Source: Oscillospiraceae bacterium
GTDB lineage: Bacteria; Bacillota; Clostridia; Oscillospirales; CAG-272
Assembly: GCA_015063545.1 (NCBI GenBank)
Contig: SVTX01000009.1
Coordinates: 1 to 57,037 of the forward strand
Direction of reading: 5' to 3'
Length of the DNA stretch: 57,037 nt
The notes under the pieces are model-generated. The model did not search any database. It worked only from the letters and a program-made list of their open reading frames with translations, and was not told where the DNA came from. Each line of letters opens with the position of its first letter. The stretch's first letter is position 1. Positions 1-57,037 of this stretch are shown piece after piece. Both the position numbers and the translations under genes were made by a program.

Positions 1-54
1 ATCCCTTATAAATCAAGGGTTTTCGGGGATAAGCCTTCCAATAACGAGTACAAA

Positions 55-94
55 TTTCAAGACCGCCTCGTTATGACCACTTCGATACCTCTCC
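55..94 (-). pseudogene. tRNA-Ser(UGA) 5'-half fragment, copy 1
   Basis: Read on the minus strand these 40 nt parse as the 5' half of a serine tRNA. There is a 7-nt acceptor strand GGAGAGG, linker TA, D stem TCG/CGA around a 12-nt D loop, base 26, anticodon-stem strand GCGGT and loop CTTGAAA with anticodon TGA. The expected return strand (ACCGC) is absent; after the loop the sequence becomes unrelated (TTTGTACTC...). It cannot be a working tRNA. Fragments ending in the anticodon loop are a known footprint of tyrosine-recombinase elements that integrate in tRNA genes; that origin is inferred, as no integrase lies in the window. Confidence 0.7.
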
Positions 95-235
95 GTATAA
101 GACTATTTAGTTTTTAGATTTGCGATTTTTTTAGAAAAAGTTTTAGAAGGAATAATTTTCTGCTTCGTGTGAAGGGCGAAAACATCAAGTGTGGCAAGGA
201 ATTTTGAGCATTTGCAGAATCTCGCGACTGCAAAT

Positions 236-275
236 TTTCAAGACCGCCTCGTTATGACCGCTTCGATATGCCTCC
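236..275 (-). pseudogene. tRNA-Ser(UGA) 5'-half fragment, copy 2
   Basis: This is a second 40-nt tRNA-Ser 5' half, with acceptor strand GGAGGCA, the same D arm apart from one base, anticodon strand GCGGT and loop CTTGAAA. It ends at the same base as the copy 181 nt away. The base after the loop starts a separate hairpin (210-235, arms ATTTGCAG/CTGCAAAT) instead of the 3' anticodon strand. The acceptor strands of the two copies differ, so they are not a simple recent duplication. Probably an attachment-site remnant. Confidence 0.7.
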
Positions 276-606
276 GAGTATTAAATTGTTTGATTTTATC
301 AAGCACCTCGTAATTATATCACATATAAAAGTGTTTGTCAAGATTAAAAACAAATTATTTTATGTAAAGATTCGAATCCTTGCAACGCAAAAAGGGACGC
401 CGATAGGGTTGTATACTAAAGGAGGAGTCTCAAAGAATACGGCACATCTCGAAAGAGCTATGCCGTATTTTGCGTTTGTGTTCATAAAGAAGAGGTTGTC
501 AGCAAAATTGACAAGTCATAGATTAATATCAAGAACAGTATCCCTTTTTCACAAGGGAGGCTGCTATCGGTCGGTGTTCAATATTTTTTCGACAATTTTG
601 AATTTG
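276..606. other. Intergenic stretch without a supported gene
   Basis: I see no convincing coding sequence here. The only open frame running through it is AT-rich and low in coding character, and it collides with the 3' end of the GNAT gene. A hairpin lies at 436-469 (arms AATACGGCA/TGCCGTATT). With the tRNA-Ser fragments to the left, this may be the eroded edge of an integrated element. Confidence 0.35.
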
Positions 607-1134
607 CTAGAACAATTCGATCCAATATCGTTGATGTGTTTTTCCATCTTCGTCTACAAATTCGTTTTCTAAAACTCCACCGTTTTTGATAATGCTCTTT
701 GCAGACCCCACATTTGTTTTGTCGCAAACCATCAGCACTCTTTGAATCCCTAATTTCTTACATTCAATTAATGACAAACGGATCATTTCGGTAGCGAATC
801 CTTTTTTTCTTTCACTTGGTCTGATACCATCTCCAATATGTCCGCCAAATTGCAACAAATGATCATTTAAGTAATGCCGAATATTTACAGCACCTAATAA
901 AATATTTCTTTCAACATCTAACAAAAAGTAAACGGAGTCCGGCACTTTTTCGTCTGTTGGTTCGTTGTTTTCCAAATTTTCAAGATAATAATCAAAGTCA
1001 TGATAATCATTCTTGAAAATTGCCCACGGGGAACGGTTACCTTGATTTAATTCGTGGTCTGATTTCCATTCATCAATCATTTCTGATAATTGAGCATAGT
1101 ATTCTTTTGTTAATTTAATCAATCTGACATCCAT
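607..1134 (-). CDS. GNAT family N-acetyltransferase
   Basis: A predicted 175-residue acetyltransferase of the GCN5-related fold, transferring an acetyl group from acetyl-CoA to an unknown amine. The acetyl-CoA pyrophosphate loop is visible around the motif GIRPSERKKGFATEM, followed by a helix and the usual late beta strand (RVLMVCDKTN) and alpha helix with N-x-x-S-A-K-S. Length fits a single-domain GNAT. I chose the ATG at 1134 because AAGGTG sits 6 nt upstream; a GTG three codons earlier overlaps that site. It is a single gene with its own promoter, separated from pepF by a hairpin. Substrate cannot be told; small Clostridia GNATs of this kind are often called ribosomal-protein or aminoglycoside acetyltransferases without proof. 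Confidence 0.8.
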   Translation of the reverse strand: MDVRLIKLTKEYYAQLSEMIDEWKSDHELNQGNRSPWAIFKNDYHDFDYYLENLENNEPTDEKVPDSVYFLLDVERNILLGAVNIRHYLNDHLLQFGGHIGDGIRPSERKKGFATEMIRLSLIECKKLGIQRVLMVCDKTNVGSAKSIIKNGGVLENEFVDEDGKTHQRYWIELF

Positions 1135-1218
1135 TTTTCTCACCTTGAATTTTTATTTTTCATTAAGTGCAGATCTCGCTTTTATTTAACAAGCTCATAG
1201 GATTTTGTCTTCTCGCTT

Positions 1219-1247
1219 ATTATAGCACAGAAACCGCAGAAAATCAA
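1219..1247 (-). promoter_or_regulatory. Sigma-A promoter of the GNAT gene
   Basis: On the minus strand TTGATT, 17 bp, TATAAT, about 85 nt upstream of the GNAT start. The -35 hexamer falls in the loop of the hairpin that follows pepF (1232-1256), so promoter and upstream hairpin share sequence. Confidence 0.7.
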
Positions 1248-1256
1248 TCTGCGGTT
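1232..1256 (-). terminator. Hairpin downstream of pepF
   Basis: Nine-bp stem AACCGCAGA/TCTGCGGTT with a 7-nt loop about 72 nt after the pepF stop. The following U tract is poor (TTTCTG), so termination would be weak. Confidence 0.45.
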
Positions 1257-1327
1257 CCTGCTTTTTCTGTCAGTAGGTAATTCGCTCCCAAACGGCGCTC
1301 AAGAGTACGTCTCTATTTTTGATCTGA

Positions 1328-3136
1328 TCATGCTTTATTCTTATTATAAATTTCTCTGAACTGTGCTATTGCAGACGCAAAGTCCTCGATGGCACTGGAA
1401 ACGACCTCGGGCTTTGTCATGTCTATTTCAGCGACAAGCAAGCTATCAAGAGGCGAGCGTGAGCCGCCGCACTTGAGGAAGTCAATATATTTCTGAACGT
1501 AAGTTTCACCTTCGGTCTCAATACGTTTTACGATGGCAGATGCCGCAGAAATACAGGTTGCGTACTTGTAAACGTAGAAGCAGGAGAAGAAATGGGGAAT
1601 TCTCATCCATTCATAAGCTATGGGCTTATCGCACTTGACGTCTCGACCGAAATATTTCTTTATGAGTTTGTAGTAATGCTTGTTTATAAGCTCTGCAGTA
1701 AGTGGCTCGCCCTTTTCACAGAATGCGTGCATATCTCTCTCAAACTCTGCGAACATTGTCTGGCGATAGAGCGTGGATTTGTAGGTTTCCATAAGTTCGT
1801 TGAGGATATAGAGTTTTTCATCGTCGCTCTGACATTCGCGCAGCTGACGGTGATTGAGAAGAAGCTCGTTTACAGTGGAAGCTACCTCTGCTACGAAGAT
1901 AGTGTAGCTTGCGTTGTGAGGTTCATTATATTTGCTCGAAAAATACGTATGCATGGAGTGTCCTGCTTCATGCGCCAAGGTAGAAACATCGTTGAGTGTT
2001 CCCGTATAGTTGAGCATGATATAGGGCTCGGAGTAGGGAGTTCCTGCAGAGAACGCGCCGCCGCGCTTGCCGCGCGTGGGGTAAACGTCTACCCAACCTT
2101 TTTCGGTAAGGCCTGCGCGGAGCGTGTCTGCATATTCACTGCCGTAAATGTCAACTGTTTTAAGGACCTCGTCAACAGCTTCCTCGTAAGAATATTCGCG
2201 TGTTATCTCTCCGCTTACAAGGGGAGCGTAAACGTCGTAAAGGTGGAGCTTATCCACACCGAGCACCTCGCGCTTGAGCGCATAGTAATCGTGAACTGTG
2301 GACATGCCCTTGTTGACGGTCGCTATAAGATTGTTGTATATTTCGGGGGTGACCTCATCACCGAACGTGGATGCGGTGATGGAATTTTTGAAGTTTCTTA
2401 TCTTTGCGAGAGTGCAAGCTTCCTTTACCTTGCCGTTATAAATTGTGGCGAAGGTATTTCCAAACTGCTCATACGTCTTATAAAGAGCTCTGAATGCCGC
2501 CTGACGAACACGTCTGTCGGAATTCATTAGGAAGGGAACATAGTTAGTATCTGTAAGTTCTACAAGCTTTCCTTCTTCATTTCTTATTTTTCCGAAGCGA
2601 AGGTCAGAGTTGGCAAAAATACTTCTTATGTCGTCGTGTGAACCAAGACAGTCTTCCATTCGGGATATAAGCTGCTCCGACTCGTCGGAAAGAGTATGGG
2701 GTTTGTTTTTCATGGTGAGTTCAACCGTGCGTCTGAAGGTTTCAAGCACGGGAAGCTCCTCAAACCATGTGTTGAGTGTTGCTGTGTCCAGCTTTATCAT
2801 GAACGGAGAGACGAACCACGAAGCCGTGCCTGCCTCAACCGCAAGATTTCTGACTTTGGCTGTGAGAGCCTGCGCGTTATTGTCGGACGTATCTACCGAG
2901 AATGAAAGCATAGCATACTGCCAAAGTCTCTGTATTTTTTCTTCAATGTCGCACATTCCTTTGAGCGTGTTGTAGAGCCCCTGTGCGGATTTGCACATGG
3001 TTTTTTCATGCGCCTTGAAGGCTTTTATCATTTTTTCGGTAACTGCGTAGTCTGCGTAAAATGCCGCCTCGTCGGGGTAGATGACCGACAGATCCCATTT
3101 ATATTTTTGTTCGATGTCTTTTCTTTCTTTGAGCAT
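1328..3136 (-). CDS. pepF: Oligoendopeptidase F (M3B zinc metallopeptidase)
   Basis: A 602-residue cytoplasmic zinc endopeptidase that cleaves short peptides, with the length and layout of PepF. A long helical N-terminal region is followed by the catalytic core with HEAGH at residues 389-393; the third metal ligand is expected in the helix starting near the later Glu of FVAEVAST. A substrate-binding segment rich in Tyr/Gly (GKRGGAFSAGT) precedes the zinc motif, as in the family. The start is fixed by AAGGAG six nt before the ATG, and a TTGACT/TATAAT promoter lies just upstream. It is a single gene on the minus strand, between gap and the GNAT gene. Likely roles are peptide recycling or degradation of exported signal peptides. 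Family assignment is firm. Confidence 0.95.
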   Translation of the reverse strand: MLKERKDIEQKYKWDLSVIYPDEAAFYADYAVTEKMIKAFKAHEKTMCKSAQGLYNTLKGMCDIEEKIQRLWQYAMLSFSVDTSDNNAQALTAKVRNLAVEAGTASWFVSPFMIKLDTATLNTWFEELPVLETFRRTVELTMKNKPHTLSDESEQLISRMEDCLGSHDDIRSIFANSDLRFGKIRNEEGKLVELTDTNYVPFLMNSDRRVRQAAFRALYKTYEQFGNTFATIYNGKVKEACTLAKIRNFKNSITASTFGDEVTPEIYNNLIATVNKGMSTVHDYYALKREVLGVDKLHLYDVYAPLVSGEITREYSYEEAVDEVLKTVDIYGSEYADTLRAGLTEKGWVDVYPTRGKRGGAFSAGTPYSEPYIMLNYTGTLNDVSTLAHEAGHSMHTYFSSKYNEPHNASYTIFVAEVASTVNELLLNHRQLRECQSDDEKLYILNELMETYKSTLYRQTMFAEFERDMHAFCEKGEPLTAELINKHYYKLIKKYFGRDVKCDKPIAYEWMRIPHFFSCFYVYKYATCISAASAIVKRIETEGETYVQKYIDFLKCGGSRSPLDSLLVAEIDMTKPEVVSSAIEDFASAIAQFREIYNKNKA

Positions 3137-3169
3137 AACGATCTCCTTGGATAATTTAATAACACATAT

Positions 3170-3198
3170 ATTATAGTATGTTTTTTATACAAAGTCAA
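3170..3198 (-). promoter_or_regulatory. Sigma-A promoter of pepF
   Basis: Minus-strand TTGACT, 17 bp, TATAAT, giving a predicted 5' leader of about 30 nt before the pepF ATG. Confidence 0.7.
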
Positions 3199-3254
3199 GA
3201 GAAAAACGGGAACTGTTTGATGCGGTGCAGGGCAAAAAAACGCATAAAAAGAAG

Positions 3255-3278
3255 AAATCCGCCAAACTTGGCGGATTT
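3255..3278 (-). terminator. Intrinsic terminator of gap
   Basis: Stem AAATCCGCCA/TGGCGGATTT with a tight loop, 30 nt after the gap stop. In the minus direction it is followed by a U-rich tract (TTCTTCTTTTT). Confidence 0.85.
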
Positions 3279-3308
3279 CAACTTTCATATCAAGCTTGAA
3301 ACCATTTA

Positions 3309-4328
3309 TTAGTTAAGCTCTGCGAAGTACTTAATTGTACGAACCATCTGGCTTGTGTAGGAGTTCTCGTTGTCGTACCAAGAAACTACCTGAACCTGAT
3401 AGGTGTTGTCGTCGATCTTTGCAACCATTGTCTGTGTTGCATCGAAGAGAGAACCGTATCTCATACCGATAACGTCGGAAGAAACGATCTGGTCTGTGTT
3501 GTAACCGTAGGACTCGTTAGCAGCAGCCTTCATAGCAGCATTGATGGATTCCTTTGTTACGTCTGTGCCCTTAACAACAGCTACGAGAATTGTTGTGGAG
3601 CCCGTGCATGTAGGAACTCTCTGAGCAGAACCGATGAGCTTGCCGTTGAGTTCGGGAATAACAAGACCGATAGCCTTAGCAGCGCCTGTGGAGTTGGGAA
3701 CGATGTTCTGTGCGCCTGCTCTTGCTCTTCTGAGGTCACCCTTTCTGTGAGGACCGTCGAGGATCATCTGGTCACCTGTGTAAGCGTGAACTGTTGTCAT
3801 GATACCGCTCTGGATGGGGAAGGAATCGTTGAGAGCCTTAGCCATAGGAGCGAGGCAGTTTGTTGTGCAGGATGCAGCGGAGATGATCTGGTCATCAGCT
3901 GTAAGGGTGTTTTCGTTTACAGAGTAAACGATTGTCTTGAGGTCGTTTCCTGCGGGAGCAGAAATAACTACCTTCTTAGCGCCTGCGTTGATGTGAGCCA
4001 TGGACTTGTCCTTGGAGCAGTAGAAACCTGTGCACTCGAGAACTACGTCAACGCCGAGCTCACCCCAAGGGCAGTTTACAGCGTCCTTTTCAGCATAGAT
4101 CTTGAGAACCTTGCCGTCAACGGTGATTGTGTTAGCCTCGTCGTCAGACTCAACGGTGTGACCGTCGTAACGACCCTGAGCGGTGTCGTACTTGAGAAGG
4201 TGAGCGAGCATGGAAGGCTTTGTAAGGTCGTTGATAGCAACGATCTCATAACCCTCTGCGCCGAACATCTGTCTGAATGCGAGACGTCCGATACGGCCGA
4301 AGCCGTTAATAGCAACTTTTACTGACAT
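3309..4328 (-). CDS. gap: Glyceraldehyde-3-phosphate dehydrogenase, type I
   Basis: A 339-residue glycolytic enzyme that oxidises and phosphorylates glyceraldehyde 3-phosphate with NAD+. Visible are the N-terminal Rossmann signature NGFGRIGR (residues 8-15), the catalytic Cys154 in SCTTNC and the partner His181 in [10 protein letters not shown], followed by the conserved [13 protein letters not shown] loop (full family length, no gaps). GGAGG lies 10 nt before the ATG. The promoter and a strong dyad at the predicted 5' end of the mRNA (see 4375-4409) suggest regulation or protection of the transcript. The gene stands alone and is not followed by pgk or tpi, unlike the cggR-gap operon of many Firmicutes. 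Assignment is firm. Confidence 0.97.
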
Positions 4329-4374
4329 TTTTTGTGTCCTCCGTTTTATGAAATTATTTTTTAAAAACTTGTTT

Positions 4375-4409
4375 TTGGAACAGGGAATACACGAACCCTA
4401 TTGTTCCAA
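4375..4409 (-). promoter_or_regulatory. Inverted repeat at the 5' end of the gap transcript
   Basis: Arms TTGGAACAATAGGG and CCCTGTTCCAA form an imperfect dyad (2-nt bulge) that begins at about +1 of the predicted gap mRNA, just after the -10 box. It could be a protein operator or a stabilising 5' stem-loop. Confidence 0.55.
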
Positions 4410-4415
4410 GTATAT

Positions 4416-4444
4416 ATTTTATATCATTTTTGGGAAATATACAA
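4416..4444 (-). promoter_or_regulatory. Probable sigma-A promoter of gap
   Basis: Minus-strand TTGTAT, 17 bp, TAAAAT, about 85 nt upstream of the gap ATG. The -35 is less than ideal but the spacing is exact. Confidence 0.55.
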
Positions 4445-4564
4445 GACTTTTTTGAAATTTTTTTGAAAAATCGTGACTTTGTTAATAAATCGGGGATGGG
4501 AAATGTTTTTTGTGTGCATTTTGACGATTGAATTTTTTGAGTGTGTGAAAAATCGTTATTTCGC

Positions 4565-4593
4565 TTGACAAATTATAGCTTTTGATTTATAAT
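4565..4593 (+). promoter_or_regulatory. Consensus sigma-A promoter of proS
   Basis: TTGACA, 17 bp, TATAAT: a full match to consensus. Predicted start of transcription is about 50 nt before the proS ATG. No T-box is present in this short leader. Confidence 0.85.
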
Positions 4594-4653
4594 AACTTTG
4601 TATTGAGTTTTTTACGTATATTTATCTGTTAACGATACATTTGGAGGGTGAAA

Positions 4654-6093
4654 ATGGCAAATCAGAAGATGGTAGAGCAGATCACATCAATGGATGTTGA
4701 CTTTGCTCAGTGGTACACAGACGTAGTAAAAAAGGCAGAGCTCGTTGATTATTCGGGCGTTAAGGGATGCATGATAATCCGTCCTTACGGCTACGCTATT
4801 TGGGAAAATATACAGAAGGAGCTTGACGCTCGTTTTAAGAAGACAGGTCATGAGAATGTTTACATGCCCATGTTCATTCCGGAGAGCCTTCTCCAGAAGG
4901 AAAAGGATCATGTTGCAGGTTTTGCTCCCGAATGCGCTATAGTAACTATCGGTGGACAGAACCACCTCTCCGAGAGACTTATCGTTCGTCCTACTTCCGA
5001 GACGCTTTTCTGTGAGCATTTCAAGAACATTATTCAGTCCTACCGCGATCTGCCCAAGCTCTATAACCAGTGGGTAAACGTAGTTCGTTGGGAAAAGACT
5101 ACGCGTCCTTTCCTTCGCACAAGTGAATTTTTGTGGCAGGAAGGTCATACAATGCACGAGACCGAAGCAGAGGCAAGAGAGGAAACTCAGAAGATGCTCA
5201 AGGTCTACGAGGAATTCTACCTCAACGTGCTTGCAATTCCCGCAATAACCGGACAGAAGACCGACAAGGAGAAGTTTGCCGGCGCTGAGGAGACCTACAC
5301 AATCGAGCCTATGATGCATAACGGTGTAGCACTCCAGGGCGGCACGTCTCACTATTTCGGAGACGGATTCGCTAAAGCGTTCGACATCACCTTTACGGGT
5401 AGAGACAATAAGGTGAATTACCCTCATCAGACCTCGTGGGGTGTTTCCACAAGAATGATAGGCGCGATAATTATGGCGCACGGCGACGACAACGGACTTA
5501 TCCTTCCCCCGAAGGTTGCCCCCATTCAGGTAGTAATTATTCCCGTTGCACAGCACAAGGAGGGAGTGCTTGAGAAGGCAGCTGAGGTCAAGGCAAGACT
5601 TGAAGCAGCGGGCTACAGAGTTAAGCTCGACGACAGCGACCAGTCCACGGGCTGGAAGTACAGCCAGTACGAAATGAAGGGTGTGCCTGTACGTCTTGAG
5701 ATAGGTCCCCGTGACATAGAATCCAATAACTGCGTGCTCGTATCCCGTGTTTCGCGCGAAAAGAACTTTGTATCCCTTGATAACCTTGAAGCAGAGGTAG
5801 AGAAGATGCTTACGTTCGTTCACGACGAGCTTGTAAATCGCGCAAGAGTTAACCTTGCTGAAAAGACTCACGAGGCTACAAGCCACGAGGAATTCCTTGA
5901 CGTTGCGGCAAATAAGCCCGGTTTCATTAAGGCTATGTGGTGCGGTGACTCGGCTTGCGAGGACCAGCTCAAGGATGAGACGGGCGGCGTTAAGTCCAGA
6001 TGTATTCCTTTTGTTGAGGATCACCTTTCCGACACCTGTGTTTGCTGCGGAAGACCTGCGAAGCATATGGTAGTCTGGGGAAGACAGTACTAA
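4654..6093 (+). CDS. proS: Prolyl-tRNA synthetase, short archaeal/eukaryote-like form
   Basis: A 479-residue class II synthetase that charges tRNA-Pro. Class II motif 2 is seen around [21 protein letters not shown] and motif 3 near the glycine/Arg-rich [20 protein letters not shown], followed by an anticodon-binding domain (QVVIIPV...). A C-terminal zinc-type domain with Cys residues (CGDSACED..., CVCCGRPA) ends in Tyr. Absence of the long editing insertion between motifs 2 and 3 marks the archaeal/eukaryotic type also found in many Clostridia and distinguishes it from the longer bacterial ProS. I place the start at ATG 4654, 5 nt after GGAGGG; a GTG two codons earlier overlaps that site. Followed by a terminator; single-gene unit. 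Confidence 0.95.
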
Positions 6094-6107
6094 TAGATTG
6101 GAATTGC

Positions 6108-6146
6108 GGGGGAAGAAAACTTTTTTGAAAAAGGTTTTCTTCCCCC
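6108..6146 (+). terminator. Terminator after proS
   Basis: Long hairpin with arms GGGGGAAGAAAAC / GTTTTCTTCCCCC and an A/T-rich top, followed by a C-rich stretch and then CTTTCAAAAACTTTT. It resembles the stereotyped terminator-like hairpins repeated through Clostridia genomes. Confidence 0.7.
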
Positions 6147-6259
6147 CGCCCCCCCCAACTTTCAAAAACTTTTCCTTGCATTTTTTCTCGGCCTGTGTGC
6201 AAGCGAATATTCCATAACTTTATAAAAACTATAAAATCAAAGAACGGAGGAGATAGCAG

Positions 6260-7393
6260 ATGATAAAAAATTACATCAAAAGCTGCATAAAAAGTCTCGA
6301 TCCCGTTCTTTTTATTTGTACGGTGCTGTTATCGGCAATTGGAATAATTACGATTTTAGGCCAGGTGGATTCTCTTGCAAGCGGAAAAAGAACTCTTATA
6401 ATGCAGATAGCTATGACGGTTGCTGGGATAGTATTCACCTTGATAATAGCTAACATCGATTATCATCGCATTGTTGATAAGCTTTGGGTGATAATGATAA
6501 TAGCATCTGCGGGTATCTTGCTTGTAACGCTTATTTTTGGAAACACAGGCGCGGATAGGGTTACGACAAACAGATCGTGGCTTACCATACCGTTTGTAAA
6601 CATCGCGATACAACCGTCTGAGTTTGTTAAAATTGCGATGGTGTGCTCATTTGGAAAGCATATTTCGCTTGTTAAAGACAGAATAAACCGCCCAAAAGAA
6701 TTGGGGCTGTTGCTTTTGCACGCCCTTGGAATTACAGGGCTGATACTTATATCCGGAGACCTTGGAGTTGCGCTTGTTTACGTTGCATTTATTTTGATAA
6801 TGCTGTATTGCGCGGGGCTTAGCCCGTGGTATATTATTGGTGCGTTGGGAGTTATAGTGCTGGCTTCTCCGTTGGCATTGAAGTTCCTTAACGAATACCA
6901 AATACAGCGATTGCTTGTGGGATTTAATCCCGAGAGCGATCCGCTTGGCTACGGAATGCAACCGCTGACATCCAAGGCATGTATTGAAAACGGCGGTTTT
7001 TTCGGAGTCGGTCTTTTCAACGACGGAATATATCAGACACTTCCCGCGTCCCATACGGACTTCATTTTTGCGACGTCATGTGAGAAAATGGGAATGTTTA
7101 TGGGTATCATCATAATGGCGCTTTTGTTGATCATGGTGTTGCGTATATTTTACATAGCAAGAAGCTGCGGCAAAGATTACGGAGCGTACATGTGCATAGG
7201 TGTGGGTGCGATATTGCTTGTGCAGACAGTAGAAAATATCGGAATGTGCCTTGCGATGCTTCCCGTTATCGGAATTACTCTGCCTTTCGTTTCTTACGGG
7301 GGCTCGTCTATTCTTGCCGTGTATGTGCTGGTGGCTCTGGTACACAGTGTCAAAACTCATCATCCCAAGGGCAGCTTGCGAAAATATTTTTAA
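6260..7393 (+). CDS. FtsW/RodA/SpoVE family peptidoglycan glycosyltransferase
   Basis: A 377-residue polytopic membrane protein of the SEDS family, which polymerises lipid II into glycan strands with a partner class B PBP. About ten hydrophobic segments are visible. The catalytic Asp lies in SGDLGVALVY (Asp167), preceded by the family's IQPSEFVKIA loop, with ASHTDFIFA and the C-terminal LPFVSYGGSS motif. No PBP gene is next to it, so whether it serves elongation (RodA), division (FtsW) or spore cortex (SpoVE) cannot be decided; the IQPSE and GGSS motifs are shared by all. GGAGGA lies 8 nt before the ATG. The DUF4830 gene follows 90 nt later. Confidence 0.9.
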   Translation: MIKNYIKSCIKSLDPVLFICTVLLSAIGIITILGQVDSLASGKRTLIMQIAMTVAGIVFTLIIANIDYHRIVDKLWVIMIIASAGILLVTLIFGNTGADRVTTNRSWLTIPFVNIAIQPSEFVKIAMVCSFGKHISLVKDRINRPKELGLLLLHALGITGLILISGDLGVALVYVAFILIMLYCAGLSPWYIIGALGVIVLASPLALKFLNEYQIQRLLVGFNPESDPLGYGMQPLTSKACIENGGFFGVGLFNDGIYQTLPASHTDFIFATSCEKMGMFMGIIIMALLLIMVLRIFYIARSCGKDYGAYMCIGVGAILLVQTVENIGMCLAMLPVIGITLPFVSYGGSSILAVYVLVALVHSVKTHHPKGSLRKYF

Positions 7394-7483
7394 AGATACG
7401 GCGCGGCATACCGCCTACCCGTCATATTTATCCTCCCGATAAAATATAATTCAGTAATGAAGGTTTTACGGGAGGATATTTTT

Positions 7484-7969
7484 ATGTTTGTTTACTCAAT
7501 GCGGGCCGGAACGCTGAAGATGTTCGGTGTTATTTGTTTATCGCTTGTGCTTCTTATCACGCTTATAGCGTTTGTTCCTACGCTTGCGGATGATTCCGTG
7601 GCTGCAAATGCATCGGGAGAGGTCAAGGAGTATAATTACGACAAAATCAAAGGCTCATCGGACGTAGTGGGATTCTTGTCTCAGTTTGGTTGGACTGTGA
7701 ACGGATCGGTTATGGAATGCCGTGAGGTCACTATACCCGAAGAATTTGACAAGGTTTTTGCGGGATACAACGAGATACAGAAGGAGCAGGGACTTGACCT
7801 TTCAAAATACAAGAAAAAGAAGGTAACACGCTATTCTGTTGAGGTTACAAATTATCCCGAATACGACGGAAAAGTAATAGCTAACGTACTTGTTTACAGA
7901 AACAAGGTGATCGGCGGAGATATCTGTTCTGCTGACGTTTCGGGATTCGTTCACGGGTTTGAAAAGTAA
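7484..7969 (+). CDS. DUF4830 domain protein with N-terminal membrane anchor
   Basis: A 161-residue protein of unknown function. One hydrophobic segment (about residues 11-32, ending before LADDS) would place the rest outside the membrane, either anchored or cleaved. The soluble part has the features I associate with DUF4830: FLSQFGW near its start, the EVTIPEEFDKV segment, YNEIQKEQGLDLSKY, and a terminal half ending ANVLVYRNKVIGGDICS...GFVHGF. I chose ATG 7484, 8 nt after GGGAGG, over an in-frame ATG at 7457 that lies upstream of that site. It follows the SEDS gene in the same direction, which may link it to envelope or spore biology, but this is only context. Confidence 0.75.
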   Translation: MFVYSMRAGTLKMFGVICLSLVLLITLIAFVPTLADDSVAANASGEVKEYNYDKIKGSSDVVGFLSQFGWTVNGSVMECREVTIPEEFDKVFAGYNEIQKEQGLDLSKYKKKKVTRYSVEVTNYPEYDGKVIANVLVYRNKVIGGDICSADVSGFVHGFEK

Positions 7970-7972
7970 AAA

Positions 7973-8002
7973 AATCTCCACCCTTACAAGAGGGTGGAGA
8001 TT
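7973..8002. terminator. Bidirectional terminator between the DUF4830 and dac genes
   Basis: Perfect 11-bp stem AATCTCCACCC/GGGTGGAGATT with an 8-nt loop between convergent genes. A U-rich tail is present in both directions, longer on the minus side. Confidence 0.85.
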
Positions 8003-8020
8003 GATGTTTTTCATTGTTCG

Positions 8021-9061
8021 TTATTCAATATATGTCTCGTAAAGGAAAACATGGTCGTTATGACGGTCAGGCTTTGCGGGTGCGTTACTTGTTACTACGA
8101 TGTATTCGTCACCGTTATCTGCCTTCGCGTAAGAAACAAGACACTGTCCGGATGTGTCGTAGTCGGTAAATCCGGACTTTCCTGCTTTTATCGTTGCGTT
8201 ATCGGGGCTTATCTGACCCTCGCCCAGATCATGTACAAGTAAAGCGTTGTAGAAAACACTGCCTTCTCCGGGTCTGAAGTGACTGCCGGGTACGCACTTG
8301 AGAGACGTAAGAATCTCTGCGCAGAAGGTGTTCTTCATAGCGTAAGACATGATAGTTGCGATATCTTTACATGTCGTGTAATGATAGATGTGGTGAAGTC
8401 CCGTGCAGTTCTGAAACAGGGTGGTACTTTGGGAAAGTCCCAGGCTCTTTGCTTTTTCGTTCATGAGCTTAACAAAGTTCGCTTCGCTTCCTGCTATGTA
8501 TTCTGCAAGCGTTACACATGCAATGTTATCGGATCTGAGTATCATAGCGTACATAAGCTCCTTGACCGTGAGCTTTTCGCCTGCCTTGAAGCCGTAGCCG
8601 GAGGACTCTTCCGCTTCCATTCGTTCCTGTACTTCCTTGGAAATTGTGAGAATTTCGTTAAGCGCAGCTTCACTGGTAAGATTTTCATATACGGTGATAA
8701 GAGTCATTACCTTTGTCATGGACGCGGGGTACATAACTGTTTCTGCCTGTCTTGAAGCAACTATTTTGTTGTCCGTCACGTTTAGTACGACTGCGCGTTC
8801 GGATTTGATCGTGTGAGTTTCAATGACGACAGAATTTTCTGCAAATGTGGGGGTAGAGAAACTGAAATTCTGACGGAAAGGATATTTTGTCGTCGTAGCT
8901 TCCTGCTTAGATCCGACGATTCCGGTGCCGCCTGAAAAAGGCTTGGCAACGATTAAAAACAGCGACATTACAATAGCAAATACTATCAACGCGGCAATAA
9001 CTATGATCAGCGCGCCAAGCATTCCGTCGCTTATAAGCTTTGAGTTGTTTTTCTTTGACAT
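8021..9061 (-). CDS. D-alanyl-D-alanine carboxypeptidase (S11, DacA/PBP5-like)
   Basis: A 346-residue penicillin-binding protein that removes the terminal D-Ala from peptidoglycan stem peptides. An N-terminal hydrophobic segment (about residues 14-38) exports or anchors it. The three active-site motifs are clear: S114-M-T-K117, S177-D-N179 and K295-S-G. The usual C-terminal beta domain and amphipathic anchor of PBP5 are missing, as the chain ends about 50 residues after the KSG motif; membrane attachment would then come from the N-terminal segment. GGAGG lies 8 nt before the ATG and a TTGACA/TAGAAT promoter just upstream. Could serve vegetative wall maturation or sporulation (DacB/DacF); sequence alone does not separate them. 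Confidence 0.93.
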   Translation of the reverse strand: MSKKNNSKLISDGMLGALIIVIAALIVFAIVMSLFLIVAKPFSGGTGIVGSKQEATTTKYPFRQNFSFSTPTFAENSVVIETHTIKSERAVVLNVTDNKIVASRQAETVMYPASMTKVMTLITVYENLTSEAALNEILTISKEVQERMEAEESSGYGFKAGEKLTVKELMYAMILRSDNIACVTLAEYIAGSEANFVKLMNEKAKSLGLSQSTTLFQNCTGLHHIYHYTTCKDIATIMSYAMKNTFCAEILTSLKCVPGSHFRPGEGSVFYNALLVHDLGEGQISPDNATIKAGKSGFTDYDTSGQCLVSYAKADNGDEYIVVTSNAPAKPDRHNDHVFLYETYIE

Positions 9062-9095
9062 TTATATGTATCCTCCGTGCATTTTGACTACAATA

Positions 9096-9124
9096 ATTCT
9101 ATCATAAAAAACATACGTTGTCAA
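9096..9124 (-). promoter_or_regulatory. Sigma-A promoter of the dac gene
   Basis: Minus-strand TTGACA, 17 bp, TAGAAT, about 30 nt before the ATG. Confidence 0.75.
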
Positions 9125-9157
9125 TATGTAGTATGCTTTTTTGCTCAGTAAAAAAAT

Positions 9158-9187
9158 AAAAAGCGCGGTGTGCAACCCGCGCTTTTT
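9158..9187 (-). terminator. Terminator of secG
   Basis: Stem AAAAAGCGCGG/CCGCGCTTTTT right after the secG stop, followed on the minus strand by a U-rich tract (TTTTTATTTTTTT). Confidence 0.9.
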
Positions 9188-9195
9188 ATCTATCA

Positions 9196-9489
9196 TCAGT
9201 GTGTTACGATATAGAAGTACATTACAAGAACCATGATTGCAAAAAGTATGCTGATAATGGTTGTTGCGATAGTCATCTTCTTTTCGTTGCTTGCAGCCTT
9301 GGACTTTCCAAAGAATGTTTCAGCCGCGCCTGCGATGGTTCCCGAAAGACGCTTGTCTTTTCCGGACTGGAAGAGAACGAGAACTATAAGTGCTACTGCC
9401 AATATAAGAAGAACTATGCCCATTATGAATTGGGGAACACTCAAACCGAGAATGGGCTTTGCAGCTGCTGTTGTAAGTAAACCGATCAT
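9196..9489 (-). CDS. secG: Preprotein translocase subunit SecG
   Basis: A 97-residue membrane protein, the small accessory subunit of the SecYEG channel. Two transmembrane helices (about residues 14-34 and 73-95) flank a cytoplasmic loop with the family's LFQSGKDKRLSGTIAGAAETFFGKSK pattern, seen in parts as FQSGKDKRLSG and ETFFGKSKA. I chose ATG 9489 because AAGGAGG lies 9 nt upstream; longer readings into the leader have no site. A strong promoter lies about 100 nt upstream. It is a single gene, transcribed away from the GH36-like gene. Assignment is firm despite the small size. Confidence 0.92.
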   Translation of the reverse strand: MIGLLTTAAAKPILGLSVPQFIMGIVLLILAVALIVLVLFQSGKDKRLSGTIAGAAETFFGKSKAASNEKKMTIATTIISILFAIMVLVMYFYIVTH

Positions 9490-9590
9490 TTTTTCGACCT
9501 CCTTGCTACTCATTGATAACATTGTCCGGATACCAGTTTTCATTGCCAAAGCGCAACAAAAACAGTGTTTCCGAAACACATACTGCAGAC

Positions 9591-9619
9591 ATTATATCAC
9601 ACAAAAAATAAAATTGCAA
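9591..9619 (-). promoter_or_regulatory. Sigma-A promoter of secG
   Basis: Minus-strand TTGCAA, 17 bp, TATAAT, leaving a leader of about 95 nt. Confidence 0.75.
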
Positions 9620-9742
9620 TAGGAATTTCAAAAAATATCAAAAAAATATTGAACGAAATGTTAATTTAAAATGTGGCAAAAATTAACAAGTACGGTACAT
9701 TTGGGCACAAGTACCAAAAAGACATAAATTATATATAATCTA

Positions 9743-9771
9743 TTGCAATTTACGGAACTTTGTGATACAAT
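9743..9771 (+). promoter_or_regulatory. Sigma-A promoter of the GH36-like gene
   Basis: TTGCAA, 17 bp, TACAAT, about 60 nt before the ATG. A nearby GGTAC...GTACC dyad (about 9694-9714) could bind a regulator. Confidence 0.6.
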
Positions 9772-9836
9772 ATAGATGTATATTCTTTTTTGAAGTACGA
9801 TTACCGACTATTTGCAAACATGCAAGGAGGATAATT

Positions 9837-11453
9837 ATGATAAGAGACATTAAAGCTGCTGCAGCATTTTACACGTCGAACGGCATTAAGGCTGACAGCG
9901 CACAGAACCCCAAGCTTGCTCAGTACCGCATAGAGCACGAAGAAGATACTTACAACTTGTATATAACATCGAAGTACGTTCCCGCGGGAGTATCTGTAAG
10001 AATTCCCGTTGAGACGGATGTCAGCGACACTGTGTTTATGAACGGATTTCAGTCGGCAACAGAGAGCCGCGAGCGCGGAGTAGTTGCAAAAATGAGCAAG
10101 GTCTCAACCGTTACGGAGTACATGCATCAAAAGCATTCTCAAAAGACGGGCGGAGATTATGACTTTGTTCCGTATAAGAACAAGCCGGGTATAACTCACG
10201 GTTTCTCATACTGTTATTTCAGACAGGGAAACAAAATAAGACTTTTTGCTTCGCTTGACGAGTCCACAGGATACACTGTGTTCAAGTACGATGCGTGGAG
10301 TGGAGTTCTTAAGGTCTCCAAGGACGTTACGGGAGTTCAAAAATTTGATAATTATAAGGCTATGTCGCTGTTCGAGGCAGAGGGAAGCGAGCAAGAGGTG
10401 TTTGAAAAATGGTTCAGCCTTCTCGCTAAAAGCGAAAACGCGCCTGCGGAAAGATTGGTCGGATATTCCACCAAAAAGCTTGCTTCTATAAATGAGGATA
10501 TAGTTTGTGAAAAGATAAACAGTATGTCGGAGTTTCCCACCGTGCCTAATATTTTCCTTGTGGAAGGCAAGTATTGTGAGGAGGGCGATTGGCTTAGATA
10601 CAGCCGCCGTAATTTCCCGATAGGAATGCGCGAGATATCCGATCTGATAAAGGAAAAGAACATGCTTTCGGGTATTGCTATATCTCCTTTTACGGTTGAT
10701 GAAAAATCCGGTGTTTTCAAAAACCACGGTGATTGGATACTCCGAATGCCCGATGGACGTTTTTGTAAGACCAAGGATGACAAATATATATTGGACAGTT
10801 CCAATACGGCTGTGCGCGAGTATGTCAGAGAGGTTCTCCACACGATACTCTTTATGTGGGGATTCGATCTTGTAAAGCTTGACAATCTGTACACGGCAGG
10901 AGTACTTCCTACCGACGGAAAGAGCCGCGGCGAGCTCATGTGTGACGCTATGAAGTTCTTGCGCGAATGTTGCGGAGGAAAGCTCATGTACGCTTCCGAC
11001 GTACCGCTTATGCCCGCATTTGGAATAGCAGACTATTGCTCTATAAGCTGTGGTGCAGTATCCGATAACGTTCCCAATATACTTTATTCCAAGAAGTTTT
11101 ACAGAGAGAGCGCGTCGGTCAAAAATGCTTCCGCAGATATCGTGTTCAGAAGAATGCTCGACAAAAGAGCATTCCTTAACGCACCCTGCGAGGTGTCTCT
11201 TTATGACAAGGATTTCTTCTTGGACGGCAATTTGAACAGCGCGGAACAAAACGTTCTTACTACGCTTGAGGGATTGTTTTCATCCGTACTCATAACGACG
11301 GACGACGTAACGAAGTACAATCAAAAGCAAAAGCGCAAATTTAAGAAGATGTGCTCGTTGACTACGGCAACGGATATCCGTATTCGTCGCGTTCCGTCAG
11401 GACACATGATAGGTTACAGACATGCCGGAAAGAGTTACGTTATTAAGTTCTGA
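9837..11453 (+). CDS. GH36-like alpha-galactosidase family protein
   Basis: A 538-residue predicted glycoside hydrolase. The first ~220 residues look like a beta-rich N-terminal domain; the rest fits a TIM barrel of the GH36/clan D type. Family-like signatures are EGKYCEEGDW (the loop before the first barrel helices), SGIAISPF, the HGDWIL segment, LDSSNTAVREYV and then FDLVKLDNLY, where Asp349 would be the nucleophile. It has no signal peptide, so it is probably cytoplasmic. It is shorter than most GH36 enzymes (about 700 residues) because the C-terminal domain is small, and the acid/base region (ADYCSISCGAVSDN) is divergent, so substrate is uncertain. The ATG at 9837 follows AAGGAGG by 6 nt. 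No sugar transporter is adjacent. Confidence 0.65.
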   Translation: MIRDIKAAAAFYTSNGIKADSAQNPKLAQYRIEHEEDTYNLYITSKYVPAGVSVRIPVETDVSDTVFMNGFQSATESRERGVVAKMSKVSTVTEYMHQKHSQKTGGDYDFVPYKNKPGITHGFSYCYFRQGNKIRLFASLDESTGYTVFKYDAWSGVLKVSKDVTGVQKFDNYKAMSLFEAEGSEQEVFEKWFSLLAKSENAPAERLVGYSTKKLASINEDIVCEKINSMSEFPTVPNIFLVEGKYCEEGDWLRYSRRNFPIGMREISDLIKEKNMLSGIAISPFTVDEKSGVFKNHGDWILRMPDGRFCKTKDDKYILDSSNTAVREYVREVLHTILFMWGFDLVKLDNLYTAGVLPTDGKSRGELMCDAMKFLRECCGGKLMYASDVPLMPAFGIADYCSISCGAVSDNVPNILYSKKFYRESASVKNASADIVFRRMLDKRAFLNAPCEVSLYDKDFFLDGNLNSAEQNVLTTLEGLFSSVLITTDDVTKYNQKQKRKFKKMCSLTTATDIRIRRVPSGHMIGYRHAGKSYVIKF

Positions 11454-11462
11454 TTGAATTTG

Positions 11463-11494
11463 AAAGATCCTTTCCTGTAATGGAAGGGATCTTT
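11463..11494 (+). terminator. Terminator after the GH36-like gene
   Basis: Stem AAAGATCCTTTCC/GGAAGGGATCTTT (one G-U pair) and a short U tract (TTTTG). It separates the GH36-like gene from the large lipoprotein gene 24 nt later; some readthrough is likely because I see no promoter in that gap. Confidence 0.65.
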
Positions 11495-11518
11495 TGTCAT
11501 TAGTAATGGAGAAAAATT

Positions 11519-14500
11519 ATGAAGAGAATTATCTTAATGTTAGCTACATGTGCAATAATAAGTGTGCTTTGCCTTGTAGGATGTAGCAAAAGGGATAAAA
11601 CACAGAAAATCACGGAAAGTAGTACGTCAACACCTACGCAAAGCGTGACAAACACACCGGGCGAGGATAAGTCTGACAAGTCTACAGAAAAGCCAACGGA
11701 GCAGGGAACGGAAGATGTTTCCGATAGCCCCACTGAAGATCCTACCGAATTGCCTACGGAAGATACCACGGAAAAACCAACCGAAAAACCTGATGAGCCT
11801 CATGTTTGCAAGAGATACAGATGGGTAGTGGTGCGTGAATCGACTTGCAGTACAAAGGGAGAAGGAAATTTTGTCTGTGAATGCGGTCAGATTGTGGAAA
11901 CTTTGGAAATTGATATGCTTGAGCACACATGGACAGACGCTACTTGCGAAAAAGCCAAGACGTGTTCCGCTTGTGGTAAGACATACGGAGCGCCACTTGG
12001 GCATACTTGTACAGAAGCAACCTGTACGTCTCCTAAAATATGTACTGTTTGTAATGCAGAAGTCGGAGAGGCGCTCGGTCATAGATATAATTCGGAAGTG
12101 ACAGCGCCCACATGCACGGATGCAGGTTATACGACATATACGTGTTCGGTTTGTGGAGATGCTTACTTGTCTGATGAGGTTGAGGCGCGAGGTCATGCAT
12201 GGATGGGAGCAACTTGTACCGTTCCTAAGACGTGCCGTGTTTGCAACGCAACAGAGGGCGAAGCAATCGGGCACAGACATGAATCGGTTGTTACTCTCCC
12301 GACGTGCACGGAAGGTGGATACACTACTTATATTTGTTATGCTTGCGGAGATATTTACATAGCAGATGAAGTTGACGCTGTTGGGCATACGGTAAAGGAA
12401 ATTGTCGCTATCCCCGCAACTTGTATACAAACAGGTCTTACGTCCGGCGCAGAGTGTTCTGTGTGCGGCGAAATACTCATACCGCAAGAAGAAGTTGACG
12501 CTCTTGGGCACAGTCATGAAGCAACAGTGACTGAACCCACGTGCACGGCAGGCGGCTACACGATTTATATGTGTTATGCCTGCGGTGATAATTACGTATC
12601 GGATGAGGTAGAGGCGCTTGGACACACCTGGACAGATGCGGATTGCACCGCCCCTAAGACATGTTCAATTTGTGCGGAGACCGAAGGCGAGTCACTTGGT
12701 CATAATTATAGCGCAGTCGAAATCAAGCCTACCTGTACCGAGGGGGGATATACAACACATACATGTTCCGCTTGCGGTGATGTTTATGTGACTGATGGAG
12801 TTGACGCTCTCGGACATGTAGCAAAAGAAATCCCCGCAATAGATGCAACTTGTACAGAAAAAGGTTTTACAGAAGGCTCCAAGTGTTCTGTTTGTAATGA
12901 AATACTTATTGTACAGGAAGAAATTCCAGCACTTGGTCACAATTATGAAACAACAGTGACAGTGCCTACGTGTACAGATATAGGCTATACAACTCATACG
13001 TGCTTCGTTTGTGGCTATACTTATATTTCGGATGAGGCAGAGGCACTTGGACACATCTGGACAGATGCCGATTGCATAACTCCAAAGACCTGCTCTGTTT
13101 GCGCAGAAACAGAGGGCGAGGCTCTTGGACACAGTTACGGCATAGCAGTAACAGAGCCAACCTGTACAGAAATAGGTTATACGACATATACGTGTTCTAT
13201 TTGTAATCATGCTTATATGTCAGATGAAACAGAGGCACTCGGCCATGCTTGGACGGATGCCGATTGTACAACACCAAAGACATGCTCCGTTTGTGGAGAA
13301 ACCGAAGGAAATGCACTTGGTCATAGCTATGAGGCGACAGTTACAGCGCCGACGTGCACTCAAAGCGGTTACACAACTTATACGTGTGCAGTATGCGGTG
13401 ATACATATATATCCGATGAAACCGATGCCATCGGACACATCGGGGAAAACGTAGTAATCGAGAATATTATAGATCCCACCTGTACGGAAAGCGGCTGTTG
13501 GGATATGGTAACATATTGTGTTGCATGCGACACCGAACTGGACAGACAGATAGTTCCCCTCCAAGCACTTGGACATTTCTTTGAAAATGCGACTTGCACC
13601 AAGCCTAAAACCTGTTATGTATGTGGTGAAACAGAAGGGGAGGCCATGGGTCACACCGAAGTAATCGATGAGGCAGTAGCTCCTGACTGCGAGAACACAG
13701 GTCTTACAGAAGGTAAGCACTGCTCGGTATGTGAAGAAGTTCTCGTAGCTCAGACAGTAGTTGATGCTCTTGGACACACTTGGGCAGGTGCAGATTGCAC
13801 CAAACCGCAAACATGCTCGGTGTGTGGCGCAGTTAACGGTGATGCACTTGGACATACTGAAGTGGTTGACGAGGCAGTAGCGCCCACATGTACGGCTACA
13901 GGTCTTACAGAAGGCAAGCACTGCTCGGTATGTGAAGAAGTTCTCGCAGCTCAGACAGTAGTTGATGCTCTTGGACACACTTGGGTAGGTGCAGATTGCA
14001 CCACACCGCAAACATGCTCGGTGTGTGGCGCAGTTAACGGTGATGCACTTGGACATACTGAAGTGGTTGACGAGGCAGTAGCTCCCACATGTACAGAGAC
14101 AGGTCTTACAGAAGGTAAGCACTGCTCTGTATGTGGAGAAGTCCTTGTAGCGCAGAACGTAGTTGACGCTCTCGGTCATACCGAAGTAATCGACGCGGCA
14201 AAAGCTCCCACATGTACAGAAACAGGTCTTACGGAAGGTAAGCACTGCTCTGTATGTGAAGCAGTCCTCGTAGCTCAAACAGTAGTTGACGCTCTCGGTC
14301 ATACCGAGGTAGCAGATGCAGCTGTAGCAGCAACATGTACAACAACAGGTCTTACCGCAGGTAAACACTGTTCGGTATGTGAAGAAGTTATCGTGGCTCA
14401 GGAAACAGTCGCAGCTCTCGGTCATACCGAGGTAGTTGACGCGGCAAAAGCTCCCACATGTACAGAAACAGGTCTTACAGAAGGTAAGCACTGCTCCGTA

Positions 14501-17500
14501 TGTGAAGAAGTTCTCGTAGCACAGGAAACAGTCGCAGCTCTCGGTCATACCGAGGTAGTTGACGCGGCAAAAGCTCCCACATGTACAGAGACAGGTCTTA
14601 CAGAAGGTAAGCACTGTTCTGTATGTGAAGAAGTCCTCGTAGCTCAGACAGTAGTTGACGCTCTCGGTCACACCGAAGTTGTTGACGCAGCTAAGGCGCC
14701 TACATGTACAGAAACAGGTCTTACAGAAGGTAAGCACTGCTCTGTATGTGAAGAAGTCCTCGTAGCTCAAACAGTAGTTGACGCTCTCGGTCACACCGAA
14801 GTTGTTGACAACGCAGTAGCTCCCACATGTACAGAAACAGGTCTTACAGAAGGTAAGCACTGCTCCGTATGTGAAGAAGTTCTCGTAGCGCAGGAAGTAG
14901 ACCCCGCGCTTGGACACACATACGCATCGGATTGCGATTCTGTTTGCGACAGCTGCGGATACGTAAGAGACGCGGTAGCAGAGCACACCTACGATAGCAT
15001 TTGTGATGGCGAATGTAATAGCTGCGGTGAGATCCGTGAGGCGGAACATCCGTCATTTGAGACCAAATATGCCGACAAGAATACCCACAACGTATGTTGT
15101 GAGGTATGCGGCGAGGTCATATCCGGCGCAGAGCACACGTATTCGGCCGGTGAGTGCACGGTTTGCGGAGCAACGAGCGCTGAGGCGATAGATCTTCTTG
15201 ACTTCACAATAGACGTTGAGCCGGGCAGGGACGTTGTCGTACTTCAGCTCACAGATACGCAGATAGTTGATTCCTCTCAGGCAAGATCCGAGAGCAGACT
15301 TGACGACGCGGCGGACGCCGCATGGGCTCCTGAAAAGGTTCAGTCGGTATGCTACGATTATATATCCCGAGCAGTACAAAAGTCATCTCCGGACTTCATA
15401 TTCATTTCCGGAGACATAGTGTACGGAGAATTTGACGACAACGGAAGTCAGCTCCAAGCGCTTGTTAATTATATGGATTCCTTTGAGATTCCGTGGGCTG
15501 CGGTTTACGGAAACCACGATAACGAATCAAAGATGTCTCCTACCTGGCAGAACGCGGTGCTCGCGCAAAGCAAGTACGGTATGTTTAAAAAGGGCGATAC
15601 CGACGGAAACGGAAACTACACCGTGGGTATTTTGCAGGGCGGAGAGCTCACCAGAGTGTTCTATATGATGGATTCCAATGGATGTAAGAATTTCACGCTT
15701 GATGCCGAACAGTACGGAATCATAAAGACACAGGGCTTTACGCAGGCGCAGGTTGATTGGCTTGCGGCAAGAATGCAGAGCTTAAAAGATCAGCTTGGCG
15801 GCAGAGTTGTTCCTTCGTCAATGGTTTACCACGTGCCCAGTAAGGAATTTTATCAGGCGGTACAAAAGTACACCGCGCAGGCATCGACCTTTACCATAAA
15901 CGATGAGGTCGTAGGCGACTACGGCGATAGCGGAACCTACGGCGCAAGCCTGAGTGGCGCGTTTACGGCTCCGAGCACTTCGGACGGCATGACATACCTT
16001 GAGCTTTTGAAGGCGAACGGAGTTGACAGTGTGTTCGCAGGACACTACCATAGCACCAGCACAAGCGTTCTCTGGGAGGGAATACGCTGGACTATGGGAC
16101 TTAAGACCGGTACGTACGTCGACTATGCAACCTATAGCGGCTATTCGGTAACCGGCGGTACGCAGATAACATTTGGAGATTCGGTTAACGTAAAGCATCT
16201 GTATCACAACCCAAGACTTCAGCTCAAGATGAATGATTTGAATCACACGTGGGTTGCCGCTACTTGCACAACCCCAAAAACATGTTCTGTATGTCAGAAA
16301 ACAGTGGGCGAAGCGCTCGGTCACACCGAAGAAACAATCTCTGCAGTTGATGCTACCTGTACAGAAACAGGTTTGAGCGCAGGAGTTAAGTGTTCCGTTT
16401 GCAGCGAGATACTTACAGCGCAGGAAACTGTTCCCGCTACAGGTCACAGAACAATCACGCTCCCCGTGGTTGCCCCCACGTGTACGGAGAAGGGATCCAG
16501 CGGTGGTAAGCAGTGCACGCTTTGCGGAAATATAGTGGAACAACCCACAGAAGTTCCCGCGCTCGGACACGCGTGGAGCTTGCAGACAAACGGTTCTTAT
16601 AAATGCGTGACAGATGGCGGCTGCGGAGGTTCTACGGCTGTGCCTGCGACGTATTTTAATGCTACAACGCTTTCAGCACCGACCACGGGAAATACCGGAA
16701 GCATTGTAAACAATACAAGTTACGCTACTTTTTCCGGGAACGGCATACATCAATATCACAACGGTGCTCAGGAACGATATATAGTAGTTCATTACAGAAC
16801 AAGTAATATCGGTACGAATTATCTTGTAACCACATATTACGACTACGGTTATGACAGTGATGCTCTTGCGACTACAAATTATATAAAAGACGGGCAGTGG
16901 CATGCAGTAATAATAGACATGAAATATCCCGTATCTCATTCGGACAACCAAGTGGTTTACGGTATGGTTGTTGACAACCTCAGCAAAGGAGGAAGCGTGG
17001 ATATTGCAGGAATAACCACTTTTGCAGATCTTGCGGATGCTCAGGAATATGCACAGATAGCCGAAAGCGTTGAGCCCGGTGCGGCAGTGGCACCGGAGGT
17101 TGTTATCCCAAACAAAATAGCATCGTCGTATGATTCATTTTACATAGGAAGCACCGAAACGCTTTACGGTGGATATTCCGGCGGAAGCGTTGGAAGCGTT
17201 AATGTCACAGGTGTTGATAAAAACAACGGAAATCTGACAATGGAAAACGTATATGCCGGCACATCTCTTACATTGTGGGGATGGATAGGATACGATCAGC
17301 CGATAGCATCGTTTGGATATTACTTTGACGGTAATAGCGACGCGGTTAGAAGAAGTACGGCATTGAACGCTGAGGATGCGGTAATTGCTATTGGAAAAGA
17401 ACATGCCAAGAGATTCAAAATTGCGGCAGATACAACTTCTCTGGACGGAGGAGAGCATACCCTGACATTTGTTATTTGCTTTGCTAACGGACATATAGAG

Positions 17501-18754
17501 ACATTATCTACCTGGAATATCAGCATAAAAGAGGAAGAAATCAATACCGACGTCAATATTAATGTCATGGCGGCGAACCTTGATCCGATGATGCAGCCCA
17601 TGTTCAAGAATAACACTCACATAGTCAACGAGACTGTAATGTTCATTGACTACGGAGACACCAAGTCACTTCTTTACAATGCGGATGAAATTGTTTCCGT
17701 AAAGTCGTATGACGGAAAGATCACTTATAAAAAGGGAGTTGACTGGGAACTTGTAAACGGTGATATAAAGATATTGCCCGGATCTTCAATGCCCTGTATT
17801 ACAAGCGCGGTATATTACGGAGGCCCGTCTTCGGGAATGCAGGATATTTGCTACACTTACAGAAACGGTGTTCTTACAAGCACCTACTGGGGCGAGGGTG
17901 ATCGCATGACAAAATGGCAGGTCAACGTAGAGTACAGGCACTCGGATACTTGGACCGGTTTTGAGCAGGAATGTAAAATAGGCTATTACGCAGACCTTAT
18001 CAACAAGCTGAACAACGGAGAGGATGTAACCGTGTTCTACTATGGAGACAGTATTACAGTTGGCGCAAATTCCAGCTGGAACGTAGGCATAGCGCCCTAT
18101 CAGTACAATTACGCTATGCTTGTGACACACGCGCTTGCAGATCTGTTTGAATATACGGTGGAATACGTTGATGCATCTTCACTCAACTCTATGATAAAAC
18201 CCGTTCCCACAACAAATTATGTGGGTGGAACGAAGGGAACTATCACATATATAAATACGGCAGTGGGCGGTTGGACTTCGCTTGACGGAGTAAACAACTT
18301 TGATAAACATGTAAAGCCCTATATTCAGCAATACGGATGCGATCTGTTTGTTGCCGCATTTGGCGGAAATGACGGCGGATGGTACGGAGAAACTACGGCA
18401 AGCTATGTCAGCACCATAGTTGATAATGTGTTAAAACTTACTCCCGATACCTCAGTTTTGATGGTAGCTACAATGGTGCCTAATCCCGGCGCGTATGCGT
18501 CTGCTTCCGGTGGCGCATGGTGTGGAACTCATACGACACAGGAAACTCAACTTATATCGGCTGCCGCAAACTATCGCTCCAAGGGTGTAGAATGCGCGGT
18601 CGCGCAGATGACGTCCATGAGCCTTTCAATATACGATCTCAAGGATTTTTGTGATTATACCGGAAACAACGTAAATCACCCCAACGATTTCTTTGGACGA
18701 GTATATGCTCAAACACTGCTCCAGACTTTGATAGGTTATGAGAATATGAAATAA
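11519..18754 (+). CDS. Giant lipoprotein: His/Cys repeat stalk, metallophosphatase and SGNH hydrolase
   Basis: A 2411-residue surface lipoprotein. The signal peptide ends in the lipobox CLVGC (acylated Cys near residue 22). A Thr/Pro/Glu linker (about 23-93) leads to some 33 stalk units (about 95-1225), each with one His and three Cys: short 26-residue units of the form HTWTDADC...CSVC and long 38-41-residue units such as HTEVVDAAKAPTC...HCSVC. A calcineurin-like phosphoesterase follows (about 1240-1565; metal motifs around Asp1246, GDIV with Asp1299, GNHDN with Asn1332/His1333, GHYH 1508-1511). Three to four more units (1577-1710), beta-rich regions and a C-terminal SGNH/GDSL hydrolase (about 2165-2411) complete it; Ser2178 in GDSITVG, Asn2284 in GGND and His2387 in NHPND are its catalytic residues. 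The partner gene follows after 18 nt. Substrates are unknown. Heads are assigned by motif, the stalk by repetition. Confidence 0.85.
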   Translation: MKRIILMLATCAIISVLCLVGCSKRDKTQKITESSTSTPTQSVTNTPGEDKSDKSTEKPTEQGTEDVSDSPTEDPTELPTEDTTEKPTEKPDEPHVCKRYRWVVVRESTCSTKGEGNFVCECGQIVETLEIDMLEHTWTDATCEKAKTCSACGKTYGAPLGHTCTEATCTSPKICTVCNAEVGEALGHRYNSEVTAPTCTDAGYTTYTCSVCGDAYLSDEVEARGHAWMGATCTVPKTCRVCNATEGEAIGHRHESVVTLPTCTEGGYTTYICYACGDIYIADEVDAVGHTVKEIVAIPATCIQTGLTSGAECSVCGEILIPQEEVDALGHSHEATVTEPTCTAGGYTIYMCYACGDNYVSDEVEALGHTWTDADCTAPKTCSICAETEGESLGHNYSAVEIKPTCTEGGYTTHTCSACGDVYVTDGVDALGHVAKEIPAIDATCTEKGFTEGSKCSVCNEILIVQEEIPALGHNYETTVTVPTCTDIGYTTHTCFVCGYTYISDEAEALGHIWTDADCITPKTCSVCAETEGEALGHSYGIAVTEPTCTEIGYTTYTCSICNHAYMSDETEALGHAWTDADCTTPKTCSVCGETEGNALGHSYEATVTAPTCTQSGYTTYTCAVCGDTYISDETDAIGHIGENVVIENIIDPTCTESGCWDMVTYCVACDTELDRQIVPLQALGHFFENATCTKPKTCYVCGETEGEAMGHTEVIDEAVAPDCENTGLTEGKHCSVCEEVLVAQTVVDALGHTWAGADCTKPQTCSVCGAVNGDALGHTEVVDEAVAPTCTATGLTEGKHCSVCEEVLAAQTVVDALGHTWVGADCTTPQTCSVCGAVNGDALGHTEVVDEAVAPTCTETGLTEGKHCSVCGEVLVAQNVVDALGHTEVIDAAKAPTCTETGLTEGKHCSVCEAVLVAQTVVDALGHTEVADAAVAATCTTTGLTAGKHCSVCEEVIVAQETVAALGHTEVVDAAKAPTCTETGLTEGKHCSVCEEVLVAQETVAALGHTEVVDAAKAPTCTETGLTEGKHCSVCEEVLVAQTVVDALGHTEVVDAAKAPTCTETGLTEGKHCSVCEEVLVAQTVVDALGHTEVVDNAVAPTCTETGLTEGKHCSVCEEVLVAQEVDPALGHTYASDCDSVCDSCGYVRDAVAEHTYDSICDGECNSCGEIREAEHPSFETKYADKNTHNVCCEVCGEVISGAEHTYSAGECTVCGATSAEAIDLLDFTIDVEPGRDVVVLQLTDTQIVDSSQARSESRLDDAADAAWAPEKVQSVCYDYISRAVQKSSPDFIFISGDIVYGEFDDNGSQLQALVNYMDSFEIPWAAVYGNHDNESKMSPTWQNAVLAQSKYGMFKKGDTDGNGNYTVGILQGGELTRVFYMMDSNGCKNFTLDAEQYGIIKTQGFTQAQVDWLAARMQSLKDQLGGRVVPSSMVYHVPSKEFYQAVQKYTAQASTFTINDEVVGDYGDSGTYGASLSGAFTAPSTSDGMTYLELLKANGVDSVFAGHYHSTSTSVLWEGIRWTMGLKTGTYVDYATYSGYSVTGGTQITFGDSVNVKHLYHNPRLQLKMNDLNHTWVAATCTTPKTCSVCQKTVGEALGHTEETISAVDATCTETGLSAGVKCSVCSEILTAQETVPATGHRTITLPVVAPTCTEKGSSGGKQCTLCGNIVEQPTEVPALGHAWSLQTNGSYKCVTDGGCGGSTAVPATYFNATTLSAPTTGNTGSIVNNTSYATFSGNGIHQYHNGAQERYIVVHYRTSNIGTNYLVTTYYDYGYDSDALATTNYIKDGQWHAVIIDMKYPVSHSDNQVVYGMVVDNLSKGGSVDIAGITTFADLADAQEYAQIAESVEPGAAVAPEVVIPNKIASSYDSFYIGSTETLYGGYSGGSVGSVNVTGVDKNNGNLTMENVYAGTSLTLWGWIGYDQPIASFGYYFDGNSDAVRRSTALNAEDAVIAIGKEHAKRFKIAADTTSLDGGEHTLTFVICFANGHIETLSTWNISIKEEEINTDVNINVMAANLDPMMQPMFKNNTHIVNETVMFIDYGDTKSLLYNADEIVSVKSYDGKITYKKGVDWELVNGDIKILPGSSMPCITSAVYYGGPSSGMQDICYTYRNGVLTSTYWGEGDRMTKWQVNVEYRHSDTWTGFEQECKIGYYADLINKLNNGEDVTVFYYGDSITVGANSSWNVGIAPYQYNYAMLVTHALADLFEYTVEYVDASSLNSMIKPVPTTNYVGGTKGTITYINTAVGGWTSLDGVNNFDKHVKPYIQQYGCDLFVAAFGGNDGGWYGETTASYVSTIVDNVLKLTPDTSVLMVATMVPNPGAYASASGGAWCGTHTTQETQLISAAANYRSKGVECAVAQMTSMSLSIYDLKDFCDYTGNNVNHPNDFFGRVYAQTLLQTLIGYENMK
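13652..14053 (+). repeat. Tandem 201-bp repeats in the stalk coding region
   Basis: Two nearly identical 201-bp units (starting 13652 and 13853), each encoding one 41-residue and one 26-residue His/Cys unit. Confidence 0.85.
14054..14914 (+). repeat. Seven tandem 123-bp repeats in the stalk coding region
   Basis: Seven in-frame copies with exact 123-bp period (unit starts at 14054, 14177, 14300, 14423, 14546, 14669, 14792). Each encodes a 41-residue unit beginning HTEV and containing TCT...[11 protein letters not shown]. Copies are near-identical in DNA, so recombination or slippage could change their number. Confidence 0.9.
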
Positions 18755-18772
18755 ATTACAGGGAGAAATGTT

Positions 18773-21700
18773 ATGAAAAACATGTTAAAGCTTATAGTGA
18801 TAGTGCTTGTTTTGATGTCGGCAATAATGATTTTTGTGTCGTGCGGCGAAGACGAGCCTACTTCTGACACGGAGGGTGTCTCTACTGAGGCGCCAACGGA
18901 AGAACCCACAGAAGATCCTACGGAAGATCCCACAGAAGGCCCCACGCAGGCTCCTACTGAAAAGCCCTCAGATGATCCTACAGACAAGCCGAGTGAGAAT
19001 TGTGAGCATACATACACAAATGACTGTGATGCTGATTGTAACAAGTGCGGTGAGATAAGAGAGGTTTCTCATACAGAAGAAACAATCCCCTCTGCTCCCG
19101 CGACATGTACAGAAACAGGGTTGAGTGTAGGAGTGAAGTGCTCCGTTTGCGGCGAGATACTTACAGCGCAAGAAGTTATTCCTGCACTTGGACACAACGA
19201 AGTTGTTGACGAGGCAGTAGCACCTGATTGTGTAAACGCAGGCCTTACAGAGGGTAAGCACTGTTCTGTATGTAATGAAATTCTCACAGTGCAGGAGGTG
19301 GTCAATGCTCTTGGGCATACAAACGAGAAGATGTCGGCAGTAAAGCCCACCTGTACAGAGACGGGTCTCACAGAAGGTGTTAAATGTTCTGTCTGTAACA
19401 CGGTGCTTGTGGTGCAGGAAATCCTCCCTGCCAAAGGACATACAAGCGTAGTTGTCGGAGGCAAGGAGCCGACGTGTACAGAGACCGGTATCACAGAAGG
19501 CGCTAAATGCGCTATCTGCGATGAGGTGCTCAAAGCGCAAAATGAGATCCCGGCGCTCGGACATACATGGGTAGATGCAACCTGCACTGTTTCTAAAACC
19601 TGCTCTGTTTGCGGTGCAGCAGAGGGCGAGTCTCTCGGTCATACATATACCGACGGCAACGATTCGTCCTGTAATGTTTGCTCTGAGGAAAGATACGGCA
19701 ACAAGGTGGGCGACGTTTGTTATCCCGCGGACCTCACCACTTATGATGGCGGAACATTCAATATATTACAGTCCAGAGGAAAGATAACGGTTATAAATTT
19801 CTGGTATGCCACATGCTGGTATTGTGTCGAAGAGATGCCTTGGTTTGATTCTGTTGCATACGAGGTTTCTGACAAGGTGACGGTTTTGGCAGTTAATCCG
19901 TTTGAAGGTGGAAGGGAATTCGTTGAGCAAAATTATCCTCACTCTAAGATAGTGTTTGCAGATGATTTTGATATTGACGGCAGTCAGACTTATTATAAAA
20001 TGCTTTTGCCCGACGTTTTAGAAGAATACCCAGGCGGAGCATATCCCGTTACCGTTATACTTGACGAGAACGGTGTGATTTTGGAAAAACACGTTGGGTA
20101 TATGTCGTATGAAGAACTTAAAGGCAAAATAATCAGCGCATTGGGCGGTTGTCCTCATATATATGATTTTGCTTGTTCCGCATACTGTAATTGGTGCAAC
20201 GAAGAGAGAGTCCCCGCGGATCACGAGATAGTTGAGGCAACATGCACCCTTGGAAAGCATTGCAGCGTTTGCGGTGAAACCTGGAGCGAACCTCTCGGCC
20301 ATACTGAGACGGTTGTGCCTAGCAAGGCTGCTACTTGCGTGACTGCAGGACTTACTGAAGGTTTAAGTTGTTCTGTTTGCGGGGAAATCCTCGTTGCTCA
20401 GGAAGAAACTCCCGCTACAGGTCACACCGAAGTTGTTGATGTGGCAGTAGCGCCCACATGCACGGCAACCGGTCTCACAGAAGGCTCGCACTGTTCCGTT
20501 TGTGGAGAAGTTCTTGTAGCGCAGGAAGAAATCCCCGCGCTCCCTCACACCTACGACAGTGATTTTGACAGGGAATGCAACGTTTGCGGATATATAAGAG
20601 CGATTGCGGCAAACGTTGAGATTAATGATATTATGAAAGACATGTATTCGGGTAATACCATGAAATATGAGACCGTGATGTTTATTGATTACGGTGAGTC
20701 AAAGCAGCTTTTGTTCTATGCCGATGATATAGTTTCCGTTCAGTCTTACGACAGAACCAAAACATACGTTGAAGGTGTTGACTACGCCCTTGTTGACGGA
20801 TGCATAGTTCTTCTTGAAGGCTCGTCAATTCCTTGCATAACCGGCAAGGTTTATTATGGCGGACCCGCAGCGGGAATGCAGGATATTTGTTACACAAAGG
20901 ATGAAAGCGGCAGGCTCGTAAGCACTTATTGGGGAGAAGGCGACTCCATGACAAAGTGGCAGGTAAACGTCGAATATACTCATTCCGATGCATGGACAGG
21001 ATTCAAGCAGGAGACCGCGACCGAAAGATACTCTGACTTTATTGCAAAGCTTGAACGCGGCGAGGACGTGACAGTATTCTTCTACGGAGACAGTATTACG
21101 GTTGGCGCAAATGCGAGTGGATACTTCGGCACAGCCCCCAATCAGCCTCAATATACGTTTTTGGTAGTTGACACGCTTGCGCGTATGTACGGATATTCTG
21201 TACAGCATGCAAAAGCAAAGACCGGAGATCCTACTCCTATTGAAAGCATGAATTACGGTGACAGAGGTACGATCACTTATATTAACACCGCTGTTGGCGG
21301 ATGGCAGAGCACAAACGGAGTTTCTTCTTACGGAACGGCGCGTGGATCCGTTGAGCCCTATATCAATAAGTACGGATGCGACTTGTTTATTGTCGCGTTT
21401 GGAATGAACGACGGAGGTTTAGCCCCCGCAACAACGAAGGGAAATATTAAGACTATAATTGATAATACCATAGCTCTTGCTCCCGACTGCGCGTATCTTA
21501 TAGTTTCCACCATGCTTCCCAATCCCGATGCATATAACTCTGCGGCGGGCGGCAAATGGCTTGGAAATCAGCCCTATCAGGAAGCGCAGCTGCTTGCGCT
21601 TGCAGAGGAATATATGGCAGACGGTGTTGCTTGCGCGGTCGCGCAGATGACGTCTATGAGCTCATCCATTCTTAACCGTAAGGACTTTTTGGATTATACG

Positions 21701-21793
21701 GGTAATAACATAAATCACCCCAACGATTTCTTCAGCCGTGTTTACGCGCAGAATGTAATTCAGACCTTGATAGGTTATGAGAATATAGCATAA
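18773..21793 (+). CDS. Lipoprotein: His/Cys repeat stalk, thioredoxin-like domain and SGNH hydrolase
   Basis: A 1006-residue paralogue of the preceding protein. The signal peptide ends with the lipobox FVSC (Cys near residue 24) and a Thr/Pro/Glu/Asp linker follows (26-80). Seven His/Cys units (about 81-310) come before a TlpA/ResA-like thioredoxin domain (about 312-462) with active site C348-W-Y-C351 after INFWYAT and a cis-Pro-type segment [10 protein letters not shown]. Five more units (465-615) lead to an SGNH hydrolase (about 620-1006) closely similar to that of the upstream protein: GDSITVG with Ser774, GMND, NHPND. The same DNA context (GCCGGTCGCGCAGATGAC-like stretch, TTGATAGGTTATGAGAATAT end) shows the C-terminal domains were duplicated. 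Probably cotranscribed with the upstream gene (18-nt gap) and ended by a strong terminator. Function is inferred as extracellular thiol chemistry plus deacylation of a surface polymer. Confidence 0.85.
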
Positions 21794-21805
21794 TAAAAAA
21801 CAAGA

Positions 21806-21828
21806 CCTCCTTCCCAACCGGAAGGAGG
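21806..21828. terminator. Terminator between convergent lipoprotein genes
   Basis: Nine-bp GC-rich stem CCTCCTTCC/GGAAGGAGG with a 5-nt loop, U-rich after it on the plus strand (TTTGTTTTTG) and TTGTTTTTT on the minus strand. Confidence 0.85.
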
Positions 21829-21844
21829 ATTTGTTTTTGTTTCT

Positions 21845-22582
21845 TTATTCCGCGACGCAGACATATCCCCAGCTCTTTGCGTAGGCTTCGGCAAACGAGC
21901 CCTTGGGACATATTATTATAAAGGAAGGTTTTGCGTTGTCAAACGCGCCGTACTGAATGGATGTCAAAGATGCCGGGAGCTTTATTTCGGTAAGCTGTGT
22001 GCAGGATGAGAATGCAAACCAATCTATCATTTTTATCCCTTCCGGGATAACTACTCGCTTTACAGAGCTTGACGCAAAAGCGTTTTCGCCTATTGTAAGC
22101 ACCGAAAGCCCGTCTATTTTGTCGGGGATTGTAACGTCTGTTGATGTTCCGATATATTTTGTTATGGTTATGCCATTATTTTCTTTTGTGTATTTGAACT
22201 GTAAATTCTCGGACTGGGGTTGCTGCGTCTGAGGGGAGTTGGGCGTTTCTGCGCTTGAGCCGTTTGAAGAATTTGTTCCGCTTTGTTGATTTAACTGCGA
22301 TTTGAGAAGTGATATGGTGGTCTCAAGCGCGGATATTTTTAGCTCATAGTCGTTTTTGCTTATGTAATTGTTTTCTTTTTCTGCCGCGAGCTGTTCTTCA
22401 AGAGTTGCAATCTGTTCCATGCAATACGCTATTTTTTCTTGATATGAATCCAACTGAATATTGGCTTGAGGCTGTGAGCTTTGATCTGAGGTATCTTGTT
22501 TCTTTGCGCAGGATGCGGAGCAGATAAGTGCACAGAGAATGGCGCATGCCGCAATTTTTGTTTTGAATGATCTGTTTTTCAT
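21845..22582 (-). CDS. Lipoprotein with coiled coil and BspA-type leucine-rich repeats
   Basis: A 245-residue predicted lipoprotein. The N-terminus MKNRSFKTK then a hydrophobic stretch ends in SASC, a fair lipobox (Cys near residue 25). Residues about 45-100 are strongly heptad-like (EKIAYCMEQIATLEEQL..., LETTISLLKSQLNQ) and predict a coiled coil. A Ser/Asn/Pro/Gln linker follows, then about 120 residues of LRR_5/BspA-like repeats (GLSVLTIGENAFASS, VKRVVIPEGIKMIDWFAFSSC, LTEIKLPASLTSIQYGAF), ending in the usual CPKGSFAEAYAKSWGY cap. Such repeats mediate binding to surfaces in related bacteria; the ligand here is unknown. AAAGGTAG lies 8 nt before the ATG. Single gene, facing the SGNH lipoproteins. 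Confidence 0.85.
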   Translation of the reverse strand: MKNRSFKTKIAACAILCALICSASCAKKQDTSDQSSQPQANIQLDSYQEKIAYCMEQIATLEEQLAAEKENNYISKNDYELKISALETTISLLKSQLNQQSGTNSSNGSSAETPNSPQTQQPQSENLQFKYTKENNGITITKYIGTSTDVTIPDKIDGLSVLTIGENAFASSSVKRVVIPEGIKMIDWFAFSSCTQLTEIKLPASLTSIQYGAFDNAKPSFIIICPKGSFAEAYAKSWGYVCVAE

Positions 22583-22712
22583 TTTTTTACTACCTTTCTT
22601 TGAGCTTGAGAGCTTGTCTCTTTAATATATGTTATTCGAGATGAAAGGCAAATATTACAAACATTTTGCTCGCTTTAATACGTTAAAAGACTAAAATATT
22701 TTTCAAAACCTA

Positions 22713-22741
22713 TTGACAATAATTTGACAAAGTGATATAAT
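22713..22741 (+). promoter_or_regulatory. Consensus sigma-A promoter of the T-box/trpB2 unit
   Basis: TTGACA, 17 bp, TATAAT, matching consensus exactly. A second TTGACA lies 11 bp further in but is too close to the -10 to be used. Confidence 0.85.
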
Positions 22742-22747
22742 ATCTGC

Positions 22748-23116
22748 ATAAACCGATGACAGAGAGTAGTAATTCCGCATACTATCTTACAGAGAGCCGC
22801 CGTTTGGTGTGAGGTGGCAGATGGGGTGGAATGAATGGACTTTGGAGGGCGGAGCGAAAATTGCCTTGGCTATGAGTAGTATCCGACGGGGTGGCTTGCC
22901 GTTATACAAGTGACGCGCATGTGAGTGCGCGATTGAGTGGGAGTTTTCGAGGGGAAACTCCAATAAGGGTGGCACCGCAGGATGCAGACCTTTGAAAAAT
23001 TTTCAAATATGACGTTGCTTTGCAATCGCCTTGTTTTGAAAAAATTTCTTTGGTTTTAGTGTTTGGTAAACTATTACTCCTGTCCCGAAATTTTTATGTC
23101 GGGATGGGCTTTTTTT
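22748..23116 (+). ncRNA. Tryptophan-specific T-box leader of trpB2
   Basis: A tRNA-sensing transcription attenuator. Visible elements in order are the stem I base with AGAGAGTAGT, a distal loop with TTTGGTGTGAGG, a specifier region GAATGGACTTTGGAGG in which TGG (22836-22838) matches the Trp codon, further stems, and the T-box sequence AGGGTGGCACCGCA at 22966-22979. A competing terminator ends it (arms 23079-23088 and 23099-23108, then CTTTTTTT). Uncharged tRNA-Trp would pair with the specifier and the T-box bulge, favouring the antiterminator and switching on trpB2. The codon assignment rests on the position of TGG in the GAA-NNN-A context of other T-boxes; the identity as a T-box is firm. 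Confidence 0.95.
23079..23116 (+). terminator. Regulated terminator of the T-box
   Basis: Ten-bp stem CCTGTCCCGA/TCGGGATGGG (with G-U pairs) followed by CTTTTTTT, 30 nt before the trpB2 start. Confidence 0.85.
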
Positions 23117-23146
23117 ATACACGTCCCGAAAGAAAGGGGAAAAAAC

Positions 23147-24517
23147 ATGAATAACAAACAAATTCCTTACAAGATCTATCTCGAAGAATCCGAGCTTCCC
23201 AAGCAGTGGTACAATGTTCGCGCGGATATGAAAAACAAGCCCGCGCCGCTTCTTGATCCCAATACCAGACAACCTATGACCGTGGAGGGACTGAGCGAGG
23301 TATTCTGCACGGAGCTTGCGCGTCAGGAGCTGAATGAAACTGACGCATATATAGATATTCCGCAGGAAATAGTGGATTTCTATAAAATGTACCGTCCTTC
23401 GCCGCTGGTTCGCGCGTACTGTCTTGAAAAGGCGCTCGACACCCCCGCGCATATCTATTATAAATTTGAAGGAAACAATACGTCGGGAAGTCATAAGCTT
23501 AACTCCGCGATAGCCCAGGCGTACTATGCAAAACAGCAGGGGCTCAAGGGCGTAACTACAGAGACGGGAGCAGGACAGTGGGGAACTGCGCTTTCTATGG
23601 CAAGCGCATATTTCGGACTTGACTGCAAGGTGTTTATGGTAAAATGCTCCTATGAGCAAAAGCCACACCGTCGCGAGGTCATGAGAACGTATGGGGCATC
23701 CGTAACCCCTTCTCCTTCGGAAACGACCGAGGTAGGAAGAAAGATACTTGAAGAGTTTCCCGGCACCTCCGGAAGTCTTGGCTGCGCTATATCCGAAGCG
23801 GTAGAGGCGGCAACGTCAAGAGAAGGCTACAGATACGTGCTCGGTTCGGTGCTCAATCAGGTGCTTTTACACCAGACTGTAATAGGTCTTGAAGCTATGA
23901 GCGCGTGTGATAAATACGACATAAAGCCTGACGTTATTATCGGCTGCGCGGGAGGAGGCTCTAATCTCGGCGGACTTATATCTCCGTTTATGGGACGCAA
24001 GCTCCGAGGAGAGGCTGATTATGAATTTATAGCGGTTGAGCCGTCTTCTTGTCCGACGCTCACTCGCGGAAAATATGTTTATGATTACTGCGACACGGGA
24101 AAGGTGTGTCCGCTTGCCAAGATGTATACGCTCGGTAGCGGATTTATTCCCGCGGCAAGCCATGCGGGCGGACTTCGCTATCACGGAATGAGCAGCGTAC
24201 TGTCCCAGCTTTACGATGACGGTCTTATGAAGGCAGTCAGCGTAAAACAGACAGAGGTATTTGAGGCGGCGCAGAAATTTGCGAGAGTGGAGGGAATACT
24301 CCCCGCGCCTGAAAGCAGCCATGCCATAAAGGTCGCTATGGACGAGGCTATTAAATGTAAGGAAACGGGAGAGGAAAAAACCATTCTGTTCGGACTTACG
24401 GGTACGGGATATTTTGATATGGTGTCGTACCAAAAATTCAATGACGGCATTATGTCCGACTATGTTCCCACCGATGAGGAGATAGCAAACGCGCTTGCGA
24501 AATGCCCTGATTTTTAA
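23147..24517 (+). CDS. trpB2: Tryptophan synthase beta chain 2 (TrpB2)
   Basis: A 456-residue PLP enzyme joining indole and serine to give tryptophan. The TrpB2 type is shown by the extended N-terminus (YKIYLEESELPKQWYN), PLP lysine K117 in GNNTSGSHKLNSA, Glu139 in TETGAGQWG, and the phosphate-binding GCAGGGSN. TrpB2 enzymes lack the tight contact surface for TrpA, and no trpA or other trp gene is adjacent here. A role in salvaging free indole fits the gut habitat and the Trp-responsive T-box; this is inference. The ATG at 23147 was chosen because reading further upstream would run into the T-box terminator; AAAGGGGAAAAAAC is the only candidate ribosome site and is weak. Single-gene unit. Confidence 0.95.
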   Translation: MNNKQIPYKIYLEESELPKQWYNVRADMKNKPAPLLDPNTRQPMTVEGLSEVFCTELARQELNETDAYIDIPQEIVDFYKMYRPSPLVRAYCLEKALDTPAHIYYKFEGNNTSGSHKLNSAIAQAYYAKQQGLKGVTTETGAGQWGTALSMASAYFGLDCKVFMVKCSYEQKPHRREVMRTYGASVTPSPSETTEVGRKILEEFPGTSGSLGCAISEAVEAATSREGYRYVLGSVLNQVLLHQTVIGLEAMSACDKYDIKPDVIIGCAGGGSNLGGLISPFMGRKLRGEADYEFIAVEPSSCPTLTRGKYVYDYCDTGKVCPLAKMYTLGSGFIPAASHAGGLRYHGMSSVLSQLYDDGLMKAVSVKQTEVFEAAQKFARVEGILPAPESSHAIKVAMDEAIKCKETGEEKTILFGLTGTGYFDMVSYQKFNDGIMSDYVPTDEEIANALAKCPDF

Positions 24518-24603
24518 TTATTTATTTTGCACAAAAACAGACCAAAAAACTTGGGTGTTTTGCAGATTTTGCTTGGTTTGGTCATCTAAATGTATATACA
24601 GCC

Positions 24604-24632
24604 TTGACAAAATCACTAGTTTGATGTAGAAT
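24604..24632 (+). promoter_or_regulatory. Sigma-A promoter of the tasA-sipW unit
   Basis: TTGACA, 17 bp, TAGAAT, giving a leader of about 110 nt. Confidence 0.75.
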
Positions 24633-24750
24633 GGATGTGTAATTATTATCCAATATTGTCTCTATTTGACTGTGATGTTTGTGGTTGTCGCTGTTGGGTG
24701 GAGGAGTTTGTTGGATGAAAATACAAAAAAATATTAAGGAGTGGTTTATC

Positions 24751-25515
24751 ATGAAAAACTCACGCAGACCTTTGATCATCGTGTCCATGGCTCTTTTGCT
24801 CGTAGTAGTTCTCGCTATGGGTGGTGTTACTTTCGCTAAGTACATTTCCACAACAGGCGTACATTCCAACCAGGCAAACGTTGCTAAATGGGGATTCACG
24901 ATGAGTGTAGATGCTACAGACTTGTTCAATGACAAGTATGAGGCAGCATCTGACAACCTTTCTGTAGTTGCTGATGACGGTACAGTTATCGTTAGCGCAG
25001 ACGCAGATCTCAACGTTATCGCCCCCGGTTCCAAGGGATCTATGACATTCTCCATCGGCGGTACAGCTGAGGTTCTTTCCAAGATCACAGTTGACGCTGA
25101 GTGCGCAGACATCGTTCTCATGGAAAATGGTACAGCGGTTTACAAGCCCGTTAAGTGGACATTGACAAGAGACGGCTCCGTTGTTAATTCTCTCGAAGAC
25201 GTTAACATCACAGACATCGAAGAATACATCGAAGCAATGGACGAAGAGATTGACGCTAACACAGAATATTCTCTCGACGGTACATACGTACTTTCTTGGG
25301 AATGGGCTTGGAGCGTAGATGAAGCTACAGACGCGTATGACACAGCTCTTGGTATGGTCAATGCAGGTACTAAGTATGTTGAAGCAGCTAACGGTACAGG
25401 TCTTGACATCGTTTCCGGCGGTGCTGATACAAAGTATGCAGGCACAACTTGCAACATCAGCTTCCAGATGAAGATTACAATCGAGCAGATTCAGGCTAAG
25501 ACAGTAGCTCCCTAA
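24751..25515 (+). CDS. TasA/camelysin-like SipW-dependent surface protein
   Basis: A 254-residue secreted protein. The signal peptide is of the SipW-cognate class: a short basic start (MKNSRRP), a hydrophobic core (LIIVSMALLLVVVLAMGG) and then VTFAKYISTTGVHSNQANVAKWGF, the typical region after the cleavage site in TasA-like proteins. The mature part is acidic and beta-rich with no Cys. TasA proteins form fibres in biofilm matrix or spore-associated layers; the location one operon from a SipW peptidase supports this role. AAGGAG lies 9 nt before the ATG. A hairpin after the gene (25553-25588) would let it be expressed above the two downstream genes. No close relative can be named; whether it forms fibres is inferred. 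Confidence 0.8.
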   Translation: MKNSRRPLIIVSMALLLVVVLAMGGVTFAKYISTTGVHSNQANVAKWGFTMSVDATDLFNDKYEAASDNLSVVADDGTVIVSADADLNVIAPGSKGSMTFSIGGTAEVLSKITVDAECADIVLMENGTAVYKPVKWTLTRDGSVVNSLEDVNITDIEEYIEAMDEEIDANTEYSLDGTYVLSWEWAWSVDEATDAYDTALGMVNAGTKYVEAANGTGLDIVSGGADTKYAGTTCNISFQMKITIEQIQAKTVAP

Positions 25516-25552
25516 TTAAAACCACAAGGCATCGTATGATGTCACAATGCGA

Positions 25553-25588
25553 ATGCCTCTATCCCGCATTTTGCGGGGTTAGAGGCAT
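25553..25588 (+). terminator. Hairpin between the TasA-like gene and the membrane-partner gene
   Basis: Sixteen-nt arms ATGCCTCTATCCCGCA / TGCGGGGTTAGAGGCAT (one bulge) with a 3-nt loop, followed by CTTTTA. A partial terminator inside the unit fits abundant TasA-like protein and low levels of SipW. Confidence 0.7.
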
Positions 25589-25644
25589 ATGCTCTTTTAT
25601 AACACTGAGAGACCGACTACCCAAAGGAAAGGTGATTTGGATAT

Positions 25645-26469
25645 ATGCGCGATAAAAAGATGGCAACGGACGCCGCAAAAAGCGGGAAGTCTGCTATAAA
25701 GCCGCCATACAGAAAAATATTTGACGCTGACAACAACGTAATTGGAGGCGTAAGCAAAAATTCAATATGTGATGCCGGCGGTAAGGCGATAGCCGTTCAT
25801 TCCGGCGTTGACGCAGAGCCTAATCCTAAGGGCAAGGGCAAAGACACCAAGATAGACGTGTATCAGTCCGAGCAGGGCGAGTACCGCGTCAAAAAAGGCG
25901 AGGTTTATCTTAACGGTGTTCATATAGGCGGTGTAAACGGAGCATGGATCATGCCTTTTTCACTTTTGTCGACTGCAAGCGGTATAGCTGCGCTGGCGCT
26001 GGCTACCATGCTAGTCATAAGACCGTGGATCCCTTCAAGTAAAAAGCCAATTATTGAAGTAGGGGATTCTTCCGGACCTTGGGTGGAGACAGTCGAGATG
26101 CTTCCCGAGACTATAGGACCGGGACAGACGGGCGGACATGAATTCACACTCACAAATCCTCACGACGATGCCATGAGATATTCTTTTGATATCAAGGAAG
26201 TTCACAACGGTGAGATCACCGAGGATTTCCCGATAGAATTCAGAATGACCAAAAACGGTCAGCCTTTATCGAAAAATTGGTATAAGGCAAGCGAGCTTAA
26301 GGATTATACGTTTACCGTTCATCCTCAGGATGAACTTCAGTGCGGTATTCAGTGGCGTTGGAAAATGTACGGAGACGAGGAAAAGGATATTCTTGACACC
26401 ATGTACGGTACAGATGGCGGCACTTATGCGCTCGATATTATGATCTACAATGAAGCGGTGGTATATTAA
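25645..26469 (+). CDS. Membrane protein of the SipW locus, unknown function
   Basis: A 274-residue protein I do not recognise. The N-terminal ~100 residues are hydrophilic and contain two Gly-rich beta-type motifs (DADNNVIGGVSKNSICDAGG, VYLNGVHIGGVNG). One transmembrane segment (about 104-128, PFSLLSTASGIAALALATMLVI) is followed by a ~145-residue domain with acidic, TasA-like beta character (EFTLTNPHDDAMRYSFDI). With no signal peptide, the N-terminal half should be cytoplasmic and the C-terminal half outside. Position between a TasA-like gene and sipW, with a 3-nt gap to sipW, suggests it is an assembly partner or anchor, comparable in place to TapA but not in sequence. AAAGGTGATTTGG precedes the ATG at a loose spacing. 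Confidence 0.55.
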   Translation: MRDKKMATDAAKSGKSAIKPPYRKIFDADNNVIGGVSKNSICDAGGKAIAVHSGVDAEPNPKGKGKDTKIDVYQSEQGEYRVKKGEVYLNGVHIGGVNGAWIMPFSLLSTASGIAALALATMLVIRPWIPSSKKPIIEVGDSSGPWVETVEMLPETIGPGQTGGHEFTLTNPHDDAMRYSFDIKEVHNGEITEDFPIEFRMTKNGQPLSKNWYKASELKDYTFTVHPQDELQCGIQWRWKMYGDEEKDILDTMYGTDGGTYALDIMIYNEAVVY

Positions 26470-26472
26470 GAT

Positions 26473-27276
26473 ATGACAAATGAAACAAATACAGTTTTAA
26501 ACAATACCGATACGTCGGAGACAACAGCGGGCAAGACAAGCGCGAAAAAGATAATAGGCAAAGTTTTTACTTACATAGGCATTGGTATTTGCGCACTGTT
26601 GGCGGTAATACTTATATGGCTTTGTATTGATAAGTTTATACTTAAATCCCCCGTACCTTCCATAGGAAAATTCTCCATGATGAGAGTTGCTACGGGAAGC
26701 ATGCAGGGAACAATAGATCAGGGAGACTTTGTAATTGTCAAGAAAACCGGTGATTATAAAACGGGAGATATTATTACGTTTTTCCCGACCGGTGCAACAA
26801 CACCTACCACGCATAGGATCATAAATATTGACGATGAAGGGAAATTCGTTACAAAGGGTGACGCTCAGTCAGCCATAGACCGAGAACACATATCCACGTC
26901 TCAGATACACGGAGAGGTCGTCGGAAGAATAAGAACGGCGGTATTCATGGTTTGGTTCAAGGATATGGGATGGATATATTTCCTTGCGGCAATTCTTATA
27001 ATCGGCATGGGACTTTTGCTTTTGAAGTACGATGCGGCTATGAAAAAGCAGGCAGAACAGACACGTGAGCTTGAAGAACGTCTTGCGAAAGCCGACGCAA
27101 AAGCAGCAGCCGACGCGCAGGAGGCAGTTAAACAGGACGAGAGCGTAGCACAAGACGTACAAATGCAATCGGAGCCCGAACCTCAAAAAGAGCAGGAAGT
27201 TCAGGCGAACGAAGATAACGGCGCAGAGGAACCACAAACTCAGCAGACCGAAGAAGCTCAGGATACGGATGCTTAA
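26473..27276 (+). CDS. sipW: Signal peptidase I, SipW (ER) type, with long C-terminal tail
   Basis: A 267-residue membrane peptidase. The catalytic Ser76 lies in VATGSMQGTI and, as in the ER-type enzymes, His114 in TTHRIINI replaces the Lys of ordinary bacterial signal peptidases. A first transmembrane helix covers about 29-52 and a second about 156-180. Beyond the catalytic fold is an unusual ~85-residue tail rich in Ala, Glu and Gln (KKQAEQTRELEERLAKADAK...), predicted as a coiled coil and likely cytoplasmic. It should cleave the TasA-like protein encoded at 24751. It starts 3 nt after the previous stop with no clear ribosome site, so coupling is likely. A strong terminator follows. The family call is firm; the tail's role is unknown. 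Confidence 0.9.
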   Translation: MTNETNTVLNNTDTSETTAGKTSAKKIIGKVFTYIGIGICALLAVILIWLCIDKFILKSPVPSIGKFSMMRVATGSMQGTIDQGDFVIVKKTGDYKTGDIITFFPTGATTPTTHRIINIDDEGKFVTKGDAQSAIDREHISTSQIHGEVVGRIRTAVFMVWFKDMGWIYFLAAILIIGMGLLLLKYDAAMKKQAEQTRELEERLAKADAKAAADAQEAVKQDESVAQDVQMQSEPEPQKEQEVQANEDNGAEEPQTQQTEEAQDTDA

Positions 27277-27312
27277 AAATCAACCGTCAATAATTGAATA
27301 ATAAAATTCAAA

Positions 27313-27347
27313 AAATCGCGGACAGTGTAACGGCACGTCCGCGATTT
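27313..27347 (+). terminator. Terminator after sipW
   Basis: Perfect 11-bp stem AAATCGCGGAC/GTCCGCGATTT followed by TTTTTT. Confidence 0.9.
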
Positions 27348-27525
27348 TTTATCCTCATTTTTCCATACATATAAAAAAGTCGTTTTTGCAAGAATAATAA
27401 CAGAGATGCAAAGCATATGAGAATTGCGAGTCGTATCGCAAGTGATTTCATTTGCGGTGCAGGCTCGATTTATCATAGATTTAAAAAGAATAAAACCGTA
27501 TTTACGGAAAACAAGGAGAATAATC

Positions 27526-27711
27526 ATGGCTAACAAGCAGGCAAAGAAGGCTCTTGAGCAGTTCAAGATGCAGGCAGCAAGCGAAGTAGGTGTAAACCTC
27601 AATAACAACGGTTACAACGGTGACCTCACAGCTCGTCAGGCAGGTAGCATCGGCGGTCAGATGGTTAAAAAGATGATCGAAAGCTACGAGAACTCTATGC
27701 AGACAAAGTAA
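27526..27711 (+). CDS. Alpha/beta-type small acid-soluble spore protein
   Basis: A 61-residue DNA-binding protein that coats spore DNA. The two family segments are clear: SEVGVNL, where the germination protease Gpr would cut after Glu, and GDLTARQAGSIGGQMVKKMI, the helix region near the C-terminus. Length, Gln/Asn richness and lack of Trp or Cys fit the family. AAGGAG sits 7 nt before the ATG; a longer reading to 27424 has no ribosome site and is not family-like. This gene is the best evidence that the organism makes endospores. It would be expected under sigma-G; the upstream region shows no -10/-35 pair I would commit to. Ends with a good terminator. Confidence 0.92.
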   Translation: MANKQAKKALEQFKMQAASEVGVNLNNNGYNGDLTARQAGSIGGQMVKKMIESYENSMQTK

Positions 27712-27739
27712 TCTGAGAAGAGTGTAATTTTCACATTCG

Positions 27740-27767
27740 TGCCACTTCGCCAATAGGCGGAGTGGCA
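27740..27767 (+). terminator. Terminator after the spore protein gene
   Basis: Twelve-bp stem TGCCACTTCGCC/GGCGGAGTGGCA (one G-U) with a 4-nt loop and TTTTTTT. Confidence 0.92.
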
Positions 27768-27795
27768 TTTTTTTGTGTAAATAAATAAAAAAGTA

Positions 27796-27824
27796 ATGAC
27801 AAAAGTCAAAAAGTGTGTTATAAT
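27796..27824 (+). promoter_or_regulatory. Sigma-A promoter of the M29 aminopeptidase unit
   Basis: ATGACA, 17 bp, TATAAT, about 40 nt before the ATG. Confidence 0.65.
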
Positions 27825-27864
27825 TAAAATGGAATATTATTTTATAAGTTAAGGAAGGCAAAAA

Positions 27865-29109
27865 ATGAAAAAAACAGTACTCAGAAGCTACGCAAAGCTT
27901 ATCGCGCGCTCCGGTGTAGCGATAAGAAAAAATGATATCGTAATAATCAATGCGGGACTTGACCAGCCCGAATTTATCAACATGGTGGTTGAGGAGTGTT
28001 ACCGCGCGGGTGCAGAGAAGGTCTTGGTTGATTGGAGCTATGCTCCTGTACAGAAGACAGGAATTAAATTTATGAAGCCCAAGGCGCTCGGCAGAGTGGA
28101 AAATTTCGAAGAAGCAAAGCTCAAGTTCCGCCTTGAGAAAAATCCGGCGATGATATATATTATTTCCGATGATCCTAATGGATTCAAGGGAATCGACCAA
28201 AAGAAATACGCAAATGCCATGAAGGAAAAGCTCAAGGTAATAAAGCCTTACCGCGATCAGATGGACAACAAGTACAAGTGGTGCATCGCGGCTGCTCCCG
28301 GAAAGGAATGGGCGAAGGTAGTATTTCCCGGTATGAGAACCTCCACAGCGGTAGAAAAGCTCTGGGAGGCGATACTTTATACATCAAGAGTTATAGACAA
28401 GGACGGCAATCTTCTTGATCCTGTTGCGGAGTGGGATAAGCACAATGCAAGCTTTGCCGAAAAGTGCCGTGTCCTCAACGAAGCTGAGCTTGTCGCTCTT
28501 GAATATAAGTCGTCAAACGGTACGGATCTTACGGTAGGTCTTATGGAGCAGGGCAGTTTTCTTGGCGGTGGGGAATACACGCTTGGAACTCATGAATATT
28601 TTAACCCAAACATTCCCACAGAGGAGGTGTTTACCACACCTAAGGCGGGAGTTTGCGAGGGTATAGTATATTCATCGCTTCCTCTTTCTTACAACGGCGA
28701 GATAATCGACAATTTCAGTATGAAATTTGAGGGCGGAAAGATAGTCGAGGTCAAGGCTGAAAAGAACGAAGCGCTTCTTCGCGAGATGGTCGGAATGGAT
28801 GAAGGCGCGGCGATGCTTGGCGAGTGCGCACTCGTTCCCTACGATTCGCCTATTCGCAACAGTGGAATCATGTTTTTTGAAACGTTGTTTGATGAGAACG
28901 CGTCCTGCCATTTTGCCATAGGCAGGGGATTTACCAATACTGTAAAGAACTATTCCGAATATACAAACGAGCAGATGAAGGAAATGGGAGTTAACGATTC
29001 TTCCATTCACGTTGATTTCATGATAGGCACTGCGGATATGTCTATAGTCGGAATAAAGAAAAACGGAGAGAGATTCCAGATATTCAAGGATGGAAATTGG
29101 GCTTTTTAA
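27865..29109 (+). CDS. Aminopeptidase, M29 (thermophilic) family
   Basis: A 414-residue cytoplasmic dinuclear-metal aminopeptidase (AmpS/PepS/AmpT type) that trims N-terminal residues from peptides. The family pattern is present: GQ-equivalent N-terminal domain, then NIPTEEVFTTP, LGECALVPYDSPI, a His in ASCHFAIGRGF and the final SSIHVDFMIGTADMSIVG, which together supply the Glu, His, Tyr and Asp metal ligands. Length matches. The start is supported by AAGGAAGG 7 nt upstream. It probably forms a unit with the GH39-like gene 45 nt later, with no obvious functional link. Confidence 0.93.
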   Translation: MKKTVLRSYAKLIARSGVAIRKNDIVIINAGLDQPEFINMVVEECYRAGAEKVLVDWSYAPVQKTGIKFMKPKALGRVENFEEAKLKFRLEKNPAMIYIISDDPNGFKGIDQKKYANAMKEKLKVIKPYRDQMDNKYKWCIAAAPGKEWAKVVFPGMRTSTAVEKLWEAILYTSRVIDKDGNLLDPVAEWDKHNASFAEKCRVLNEAELVALEYKSSNGTDLTVGLMEQGSFLGGGEYTLGTHEYFNPNIPTEEVFTTPKAGVCEGIVYSSLPLSYNGEIIDNFSMKFEGGKIVEVKAEKNEALLREMVGMDEGAAMLGECALVPYDSPIRNSGIMFFETLFDENASCHFAIGRGFTNTVKNYSEYTNEQMKEMGVNDSSIHVDFMIGTADMSIVGIKKNGERFQIFKDGNWAF

Positions 29110-29154
29110 GTCTTGACGGACACTCCTTGTATCATCTGAGATAAGGAGATTTTT

Positions 29155-30726
29155 ATGTCAAGAAAACCTATGCCCAAAAACACTCTGAGTGCGGGGCAAC
29201 GAGCTGCCGCGTACGAGCAACAGCAGAAAATCAAGGTGGAGCGGCTTTCGGAAAATAATGAGGAGAAAGCAGACGTGAAAGCTGTAAATCCCGGTATCAA
29301 CGCAGAAAAAGAAACCGTTGTCGCCCCAACTGAAAATATCAAGCTTTCACCTCAAAAGCAAAAAGAAAAGCCTCAGCTCCAAACTGTGAAGGTGGATCTG
29401 GGAGTAAAGATTGGACAAGCCCAAAAGTTGCATGGCGTATGTAACGGCCCGCTGTCTCAAAGCGCGGATATTTCAAAATTGTTGAAGGATATACATGTTC
29501 CGTATATCAGGTTTGATAAAACAGAGGGAGCAAGGTCGGGATACGTAGTAGATATATCCAAGGTGTTTCCAAATATGGATGCCGATGAACGTGATCCCCA
29601 AAGCTACAGCTTCAGACAGACGGATATTCACATGCTTGCCGCAGCAAATACGGGAGCGAAAATAATATTCAGGCTGGGAGAGAGCTTTGATATAGGTACT
29701 CCTGAGCATAAATTCAAGCTTTACGAAAGCTACGATAAGATCACGACGGTATGTGTTAATATTATAAAACATTACAACGATTATTGGGCAAACGGATTTG
29801 CGCTTGGAATAGAGTATTTTGAGGTGTTGTCTCATACCGACATACAGGCGGTAAGAGAGGTAAATACCGATACGGAGATATTTGAGCTTTATGCGAGAAT
29901 AGCTAATGGCATAAAGCTTTATGACGATAAATTGCGCGTGGGCGGAATGAGCTTTTCCTCTCCGTCGCAATTCGTCAGAGATTTTATAAGAGAATGCAAA
30001 AAGAGAAATGCGCCCATGGACTTTTTGAGTATTTCATTGTATGATACAACTCCCGAGGCTATGGGTGAGCATATAGAGCAGTATGTACATATACTAAAGA
30101 ATTCAAGCTATGCCAACGCACAGATTATTGTAAGCGAGTGGGCATATATGCCGCTTGTGGCAGATATGCGTGAGGCGTCGAATATATTGAATACGAAATC
30201 CCGAGAGAGTGCGGAAAAACGGAGAGATTTTTTCGAGTATCATAAGAACATATACGGCGCGGCATTTGTTGCGGCGGGACTTTTGAAAATGCTTGAGTAT
30301 CCAGAGATATCTGCGGCATGTCTGTACAGCGCCGAGGCAGATTCTCTGTGGTGCGGTATTTGTGACAGATTCGGAATACCTCAAAAGCCGTATTACGCAC
30401 TTGACAGCTTTGCAAAGCTTGTCAGCGCGGGGGAGAGAATACTGTGTGTAAGTGAGCAGGACAGCGCGTATGCTCACTCCGGAATTTATGCGGCAGCATG
30501 CGGCGCTCAAGGGAGCGCTTGCGTAATGCTTGCGGCGTTTGACGGATGTACGTCGGTAGATTTAAGACTTGACAACATTCCGGATGATGTTTATACGGCG
30601 GATATATATATGCTGGACGGTGTAAAGAATATGGAGCTTTGTCATTCCATACAACTGTCGGGAATGAAAAAGAGAATGGTCTTAAATATAAGCCCTTATT
30701 CCGTTGTTTTTATCAAAATATACTGA
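29155..30726 (+). CDS. GH39-like protein with a replaced catalytic acid/base
   Basis: A 523-residue protein without signal peptide. After a ~85-residue hydrophilic, Lys/Glu/Gln-rich N-terminal part comes a clan GH-A TIM barrel with GH39 (beta-xylosidase) marks: HGVCNGPLSQ, IRFD, FPNMDADERDPQSYSF, IIFRLGES, and a nucleophile-type Glu328 in IVSEWAYMP. The acid/base position differs: the usual EVWNEP reads E223-V-L-S-H-T, so Asn is Ser226 and the catalytic Glu is His227. The C-terminal ~120 residues are a beta domain as in GH39. The protein may be inactive as a retaining glycosidase, may bind sugar, or may use another residue. RBS AAGGAG 8 nt before the ATG. Follows the M29 gene. Confidence 0.75.
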   Translation: MSRKPMPKNTLSAGQRAAAYEQQQKIKVERLSENNEEKADVKAVNPGINAEKETVVAPTENIKLSPQKQKEKPQLQTVKVDLGVKIGQAQKLHGVCNGPLSQSADISKLLKDIHVPYIRFDKTEGARSGYVVDISKVFPNMDADERDPQSYSFRQTDIHMLAAANTGAKIIFRLGESFDIGTPEHKFKLYESYDKITTVCVNIIKHYNDYWANGFALGIEYFEVLSHTDIQAVREVNTDTEIFELYARIANGIKLYDDKLRVGGMSFSSPSQFVRDFIRECKKRNAPMDFLSISLYDTTPEAMGEHIEQYVHILKNSSYANAQIIVSEWAYMPLVADMREASNILNTKSRESAEKRRDFFEYHKNIYGAAFVAAGLLKMLEYPEISAACLYSAEADSLWCGICDRFGIPQKPYYALDSFAKLVSAGERILCVSEQDSAYAHSGIYAAACGAQGSACVMLAAFDGCTSVDLRLDNIPDDVYTADIYMLDGVKNMELCHSIQLSGMKKRMVLNISPYSVVFIKIY

Positions 30727-30800
30727 TCTGCTGAAATTATAAAACAAAACAGGGAATAATAAGAATACATACCAAAATTTACGAAAGGAAAATTTAAAGC

Positions 30801-31238
30801 GTGAGGCATGTTGACATATATACAGACGGTGCTTGCCGCGGCAACCCCGGTGCGGGTGGCTGGGGAGCTGTGCTTGTCTGTGACGGAAAAGAGAAAGAAC
30901 TTTCTGGAGGAGAGGCGGTCACTACCAATAACAGAATGGAATTGCTTGCCGCTATCTCTGCGTTATCCGCGCTTAAATATCCGTGTGAGGTGACACTTAC
31001 GTCCGATTCAAAGTATCTTGTGGATGCGATTGAGAAGGGCTGGGCTGTGTCATGGAGAGAAAAGGGCTGGAGACGCGCGGATAAATCCCCTGCGCTCAAC
31101 CCCGATCTTTGGGAGAAGCTCCTTGATCTGCTTGAAATACACGACGTAACGTTCGTGTGGGTAAAGGGACACGCGGGACATCCTTACAACGAAAGATGTG
31201 ACGTTTTAGCAACGAATTTTGCCGATAGCTTTAAATAA
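30801..31238 (+). CDS. rnhA: Ribonuclease HI
   Basis: A 145-residue enzyme that cuts RNA in RNA-DNA hybrids. The catalytic set is complete: Asp9 in [11 protein letters not shown], Glu47 in NNRMEL, Asp69 in TSDS and Asp134 in ERCDVLA, with the His of [10 protein letters not shown]. Domain length is normal for bacterial RNase HI without extra hybrid-binding domain. It starts with GTG at 30801; AAAGGAAA lies about 11 nt upstream, and no in-frame ATG fits the family N-terminus. The next gene begins 7 nt after the stop. Confidence 0.93.
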
Positions 31239-31245
31239 AGCTTGC

Positions 31246-31842
31246 ATGAAAAGAATCTTATCCCTTGTTTTGACACTTTTACTCGTATTTTCTCTTGTTG
31301 CTTGTGGCGGTACAAAGACTGATGAGACTGCATCCAAGAGCGAAAGCAAAACGGAGAAGCCTACTGAAAACTCAACACCTGCACCTACAGAGAAGCCTAC
31401 CGAGAAACCCTCGGAGAAGCCCACCGAGAAGCCTACTGAAGGAGGCACCGCAAAGCCGGATGAGGCACCCGAAGGTATTAAGTATCTGCGTTCCGATACA
31501 GGCACTCAGCTCAACATGATACTTGAGTATGACACCGCGAAAAATCAGGACGGCACTTATACGGTTGACGCAACGCTCAAGCTTGAGAGCTATTCTCTTA
31601 ACGTAACTGCGAGAGGAAACTCCAACTATATCAAAATAGGAGATGAAAACTACTATTTTTCTACCGAGGCGATAACTTACAGCGGTGCGGAAAAGACGAC
31701 TTTTACGCTTGCAACTCACAGATTTACGGTTTCGGGAGATAAAAACGAGGTAGGCGTGTACGCCATCTGGTATTTTAACGGCACGTACAACGATGCGCCC
31801 TTGGCTACAATAGTTATTGACGGAAAGATAACGCTTGAATAA
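31246..31842 (+). CDS. Lipoprotein with Thr/Glu/Lys/Pro linker and unknown beta domain
   Basis: A 198-residue predicted lipoprotein. The signal peptide MKRILSLVLTLLLVFSLVAC carries the lipobox LVAC. A ~55-residue linker of the TEKPTEKPSEKP type is much like the linkers of the three stalk lipoproteins, but no His/Cys units follow. The remaining ~110 residues look beta-rich (YTVDATLKLESYSLNVTARG, NYIKIGDENYYF) and I cannot name a family. I chose ATG 31246 because the lipoprotein signal then starts at residue 1; longer readings add a non-signal stretch overlapping rnhA. It has no good ribosome site and sits 7 nt after rnhA, so translation may be coupled. A terminator follows. Confidence 0.75.
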   Translation: MKRILSLVLTLLLVFSLVACGGTKTDETASKSESKTEKPTENSTPAPTEKPTEKPSEKPTEKPTEGGTAKPDEAPEGIKYLRSDTGTQLNMILEYDTAKNQDGTYTVDATLKLESYSLNVTARGNSNYIKIGDENYYFSTEAITYSGAEKTTFTLATHRFTVSGDKNEVGVYAIWYFNGTYNDAPLATIVIDGKITLE

Positions 31843-31850
31843 TTTCAGAC

Positions 31851-31899
31851 AACGAGAATACGGGCACTCCCTCTGTTGCGGGATGCTTGTGTTCTCGTT
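31851..31899 (+). terminator. Terminator after the lipoprotein gene
   Basis: Long stem beginning AACGAGAA and ending TTCTCGTT, with G-U pairs inside, followed by TTTTTTT. Confidence 0.85.
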
Positions 31900-31923
31900 T
31901 TTTTGTAAAAATTAAAAAAGCTA

Positions 31924-31952
31924 TTGACATATACGTTTGGGCGTGCTATAAT
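31924..31952 (+). promoter_or_regulatory. Consensus promoter of the TetR-ABC operon
   Basis: TTGACA, 17 bp, TATAAT, an exact consensus match. The predicted transcription start falls inside the first operator copy. Confidence 0.85.
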
Positions 31953-31980
31953 ATAACAAGTGATATATAACACGTGTTAT
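31953..31980 (+). promoter_or_regulatory. Tandem TetR-type operator
   Basis: Two abutting 14-bp palindromes: ATAACAAGTGATAT (imperfect) and ATAACACGTGTTAT (perfect; extends to the 16-bp TATAACACGTGTTATA at 31966-31981). They lie between the -10 box and the regulator's ribosome site, ideal for repression by the TetR protein encoded at 32001. Binding is inferred. Confidence 0.75.
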
Positions 31981-32000
31981 ACAAACAAAGGAGAGAGCAT

Positions 32001-32588
32001 ATGCCGCCTAAAGCAAAGGTTACAAAAGCCGATATTTTGCAAGCAGCAGCCGATATTGTTCGTTTGGACGGAGTAGAGCAGCTTAACGCAAGAGCCGTCG
32101 CGCAAAAGCTTGGAGTGTCAACTCAGCCGATATTTTCAAATTATGCCTGTATGGATGAGTTACTCTGTGACGTAATATCCTACGGTGAAAAGTTATATTA
32201 TAACTCGTATATGCAGCCCGCAATGCTGGGAGACAAATATCCGAAGTATAAAGCATCGGGAATGTCGTATATCGAATTTGCCAAGCGTGAAAAAGAGCTT
32301 TTCAAGCTTTTGTACATGCGCGACCGTACAAAAGAGAAGCCGCCTGCCGATTGGGGAGATTTTTCGGGCATCATAGATATTGTACAGAAGAATGTAGGAA
32401 TTGACAGAGACCGCGCGGAATTTTTTCACCTGGAGATGTGGACTTTCGTACACGGTATAGCTGTTATGATGGCGACGTCGTATCTGGAGCTTGATATGGA
32501 TACGGTATCGGGTATGATATCCGATGTATATCAGGGATTGGTTTGGAAGTTTGCGGGCAAAGACATAACGAAGGAGGTATTAAGATGA
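32001..32588 (+). CDS. TetR/AcrR family transcriptional regulator
   Basis: A 195-residue repressor. The N-terminal helix-turn-helix is clear at about residues 8-52 (ILQAAADIVRLDGVEQLNARAVAQKLGVS, then a Y-A-C-M-D-E-L helix), and the remainder is the helical ligand-binding and dimer domain. RBS AAAGGAGA 7 nt before the ATG at 32001. The first gene of a three-gene operon: its stop overlaps the ATPase start in ATGA. It most likely represses its own promoter through the palindromes at 31953-31980 and is released when a toxic substrate of the exporter binds. Ligand unknown. Confidence 0.9.
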   Translation: MPPKAKVTKADILQAAADIVRLDGVEQLNARAVAQKLGVSTQPIFSNYACMDELLCDVISYGEKLYYNSYMQPAMLGDKYPKYKASGMSYIEFAKREKELFKLLYMRDRTKEKPPADWGDFSGIIDIVQKNVGIDRDRAEFFHLEMWTFVHGIAVMMATSYLELDMDTVSGMISDVYQGLVWKFAGKDITKEVLR

Positions 32589-33502
32589 AATCTATTATAG
32601 AAATAAAAAACTTGAGCAAGAGCTTTGGTCAACTGAAGGCCGTTGACGACCTGAGCTTTGAGGTAAGACATGGGGAGCTTTTTGCGTTTTTGGGTGTAAA
32701 CGGCGCGGGAAAAAGCACCACTATATCTATGATATGCGGACAGCTCAAAAAAGACAGCGGCAAGATAACTATAAATGGGCAGGACACCGATACGGACATG
32801 GACAGTCTCAAAAGCAGTATAGGGGTGGTATATCAGAACTCTGCGTTGGACATGTCTTTGTCGGTAAAAGATAATCTTGAGAGCCGCGCCGCCATGTACG
32901 GTATACACGGAGAAGAATTCAAAAATAGGCTGGACGAATTGGCAACCCTTTTGAATTTCAAGGATCTTTACAAGCGCACTCTCGGAAAGCTCTCTGGAGG
33001 ACAGAAAAGAAGAATAGATATTGCACGCGCGCTTATCCATAAGCCGAGCATTCTTATTCTTGACGAGCCCACAACAGGGCTTGATCCTCAGACCAGAAAG
33101 CTTATGTGGAGCGTTATAGAGAAACTAAGACGCGAGGAAGGTATGACGGTGCTTTTGACTACGCATTACATGGAGGAAGCGGCAGATGCGGATTATGTCG
33201 TTATAATCGATAGCGGAAAGCTTGCCGCATGCGGAACTCCGATAGAGTTGAAAAACCAATATACAGGAGATTTTATAATGCTGTATAACGTGAGCGAAGA
33301 AAGTGTTCGCGCACTTGGCGTGGAATATGAGATCCTTCGCGATGCGTACAGAATATCCGTCTCAAATACCACCGAGGCGACAAAGCTCATAGTTGAGCAT
33401 CCCGACGTTTTTGCCGATTATGAGATATTCAAAGGAAAAATGGACGACGTTTTTCTTTCTGTTACCGGTAAGAAGCTTACGGGAGGTGAAGAAAATGTAT
33501 AA
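32585..33502 (+). CDS. ABC-2 type exporter, ATP-binding protein
   Basis: A 305-residue ATPase of the DrrA/CcmA-like group. Walker A GVNGAGKST, the signature LSGGQKRR, Walker B ILILDEPTTGLD and the H-loop LLTTHYMEEA are all present. A ~80-residue C-terminal extension after residue 225 is typical of drug or polysaccharide exporters of this group. AAGGAGG lies 8 nt before the ATG, inside the regulator gene. Overlaps the next gene by 8 nt. With the permease it should export a small hydrophobic compound, cued by the TetR protein. Confidence 0.94.
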   Translation: MKSIIEIKNLSKSFGQLKAVDDLSFEVRHGELFAFLGVNGAGKSTTISMICGQLKKDSGKITINGQDTDTDMDSLKSSIGVVYQNSALDMSLSVKDNLESRAAMYGIHGEEFKNRLDELATLLNFKDLYKRTLGKLSGGQKRRIDIARALIHKPSILILDEPTTGLDPQTRKLMWSVIEKLRREEGMTVLLTTHYMEEAADADYVVIIDSGKLAACGTPIELKNQYTGDFIMLYNVSEESVRALGVEYEILRDAYRISVSNTTEATKLIVEHPDVFADYEIFKGKMDDVFLSVTGKKLTGGEENV

Positions 33503-34403
33503 GATATCTGCTTTGATAAAGAGAAACAGTAAATTGTTTTTTAAAGATAAGGGCGTATTTTTCACATCGCTTATAACACCCCTTATTTTGCTTGTTTTGT
33601 ATGCGACATTCCTATCAAACGTTTACCGCGATTCGTTTATGGCAGGACTTCCGCAAGGCTTTAATATGCCGGGCGAGCTAATAGACGGTCTTGTTGGCGG
33701 TCAACTTATTTCGTCACTTTTGGCGGTCAGCTGTGTTACTGTTTCATTTTGCGCCAATATGATCATGGTTTCCGACAAGGTTACGGGAGCGAGAAGAGAT
33801 CTGAACATCACACCCGTAAAGGGTTCACATCTTGCTATTGGTTACTACGTAGCAACTTTGTTCGTTACACTCATAATTTGTTATATTGCTATGGGCGCAG
33901 GTTTGATATATCTCTTGAACATTGGCTGGTATTTGTCTTTGTCAGACGTGTTGTTCATGGCTCTTGACGTATTCTTGCTTACTATGTTTGGAACGGCGCT
34001 GTCAAGTGTTATAAATTTCTTTTTGTCAACTCAGGGACAGATATCCGCGGTTGGAAGCATTGTAAGCTCATGTTACGGTTTTATCTGCGGAGCATACATG
34101 CCTATTTCGAGCTTTGCCGAAGGACTTCAGAAGGTTCTTTCGTTTTTCCCCGGAACGTATGCGACGGGCCTTTTCCGCAACCATGCTACGCGCGGAGCCT
34201 TCGAGGAAATGCAAAAGATAGGATTGTCTGACAGGGATATAGGTGCGATGAAGGATGCGATAGATTGCAATATTTATTTCTTTGACAGTAAGGTGCATAC
34301 GAGAAATATGTATCTTATCCTTGGCGCGTCCGTAATTGTTTTGGTGTCGGTTTACGTTGTTATGAATGTGATATCCTCAAAGCGCTCCAAGGTCACAAAA
34401 TAA
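33495..34403 (+). CDS. ABC-2 type exporter, permease
   Basis: A 302-residue membrane protein with about six hydrophobic segments. An N-terminal cytoplasmic stretch (ISALIKRNSKLFFKDKGVFF) leads to TM1, then a ~55-residue extracellular loop, and five closely spaced helices, the layout of ABC2_membrane permeases. A segment with KVTGARRDLNITPVKG lies between TM2 and TM3 as in DrrB-like proteins. The ATG at 33495 follows GGGAGGTGAAGAAA; longer readings overlap the ATPase far more. Forms a pair with the ATPase and ends the operon. Confidence 0.9.
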   Translation: MYKISALIKRNSKLFFKDKGVFFTSLITPLILLVLYATFLSNVYRDSFMAGLPQGFNMPGELIDGLVGGQLISSLLAVSCVTVSFCANMIMVSDKVTGARRDLNITPVKGSHLAIGYYVATLFVTLIICYIAMGAGLIYLLNIGWYLSLSDVLFMALDVFLLTMFGTALSSVINFFLSTQGQISAVGSIVSSCYGFICGAYMPISSFAEGLQKVLSFFPGTYATGLFRNHATRGAFEEMQKIGLSDRDIGAMKDAIDCNIYFFDSKVHTRNMYLILGASVIVLVSVYVVMNVISSKRSKVTK

Positions 34404-34407
34404 ATTC

Positions 34408-34453
34408 AAACCCGAAGTGTCAAACAGAAGAATTTCTATTGACATTTCGGGTT
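34408..34453 (+). terminator. Terminator of the TetR-ABC operon
   Basis: Sixteen-nt arms AAACCCGAAGTGTCAA / TTGACATTTCGGGTTT (near perfect) followed by TTT. Its 3' arm contains the TTGACA used as -35 of the tRNA-Leu promoter. Confidence 0.85.
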
Positions 34454-34467
34454 TTTCATGTTAAAAT
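34439..34467 (+). promoter_or_regulatory. Promoter of tRNA-Leu embedded in the upstream terminator
   Basis: TTGACA, 17 bp, TAAAAT. The predicted start is near 34474, so the precursor would carry a leader of about 170 nt made mostly of the three hairpin repeats. Confidence 0.7.
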
Positions 34468-34510
34468 AGGGATGTTCTGATTTTAGTGGATGAACTCGCT
34501 GAAATAATTC

Positions 34511-34645
34511 GCGGGTATGTGCGGACTTTTCCGCCATACTCCACTCATTTCATTCGCGGGTATGTGCGGACTTTTCCGCCATACTCTACTCATTTCATTC
34601 GCGGGTATGTGCGGACTTTTCCGCCATACTCTACTCATTTCATTC
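34511..34645 (+). repeat. Three tandem 45-bp hairpin repeats copied from the tRNA-Leu 5' end
   Basis: Units start at 34511, 34556 and 34601, and the tRNA itself starts at 34646 on the same 45-bp period. Each unit begins GCGGGTATG, as the tRNA does, then TGCGGACTT, then TTCCGCCATAC, which is the exact reverse complement of tRNA bases 5-15 (GTATGGCGGAA), then a spacer ending CATTTCATTC. Each unit can fold on itself or pair with the tRNA. The copies differ at one position (CCACT in the first, CTACT in the others). Confidence 0.9.
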
Positions 34646-34730
34646 GCGGGTATGGCGGAATTGGCAGACGCATAAGATTTAGGATCTTACGCCAAACGGT
34701 GTGCAGGTTCGACCCCTGTTACCCGCACCA
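34646..34730 (+). tRNA. tRNA-Leu (anticodon UAG)
   Basis: An 85-nt class II tRNA with CCA encoded. The acceptor stem is GCGGGTA/TACCCGC followed by ACCA. The D arm contains GGCGGAATTGGCAGACGC, the anticodon stem is TAAGA/TCTTA, and the loop TTTAGGA carries TAG at 34680-34682. A short variable arm is followed by the T arm CAGG...TTCGACC...CCTG. It reads CUA and other CUN leucine codons. It stands alone rather than in a tRNA cluster. Confidence 0.97.
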
Positions 34731-34733
34731 CCG

Positions 34734-34778
34734 GCAGTGCCGGCTCCAAATCTTAGGGGCTGTCACTGCTGATTTTTT
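34734..34778 (+). terminator. Terminator of tRNA-Leu
   Basis: Stem GCAGTG...CACTGC enclosing a second GGCTCC/GGGGCT stem, followed by TTTTTT. Confidence 0.75.
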
Positions 34779-34822
34779 CGTTTATCACACAGCTGAGAAG
34801 TCTGTTATGGATATTCATACCA

Positions 34823-34859
34823 ATATAAAAGCGAGGAGCATTGCTCCTCGCTTTTATAT
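34823..34859. terminator. Bidirectional terminator between tRNA-Leu and the MATE gene
   Basis: Near-perfect palindrome with 18-nt arms, core AAAAGCGAGGAGCA / TGCTCCTCGCTTTT. U-rich in both directions. Confidence 0.85.
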
Positions 34860-34910
34860 CGGTACTTGAGGGGGATGCAGAATTGCTGCCGGGTTTGTGG
34901 GGCGAGCGTT

Positions 34911-36293
34911 TTAAGTGTTGTCGCCGTATACATCGCCTTCAATTTTTTTGATTGAACTTTTGAACTGAAATACAAACAGAATAGACGTAAACAGCACGGC
35001 AAGTACATCTGCGATAGGCTCTGCCATGTAAACACCCAAGGTCTTGTTTTCAAGCAGACGGGGCATGATATATATAAGCGGTACAAGTAAAATGAATTTT
35101 CTTACTATGGCGACCATAATGGACGATGTTGCTTTTCCAAGCGAGACGAATGTCATCTGACAAGCTACCTGAATTCCAAATATTATCGTTCCGCCAAAAT
35201 ATATTCTTATGACACTTTGCGTGAAGTCAAGTATTGCGGTCTCACTCGTGAACATGCTTGCAAATCCGCGAGGGAATAGCATGACCAAGCTCCACAGAAC
35301 TACCGAATACGTAAGGCAAGATATTAAAAGCAACTTGAAGGTGCTTTTTACGCGTTCGCTGTTTTTTGCGCCGTAATTATAGCTAAGAATGGGCTGAGCC
35401 CCCTGAGCGATGCCTTGCAGGGGAAGCATGGCAAATTGCATGACACTTGTGAGTATTGTCATCGCGCCTACCGCGATATCTCCGCCGTATCCAAGCAGAG
35501 AAGAGTTGAAGCAGATGGAGATAACGCTTTCACTTGCCTGCATTATAAAGGTTGCAGTTCCAAGAGCTACGCAAGGAAAAATAATCTTTGGCGATAATGA
35601 GAGGTTTTTGACTTTCAAACGCAGCAACGCTTTTTTTGAACAAAGGAAACATACTGCCCAGATGCAGGACAATGCTTGCGACATAACAGTTGCTAAAGCC
35701 GCGCCTTTAACTCCCATATCAAATCCGTAAATAAATATTGGATCAAGAGCAATATTTGCCACGGCACCGATTATAACCGATATCATTGATATTTTGGTAA
35801 ATCCCTGAGCTGCAATAAATGCATTCATTCCAAGGGTAAGCTGCACAAATATTGTTCCCAACGCATATATGTTCATGTAATCGGTAGCATATTTGATAGT
35901 GTTTTGACTTGCGCCGAATGACAGTAAAATTTTCTCATTCCAAATGCAAAGCACCACAGTCAGTATAACCGAGATTATAATTTGGAGTAAAAAGCATCCT
36001 CCGAGAGTTTTCTCGGCTTTTTGCATGTTTTTCTCTCCCATGTATATTGAGGCTCTTGGCGCGCCGCCTGAGCTTACAAGCGCAGCAAATGCTGATACTA
36101 TCATGATAAGCGGCATGCAAACGCCAACCCCGGTAAGCGCAAGATCGCCATTTTCGGGGATGTGTCCGATATATATTCTGTCCACGATGTTGTACAGCAT
36201 ATTTATGATCTGAGCAATCACGGCGGGAAGAGAAAGCCGTAATAACAGCTTGCCTATTGGAGCAGTTCCAAGTACATCTTTATTTTCTTGCAT
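34911..36293 (-). CDS. MATE family efflux transporter
   Basis: A 460-residue transporter with about twelve membrane helices in two similar halves. The family start is clear (LLRLSLPAVIAQIINMLYNIVDRIYIGHIP), as is the start of the second half (FIMQASESVISICFNSSLLGYGG). Members use Na+ or H+ gradients to expel drugs and cationic compounds; this one resembles the MepA/DinF-like group in its first helix, which is not substrate-specific. AAGGTAAC lies just before the ATG. It is the last gene of the minus-strand unit cls, 5'-nucleotidase-like lipoprotein, MATE, with a 37-nt gap. Confidence 0.92.
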   Translation of the reverse strand: MQENKDVLGTAPIGKLLLRLSLPAVIAQIINMLYNIVDRIYIGHIPENGDLALTGVGVCMPLIMIVSAFAALVSSGGAPRASIYMGEKNMQKAEKTLGGCFLLQIIISVILTVVLCIWNEKILLSFGASQNTIKYATDYMNIYALGTIFVQLTLGMNAFIAAQGFTKISMISVIIGAVANIALDPIFIYGFDMGVKGAALATVMSQALSCIWAVCFLCSKKALLRLKVKNLSLSPKIIFPCVALGTATFIMQASESVISICFNSSLLGYGGDIAVGAMTILTSVMQFAMLPLQGIAQGAQPILSYNYGAKNSERVKSTFKLLLISCLTYSVVLWSLVMLFPRGFASMFTSETAILDFTQSVIRIYFGGTIIFGIQVACQMTFVSLGKATSSIMVAIVRKFILLVPLIYIMPRLLENKTLGVYMAEPIADVLAVLFTSILFVFQFKSSIKKIEGDVYGDNT

Positions 36294-36330
36294 AAAGTTA
36301 CCTTTTTTTGTTGTTATTTTTTGATTGATG

Positions 36331-37986
36331 TCAGCTCATACCGCCCGATGCTATATAGTCTGCGAGAAGGTCTCTTGCGAAAATATCGAAATCATATCTT
36401 TCTATTTCGGTCAGTTTATTGGGAGCGTAGGTCGAAGTATAGGAGTCAACTATAATGTAGTACGTTGCGCTGTCATTGATGTTTGAGGTAAATCCGGGCT
36501 CGTACGATATAAAATAATCAGTATTGGAGGTTTCAATAAATTTTTTCCTGAGATCGTATCCGCTGACCGAGCATAGGACAAGCTGATTGTCAAATGGGAA
36601 CAGGGACTGAAGCTGTGAGTATTTTATCGGTCCTGATTCAAGGTGATACGGGCTTCTTATGGAAATGAATCCGCCACCGAGAGAAATGTCATATTTATCT
36701 CCCCATATATCAAGTCCTTTTTCAAAGTAGAGATCAGCCACGAGCTGGCGGAGATATGTGCTGTTGCGGTAATAAGAATTATTGCCGATGATCTGATCTC
36801 CGAGAGCGATTGTATCCTTATATTTTTCGCGAAGCTCATCTACGATAGGATCGTCAGGCAAGAATGAATATGTGTCTCCGCTGATAAATTCCGCAACATT
36901 TACCTTGGAATTCCAATTGGCAAAATTAATATTTATTTCAGCGTGAGAAATGCCTCGGTTATCACCGCCGTTTTGCAGGTGATAAACTCCGTAGGAATCC
37001 GTTAGCACGTAGTTTGCATGTGTGTGACCTTCAAAAACAAGATCTACGTAACCGCCCTCGGAAAGAGAAGCGTCATAGTATGAGCTGAGTTGTTGGCTTG
37101 AAACGGATGTTACACCGCTTTTGGACTGACTGTATCCGTCATGAATTGAATAAACAATGTAGTCAACTCCAAGAGAGCGAAGACGTTGAGATTCCGCTTT
37201 GACAAGAGATGTCAGATCATTTCCGGTCTTAAAGTATATTTCTTTGGTGTGGTCGGGAGCAATTGACGAATAACAATCGCCTATAGCTCCTATAATTCCT
37301 ATCTGTATTCCTCCGCGCTCGATTATTACCGAAGGAGAGCAGTAATCAGCCAAAGTGTTCGTTGCGTGTTCATAGACGTTGATGGCAAGAAGCGGGAACT
37401 GCGCAAGCTCTGCATTTGCAGAAATGTATTCTTCTCCCCAATCGAATTCATGATTACCGAGTGTCATGGATTCAGCACCGAGGTGATTAAGCCAATCGGT
37501 TATTATCAATCCCTTAGTGAGATTAGATTCTGAACCTCCTTGCCACATATCTCCTGAGGATAGAAATACAAAATAATCGTCATAAATATCGCGGCAGTTT
37601 TTAAGGTAAGTCGTAAGCTCGTCAACACCGATATTTGATGCGGTATCACTGAACTTACCGTGAAGATCGTTTATAGCGTAAAAATCTATTGCGACGATGA
37701 CCGATTCACCGCAATCGTCACATATTCCGTTGTCGTCTATGTCGGAATGATCATCGCTTGCACTCGGTGGTGTGGGCTTGTCCGGAGTGTCATCGGGTTT
37801 ATCCGTGCCTTGTTCTGTATTTGTTTGAGTGTTGGCTTCGAAATCCGAATCAAGGGTTGATTTTTCGGTTGTATTCTGACTGTTTTTCTCCGGTGATCGT
37901 GACGGGCCGTTAAATGACAGACCTATGTCACAAGACGTAAGAATGATTATGAATGCCAGACATAGGCAAATAAGAGCTTTTTTCAT
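36331..37986 (-). CDS. 5'-nucleotidase/UshA-like metallophosphatase lipoprotein
   Basis: A 551-residue surface lipoprotein. The signal peptide ends in LTSC (Cys near residue 19), followed by a Thr/Asp/Pro/Asn linker to about residue 85. A short segment, DDHSDIDDNGICDDCGES, has a CxxC like that of the stalk proteins. The metallophosphatase has all motifs: NDLHGKF, SSGDMWQGG, LGNHEFDWG, SIHDG and EGHTHANY, and a C-terminal 5'-nucleotidase domain with NSYYRNS and LFPFDNQLV. It would release phosphate from extracellular nucleotides or related esters. AGAGGTAAC sits 2-3 nt before the ATG, closer than usual. Middle gene of the cls-MATE unit. Confidence 0.9.
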   Translation of the reverse strand: MKKALICLCLAFIIILTSCDIGLSFNGPSRSPEKNSQNTTEKSTLDSDFEANTQTNTEQGTDKPDDTPDKPTPPSASDDHSDIDDNGICDDCGESVIVAIDFYAINDLHGKFSDTASNIGVDELTTYLKNCRDIYDDYFVFLSSGDMWQGGSESNLTKGLIITDWLNHLGAESMTLGNHEFDWGEEYISANAELAQFPLLAINVYEHATNTLADYCSPSVIIERGGIQIGIIGAIGDCYSSIAPDHTKEIYFKTGNDLTSLVKAESQRLRSLGVDYIVYSIHDGYSQSKSGVTSVSSQQLSSYYDASLSEGGYVDLVFEGHTHANYVLTDSYGVYHLQNGGDNRGISHAEININFANWNSKVNVAEFISGDTYSFLPDDPIVDELREKYKDTIALGDQIIGNNSYYRNSTYLRQLVADLYFEKGLDIWGDKYDISLGGGFISIRSPYHLESGPIKYSQLQSLFPFDNQLVLCSVSGYDLRKKFIETSNTDYFISYEPGFTSNINDSATYYIIVDSYTSTYAPNKLTEIERYDFDIFARDLLADYIASGGMS

Positions 37987-38010
37987 AAGTTACCTCTGTT
38001 GATGTTGTTT

Positions 38011-39573
38011 TTACATGAGTGGCGCGAAGATGCGCAGAATGCTTTGAATAATGCGCAAAGGCAGTTTTGCCTGACAGTCCTCTTTGGTTATGCGTTTGCA
38101 TTTGTCGAGAGTTGCGAGATAGTCGTCTTTTATACTTTGTATTGATTCTGTGCCTACAAGCCGCACGCCGCACTCAAAGTGCAGATAAAGGCTTCTGTAG
38201 TCGAGATTCGTTGTGCCCACTGTGGCTACTTCATCGTCGCAAAGAAATGTTTTTGAATGATTGAAGCCTTCGGAATATTCGTATATCTCAATCCCTGCAT
38301 CAATCAGGTCGCGGTAATATGAGCGAGTGGTTATGTGAACGAATTTTTTGTCCCATACGGCAGGCGTTATTATCTTAACGTCAACGCCGCTTTGAGCGCA
38401 CAGCAAAAGAGCTGAAAATATGTTTTCATCCGGAATAAGATAGGGTGTGTTGATATAAAGATATTTTTTTGCGTTTTGTATGATAGAAATATACACGTTC
38501 TCTCCTACGTTGTATTTATCCAATGGAGAGTCCGCATAAGGCTGAACAAAGGAAGGGTTGTAAATGTCACAAGGTGTTTGTGCGTAGGGATAAAACGTAT
38601 CCCAGTCTTCTTTTTGCCCGGAGCACGCTTGCCACATTTGCAGGAATATTAGAGTAAGTCCCCACGCGCCATCTCCTTCAAGCTTGAGGGAGCAATCCTT
38701 CCAATGACCGTATTTTTGCTTTTGGTTGATATACTCATCCGCCATATTGCAACCGCCGGTATAAGCTATTTTACCGTCGATGGCTGTGATTTTTCTGTGG
38801 TCTCGGTTGTTCTGAAGCCCCGAAATTATTGGACGGAATTTGTTGAAAACATGGCACTTGATACCCATTTTTTCAAGATGTTTGTTATATTTTTTAGGTA
38901 AAGTCAAAAAGCAACCGATGTCATCGTACATGATACGCACGTCTACTCCTTCAGCGGCTTTTTGTTTGAGAATATCCAATACCGAGTCCCAAAATTTACC
39001 TTCCTCAATTATAAAATATTCTAAAAAAATGTATTTTTTTGCCGATTTCAGCTCATTTATCATGTCTTCATACCAAAATTCGCCCAAAGGAAAAAACGTT
39101 GTGTTAGTATTGGTATATAGGGGAAATCCCGCTGTGTTTTGAAGATATCGCGCAAGCGGAGCTTTATCGGGATGAGCTTGTTCGAGTAAGGGAAGTCTGT
39201 TTTTATCCTGATCGTGCGGCAGCTTTGTCATAAGCTGATGCTTTTGAAGATATTTTGAAACGCGGGTTTTTGATGTCTGGCTTTTAAACATCAAGTAAAA
39301 CATGCCGCCAAACACGGGGAGCAAGAGTATCAAAAACACCCATACTACCTTGTATGCCTGCTTTTCTTCCTTTGAGATTATCCATACGCAAACTATCCAG
39401 CTTATTACGTGAAGGGACATGCGTATATACTGTGATGCTTGACTTGAGCTGAGAAGAAGCGTGATGAGTAAAGAGAATTGCAGAGCCAAAAGTAAAATAA
39501 TAGCAAAGCGTTGCCGCAGCAGAGCATAGAACCATTTTTGCCGATGCTTTGTTTTTAGAATTTTTCTTGGCAT
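38011..39573 (-). CDS. cls: Cardiolipin synthase (phospholipase D family)
   Basis: A 520-residue membrane enzyme that joins two phosphatidylglycerols into cardiolipin. Two N-terminal hydrophobic segments (about 15-35 and 42-62, plus a third near 75-95) precede two HKD motifs: HRKITAIDG with GGCN, and HSKTFLCDD with GTTNLDYRS. Both are intact. AGGAGG lies 8 nt before the ATG. A TTGAAA/TATAAT promoter upstream drives this gene and the two after it (24- and 37-nt gaps). Confidence 0.95.
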   Translation of the reverse strand: MPRKILKTKHRQKWFYALLRQRFAIILLLALQFSLLITLLLSSSQASQYIRMSLHVISWIVCVWIISKEEKQAYKVVWVFLILLLPVFGGMFYLMFKSQTSKTRVSKYLQKHQLMTKLPHDQDKNRLPLLEQAHPDKAPLARYLQNTAGFPLYTNTNTTFFPLGEFWYEDMINELKSAKKYIFLEYFIIEEGKFWDSVLDILKQKAAEGVDVRIMYDDIGCFLTLPKKYNKHLEKMGIKCHVFNKFRPIISGLQNNRDHRKITAIDGKIAYTGGCNMADEYINQKQKYGHWKDCSLKLEGDGAWGLTLIFLQMWQACSGQKEDWDTFYPYAQTPCDIYNPSFVQPYADSPLDKYNVGENVYISIIQNAKKYLYINTPYLIPDENIFSALLLCAQSGVDVKIITPAVWDKKFVHITTRSYYRDLIDAGIEIYEYSEGFNHSKTFLCDDEVATVGTTNLDYRSLYLHFECGVRLVGTESIQSIKDDYLATLDKCKRITKEDCQAKLPLRIIQSILRIFAPLM

Positions 39574-39622
39574 GCCGCATCCCTCCTTTCGCTAAATCGG
39601 ACACAACTGATCAGATAACACA

Positions 39623-39651
39623 ATTATATCATATATTTTAGATTATTTCAA
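39623..39651 (-). promoter_or_regulatory. Sigma-A promoter of the cls unit
   Basis: Minus-strand TTGAAA, 17 bp, TATAAT, about 50 nt before the cls ATG. Confidence 0.75.
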
Positions 39652-39731
39652 TAAATTTGTAATTTTAAAAAATATTTTACTAATTTAAAGTTGTATACAT
39701 ACTGTAAATTGAAAATAAATAAAAAAAACGC

Positions 39732-39760
39732 TTGAATTACACTGTATAGTGTGATAAAAT
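39732..39760 (+). promoter_or_regulatory. Promoter of the metF-metH operon with spacer dyad
   Basis: TTGAAT, 17 bp, TAAAAT. The spacer holds TTACACT-GTAT-AGTGTGA, an inverted repeat (6 of 7 matched) that would put a repressor directly on the core promoter. Start of transcription is about 24 nt before the metF ATG, too short for an S-box. Confidence 0.6.
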
Positions 39761-39790
39761 GGATGTATACACAACTTTACGGAGGCAGAT

Positions 39791-40654
39791 ATGAAAATTT
39801 CAAATTTGCTAATTGAAAATAAACCCAAGCTGTCATTTGAGGTGTTTCCGCCAAAGAATTGGGATGCATATGAAAGCGTAGAGCAGACCACCGAGGAGAT
39901 AGCGGAACTCAAACCGTCGTATATGAGCGTAACATACGGCGCGGGCGGAGGTACATCCGATACAACTGTAAGTATTGCCGCGAATATTCAGAACAAATTT
40001 GGAGTTCCCACGCTTGCGCACCTGACCTGTCTTTCTTCGGACAGGGAAAAGGTCAGCAAACAGCTTGAACTTTTGCGCGCTTCGGGAATAAACAATATTC
40101 TTGCGCTTCGCGGAGATGTTCCATCGGATTTTGACAGATCTAACCTCTGCTATCACTATGCTTGCGAGCTTATTGAGGATATAAAAAAGGCGGGAGATTT
40201 TTGTATCGGTGGCGCATGCTATCCGGAAGGACATCCCGAGTCTCCTACGTATGCAGAAGACATCAAGCACCTTAAAGAAAAGGTGGACGCGGGATGCGAA
40301 TTTTTGACCACGCAGATGTTCTTTGATAATGATGTGCTTTACAATTTTATGTACAAAATAAGAGAGGCGGGTATCGGTGTTCCTGTAGTTGCGGGTATCA
40401 TGCCGGTTGTTAATCCCAAGTCCATAAAGAGGACTTGCGCTATTTCGGGTTCTGCGCTTCCCGCAAGATTTTTGAGAATAGTTGATAAATACGGAGATGA
40501 TCCGGATGCTATGAAGCAAGCGGGCATAGCATATGCGACGGAGCAGATAATAGATCTTTACGCAAACGGAATATCCAACGTTCATGTTTACTGCATGAAT
40601 AAGCCCGACGTGGCAAGAAGCATCATGAATAACATATCCGCAATAATAAAGTGA
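39791..40654 (+). CDS. metF: Methylenetetrahydrofolate reductase
   Basis: A 287-residue flavoenzyme that reduces 5,10-methylene-THF to 5-methyl-THF, the methyl donor for MetH encoded downstream. Family signatures are LSFEVFPPKNWDA near the start, MSVTYGAGGGT, LTCLSSDREK, NILALRGDVP, the QMFFDNDVLYNF segment and GIMPVVNPKS. Length is that of the bacterial enzyme without the eukaryotic regulatory domain. GGAGG lies 5 nt before the ATG. First gene of a tightly packed three-gene operon; one nt separates its stop from the next ATG. Confidence 0.95.
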   Translation: MKISNLLIENKPKLSFEVFPPKNWDAYESVEQTTEEIAELKPSYMSVTYGAGGGTSDTTVSIAANIQNKFGVPTLAHLTCLSSDREKVSKQLELLRASGINNILALRGDVPSDFDRSNLCYHYACELIEDIKKAGDFCIGGACYPEGHPESPTYAEDIKHLKEKVDAGCEFLTTQMFFDNDVLYNFMYKIREAGIGVPVVAGIMPVVNPKSIKRTCAISGSALPARFLRIVDKYGDDPDAMKQAGIAYATEQIIDLYANGISNVHVYCMNKPDVARSIMNNISAIIK

Positions 40655-40655
40655 A

Positions 40656-41258
40656 ATGAACACAGTACATGCAAAAGATATAGAGGTAAAAAAGTTAGAC
40701 ACATCCGAAATTCTTCGTTATATGCGAGCGGGAATGTCTCCCGACGCGCAGGTCGTATTGGCAGCGGAACGTGGGGGAAAGCTTGTTCTGGGCGCGTCGG
40801 GTTGCCGTGCATGTTACACTAAGGTTTTAGTTGAAAGAATAGACGAGGCACACCTGAAGCTTGGTCAGATAACGGTATGCAGCAACGATCTGTTGCGGCA
40901 TTTGGAGGGTTGCTTTGAGGCTTTTGTGATCGGAGTGAGCGCCGGGGTAGGAGTTGACAGAATCATACGCAGCAGTAGAGTGGAGAGTGAGCTTTTATCT
41001 CTTGCATGCGATGCTGCAGGATCCACGCTGGTGGAGGAGGCTTGCGATCAGCTCGAAGAATTTTTATCCGAGGAGATAAAGGCTTTGGGTAGGACTGCTG
41101 TTGGGCGATTTTCTCCCGGATACGGAGATTTTTCATTGGAATATCAAAAGCATATCACGAAGCTTTTGAATACTTCAAAAAATATAGGCGCAAGTCTTAC
41201 AGGCGGGGTTATGATGGCTCCGTCAAAGACGGTGACCGCGATAATAGGAATAAAGTGA
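40656..41258 (+). CDS. Stand-alone methionine synthase reactivation-domain protein
   Basis: A 200-residue protein that matches the C-terminal activation domain of cobalamin-dependent methionine synthase. It contains RFSPGYGDFSLEYQ, the region that binds S-adenosylmethionine in MetH, and ends with GVMMAPSKTVTAIIGIK, the counterpart of the PSAAVSG-type segment. In full-length MetH this domain methylates oxidised cob(II)alamin with AdoMet and an electron donor. Here it lies between metF and a metH that lacks it, so it should act in trans, as in Thermotoga maritima. It starts ATG at 40656 after the shared junction ATAAAGTGAAATGAA, with no ribosome site of its own. Confidence 0.85.
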   Translation: MNTVHAKDIEVKKLDTSEILRYMRAGMSPDAQVVLAAERGGKLVLGASGCRACYTKVLVERIDEAHLKLGQITVCSNDLLRHLEGCFEAFVIGVSAGVGVDRIIRSSRVESELLSLACDAAGSTLVEEACDQLEEFLSEEIKALGRTAVGRFSPGYGDFSLEYQKHITKLLNTSKNIGASLTGGVMMAPSKTVTAIIGIK

Positions 41259-41259
41259 A

Positions 41260-43641
41260 ATGAAAATAACAGAGGCAATAAAAGAAAAAAGACTTATGTT
41301 TGACGGTGGAATGGGCACCATGCTCCAAGCCGCAGGCTTGCCCGCAGGCACAGCGCCCGAGGTGTGGAATATTTCCCATCCCGACAAAATAACAGAGGTT
41401 CACAGGTTATATATCGAATCGGGCTGTGATATTCTGACGTCAAATACATTTGGAGTAAACATCCTGAAATACGGCGCCGATGAGGTTGCACATATGACAC
41501 GCGCGGCGTTTTCGTGCATGAAAAATGCGGCGAAGGATTGTGGCAAAGATGTGTATTTTGCGCTTGACATCGGCCCACTGGGCAGACTTTTGAAGCCCTA
41601 CGGAGATCTTGAATTTGAGGATGCGGTGTCAATATTTGCCGAGACTGTAAGGATTGGCGCATCGTGCGGCGCTGACGTTGTTTTGATAGAGACAATGAAT
41701 GACTCTTATGAGACCAAGGCGGCGGTCTTGGCTGCTAAGGAAAATTGCGATCTGCCCATATTTGTGACAAACGTTTACGACAAAACGCACAAGCTCATGA
41801 CGGGAGCAGACGTTGGCGCTATGGTCTCGATGCTTGAAGGTCTTGGAGTTGATGCAATTGGAATGAACTGCTCTCTTGGACCTGTACAGATGGCAGAGAT
41901 ATTGCCTAAATTTATAAAATGTTCATCAACACCCATCATAGTACAGCCCAACGCAGGTCTGCCCGTTCAAAGAGAGGGAAAGATCGAGTACGACATTGAT
42001 GCAGAGACCTTTTCGGATGTTATGGTGGAAATGGCAAAGATGGGGGCGTGCATTCTCGGCGGATGCTGCGGTACTACACCTGAATACATCGCATTGACGA
42101 AACAGAAAAGCCGTAACGTTGTGTTTTCCGAGATATCAAAAAAATCTTATACTTCCGTGTCATCCTATACTCATGCGGTTTATATCGGAGATGAACCGAT
42201 TATTATTGGAGAGAGGATAAACCCGACGGGCAAATCAAAGCTCAAGGAAGCTTTGCGTACCAATAATATGTCGTATATTCTCTCCGAGGCGGTGGCTCAG
42301 CAGGAGAGGGGCGCGCATATTTTGGACGTCAATGTTGGTCTTCCCGAAATAGACGAGGAGAAAATGATGCTTTCGGCTATCAAGGAGATTCAGGCGATCA
42401 GTGATCTTCCGCTTCAGATAGACACTGTGAATTTTAATGCCATGGAGAGTGCATGCCGTGCGTATAATGGCAAGCCACTTGTTAACTCTGTCAACGGAAG
42501 CGAGCAGAGCATGGATGCAGTTTTCCCGATAGTCAGGAAATATGGTGGAGCAGTTATCGCGCTTACCATGGACGAGGGAGGAATTCCCCAAACTGCCGAG
42601 GGCAGAGTAGAGATAGCGCGAAGGATAATGAAGCGCGCGGCAGAATACGGCATCGACAAAAAGGATATCATAGTCGATCCCTTGGCATTGACTGTTTCAT
42701 CTGATCAAAGTTCGGGTGTGGTCACACTTGAGGCAATAAAGATTATCAGAGAAGAGCTTGGGTTGAACACAAGTCTTGGAGTATCAAATATTTCTTTTGG
42801 TCTTCCGCAGAGAGAGATAGTGACGTCAACCTTCTATATAATGGCGCTTGAGGCTGGGCTTAACTGTGCCATCATGAATCCCAATTCGGTTGAAATGATG
42901 AAGGCATACAGAAGTTACTGCACCCTTCGAGGATATGATGCGGGATTTGAAAAATACATGGATTTTGCCGCAAGCGGTATAGCCGTAGCAACCGCGGCAG
43001 CACCTGTCAACAAGGCGGATATAAGCGGTGAAGGTGACCTTCAAAATGCGATCATCAAGGGAATGCGAGACAAGGCGAGAGCATTGACGGAAAGCATGCT
43101 TGACAGTGTTGACCCTATGGAGATCATAAACTCTCACATAATTCCCGCATTGAACACGGTAGGCGAGGGCTTTGAGAACAAAACGGTATATCTCCCACAG
43201 CTTCTTATGAGTGCCGAGGCATCTCAGGCGGCATTTGAGACTGTAAAGGAAAGGCTTCCCAAGTCAGCCGAGAGCAATGGTAAAATAGTGCTTGCAACAG
43301 TCAAGGGAGACATTCACGATATCGGAAAAAATATTGTCAAGGTGTTGCTTGAAAACTTCGGTTTCTCGGTAATCGACCTTGGACGCGACGTGCCCGCAAA
43401 GAATGTGGTCGACGCGGTTAACAGCAGTGGAGCTAAGTTAGTAGCTCTTTCGGCTCTTATGACTACGACTGTGCCTGCTATGGCAGACACGATAGAGCTG
43501 CTTCGTCGCGAATGTCCTACGGTTAAAGTTATGGTAGGCGGTGCGGTACTTACGCAGGAATATGCAGATATGATAGGCGCTGACGCTTACTCTCCCGATG
43601 CTATGGGCGCGGTGAGATTTGCGCAGGAGTTGTTTTCATAA
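41260..43641 (+). CDS. metH: Cobalamin-dependent methionine synthase lacking the activation domain
   Basis: A 793-residue enzyme that transfers methyl from 5-methyl-THF through cobalamin to homocysteine. Domains in order are: homocysteine-binding barrel (1-285) with zinc ligands Cys269/Cys270 in GGCCGTTP and a Cys in GMNCSLGP; pterin-binding barrel (about 310-570, IGERINPTGKSKLKEAL, DVNVGLPEIDE); helical cap (about 590-670); B12-binding Rossmann domain with D-I-H686-D-I-G and a GGAVLT end. The chain stops where the fourth domain would begin; that domain is supplied by the preceding gene. Starts one nt after the previous stop at a junction like that after metF. Ends in a perfect hairpin. Confidence 0.95.
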   Translation: MKITEAIKEKRLMFDGGMGTMLQAAGLPAGTAPEVWNISHPDKITEVHRLYIESGCDILTSNTFGVNILKYGADEVAHMTRAAFSCMKNAAKDCGKDVYFALDIGPLGRLLKPYGDLEFEDAVSIFAETVRIGASCGADVVLIETMNDSYETKAAVLAAKENCDLPIFVTNVYDKTHKLMTGADVGAMVSMLEGLGVDAIGMNCSLGPVQMAEILPKFIKCSSTPIIVQPNAGLPVQREGKIEYDIDAETFSDVMVEMAKMGACILGGCCGTTPEYIALTKQKSRNVVFSEISKKSYTSVSSYTHAVYIGDEPIIIGERINPTGKSKLKEALRTNNMSYILSEAVAQQERGAHILDVNVGLPEIDEEKMMLSAIKEIQAISDLPLQIDTVNFNAMESACRAYNGKPLVNSVNGSEQSMDAVFPIVRKYGGAVIALTMDEGGIPQTAEGRVEIARRIMKRAAEYGIDKKDIIVDPLALTVSSDQSSGVVTLEAIKIIREELGLNTSLGVSNISFGLPQREIVTSTFYIMALEAGLNCAIMNPNSVEMMKAYRSYCTLRGYDAGFEKYMDFAASGIAVATAAAPVNKADISGEGDLQNAIIKGMRDKARALTESMLDSVDPMEIINSHIIPALNTVGEGFENKTVYLPQLLMSAEASQAAFETVKERLPKSAESNGKIVLATVKGDIHDIGKNIVKVLLENFGFSVIDLGRDVPAKNVVDAVNSSGAKLVALSALMTTTVPAMADTIELLRRECPTVKVMVGGAVLTQEYADMIGADAYSPDAMGAVRFAQELFS

Positions 43642-43676
43642 AACAAAAAGTCAGTCGAAAGACTGACTTTTTGTTT
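43641..43676. terminator. Bidirectional terminator, metH and the TIM-barrel hydrolase gene
   Basis: Perfect 16-bp stem, core AAAAAGTCAGTC-GAAA-GACTGACTTTTT, with a GNRA-type loop. It overlaps the last bases of both genes. Confidence 0.95.
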
Positions 43677-44901
43677 AGTCTGTAAGCCTGATAAGCTCGG
43701 CATCACCGGGGGCGAGACGGATATTGTACTGCTCGCGCTTGTCAAGAGTATACCAGACCTTTGCGTATTTGCTGTATTTTTGTACTGTTTTATCAGTTTT
43801 TATCTTTGCCACGGTTACGGAATTGAAATCCTTATTCATGAGCATGAGCCTGTCCTCAAAGAATCCTGCGATAATTCTGCCGCCGCTGATGTCGGACACA
43901 CCGCCGTAGCCGCTAAAATGTGTTACAAGCTCATCGCGCTCCTCGCCAATGTGGAAGACCGCTGTGTGCTTTGCGCCCTCAAGTCCTGAGTAGAGACTCT
44001 GAAGCTCGGAGTTGATACGCTTGACTATATAGTAATTTTCATCACGCGTGCCGTCGCTTTGAATGATCGCGTGGCTGTATTTCCATGGCTCCGTGTGAAG
44101 AGCGCCGGGCGCCCAATAGGTAAAGTATGAAAGCTGTGACGAGCCGTACGCAAGGGAAGAAAACACCTCGAATCTGATCTCGGCTTCAGTCACGTGACGG
44201 TATGTCAAGTGCTCGGATACAAGCACGATTATCATCCACGGAATACCCTTTTCGTCAGCTTTTTTCTTGACCATTTCCATGTTGTTAAAGTATCCGGGTG
44301 TGGTCACCTCAAAGAATATCTTGCCTTCAAGGTCATTTTTATAGCGAGAATCGTCGGAGACGCGCGCCTCAACAAACTCACCTGACGCAAGCATTTCGGA
44401 GGTGACTTCAAGGCGATTCATGCAGTAGCGGTCGTAAGAGAGCAGATCGCAATCTGTTGCGGTGATGTATTTCTCTATATGCTCCATATATGCGTCATAA
44501 TTCGGGAAAGCGGCATCGGGGAAAAGGTTTACGTAAAAGCCGTGCTTTTGGTCATGCTGGCGGATAAATTCTGCAATTCTTGCGATCATGGGAATTGCAT
44601 CGTTATTTGGCTCGTCCTTGATAAAATAGCGGTCAAGCGCAGGATAGTCCTTATATTCTGCTATCATCTGTGAGAGAGTGTCCTGCCAGCCTTCTGCCTC
44701 GTTTATGGCATCCTTCATTCTGTCGTCCCAAAGGTATGCCTTCAGTCCAAGCTCATCACACCACTCAAGAACATGCTTGTTGGTTTTTGTGTTGTAGCGA
44801 CATTCAATTATATTAAAGCCCGCCTCTTTCGCCTCGATAAGTCGCTCGCGGCTGATAAAATCGGGGCGGATGCCGTACCAGAAGTTAATAGGGAATGACA
44901 T
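43675..44901 (-). CDS. Putative TIM-barrel glycoside hydrolase, clan GH-A-like
   Basis: A 408-residue protein without signal peptide. The opening MSFPINFWYGIRPDFISRE and the pattern EAGFNIIECRYN suggest the start of a TIM barrel. DRYFIKDEPN (about residue 95) has the D/N-E-P form of a clan A acid/base region. Later segments DCDLLSYDRYCM, IPWMIIVLV and GSSQLSYFTYW are typical barrel strands. The last ~100 residues are beta-rich (VTHFSGYGGVSD, RLMLMNKDFN). It may belong to a GH42- or GH5-like uncharacterised group; I cannot name substrate or family. AAGGAGG lies 6 nt before the ATG. Single gene facing metH. Confidence 0.6.
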   Translation of the reverse strand: MSFPINFWYGIRPDFISRERLIEAKEAGFNIIECRYNTKTNKHVLEWCDELGLKAYLWDDRMKDAINEAEGWQDTLSQMIAEYKDYPALDRYFIKDEPNNDAIPMIARIAEFIRQHDQKHGFYVNLFPDAAFPNYDAYMEHIEKYITATDCDLLSYDRYCMNRLEVTSEMLASGEFVEARVSDDSRYKNDLEGKIFFEVTTPGYFNNMEMVKKKADEKGIPWMIIVLVSEHLTYRHVTEAEIRFEVFSSLAYGSSQLSYFTYWAPGALHTEPWKYSHAIIQSDGTRDENYYIVKRINSELQSLYSGLEGAKHTAVFHIGEERDELVTHFSGYGGVSDISGGRIIAGFFEDRLMLMNKDFNSVTVAKIKTDKTVQKYSKYAKVWYTLDKREQYNIRLAPGDAELIRLTD

Positions 44902-45024
44902 AACAGACCTCCTTTTTATCGGGATTTTACCCCTTTTCTTTATGATACAAGGAAATTGTGACCTTGGTGTTAAGATTTGGAGCGTTTTTGACTAAAACAG
45001 GAGAGTTTTTCGAAGAAGGCGTCA

Positions 45025-45053
45025 TTGACAAGAGATATGATTTGTGATAAAAT
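45025..45053 (+). promoter_or_regulatory. Promoter of the solute-binding stalk lipoprotein gene
   Basis: TTGACA, 17 bp, TAAAAT, leaving a leader of about 110 nt. Confidence 0.75.
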
Positions 45054-45167
45054 AAACGTGAAAAGTGACATTTATATTTTTGTACATTTTATCAATTATG
45101 ATGTGCTTTTTATACCAAGGTTGGTTTGTAATGATTTTTATCCATTTGTTTTTTGGAGGTAAGAAAA

Positions 45168-48100
45168 ATGAAAAAACTGATTGTAGCATTTTTGCTTATT
45201 TTTGCATTGTCGCTGTGCTTGGTTGCGTGCGGAGAAGGCAGTTCTGCCGATGAATCCGGGCAAACATCCGCGACCAAGCCTACGGACGAGCCCACTGTGC
45301 TTCCTGATGAAAGGCCGACGGATGATTCTACAGCTACTCATGTTTGCAAAGGCGTAAAGTGGACGGTAACCAAAGAAGCTACTTGCGCTAACAAGGGCGA
45401 AAAATCCTTTGTTTGCGAGTGTGGAGAGGTAGTTGAAACCGAGGAAATTGCGACACTTAGTCACACTCCCGGCGCAGAGGCAACTTGTACTACTGCGCAG
45501 ACGTGTACTGTGTGTAGCGCCGAGCTTGTAAAAGCGCTCGGACATACCCCCGGTGCAGAAGCGACTTGCACTACAGCACAGATATGCACTGTATGTAATA
45601 CAACGCTTGTGGGAATAAAAGGCCATACCCCCGCAGCTGAGGTGAGCTGTACGGCTACTCAAAACTGCATTGATTGCGGTGTGGTTCTCATGCCCGCAAA
45701 AGGCCATACTCCCGGTGCAGAGGCAACTTGTACAACAGCTCAGACGTGTACTGTGTGTAGCGCCGAGCTTGTAAAAGCGCTTGGTCATACTCCCGGCGCA
45801 GAAGCGACTTGCACTACAGCACAGATATGTACTGTATGTAATACAACGCTTGTAGGAATAAAAGGTCATACCCCCGAAACTGAGGTGAGCTGTACGGCTA
45901 CTCAAAACTGCATTGATTGCGGTGTGGTTCTTGCGCCCGCAAAGGGACATACACCCGGAGCAGAGGCAACTTGTACGACTGCGCAGACGTGTGTTGTATG
46001 TCAAGCAGAGCTTGTAAAAGCCCTCGGGCATACTCCCGGCGCAGAGGCAACTTGTACGACAGCGCAGACGTGTACTGTATGTAAAACTGAGCTTGTAAAA
46101 GCACTCGGACATACCCCCGGAGCAGAAGCAACTTGTACTACTGCGCAGATTTGTACCGTTTGTAATATAACGCTTGCAGGGATAAAAGGTCATACCCCCG
46201 AAACTGAGGTGAGCTGTACGGCTACTCAAAACTGCATTGATTGCGGTGCGGTTCTCATGCCCGCAAAAGGTCATACTCCCGGCGCAGAGGCAACTTGTAC
46301 GACTGCGCAGACGTGTGTCGTTTGTCAAACAGAGCTTGCCCCCGCATTCGGACATACACCGGGGGCGCATGCCACTTGTATAACGGCGCAGGTTTGTACT
46401 GTTTGCGGTGTGGAACTTGATAGCGCATTTGGTCATTTGTATTTGGCTGATTGCGATACAACGTGTAATGTGTGTGGTATTGAACGAGAAGTTATAGCGG
46501 AACATATTTATGCCGATACTTATGCAGCTAACTGCAGTTTGTGCAGAGCTAAAAATCCGATTACATACGATGGCGGTGAGGTAACTATCACTTTCTATCA
46601 TACGATGAACGCAAGATACCAGATGGTTTTGGATAAGTATATTGACAAGTTCAATCAAATGTATCCTAACATCACCGTTAAACATACCCAAGCCGGCGGC
46701 TACGACGAGGTTCGTGATCAGATAAAGGCAGATATTGTGAACGGCACACAGCCTAATATTGCTTATTGCTATCCCGATCATGTGGCTATTTACAACATAG
46801 CAAAGGCGGCAGTTCCGCTTGACAGTCTTATTAATAGCGAAATTGTTGTTACCGATGCTAATGGCAATAAGACTTTTCTTGGTCTTACCGACGAGCAGAA
46901 GGCAGACTTTATTCCCGCCTTTTACGAGGAGGGCGCGGTATATGACGATGTCGGTACGATGTACACACTCCCCATGTCTAAGTACACAGAGGTTCTTTAT
47001 TACAACAAGGACTTCTTCACAAAGCACAACCTCACAGTTCCCACAACATGGGAAGAAATGGAGGCTCTTTGCGAGAGGATAAAGGAGATAGATCCCAACT
47101 GTATTCCTCTCGGATATGACTCTGAGGGAAACTGGTTTATCAATATGTGCGCTCAATACAACTCGCCTTATACAAGCAACACGGGCAATCATATTCTCTT
47201 TAATAATAATACTAACCGCAGTTTTGTAAAAATGATGTCGGAATGGTATGCGAAAGGTTACGTAACCACTCAAGAGCTTTACGGCGGTTACACATCCGGT
47301 CTCTTTACAGAGCTTAGCGGCAAGAAGTGCTATATGTCCATCGGTTCTACCGGCGGCGCTATTCACCAATGCCCCTCAAGGACCGACTACGGCTACGCAT
47401 TTGACGTTGGAATTGCGCCCATTCCTCAGATGAATCCCGAAGAAGGTAAGATTCTCTTCAGTGGTCCCTCGCTCTGTATATTGGATAGCGAAGATCAGCA
47501 AGAAGTAATTGCTTCTTGGCTCTTTATGGAATTTCTTACAACAAACAAGGAGTTTCAGGCTGAATTTTCTATGATATCCGGTTACATGCCCGTTATCAAG
47601 TCTGTTGACCAGGTTGACGCTTACAAGAACTTCATTGCGGGCGCAAACGGCGGATCTAACATTCAGGCGCTCGCAGTTAAGGTTGCGAGAGGCATGTCGG
47701 ATTGCTATTTCACACCTGATGCATTTGTAGGTTCAGATTATGTGCGCTATGCGGTCGGATATATGGTAGCAAAGTGCATGTCCGGATATACGGAAGCGGC
47801 AGATAAGGATGCGTTTATCAGAAAAATTTTTGATGAATATTACCAAGACTGCATATCATACGTCGGCGAAGGAGAATCTACCACTGATGATGAGATATAT
47901 GCGGCTGCGGAGTTTCTTGATCAACTTTACAAAGACCTCTATCACACGGAAAACAGTTATGATGTCATATCATGTATATCGATGAATGGCAAGTCTTACG
48001 ATATCACTTGGTCTTCTTCCTCAAGTCTGATTACACTGACTGATAACCATGACGGTAGTATAACTGTCAACATTCCCGGCGGTCACTGCGATGATATATA

Positions 48101-49586
48101 CTATACTCTTACTGCATCGTTGAGCGACGGTAATGGTAATGTGGTAATCAAAAAGTTTGCTCTTTTAGCAAGATTGGCAGGCGCAACGCATAGTGAATAC
48201 ATCGCTGCACAATCAGGTGATTCTATTATTGTTAAAGGCATTGTAACGGGTATAGTTTCAAAATCCAATGGAGCTACAAGCAACTGCCTATATCTTCAGG
48301 ATATAGATAAAGACGGCGGTTACTACATTTACGGTATGACCGAAGACCCGATCGCTATGGGTATTGAGATCGGTATGACAGTAAGAGCTTCCGGTACAAA
48401 GGATATCTACAACGGTACTCACGAAGTTAAGCCCAACGATGTAAAGATCGTAAGCACAGAAAAGACAGCAGTAACTCCCATAGATATTACAGAAGCATAC
48501 CAGAATGCAGAAGATCTCAAGGCTCAAGAACTCTTTAACCTCCAAGGCGCACTTGTAACCATCAAGGGTGTTGAGATCACAGACCAGACAGCGAGTAGCG
48601 GTTACTACAACTTTGTTCTTGCAGGCAAGACATCTTACATCAGAATTTCCAGCTCTACTTGCGCTATCAATAAGGCAGATCAGACTACATTTGCAGCAAA
48701 TCATACAGCAAATCGCGGAAATACAGCAGATGCTACAGGTATAGTTTGCGTATATAACGGCGCTATTTATCTCGTTCCCGTAACTGTTGACGCGTTCAGC
48801 AACTTCCAGTTAGCTGAACGTACAGATGCGGAGAAGGTTGAATACGAGGCAGGCAATATTACAGTTGATTCTGCTATTCACAGCAATAAGACAATCACAC
48901 TCCCCGTAGTTGGTGCAACATACTCCAACGTTACTATCTCCTGGGTATCCGATAACGCATGCGCAGTAGTTGACGGCGGCAACATTACATTCACGCTCCA
49001 GGATGAGGCACAGACAGTTAAGCTCACAGCTACTATCACTCTCGGTGAGAACACAGCAACAAAGGAATTCACAATCACTGTTGACGCAAAGCCCACAGTA
49101 GTTCCTTCCGTAGTTGAAACTCCCGCAGCTGATACAGCATACAAGTTCTTCGTAGCTCAGAACAATCTTGGCCAGACACTCTACCTCGACGGTGGGGTTG
49201 ATGGCAGATACCTTACAACAACAACTGATGTAACTGAGGCTATCGACGTATACGCAGAGGCAGTTGACGGAGGATTCAAGTTCTATATTCTCGTTGACGG
49301 AGCAAAGCAGTATATCGAAGTATACAACAACGCAGAAAACAAGCTTTCCGTTCAGTACAACGCTGAAGGTGCTTCTGTTTACACTTACAATGCAGAAACA
49401 GATGCATGGGCGACTACATTTGATGGCAAGGAGTACTACCTTGGCACATACAGCACTTTTGCCACGGTAAGCGCATCTGCTAAGTCTTACATCAATGCAG
49501 GCAATACTCACGCATCTCAGTTCCCCATGGAGCTTGCTACATTGGTAGACATCGCTGACTGCGCGCACGTATATTCCGGCGATTGA
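45168..49586 (+). CDS. Giant lipoprotein: His/Cys repeat stalk, ABC solute-binding domain and beta domains
   Basis: A 1472-residue lipoprotein. The signal peptide ends in LVAC (Cys near 20), followed by a Thr/Asp/Pro linker. A first long unit (about 55-98) has the same form as the first unit of the 2411-residue protein (HVCKxxxWxVxxEATC). Twelve exact 27-residue His/Cys units (99-422, HTPGAEATCTTAQTCTVC type) and two degenerate units follow. A bacterial solute-binding protein domain of the sugar type comes next (about 465-900; NARYQMVLDKYIDKFNQMYP, VLYYNKDFFTKHNLTVPTTWEEM, PLGYDSEGNW). After that are an OB/DUF5689-like region (about 1008-1215), an Ig-like region (1225-1310) and a last beta domain. 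The chain ends DCAHVYSGD, like the start of another stalk unit. ATG 45168 follows GGAGG by 8 nt. No permease or ATPase gene is near. Confidence 0.85.
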   Translation: MKKLIVAFLLIFALSLCLVACGEGSSADESGQTSATKPTDEPTVLPDERPTDDSTATHVCKGVKWTVTKEATCANKGEKSFVCECGEVVETEEIATLSHTPGAEATCTTAQTCTVCSAELVKALGHTPGAEATCTTAQICTVCNTTLVGIKGHTPAAEVSCTATQNCIDCGVVLMPAKGHTPGAEATCTTAQTCTVCSAELVKALGHTPGAEATCTTAQICTVCNTTLVGIKGHTPETEVSCTATQNCIDCGVVLAPAKGHTPGAEATCTTAQTCVVCQAELVKALGHTPGAEATCTTAQTCTVCKTELVKALGHTPGAEATCTTAQICTVCNITLAGIKGHTPETEVSCTATQNCIDCGAVLMPAKGHTPGAEATCTTAQTCVVCQTELAPAFGHTPGAHATCITAQVCTVCGVELDSAFGHLYLADCDTTCNVCGIEREVIAEHIYADTYAANCSLCRAKNPITYDGGEVTITFYHTMNARYQMVLDKYIDKFNQMYPNITVKHTQAGGYDEVRDQIKADIVNGTQPNIAYCYPDHVAIYNIAKAAVPLDSLINSEIVVTDANGNKTFLGLTDEQKADFIPAFYEEGAVYDDVGTMYTLPMSKYTEVLYYNKDFFTKHNLTVPTTWEEMEALCERIKEIDPNCIPLGYDSEGNWFINMCAQYNSPYTSNTGNHILFNNNTNRSFVKMMSEWYAKGYVTTQELYGGYTSGLFTELSGKKCYMSIGSTGGAIHQCPSRTDYGYAFDVGIAPIPQMNPEEGKILFSGPSLCILDSEDQQEVIASWLFMEFLTTNKEFQAEFSMISGYMPVIKSVDQVDAYKNFIAGANGGSNIQALAVKVARGMSDCYFTPDAFVGSDYVRYAVGYMVAKCMSGYTEAADKDAFIRKIFDEYYQDCISYVGEGESTTDDEIYAAAEFLDQLYKDLYHTENSYDVISCISMNGKSYDITWSSSSSLITLTDNHDGSITVNIPGGHCDDIYYTLTASLSDGNGNVVIKKFALLARLAGATHSEYIAAQSGDSIIVKGIVTGIVSKSNGATSNCLYLQDIDKDGGYYIYGMTEDPIAMGIEIGMTVRASGTKDIYNGTHEVKPNDVKIVSTEKTAVTPIDITEAYQNAEDLKAQELFNLQGALVTIKGVEITDQTASSGYYNFVLAGKTSYIRISSSTCAINKADQTTFAANHTANRGNTADATGIVCVYNGAIYLVPVTVDAFSNFQLAERTDAEKVEYEAGNITVDSAIHSNKTITLPVVGATYSNVTISWVSDNACAVVDGGNITFTLQDEAQTVKLTATITLGENTATKEFTITVDAKPTVVPSVVETPAADTAYKFFVAQNNLGQTLYLDGGVDGRYLTTTTDVTEAIDVYAEAVDGGFKFYILVDGAKQYIEVYNNAENKLSVQYNAEGASVYTYNAETDAWATTFDGKEYYLGTYSTFATVSASAKSYINAGNTHASQFPMELATLVDIADCAHVYSGD
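45462..46433 (+). repeat. Twelve tandem 81-bp repeats in the stalk coding region
   Basis: Twelve 81-bp units in exact period, each coding 27 residues with one His and three Cys. Three subtypes cycle (CTVCSAEL..., CTVCNTTL..., CIDCGVVL...), showing that a 243-bp block was duplicated after the basic unit. Confidence 0.92.
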
Positions 49587-49628
49587 AGTTGAGTATACGG
49601 CAATTTAGTTATATAAACAAATGTGAAC

Positions 49629-49649
49629 GGGCGGCACATTGTGCCGCCC
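49629..49649 (+). terminator. Hairpin after the stalk lipoprotein gene
   Basis: Ten-bp GC-rich arms GGGCGGCACA/TGTGCCGCCC with a 1-nt nominal loop. No U tract follows, so it may be a transcript-end stabiliser rather than a full terminator. Confidence 0.5.
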
Positions 49650-49719
49650 TTACTGTTGCCGCGGAGGGATATCCGATATTTTGCGGTCAATACGATGCAT
49701 CGCCCTGCAAGTTCGACTG

Positions 49720-49905
49720 CCGGCTTTGTCATTCATTCAGAATGACAGATTGCCCGTAGGGTAGCGAAGCGGCGCGAGGGTATTGAATGACATCACAGTG
49801 TGATGTCAGACCCCGAGCGTGACCGAGCCGCAGCGAGAAGGTGCCTTGCGCCTCCCGCGAAATAATCGGTAATTGATCGTGAACGGGAGTACCAAGGCAC
49901 TCCAC
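49720..49905. repeat. REP/MITE-like structured intergenic element
   Basis: A gene-free stretch with three nested dyads: TGTCATTC/GAATGACA (49727-49747), a perfect 10-nt-arm palindrome TGACATCACA-G-TGTGATGTCA (49788-49808), and a 17-nt-arm imperfect pair (49841-49857 with 49884-49900, 14 of 17 matched). GC-rich text such as GTAGCGAAGCGGCGCGAGGG differs from the surroundings. The look is that of a non-coding repeat family; whether it is multicopy cannot be seen here. Confidence 0.55.
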
Positions 49906-49931
49906 CACGACAGAATAATATTCTTTTCCTG

Positions 49932-49960
49932 TTGACAAACCCCGCTTTTTCCTCTATAAT
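49932..49960 (+). promoter_or_regulatory. Consensus promoter of the DUF1934 gene
   Basis: TTGACA, 17 bp, TATAAT, about 40 nt before the ATG. Confidence 0.85.
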
Positions 49961-50003
49961 GAACGTAGAAAATCACGTGTTTACGTTTAAATAAGGGCAG
50001 AAA

Positions 50004-50552
50004 ATGGAAAGAAAAGCGAAATTTATACTTACAACTCAAAAGACGTCGCTCAGCGAGACGGATTTTGAGACTGTCAGGGCGATTTTAGAGCACGCTATAT
50101 TGCGCGAGAACGAAAATCCCGATACCACTCTTGAGCGTGAGCTTGAAAAAATATTTTCGGAGCTTGACGGTGAGAACGACACCTCCGAGCTTATCACCGA
50201 GGGCGTAGTCAGAGAAAAGGAAAGCGGCGGCGTTGTGCTTGAATATAACGAGAGCGAGCTTACGGGTATGGAGGGCTGTGTTACAAAGATAATGTTTTCT
50301 AAAAACAAGCCCGGTTTTGTCGTAATGATGCGAGAGGGCATGGTAAACACCTCGCTTTCATTCGAGACGGGAAAGCGACATACAAGCGTTTACAGTACAC
50401 CGTATATGCCGTTCCGCTTGTGCGTCAATACGCTGAGAGTTGATAACCAATTCGACACGTTCGGAGAGATAGAAATAGAGTATCTGTTGGAGATAAGAGG
50501 GCTTAGTACCGAGAGAAATATACTCAGCATAAAAACCGTTTTTTTAGATTGA
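50004..50552 (+). CDS. DUF1934 (YwiB-like) beta-barrel protein
   Basis: A 182-residue cytoplasmic protein of unknown role. The last ~120 residues fit DUF1934, a calycin-like barrel: ELITEGVVREKESGGVVLEYNESELTGMEG, VMMREGMVNTSLSFETGKRHTSVYSTPYM, then EIEIEYLLEI. The first ~60 residues are an acidic helical addition (ETDFETVRAILEHAILRENENP) not typical of the short family members. Its own promoter precedes it; AAGGGC is a modest ribosome site. It sits just before the purine operon but has separate transcription signals. A hairpin without U tract (50572-50598) follows. Confidence 0.8.
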   Translation: MERKAKFILTTQKTSLSETDFETVRAILEHAILRENENPDTTLERELEKIFSELDGENDTSELITEGVVREKESGGVVLEYNESELTGMEGCVTKIMFSKNKPGFVVMMREGMVNTSLSFETGKRHTSVYSTPYMPFRLCVNTLRVDNQFDTFGEIEIEYLLEIRGLSTERNILSIKTVFLD

Positions 50553-50638
50553 TATTTGTTAAAATATCCACATACCACCCCGTATTTTGGGGTGGTATTG
50601 TCATAAACATAAAAAAACAAAAAAAAGCGCAAAAATCA

Positions 50639-50667
50639 TTGACTTTGATTGCATTTTAATATATAAT
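50639..50667 (+). promoter_or_regulatory. Promoter of the pur operon
   Basis: TTGACT, 17 bp, TATAAT. Transcription would start near 50674, giving a purE leader of about 170 nt with a short gene and a terminator. Confidence 0.75.
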
Positions 50668-50700
50668 AACATTATTAAAAGAACTTTGGAGGAAACACCA

Positions 50701-50793
50701 ATGAGAATTCTTCGTCAAAAGCTCAAAAGTGGGATATTCGTGCGTTGTTCTCAGAGTGTATCCAAAGCCAAATCGCGTGGGATAGGTGCGTGA
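50701..50793 (+). CDS. Leader peptide of the pur operon
   Basis: A 30-residue reading frame (MRILRQKLKSGIFV..., ending KSRGIGA) with a strong ribosome site GGAGGAAACACCA. It is basic (nine Lys/Arg). Its stop codon TGA (50791-50793) lies in the loop of the terminator at 50774-50817. A ribosome that reaches the stop would cover the left arm and block the terminator. I know no family for the peptide; the arrangement is what suggests it is real. Confidence 0.5.
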   Translation: MRILRQKLKSGIFVRCSQSVSKAKSRGIGA

Positions 50794-50817
50794 CCTACTT
50801 GCGCGCTTTTTTGTTTT
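50774..50817 (+). terminator. Attenuator hairpin before purE
   Basis: Arms CGCGTGGGATAGGT and ACCTACTTGCGCG (outer CGCG and inner TAGGT/ACCTA paired, middle mismatched) followed by CTTTTTTGTTTTT. Lies 27 nt before the purE ATG. Confidence 0.7.
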
Positions 50818-50843
50818 TATAACTTTGAAAGGAATTTTGAAAC

Positions 50844-51341
50844 ATGAAAAAAGTTGGCATAGTAATGGGCAGTGACAGTGATCTGCCGATAGTGGAAAAG
50901 GCTTTTGCGGTACTTCGTGAATACGGCGTACCCTTTGAGGTAAGAGTTCTCTCGGCTCACCGCACACCCGTAGCAGCGGCTGAATTTGCGGGCAACGCAA
51001 AAAAGAACGGATTTGGCGTTATTATCGCGGCGGCAGGAAAGGCGGCTCACCTTGCCGGAGCTATGGCGGCTAACACCACACTCCCCATCATCGGTATCCC
51101 CGTAAAGTCATCCACACTTGACGGACTTGACGCGCTTCTTGCAACCGTACAGATGCCCTCAGGTATGCCCGTAGCGACCGTGGCTATTGACGGCGCGGCA
51201 AATGCGGCGCTTCTTGCGGTTCAGATACTTTCCACAGGTGACGAGCAGCTTTCCGCTGTGCTTGACGCAAAGAGGGCAGAGGCAGGAGCAAAGGTGCTCT
51301 CCAAGGATGCAGAGATATCCGCAAAATACAGCTGCCTTTGA
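50844..51341 (+). CDS. purE: N5-carboxyaminoimidazole ribonucleotide mutase (PurE, class I)
   Basis: A 165-residue enzyme that moves the carboxylate of N5-CAIR to give CAIR in purine synthesis. The signature [11 protein letters not shown] opens the protein, followed by VLSAHRTP and [11 protein letters not shown], and [29 protein letters not shown]. Length is that of a single-domain PurE. AAAGGA lies 11 nt before the ATG. First gene after the attenuator; purF-like follows after 50 nt. purK and purC are not adjacent. Confidence 0.95.
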
Positions 51342-51391
51342 TATATTCGCAAAAACATATTCGCATACCCTAAAAAAGAAAGGAAACATAA

Positions 51392-52816
51392 ATGGGCGGT
51401 TTTTTTGGATTGACAAGCAGACGTGATGCTATATCCGACGTTTTCTTCGGAACAGACTATCATTCACACCTCGGTACCCGTCGCGGCGGTATGGCTGCGT
51501 ATGACGAGGAGATAGGACTTCAGAGAGATATTCACAATATTGAAAATTCTCCGTTCCGAACAAAATTCGATCACGTATTTGACGAGATGAGAGGAAATGC
51601 GGCTATAGGCTGCATAAGCGATACCGATCCTCAGCCGTTGCTTATTCGCTCAAGCATCGGAACGTATGCTATCTGCATCATCGGAATTATCAATAACGCC
51701 AAGGAGCTTATAGAGAATTATCTTTTGAAGGACGGCGGACATTTCGGCGTCATGACCGGAGGCAGAGTAAATTCAACGGAGCTTGTGGCCTCTCTTATAA
51801 ATCACAAGGACAATTTTGCTGACGGAATTAAATTTGCTCAGGACGTAATTGATGGTACAGCGTCAATTCTTATTCTTAAAAACGATGGCTCTCTCATCGC
51901 GGCGCGCGATAAACTGGGCCGAATTCCCGTTATAATCGGTAAAAATGAGGACGGACACTGCGTATCGTTTGAATCCTTTGCTATTGACAAGGTGGGATTT
52001 GAAAAGATCCGTGAGCTTGGTCCCGGCGAGATAGTGGAGCTTACGCCTTCAAGAATGATAGAATTAGCGCCTCCGAGAAAAGAGATGAAGATATGCTCAT
52101 TTTTGTGGACTTATTACGGATATCCCACTTCTACGTATGAGGGAATAAACGTTGAAATAATGCGATACCGCACCGGACAGATCATGGCACAGTATGACCG
52201 CGAGCACGGCAATACAGATGAGCTTGACTATATCGGCGGCATGCCCGATTCGGGAACACCGCACGCTATAGGCTACGCAAACGAGAGCCACGTGCCGTTT
52301 GCCCGTCCGTTTATCAAATATACACCCACTTGGGCGCGTAGCTTCACACCTTCCAATCAGAGAGAGAGAAGCCGCGTTGCAAAAATGAAGCAGACGCCTG
52401 TAAAGGAGCTTATAAAGGATAAAAACCTTTTGTTCGTGGACGACTCCATCGTTCGCGGAACGCAGCTTAAGGAAACGGTAGATTTTCTTTACGCGAACGG
52501 AGCAAAGAGCGTTCACATGCGCTCGGCATGCCCCCCCATTATGTATAGCTGCAAGTACCTTAATTTCACCCGCGCGACAAATGAGCTTGAGCTTATCTCA
52601 CGCAGAGTCATTCTTGAGCTTGAGGGAGAGGAAGGCTTTAAATATATTGACGAGTATAGTGATGCATCCACGGAAAGAGGCAAGGCGCTCAGACGGGCGA
52701 TATGTGATAAATTCCATTTTGCGTCCTTGGAATTCCAGACGCTTGAGGGCGTGATAAAATCCATTGGACTTGATCCGTCACAGCTTTGCACGTATTGCTG
52801 GACAGGCAAGGAATAA
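51392..52816 (+). CDS. purF: PurF-type amidophosphoribosyltransferase lacking the N-terminal cysteine
   Basis: A 474-residue protein with the full two-domain plan. The C-terminal half carries the PRPP motif LLFVDDSIVRGTQ and a terminal LCTYCWTGKE. The glutaminase half begins MGGFFGLTSRRDA instead of the MCGVFGI of active enzymes, so the nucleophile Cys is replaced by Gly; the next segment TDYHSHLGTRRGGMAAYD is conserved within this variant. Cys-dependent use of glutamine is thus unlikely; it may use free ammonia, receive it from a partner, or have another function. Position inside the pur operon supports a purine role. ATG follows AAAGAAAGGAAAC. I recall similar MGGFFG forms from other gut anaerobes; a second, canonical PurF may exist elsewhere. 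Confidence 0.8.
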   Translation: MGGFFGLTSRRDAISDVFFGTDYHSHLGTRRGGMAAYDEEIGLQRDIHNIENSPFRTKFDHVFDEMRGNAAIGCISDTDPQPLLIRSSIGTYAICIIGIINNAKELIENYLLKDGGHFGVMTGGRVNSTELVASLINHKDNFADGIKFAQDVIDGTASILILKNDGSLIAARDKLGRIPVIIGKNEDGHCVSFESFAIDKVGFEKIRELGPGEIVELTPSRMIELAPPRKEMKICSFLWTYYGYPTSTYEGINVEIMRYRTGQIMAQYDREHGNTDELDYIGGMPDSGTPHAIGYANESHVPFARPFIKYTPTWARSFTPSNQRERSRVAKMKQTPVKELIKDKNLLFVDDSIVRGTQLKETVDFLYANGAKSVHMRSACPPIMYSCKYLNFTRATNELELISRRVILELEGEEGFKYIDEYSDASTERGKALRRAICDKFHFASLEFQTLEGVIKSIGLDPSQLCTYCWTGKE

Positions 52817-52883
52817 ATGAATTGCCATTTGGGCGTGAATTGTCTTAAAACTACATGAATAAAAATAAAGTGAGGATATAAAA

Positions 52884-53933
52884 ATGCATTCAAATTCTAA
52901 AAGTGAGAGCTACGCTGCGGCGGGCGTTGATATAACGGCGGGATACAGAGCTGTTGAGCTTATGAAAAAGCATATTGCGAGAACAAAGAACGAGGGGTGT
53001 CTTGACGATGTCGGCGGCTTTGGAGGTTGCTTCGGATTGCCTGTCGCAGGCATGGAAGAACCCGTACTTGTTTCGGGTACGGACGGTTGCGGAACAAAGG
53101 TTAAGATGGCAATACTCATGGACAAGCACGACACAATAGGTATTGATGCGGTTGCTATGTGTGTAAATGATATTATCTGCTGCGGAGCAAAGCCTCTGTT
53201 CTTCCTCGACTACATAGCTTGCGGAAAGAATATTCCCGAAAAGATAGCAGAGATAGTCGGCGGCGTTGCCGAGGGTTGCGTTCAGTCGGGCGCGGCGCTT
53301 ATCGGCGGTGAGACTGCCGAGCATCCCGGCATGATGCCTGCCCATGAATACGACCTTGCGGGCTTTGCGGTAGGTATCGTTGACAAGAAAAAGATACTTG
53401 ATAACACAAAAATGGCAGAGGGCGACGTAGTCATTGCGCTTGCGTCCACAGGAGTTCACTCCAACGGCTTCTCGCTTTGCCGCAAGGTATTCGATATAGA
53501 CAACAACCCCGACAGCCTCTACACTCCCTGTGAGGAGCTTGGCGGCAAGAGTGTTGCAGAAACACTTCTTACACCCACAAGGATTTACGTAAAGAGCATT
53601 CTTGCGCTTCTTGAGAAGGTAAACGTAAAGGGCATCTCTCACATCACGGGCGGCGGGTTTTACGAGAACATTCCGAGATCCATACCCAAGGGACTTACGG
53701 CAAAAATCAATAAAAGCGCAGTTAAGGTTCTCCCCATATTCGATCTCATCGCAAAGACCGGAAATATTCCCGAAAGAGACATGTACAATACCTACAACAT
53801 GGGTGTCGGTATGAGTGTTGTCGTACCCGCGGGTGAGGTCGATGCGGCGCTTGAGATATTGCGCGCAAACGGTGAGGACGCATACGTTATAGGTCAGATA
53901 GTCAAGGGTGACGAGGGTGTTATCCTTATCTGA
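52884..53933 (+). CDS. purM: Phosphoribosylformylglycinamidine cyclo-ligase
   Basis: A 349-residue ATP-dependent enzyme that closes the imidazole ring (FGAM to AIR). It has the N-terminal SYAAAGVDITAGYRAVELMK, VSGTDGCGTKVKMA, the MCVNDIICCGAKPLFFLDY core, IGGETAEHPGMM and HITGGGFYENIPR in order, with normal length. GTGAGG lies 8 nt before the ATG. purN begins 22 nt downstream. Confidence 0.96.
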   Translation: MHSNSKSESYAAAGVDITAGYRAVELMKKHIARTKNEGCLDDVGGFGGCFGLPVAGMEEPVLVSGTDGCGTKVKMAILMDKHDTIGIDAVAMCVNDIICCGAKPLFFLDYIACGKNIPEKIAEIVGGVAEGCVQSGAALIGGETAEHPGMMPAHEYDLAGFAVGIVDKKKILDNTKMAEGDVVIALASTGVHSNGFSLCRKVFDIDNNPDSLYTPCEELGGKSVAETLLTPTRIYVKSILALLEKVNVKGISHITGGGFYENIPRSIPKGLTAKINKSAVKVLPIFDLIAKTGNIPERDMYNTYNMGVGMSVVVPAGEVDAALEILRANGEDAYVIGQIVKGDEGVILI

Positions 53934-53955
53934 CGGACAATCGGAGGAAACAGCT

Positions 53956-54576
53956 TTGAATAAAGTCAAGATAGCAGTACTTGTTTCAGGCGGCGGAACA
54001 AATCTGCAGGCGATTATAGATTATGCAAAAGAGGGACATATCCCCCACGGTGAGCTTGCGCTCGTGCTTTCGGACAAGCCGGGAGCGTATGCGCTGACTC
54101 GCGCCGCTATGAATGACATTCCTACAGCGGTCGTGTCGAAAAAAGACTGTGCGTCACAGGCTGAATTTGAGGAAAAAATGATAGCCGAGCTTGAAGCTCA
54201 CGGAATAGAGATGATAGTTCTCGCGGGATTTCTTTGTATTCTCACAGAGAATTTTGTAAAGAGATATCCCGAAAGGATAATTAACGTACACCCCTCGCTT
54301 ATTCCCGCGTTTTGCGGCAAGGGATATTACGGTCTTAAGGTTCATAAGGCGGCGCTTGACTATGGCGTGAAGGTCACAGGCGCTACCGTTCACTTTGTAA
54401 ACGAAGTGCCTGACGGCGGCAAGATCATTCTTCAAAAGTCTGTAATGATACGCAAGGATGAAACTCCCGAAAGCCTTCAGGCGCACGTTATGAAGAATGC
54501 CGAGTGGATAATTTTGCCCCGCGCCGTTGAGATGGTCGCAAAAAAAATAAGAAAGGGCGGAGAGCTTGAAGAATGA
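53956..54576 (+). CDS. purN: Phosphoribosylglycinamide formyltransferase
   Basis: A 206-residue folate-dependent enzyme that formylates GAR using 10-formyl-THF. Seen are IAVLVSGGGTNLQAI, the formate-site loop with AGFLCILTENF, and the catalytic NVHPSLIPAFCGKGYYG, with Asp in VPDGGKI. I chose a TTG start at 53956 because GGAGG lies 8 nt upstream and the product then matches the family N-terminus; no ATG is available and an upstream GTG would overlap purM. Its stop overlaps the purD start in ATGA. Confidence 0.93.
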   Translation: MNKVKIAVLVSGGGTNLQAIIDYAKEGHIPHGELALVLSDKPGAYALTRAAMNDIPTAVVSKKDCASQAEFEEKMIAELEAHGIEMIVLAGFLCILTENFVKRYPERIINVHPSLIPAFCGKGYYGLKVHKAALDYGVKVTGATVHFVNEVPDGGKIILQKSVMIRKDETPESLQAHVMKNAEWIILPRAVEMVAKKIRKGGELEE

Positions 54577-55838
54577 AGATAATGGTAGTTGGCGGTGGCG
54601 GACGTGAGCATGCCATCATAAAAAAGCTTAAGGAAAACAGCGAAGTTGAAGTTATTTACGCGCTCCCCGGAAACGGCGGTATAGCATCTGACGCGGTCTG
54701 CGTTAATATCGGCGCGAAGGAAATTGACAAGATAGTTGAATTCGCAACAGAAAACAAAATAGACTTTGCAGTGGTTGCTCCCGACGATCCGCTTGTTCTT
54801 GGCGCGGTTGATGCGCTTGAGGCAAGGAAAATTAAGTGCTTCGGCCCTCGCGCAAATGCGGCTATAATTGAGGGAAGCAAGGTGTTCTCCAAGAACCTTA
54901 TGAAGAAATACGGAATTCCCACAGCGACCTACGAGGTATTTTCAAACGTTGCTGACGCGCTTGAATACCTAAAGGACGCTCCTATTCCCACTGTCATTAA
55001 GGCGGACGGACTTGCGCTTGGCAAGGGTGTTGTGATTGCAATGACACGCGATGAGGCATATGATGCCGTTAAGTCCATCATGGAGGACAAGGTGTTTGGC
55101 AATAGCGGCAACAATATCGTTATTGAGGAATTCCTTACAGGTCCCGAGGTATCGGTGCTCTCGTTTACAGACGGCAAGACCATGGTGCCCATGGTGTCTT
55201 CAATGGACCACAAACGAGCCCTTGACGGAGATATGGGACTTAATACCGGCGGCATGGGAACAGTAGCTCCCAATCCCTATTACACAAAGAGTATTGCAGA
55301 CGAGTGCATGGAAAAAATATTCCTGCCCACGATGAACGCCATGAATGCTGAGGGCAGAACCTTTAAGGGATGCCTTTACTTTGGACTTATGCTTACTCCA
55401 AACGGCCCCAAGGTAATTGAGTACAACTGCCGTTTCGGTGATCCCGAAACTCAGGTGGTGCTTCCGCTTCTTGACAGTGACCTTCTTGCCATTATGCAGG
55501 CGGTTGCCGACGAGAGACTGTCCGAGGTAGAAGTCAAATTCTCCGAAGATTCGGCTTGTTGTGTTATTGGAGCGTCTCAGGGCTATCCCGGAAAATACGA
55601 ATCCGGCAACGAGATAACAGTAAACGGCGACATAGACGGACAGCTTTATATTGCGGGCGCAAAGACAGTTGACGGCAAGCTCGTGAATGCAGGCGGAAGA
55701 GTTCTCGGTCTTACTGCCAGAGCAGCGGATCTTCAATCTGCTGTAAATAAGGCGTATGCTGAGATAGAGAAGGTCAGCTTTTCAAATATGTACTACCGTC
55801 ATGATATTGGCAAACGCGCCCTTGAAGCATTAAAATAA
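54573..55838 (+). CDS. purD: Phosphoribosylamine-glycine ligase
   Basis: A 421-residue ATP-grasp enzyme that joins phosphoribosylamine and glycine. The N-terminal VVGGGGREHAI, VIKADGLALGKGVVIA, the ATP-grasp LTGPEVSVLSFTDG, MDHKRALDGDMGLNTGGMG and EYNCRFGDPETQ are all present. Normal length. Its start lies inside the end of purN (4-nt overlap), with GGAGAG 9 nt upstream, so the two are translationally coupled. Confidence 0.96.
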   Translation: MKIMVVGGGGREHAIIKKLKENSEVEVIYALPGNGGIASDAVCVNIGAKEIDKIVEFATENKIDFAVVAPDDPLVLGAVDALEARKIKCFGPRANAAIIEGSKVFSKNLMKKYGIPTATYEVFSNVADALEYLKDAPIPTVIKADGLALGKGVVIAMTRDEAYDAVKSIMEDKVFGNSGNNIVIEEFLTGPEVSVLSFTDGKTMVPMVSSMDHKRALDGDMGLNTGGMGTVAPNPYYTKSIADECMEKIFLPTMNAMNAEGRTFKGCLYFGLMLTPNGPKVIEYNCRFGDPETQVVLPLLDSDLLAIMQAVADERLSEVEVKFSEDSACCVIGASQGYPGKYESGNEITVNGDIDGQLYIAGAKTVDGKLVNAGGRVLGLTARAADLQSAVNKAYAEIEKVSFSNMYYRHDIGKRALEALK

Positions 55839-55853
55839 CAGCGAGGTATAAAA

Positions 55854-57037
55854 ATGGTTTACAGAATATACGTAGAGAAGAAAGCAGGTCTTGACCATGA
55901 GGCAAAGTCACTTCTTGGAGATCTTAATACTCTTCTTGGAATAAACAATCTCAAAGGCATACGTCTGCTCAACAGATACGACGTAGAAAACATCGAAGCA
56001 GAGCTTTTTAACTATGCGGTACGTACCGTGTTCTCCGAGCCTCAGCTTGATAACACGTATACCGAGATAGAGACGGCGGGCACTACCGTGTTTGCCGTAG
56101 AATATCTTCCCGGTCAGTTTGACCAGAGAGCCGACTCAGCGGCGCAGTGTATACAGATAATTTCTTGCGGTGACAGACCGATTGTTAAGACTGCAAAGGT
56201 ATATATACTTGACGGAGAGCTCACGGACGGGGATATTGCAGCGATAAAGAAGTACGTTATCAACCCTGTGGAGAGCCGAGAGGCAACTCTTGGTAAGCCC
56301 GAAACTCTCAAAATGGAGTATGACATTCCCGAAAGCGTAGCAACTCTTGACGGATTTACATCTCTTGACGAGGCAGGACTTGCGGCATTCATAAAAGAAC
56401 GCGGACTTGCTATGGATATTGACGATATAAAGTTCTGCCAGAGCTATTTTATAAGCGAGCAGAGAAATCCCACTATCACAGAGATCAAGATGATAGACAC
56501 ATATTGGTCGGATCACTGCCGTCACACTACGTTCCTCACGACTATCGACAGCGCTGAGTTTGAGGACGAGCTTTTGCAAAGAGCGTACAACGACTATATC
56601 GACGTCAGAGCGCAGCTTGGCCGCACAAAGCCCATAAACCTTATGGATATTGCGACTATTGCAACACGCTACCTCAAAGCAAACGGAAATCTTCCTCATC
56701 TTGATGAATCCGAGGAGATCAACGCTTGTACGGTTAAGATAAAGGTCGATTTTGACGGTGAAAAAGAAGATTGGCTCTTGCTCTTTAAGAACGAAACGCA
56801 CAACCACCCCACCGAGATCGAGCCCTTTGGAGGTGCTGCGACATGTATCGGCGGAGCTATCAGAGATCCTCTTTCGGGACGTTCTTACGTTTACGCGGCA
56901 ATGAGAGTTACGGGCGCGGGCAACCCCCTTACCCCCGTATCCGAGACAATAAAGGGTAAGCTCCCCCAGCGTAAGATAGTTACGACTGCGGCGGCAGGTT
57001 ATTCGTCATACGGAAACCAGATAGGACTTGCAACGGG
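55854..57037 (+). CDS. purL: Phosphoribosylformylglycinamidine synthase, large single-chain type (partial)
   Basis: The open frame runs off the right edge after 394 codons; the whole enzyme should be about 1200-1300 residues. The large form is shown by an N-terminal PurS-like domain (MVYRIYVEKKAGLDHEAKSL) and a long linker with MIDTYWSDHCRHTTF before NETHNHPTEIEPFGGAATC and GAIRDPLSGRSYVYAAMRVTG. It converts FGAR to FGAM with glutamine. GCGAGG lies 8 nt before the ATG, 15 nt after the purD stop, so it belongs to the operon. Confidence 0.94.
   Translation, partial: MVYRIYVEKKAGLDHEAKSLLGDLNTLLGINNLKGIRLLNRYDVENIEAELFNYAVRTVFSEPQLDNTYTEIETAGTTVFAVEYLPGQFDQRADSAAQCIQIISCGDRPIVKTAKVYILDGELTDGDIAAIKKYVINPVESREATLGKPETLKMEYDIPESVATLDGFTSLDEAGLAAFIKERGLAMDIDDIKFCQSYFISEQRNPTITEIKMIDTYWSDHCRHTTFLTTIDSAEFEDELLQRAYNDYIDVRAQLGRTKPINLMDIATIATRYLKANGNLPHLDESEEINACTVKIKVDFDGEKEDWLLLFKNETHNHPTEIEPFGGAATCIGGAIRDPLSGRSYVYAAMRVTGAGNPLTPVSETIKGKLPQRKIVTTAAAGYSSYGNQIGLAT

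Follow-up and report, generated by a model that had tools for sequence, protein, structure and literature searches.

Obligate anaerobes tend to avoid cysteine in the proteins that they export, as stated in an excerpt of PMC12453122. The stretch of DNA analysed here (the window; 57,037 nucleotides of contig SVTX01000009.1, assembly GCA_015063545.1, from an Oscillospiraceae bacterium) encodes three proteins in which a hydrophobic start is followed by long tandem arrays of His/Cys units. The reading that we favour, with a probability of about two in three, is that the repeat serves outside the cell as a structural module that binds a metal, most likely zinc; the arrays would be stalks in which each ion staples two neighbouring units.

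Layout of the three window proteins

The earlier note had described three proteins with one plan, comprising a lipobox, a linker, tandem units and differing heads, and this is confirmed by open reading frame and domain searches. Proteins A, B and C have a hydrophobic start with a lipobox-like Cys (residues 22, 24 and 21, respectively, read from sequence), and a Thr/Pro/Asp/Glu linker precedes the tandem units. Their features are as follows.

11519..18754, + strand: protein A, putative lipoprotein with two His/Cys arrays and metallophosphatase and SGNH heads (2411 aa, 125 Cys; from ORF, domains and units)
11519..11584, + strand: protein A signal peptide and lipobox-like Cys22 (read from sequence)
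11801..15166, + strand: protein A array 1, 33 knuckles, first a His-x-Cys cap (PHVC), last unit HTYSAGECTVC without middle Cys
15239..16054, + strand: protein A metallophosphatase head (PF00149; E 1.4e-9)
16241..16624, + strand: protein A array 2, three units, then a final H-x11-C-x5-C module; no cap seen
18044..18505, + strand: protein A SGNH/GDSL head (PF13472; E 1e-6, 29.8 bits, below the Pfam cut-off of 32.9)
18773..21793, + strand: protein B, putative lipoprotein with two arrays and TlpA/ResA-like thioredoxin and SGNH heads (1006 aa, 46 Cys)
19001..19681, + strand: protein B array 1, Cys-x-His cap, one small, four long and one short unit, last unit without middle Cys
19709..20107, + strand: protein B Redoxin/AhpC-TSA head with CWYC (E 8.4e-8)
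20150..20587, + strand: protein B array 2, Cys-x-His cap, last unit without middle Cys
21074..21550, + strand: protein B SGNH/GDSL head (E 1.1e-8)
45168..49586, + strand: protein C, putative lipoprotein with an array of short (27-aa) units, a solute-binding domain and aBig_2 (1472 aa, 64 Cys)
45339..46544, + strand: protein C array, His-x-Cys cap, 12 profile-scored units, last without middle Cys
46629..47630, + strand: protein C solute-binding domain SBP_bac_8 (PF13416/PF01547; E 9e-33)
48846..49088, + strand: protein C aBig_2 domain (PF20578; E 9.1e-15)

The arrays thus stand before or between unrelated heads, and the head types expected from the earlier note (metallophosphatase with SGNH, thioredoxin with SGNH, solute binding) were all matched, the SGNH head of protein A, below cut-off, sharing 59% identity with the end of protein B. 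A regular expression finds 35, 10 and 13 units in proteins A, B and C, and a hand count from the Cys list gives about 36 CxxC or CxC knuckles in protein A, of which the 33 in its first array agree with the maximum given in that note. The domain search found no adhesive head in the three proteins; in frame L037, elsewhere in the genome, InvE_AD exceeds its cut-off (E 7.1e-11) with no single stretch passing alone.

Related heads occur with and without units. Protein B's SGNH head is carried on 10, 3, 0, 0 and 0 units (regex) in G000, G399, G404, G402 and G414, five genomes that are genus- or family-level relatives and not strains, and 4 further genomes also have the head. Unit number thus differs between related proteins, as in periscope-type stalks. 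The reading of the arrays as a stalk with exchangeable heads is supported.

The unit, its predicted fold and its occurrence

The unit pattern is H-x(n)-C-x(m)-C-x2-C in tandem, with lengths of 26-27, 38 or 41 aa in proteins A, B and C, and neighbouring units within an array can be near-identical. Among 106 repeat proteins, which were chosen for the pattern, the long-unit form is found 1210 times; 50 shuffles, each confined to 60-residue blocks, gave it 3.7 times on average (maximum 9). In a His-His-Cys-Cys form, a His replaces the middle Cys (14 strict cases versus 0 in 50 shuffles, the pattern having been defined after examples had been seen). A His-Cys-Cys-His form is argued from the likeness of ten listed cases, of which three are identical, since the loose pattern is not enriched over shuffles (11 versus 24.1). 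One His and three Cys per unit, as initially described, is therefore the commonest form and not the only one, and a site probably draws its four ligands from more than one unit.

Both unit types are modelled confidently by AlphaFold2: pLDDT is about 97-98 over four long units (protein B residues 76-308), and averages 90.6 over eight short units of protein C. In the modelled CxxC hairpin, one strand ends at the first Cys and another begins soon after the second; the long units are modelled with three strands each (E27-30, E45-48, E54-56 and so on), and the short units with two clear strands. Structure searches gave no clear match. A search of PDB sequences with the unit profile A1 (hmmsearch) matched 9qa6, a chain of the Thomasclavelia ramosa IgA protease, weakly over two stretches (E 0.023), fourth of 41 weak matches, behind an eS27 and ZBTB20 zinc fingers; rubredoxin was also matched weakly. 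No Pfam or NCBIfam family matches the repeat at its cut-off, and there is no G5 match at E 0.1 in proteins A, B or C. Below threshold, C1_1, a zinc-binding domain (phorbol-ester type), matches two units of array 2 in protein A (residues 1576-1630; E 0.015, 15.6 bits versus a cut-off of 26.5).

Retrieved parts of the source genome contain 20 open frames with the repeat, most behind signal-peptide-like starts, with 1.7 to 8.6 Cys per 100 residues; one frame has 88 units. The repeat is present in 25/30 genomes of the family. The best 78 of 471 loci are all from MAGs, many from animal guts, titled mostly Clostridia, Oscillospiraceae, Lachnospiraceae and other Firmicutes, with four of Bacteroidota type, in keeping with the statement of the earlier note that such repeats are common in gut Clostridia. 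A 27,536-aa frame in the relative G418 was rejected, since part of the stretch reads N and N opens frames.

Ligand register and the proposed metal-stapled stalk

The ends of the arrays bear on which unit may supply which ligand. The middle Cys is present in 1260/1308 units that are followed by another, compared with 7/76 last units (Fisher p 5.5e-76), and in 51 of the 55 loci having a last unit, all last units lack it. The loss is specific, since in long-type last units the neighbouring Gly is kept in 27/30 and the middle Cys in 3/30; the His is found in 126/128 last and 1229/1233 interior segments by a looser parse. The exceptions are seven last units that retain the middle Cys, four of them in one protein, and six reverse ends at two loci, in which the middle Cys is present and the knuckle absent. 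In a first test, the Cys was kept in 68/128 last units, true ends being mixed with modules whose knuckle is not CxxC. The main test used a new parser that requires no Cys in the next 42 residues, a criterion set after the outcome of the first; of 1584 parsed units, the test omits 161 ‘ambiguous’ ones (118 with the Cys, 43 lacking it) and 39 lying at sequence edges, and the row L125_m0 was excluded as an antisense frame. Because this criterion followed sight of the first result, the unchanged code was run on held-out loci that had not been used before (19 proteins, 20 regions, 18 genomes), giving 209/233 followed units versus 1/29 last units (p 2.9e-22), although these ends are not independent, since 22/29 come from what looks on visual inspection to be a single orthologous protein whose arrays end twice. 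At two same-family loci, L148 and L152, 1/3 ends kept the middle Cys, the ends there being few. Ligand-loss counts from profiles seeded on the regular expression were dropped as circular, since the seed forces the ligands.

A complementary pattern is seen in the following unit. An extra Cys beside the His occurs in 19/31 units after one without the middle Cys, compared with 6/1265 after one with it (p 2.4e-29); L135 accounts for 5 of the 12 uncapped cases. First units carry such a cap in 31/119 cases, or in 49/122 by a broad definition allowing His-x-His, from which L135_p0 was excluded, in that count only, as a different module; some uncapped first units follow modules which the parser does not read. 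The cap rule is weak in the held-out set (4/24 versus 4/209; p 0.0047), where L167 alone contributes five uncapped exceptions.

We propose that the metal site of a unit would take the His and the CxxC hairpin from that unit and a fourth ligand, the middle Cys (sometimes His), from the preceding one, so that every ion would staple two neighbouring units; zinc would probably be the pin from each unit to the next. At the array start, a cap Cys (CxH or HxC) could stand in for the missing predecessor, and the last unit would lack the middle Cys because nothing follows. The placement of sites between neighbours comes from ligand statistics rather than from coordinates, and the ligand geometry is that presumed from the register. 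Stapling would be expected to make the chain stiffer and to protect it with no need of disulphides. The rod, presumably lipid-anchored at its N-terminus behind a disordered Thr/Pro linker, would keep its heads, whether hydrolases, a thiol oxidoreductase or a solute-binding domain, at a distance from the membrane, and might be long enough to display them beyond the wall. A bolder extension, which we consider unlikely though conceivable, is that these are interlocked, metal-gated rods: as each site would need its predecessor's ligand, the chain would fold as a zipper outward from the anchor on leaving the cell, and metal withdrawal by host or competitors would loosen the rod and alter enzyme reach.

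The simplest alternative is a metal site closed within each unit, formed by its His, middle Cys and CxxC, giving beads on a string without stapling. The four residues are adjacent in sequence and the pattern reads naturally so, but this arrangement does not account for why last units, also in the held-out set, lack the middle Cys in particular, nor for the compensating Cys in the next unit, and we consider it improbable. Slightly less probable still is that the arrays mainly store or trap zinc or other thiophilic metals at the surface, with display secondary, for which the knuckle count of protein A, the 88-unit frame, and L047, a headless 150-aa lipoprotein made of units, could be cited. By contrast, all three window arrays and 9/17 others share a frame with recognised heads, fixed four-ligand sites with ordered folds look structural and not labile, and the Cys density is below that of metallothioneins; a metallothionein proper was rejected on the ordered models and this lower density. 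Electron transfer along tandem iron or Fe-S sites, to which the weak rubredoxin matches pointed, was likewise rejected, since the sites would be spaced 23-35 Å apart, too far for direct transfer. This spacing assumes that the 110 Å per 129 residues of ZBD1, reported in a portion of PMC12237041, applies.

A further option, in which the modules are redox-active or stabilised by disulphides and a non-canonical thioredoxin-like head, for instance that of protein B, oxidises them, is about as improbable as the metal store. The units are Cys-rich and exported, a TlpA/ResA-like head lies within protein B and a Redoxin head in frame L036, and, according to an excerpt of PMC12453122, SdbA-type oxidants (S. 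gordonii) are AhpC/TSA members, so that such a head could in principle, as an AhpC/TSA-type oxidant, oxidise thiols. However, VKOR (PF07884), DsbB (PF02600) and DSBA (PF01323) are each found in 0/30 family genomes, source genome included (3, 6 and 8 of 14 control genomes, respectively, are positive), which argues against disulphides; a DsbD-type membrane domain is present in 4/30 and absent from the source genome. Each site has three Cys and an invariant His, with Cys-to-His swaps, and in the related Thomasclavelia ramosa protease disulphides are neither seen nor predicted in the available portion of PMC12237041. The disulphide option left open by the earlier note is thus disfavoured by the odd Cys number per unit, the invariant His and the missing families, while its other option, an ordered module of metal type, is supported by the His/Cys swaps at a ligand position, the confident CxxC-hairpin models and the ligand rules at array ends.

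Exported cysteine in an anaerobe would make sense in a metal-stapled stalk, the thiols serving as ligands and not for disulphides; on the zipper reading, if true, this would be an anaerobe's extracellular scaffold in which metal does the work of disulphides. The register would define a domain family for a repeat outside Pfam and NCBIfam cut-offs, for which no prior description was found in one open-access library, and would suggest what one widespread class of unannotated surface proteins plausibly does. Such oxidation-independent modules might also be used to build display systems on anaerobes.

Relation to known zinc modules and stalks

The closest prior art comes from the T. ramosa IgA protease (UniProt Q9AES2), in which zinc-binding domains have been predicted. 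In the part of PMC12237041 available, ZBD1 and ZBD2 (2025) are putative and given without experimental proof, and consist of small three-stranded antiparallel subdomains in tandem, whose interfaces are predicted to form sites from either 2 His + 2 Cys or 3 Cys + 1 His. Since these have been in print since 2025, the idea of such a zinc module outside the cell has already been put forward; what is new here, as read from sequence, would be the register of the site, i.e. which unit supplies which ligand. As far as that portion of the paper goes, the two systems share an exported Firmicute protein, tandem subunits and, probably, the lack of disulphides, and the 2H2C and 3C1H ligand sets resemble the HCCC, HHCC and HCCH forms known here from sequence. 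The position of the protease sites at interfaces also agrees with the placement between neighbours that the ligand statistics suggest here. The protease, by contrast, has two to three subdomains (here up to 33 units, and 88 in one frame), a sortase-type anchor, and predicted sites with no rule on the ligand-giving unit. Its SAXS data show a flexible C-terminal part holding ZBD-type domains, ascribed to linkers in that portion of PMC12237041 and to C-terminal beta domains in an excerpt of PMC12402451; this flexibility does not favour a stiff rod here.

Fibrillar adhesins and ‘periscope’ proteins, as described in an excerpt of PMC9210967, likewise have tandem stalk units, variable unit number and near-identical neighbours. 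Unlike these, the window proteins have enzymes or a binding protein as heads, an N-terminal lipobox as the anchor, and no Pfam stalk family at cut-off on their units. The G5-E (B) repeats of staphylococcal SasG and Aap form a known stalk system, whose G5 family is not matched here. Zinc ribbons use two knuckles per site. The present units resemble zinc ribbons and rubredoxin-type knuckles in the CxxC hairpin between two strands and in the weak profile matches to eS27 and rubredoxin, but unlike zinc ribbons they would use one knuckle, a His and a borrowed Cys per site, and are extracellular and arranged in long tandem arrays.

Repeat units and their distribution

The window is one entire contig from a 1.83-Mb genome. 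Its three repeat genes (starting at 11519, 18773 and 45168, and encoding proteins A, B and C) are, as the earlier note described them, open frames with lipoprotein-like starts, acidic Thr/Pro-rich linkers and tandem units. Aligned on GH, the middle Cys (the first Cys after the His) and CxxC, the units have sizes of 41, 38 and 26-27 aa, with an additional smaller type, H-x5-C-x3-C-x2-C. Adjoining units can be near-identical in DNA, with a tandem of period 123 bp (6.9 copies, 85% matches) and a second of period 201 bp (2.4 copies, 93% matches), and this near-identity is a sign of recent tandem expansion. The note had set a match to a well-characterised domain as its refuting result; in the Pfam and NCBIfam search of the units no family reached its cut-off, the closest being the zinc domain C1_1, on two protein A units (E 0.015, 15.6 bits against a cut-off of 26.5). 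The repeat is real, abundant and uncurated.

A two-unit query matched 104 places in the genome. Frame analysis of 20 regions around these matches, together with the window, yielded 20 open frames in which the regex counts two or more units, three of these frames belonging to the window, and 344 units in total; three regions (L041, L048 and L050) contained no such frame. Profile A2 (15 rows, threshold E 1e-6), with the own genome counted in each sample, matched 25/30 family genomes, 43/196 class genomes and 13/398 phylum genomes. The 78 named repeat loci listed, the best of 471, are all from MAGs, with mostly Firmicutes-type titles and four Bacteroidota-type titles (L062, L124, L131 and L059). 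L062 carries a T9SS sorting tail near threshold (21.1 bits, cut-off 23), and its C-terminal tail is similar to that of L131. The units in Bacteroidota-type contigs possibly reflect transfer between phyla or a binning error.

Features of the window and of two other regions (L042, L047) of the same genome:
Window, 34507-34659: 45-bp repeat, 3.4 copies, 98% matches, running into the tRNA-Leu gene at 34646-34730
L042 (contig C66), 2-12793, + strand: largest repeat frame, 4264 aa, 88 units, 334 Cys, cut at the contig start
L047, 2396-2848, - strand: units-only lipoprotein-like protein, 150 aa, without a head

Heads joined to the arrays

The head scan covered the three window proteins and 17 other repeat frames of the same genome. 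The array-joined domains include metallophosphatase, SGNH, TlpA-like thioredoxin, solute-binding, NAGPA (phosphodiester glycosidase), CHAP, SASA (sialate-acetylesterase-type), CotH kinase-like, Cthe_2159 carbohydrate-binding and polysaccharide-deacetylase/leucine-rich-repeat domains. In 8 of the 17 non-window frames no family was found at E 0.001; several of these are truncated by contig ends, and the 4264-aa frame and the units-only protein of L047 are among the eight. In L037, InvE_AD and a delta-endotoxin C-terminal family scored above their cut-offs, with no single stretch passing, and these two matches carry no weight here. The 150-aa protein of L047 starts with His-x-His, and its final unit lacks the middle Cys. 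The SGNH head of protein B is present in 9/39 genomes, own included, and does not need the stalk, since in five genomes compared it is accompanied by 10 units (protein B), 3 (G399) or none by regex (G404, G402 and G414). Genes neighbouring the repeat genes include a Melibiase-type match (9762-11450) and a GH39-type glycoside hydrolase match (29155-30723).

A predicted metal site shared between units

Ligands were parsed in 1584 units of 106 repeat proteins (20 from this genome and 86 from the named loci L058-L135). The middle Cys is kept in 1260/1308 units with a successor, compared with 7/76 true last units (p 5.5e-76), and the loss is specific, because the Gly four residues on stays in 27/30 long-type last units. 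Four of the five array ends in the window clearly lack the middle Cys, while the second array of protein A ends H-x11-C-x5-C and fits only if C-x5-C is the knuckle; the parser called three of the five ends last and two ambiguous. Applied unchanged to 20 fresh regions of genomes that belong to other families, the code found 209/233 versus 1/29 (p 2.9e-22), 22 of the 29 ends coming from one protein type. The data support this end rule firmly.

An extra Cys beside the His (a cap, CxH or HxC) occurs in 19/31 units that follow a unit without a middle Cys, compared with 6/1265 otherwise. Caps (CEH, CPH or HVC) stand at four of the five window array starts, and at 31/119 starts overall, or 49/122 by a broad count. 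In 14 strict cases, and in none of 50 shuffles, a His replaces the middle Cys (His-His-Cys-Cys), and after units with His at this place the next unit is mostly uncapped (13/19). In the fresh regions the cap rule gave 4/24 versus 4/209 (p 0.0047), with five uncapped exceptions in L167, and it is less firm than the end rule. Together, the last-unit Cys loss, the compensating caps, the array-start caps and the His replacement without a following cap suggest that the site of each unit (His and CxxC) is completed by the middle Cys of the preceding unit, or by a cap. One further protein, in L135, consists of long tandem copies of another short module, H...CxxC, which does not fit the cap rule.

The earlier note had left the choice between zinc-knuckle and disulphide-stabilised modules. 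Each site has three Cys and an invariant His, and Cys is sometimes swapped for His, a pattern that points to metal; by ligand type zinc is the likeliest. The disulphide alternative fared less well: the disulphide-forming families VKOR, DsbB and DSBA were each found in 0/30 genomes, with controls positive in 3/14, 6/14 and 8/14, respectively. A DsbD-type membrane domain occurs in 4/30 genomes, this one not among them, and an AhpC/TSA-type oxidant may make disulphides. The repeat is best read as a metal-dependent stalk.

Comparison with known domains

Stalk repeats and structural zinc modules are both already known, and the new and testable point is the ligand-sharing register. Among described domains, ZBD1 and ZBD2 of the Thomasclavelia ramosa IgA protease come closest, with zinc sites modelled at subdomain interfaces; no density was seen for them, and the paper presents them as a metal-binding fold that may be novel, subject to validation (PMC12237041). 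In that protease they are dispensable for catalysis (PMC12237041), which fits a spacer role. The open-access literature searched gave no account of long arrays or ligand sharing, and as far as could be seen there, an extracellular stalk in which metal staples each unit to the next would be new.
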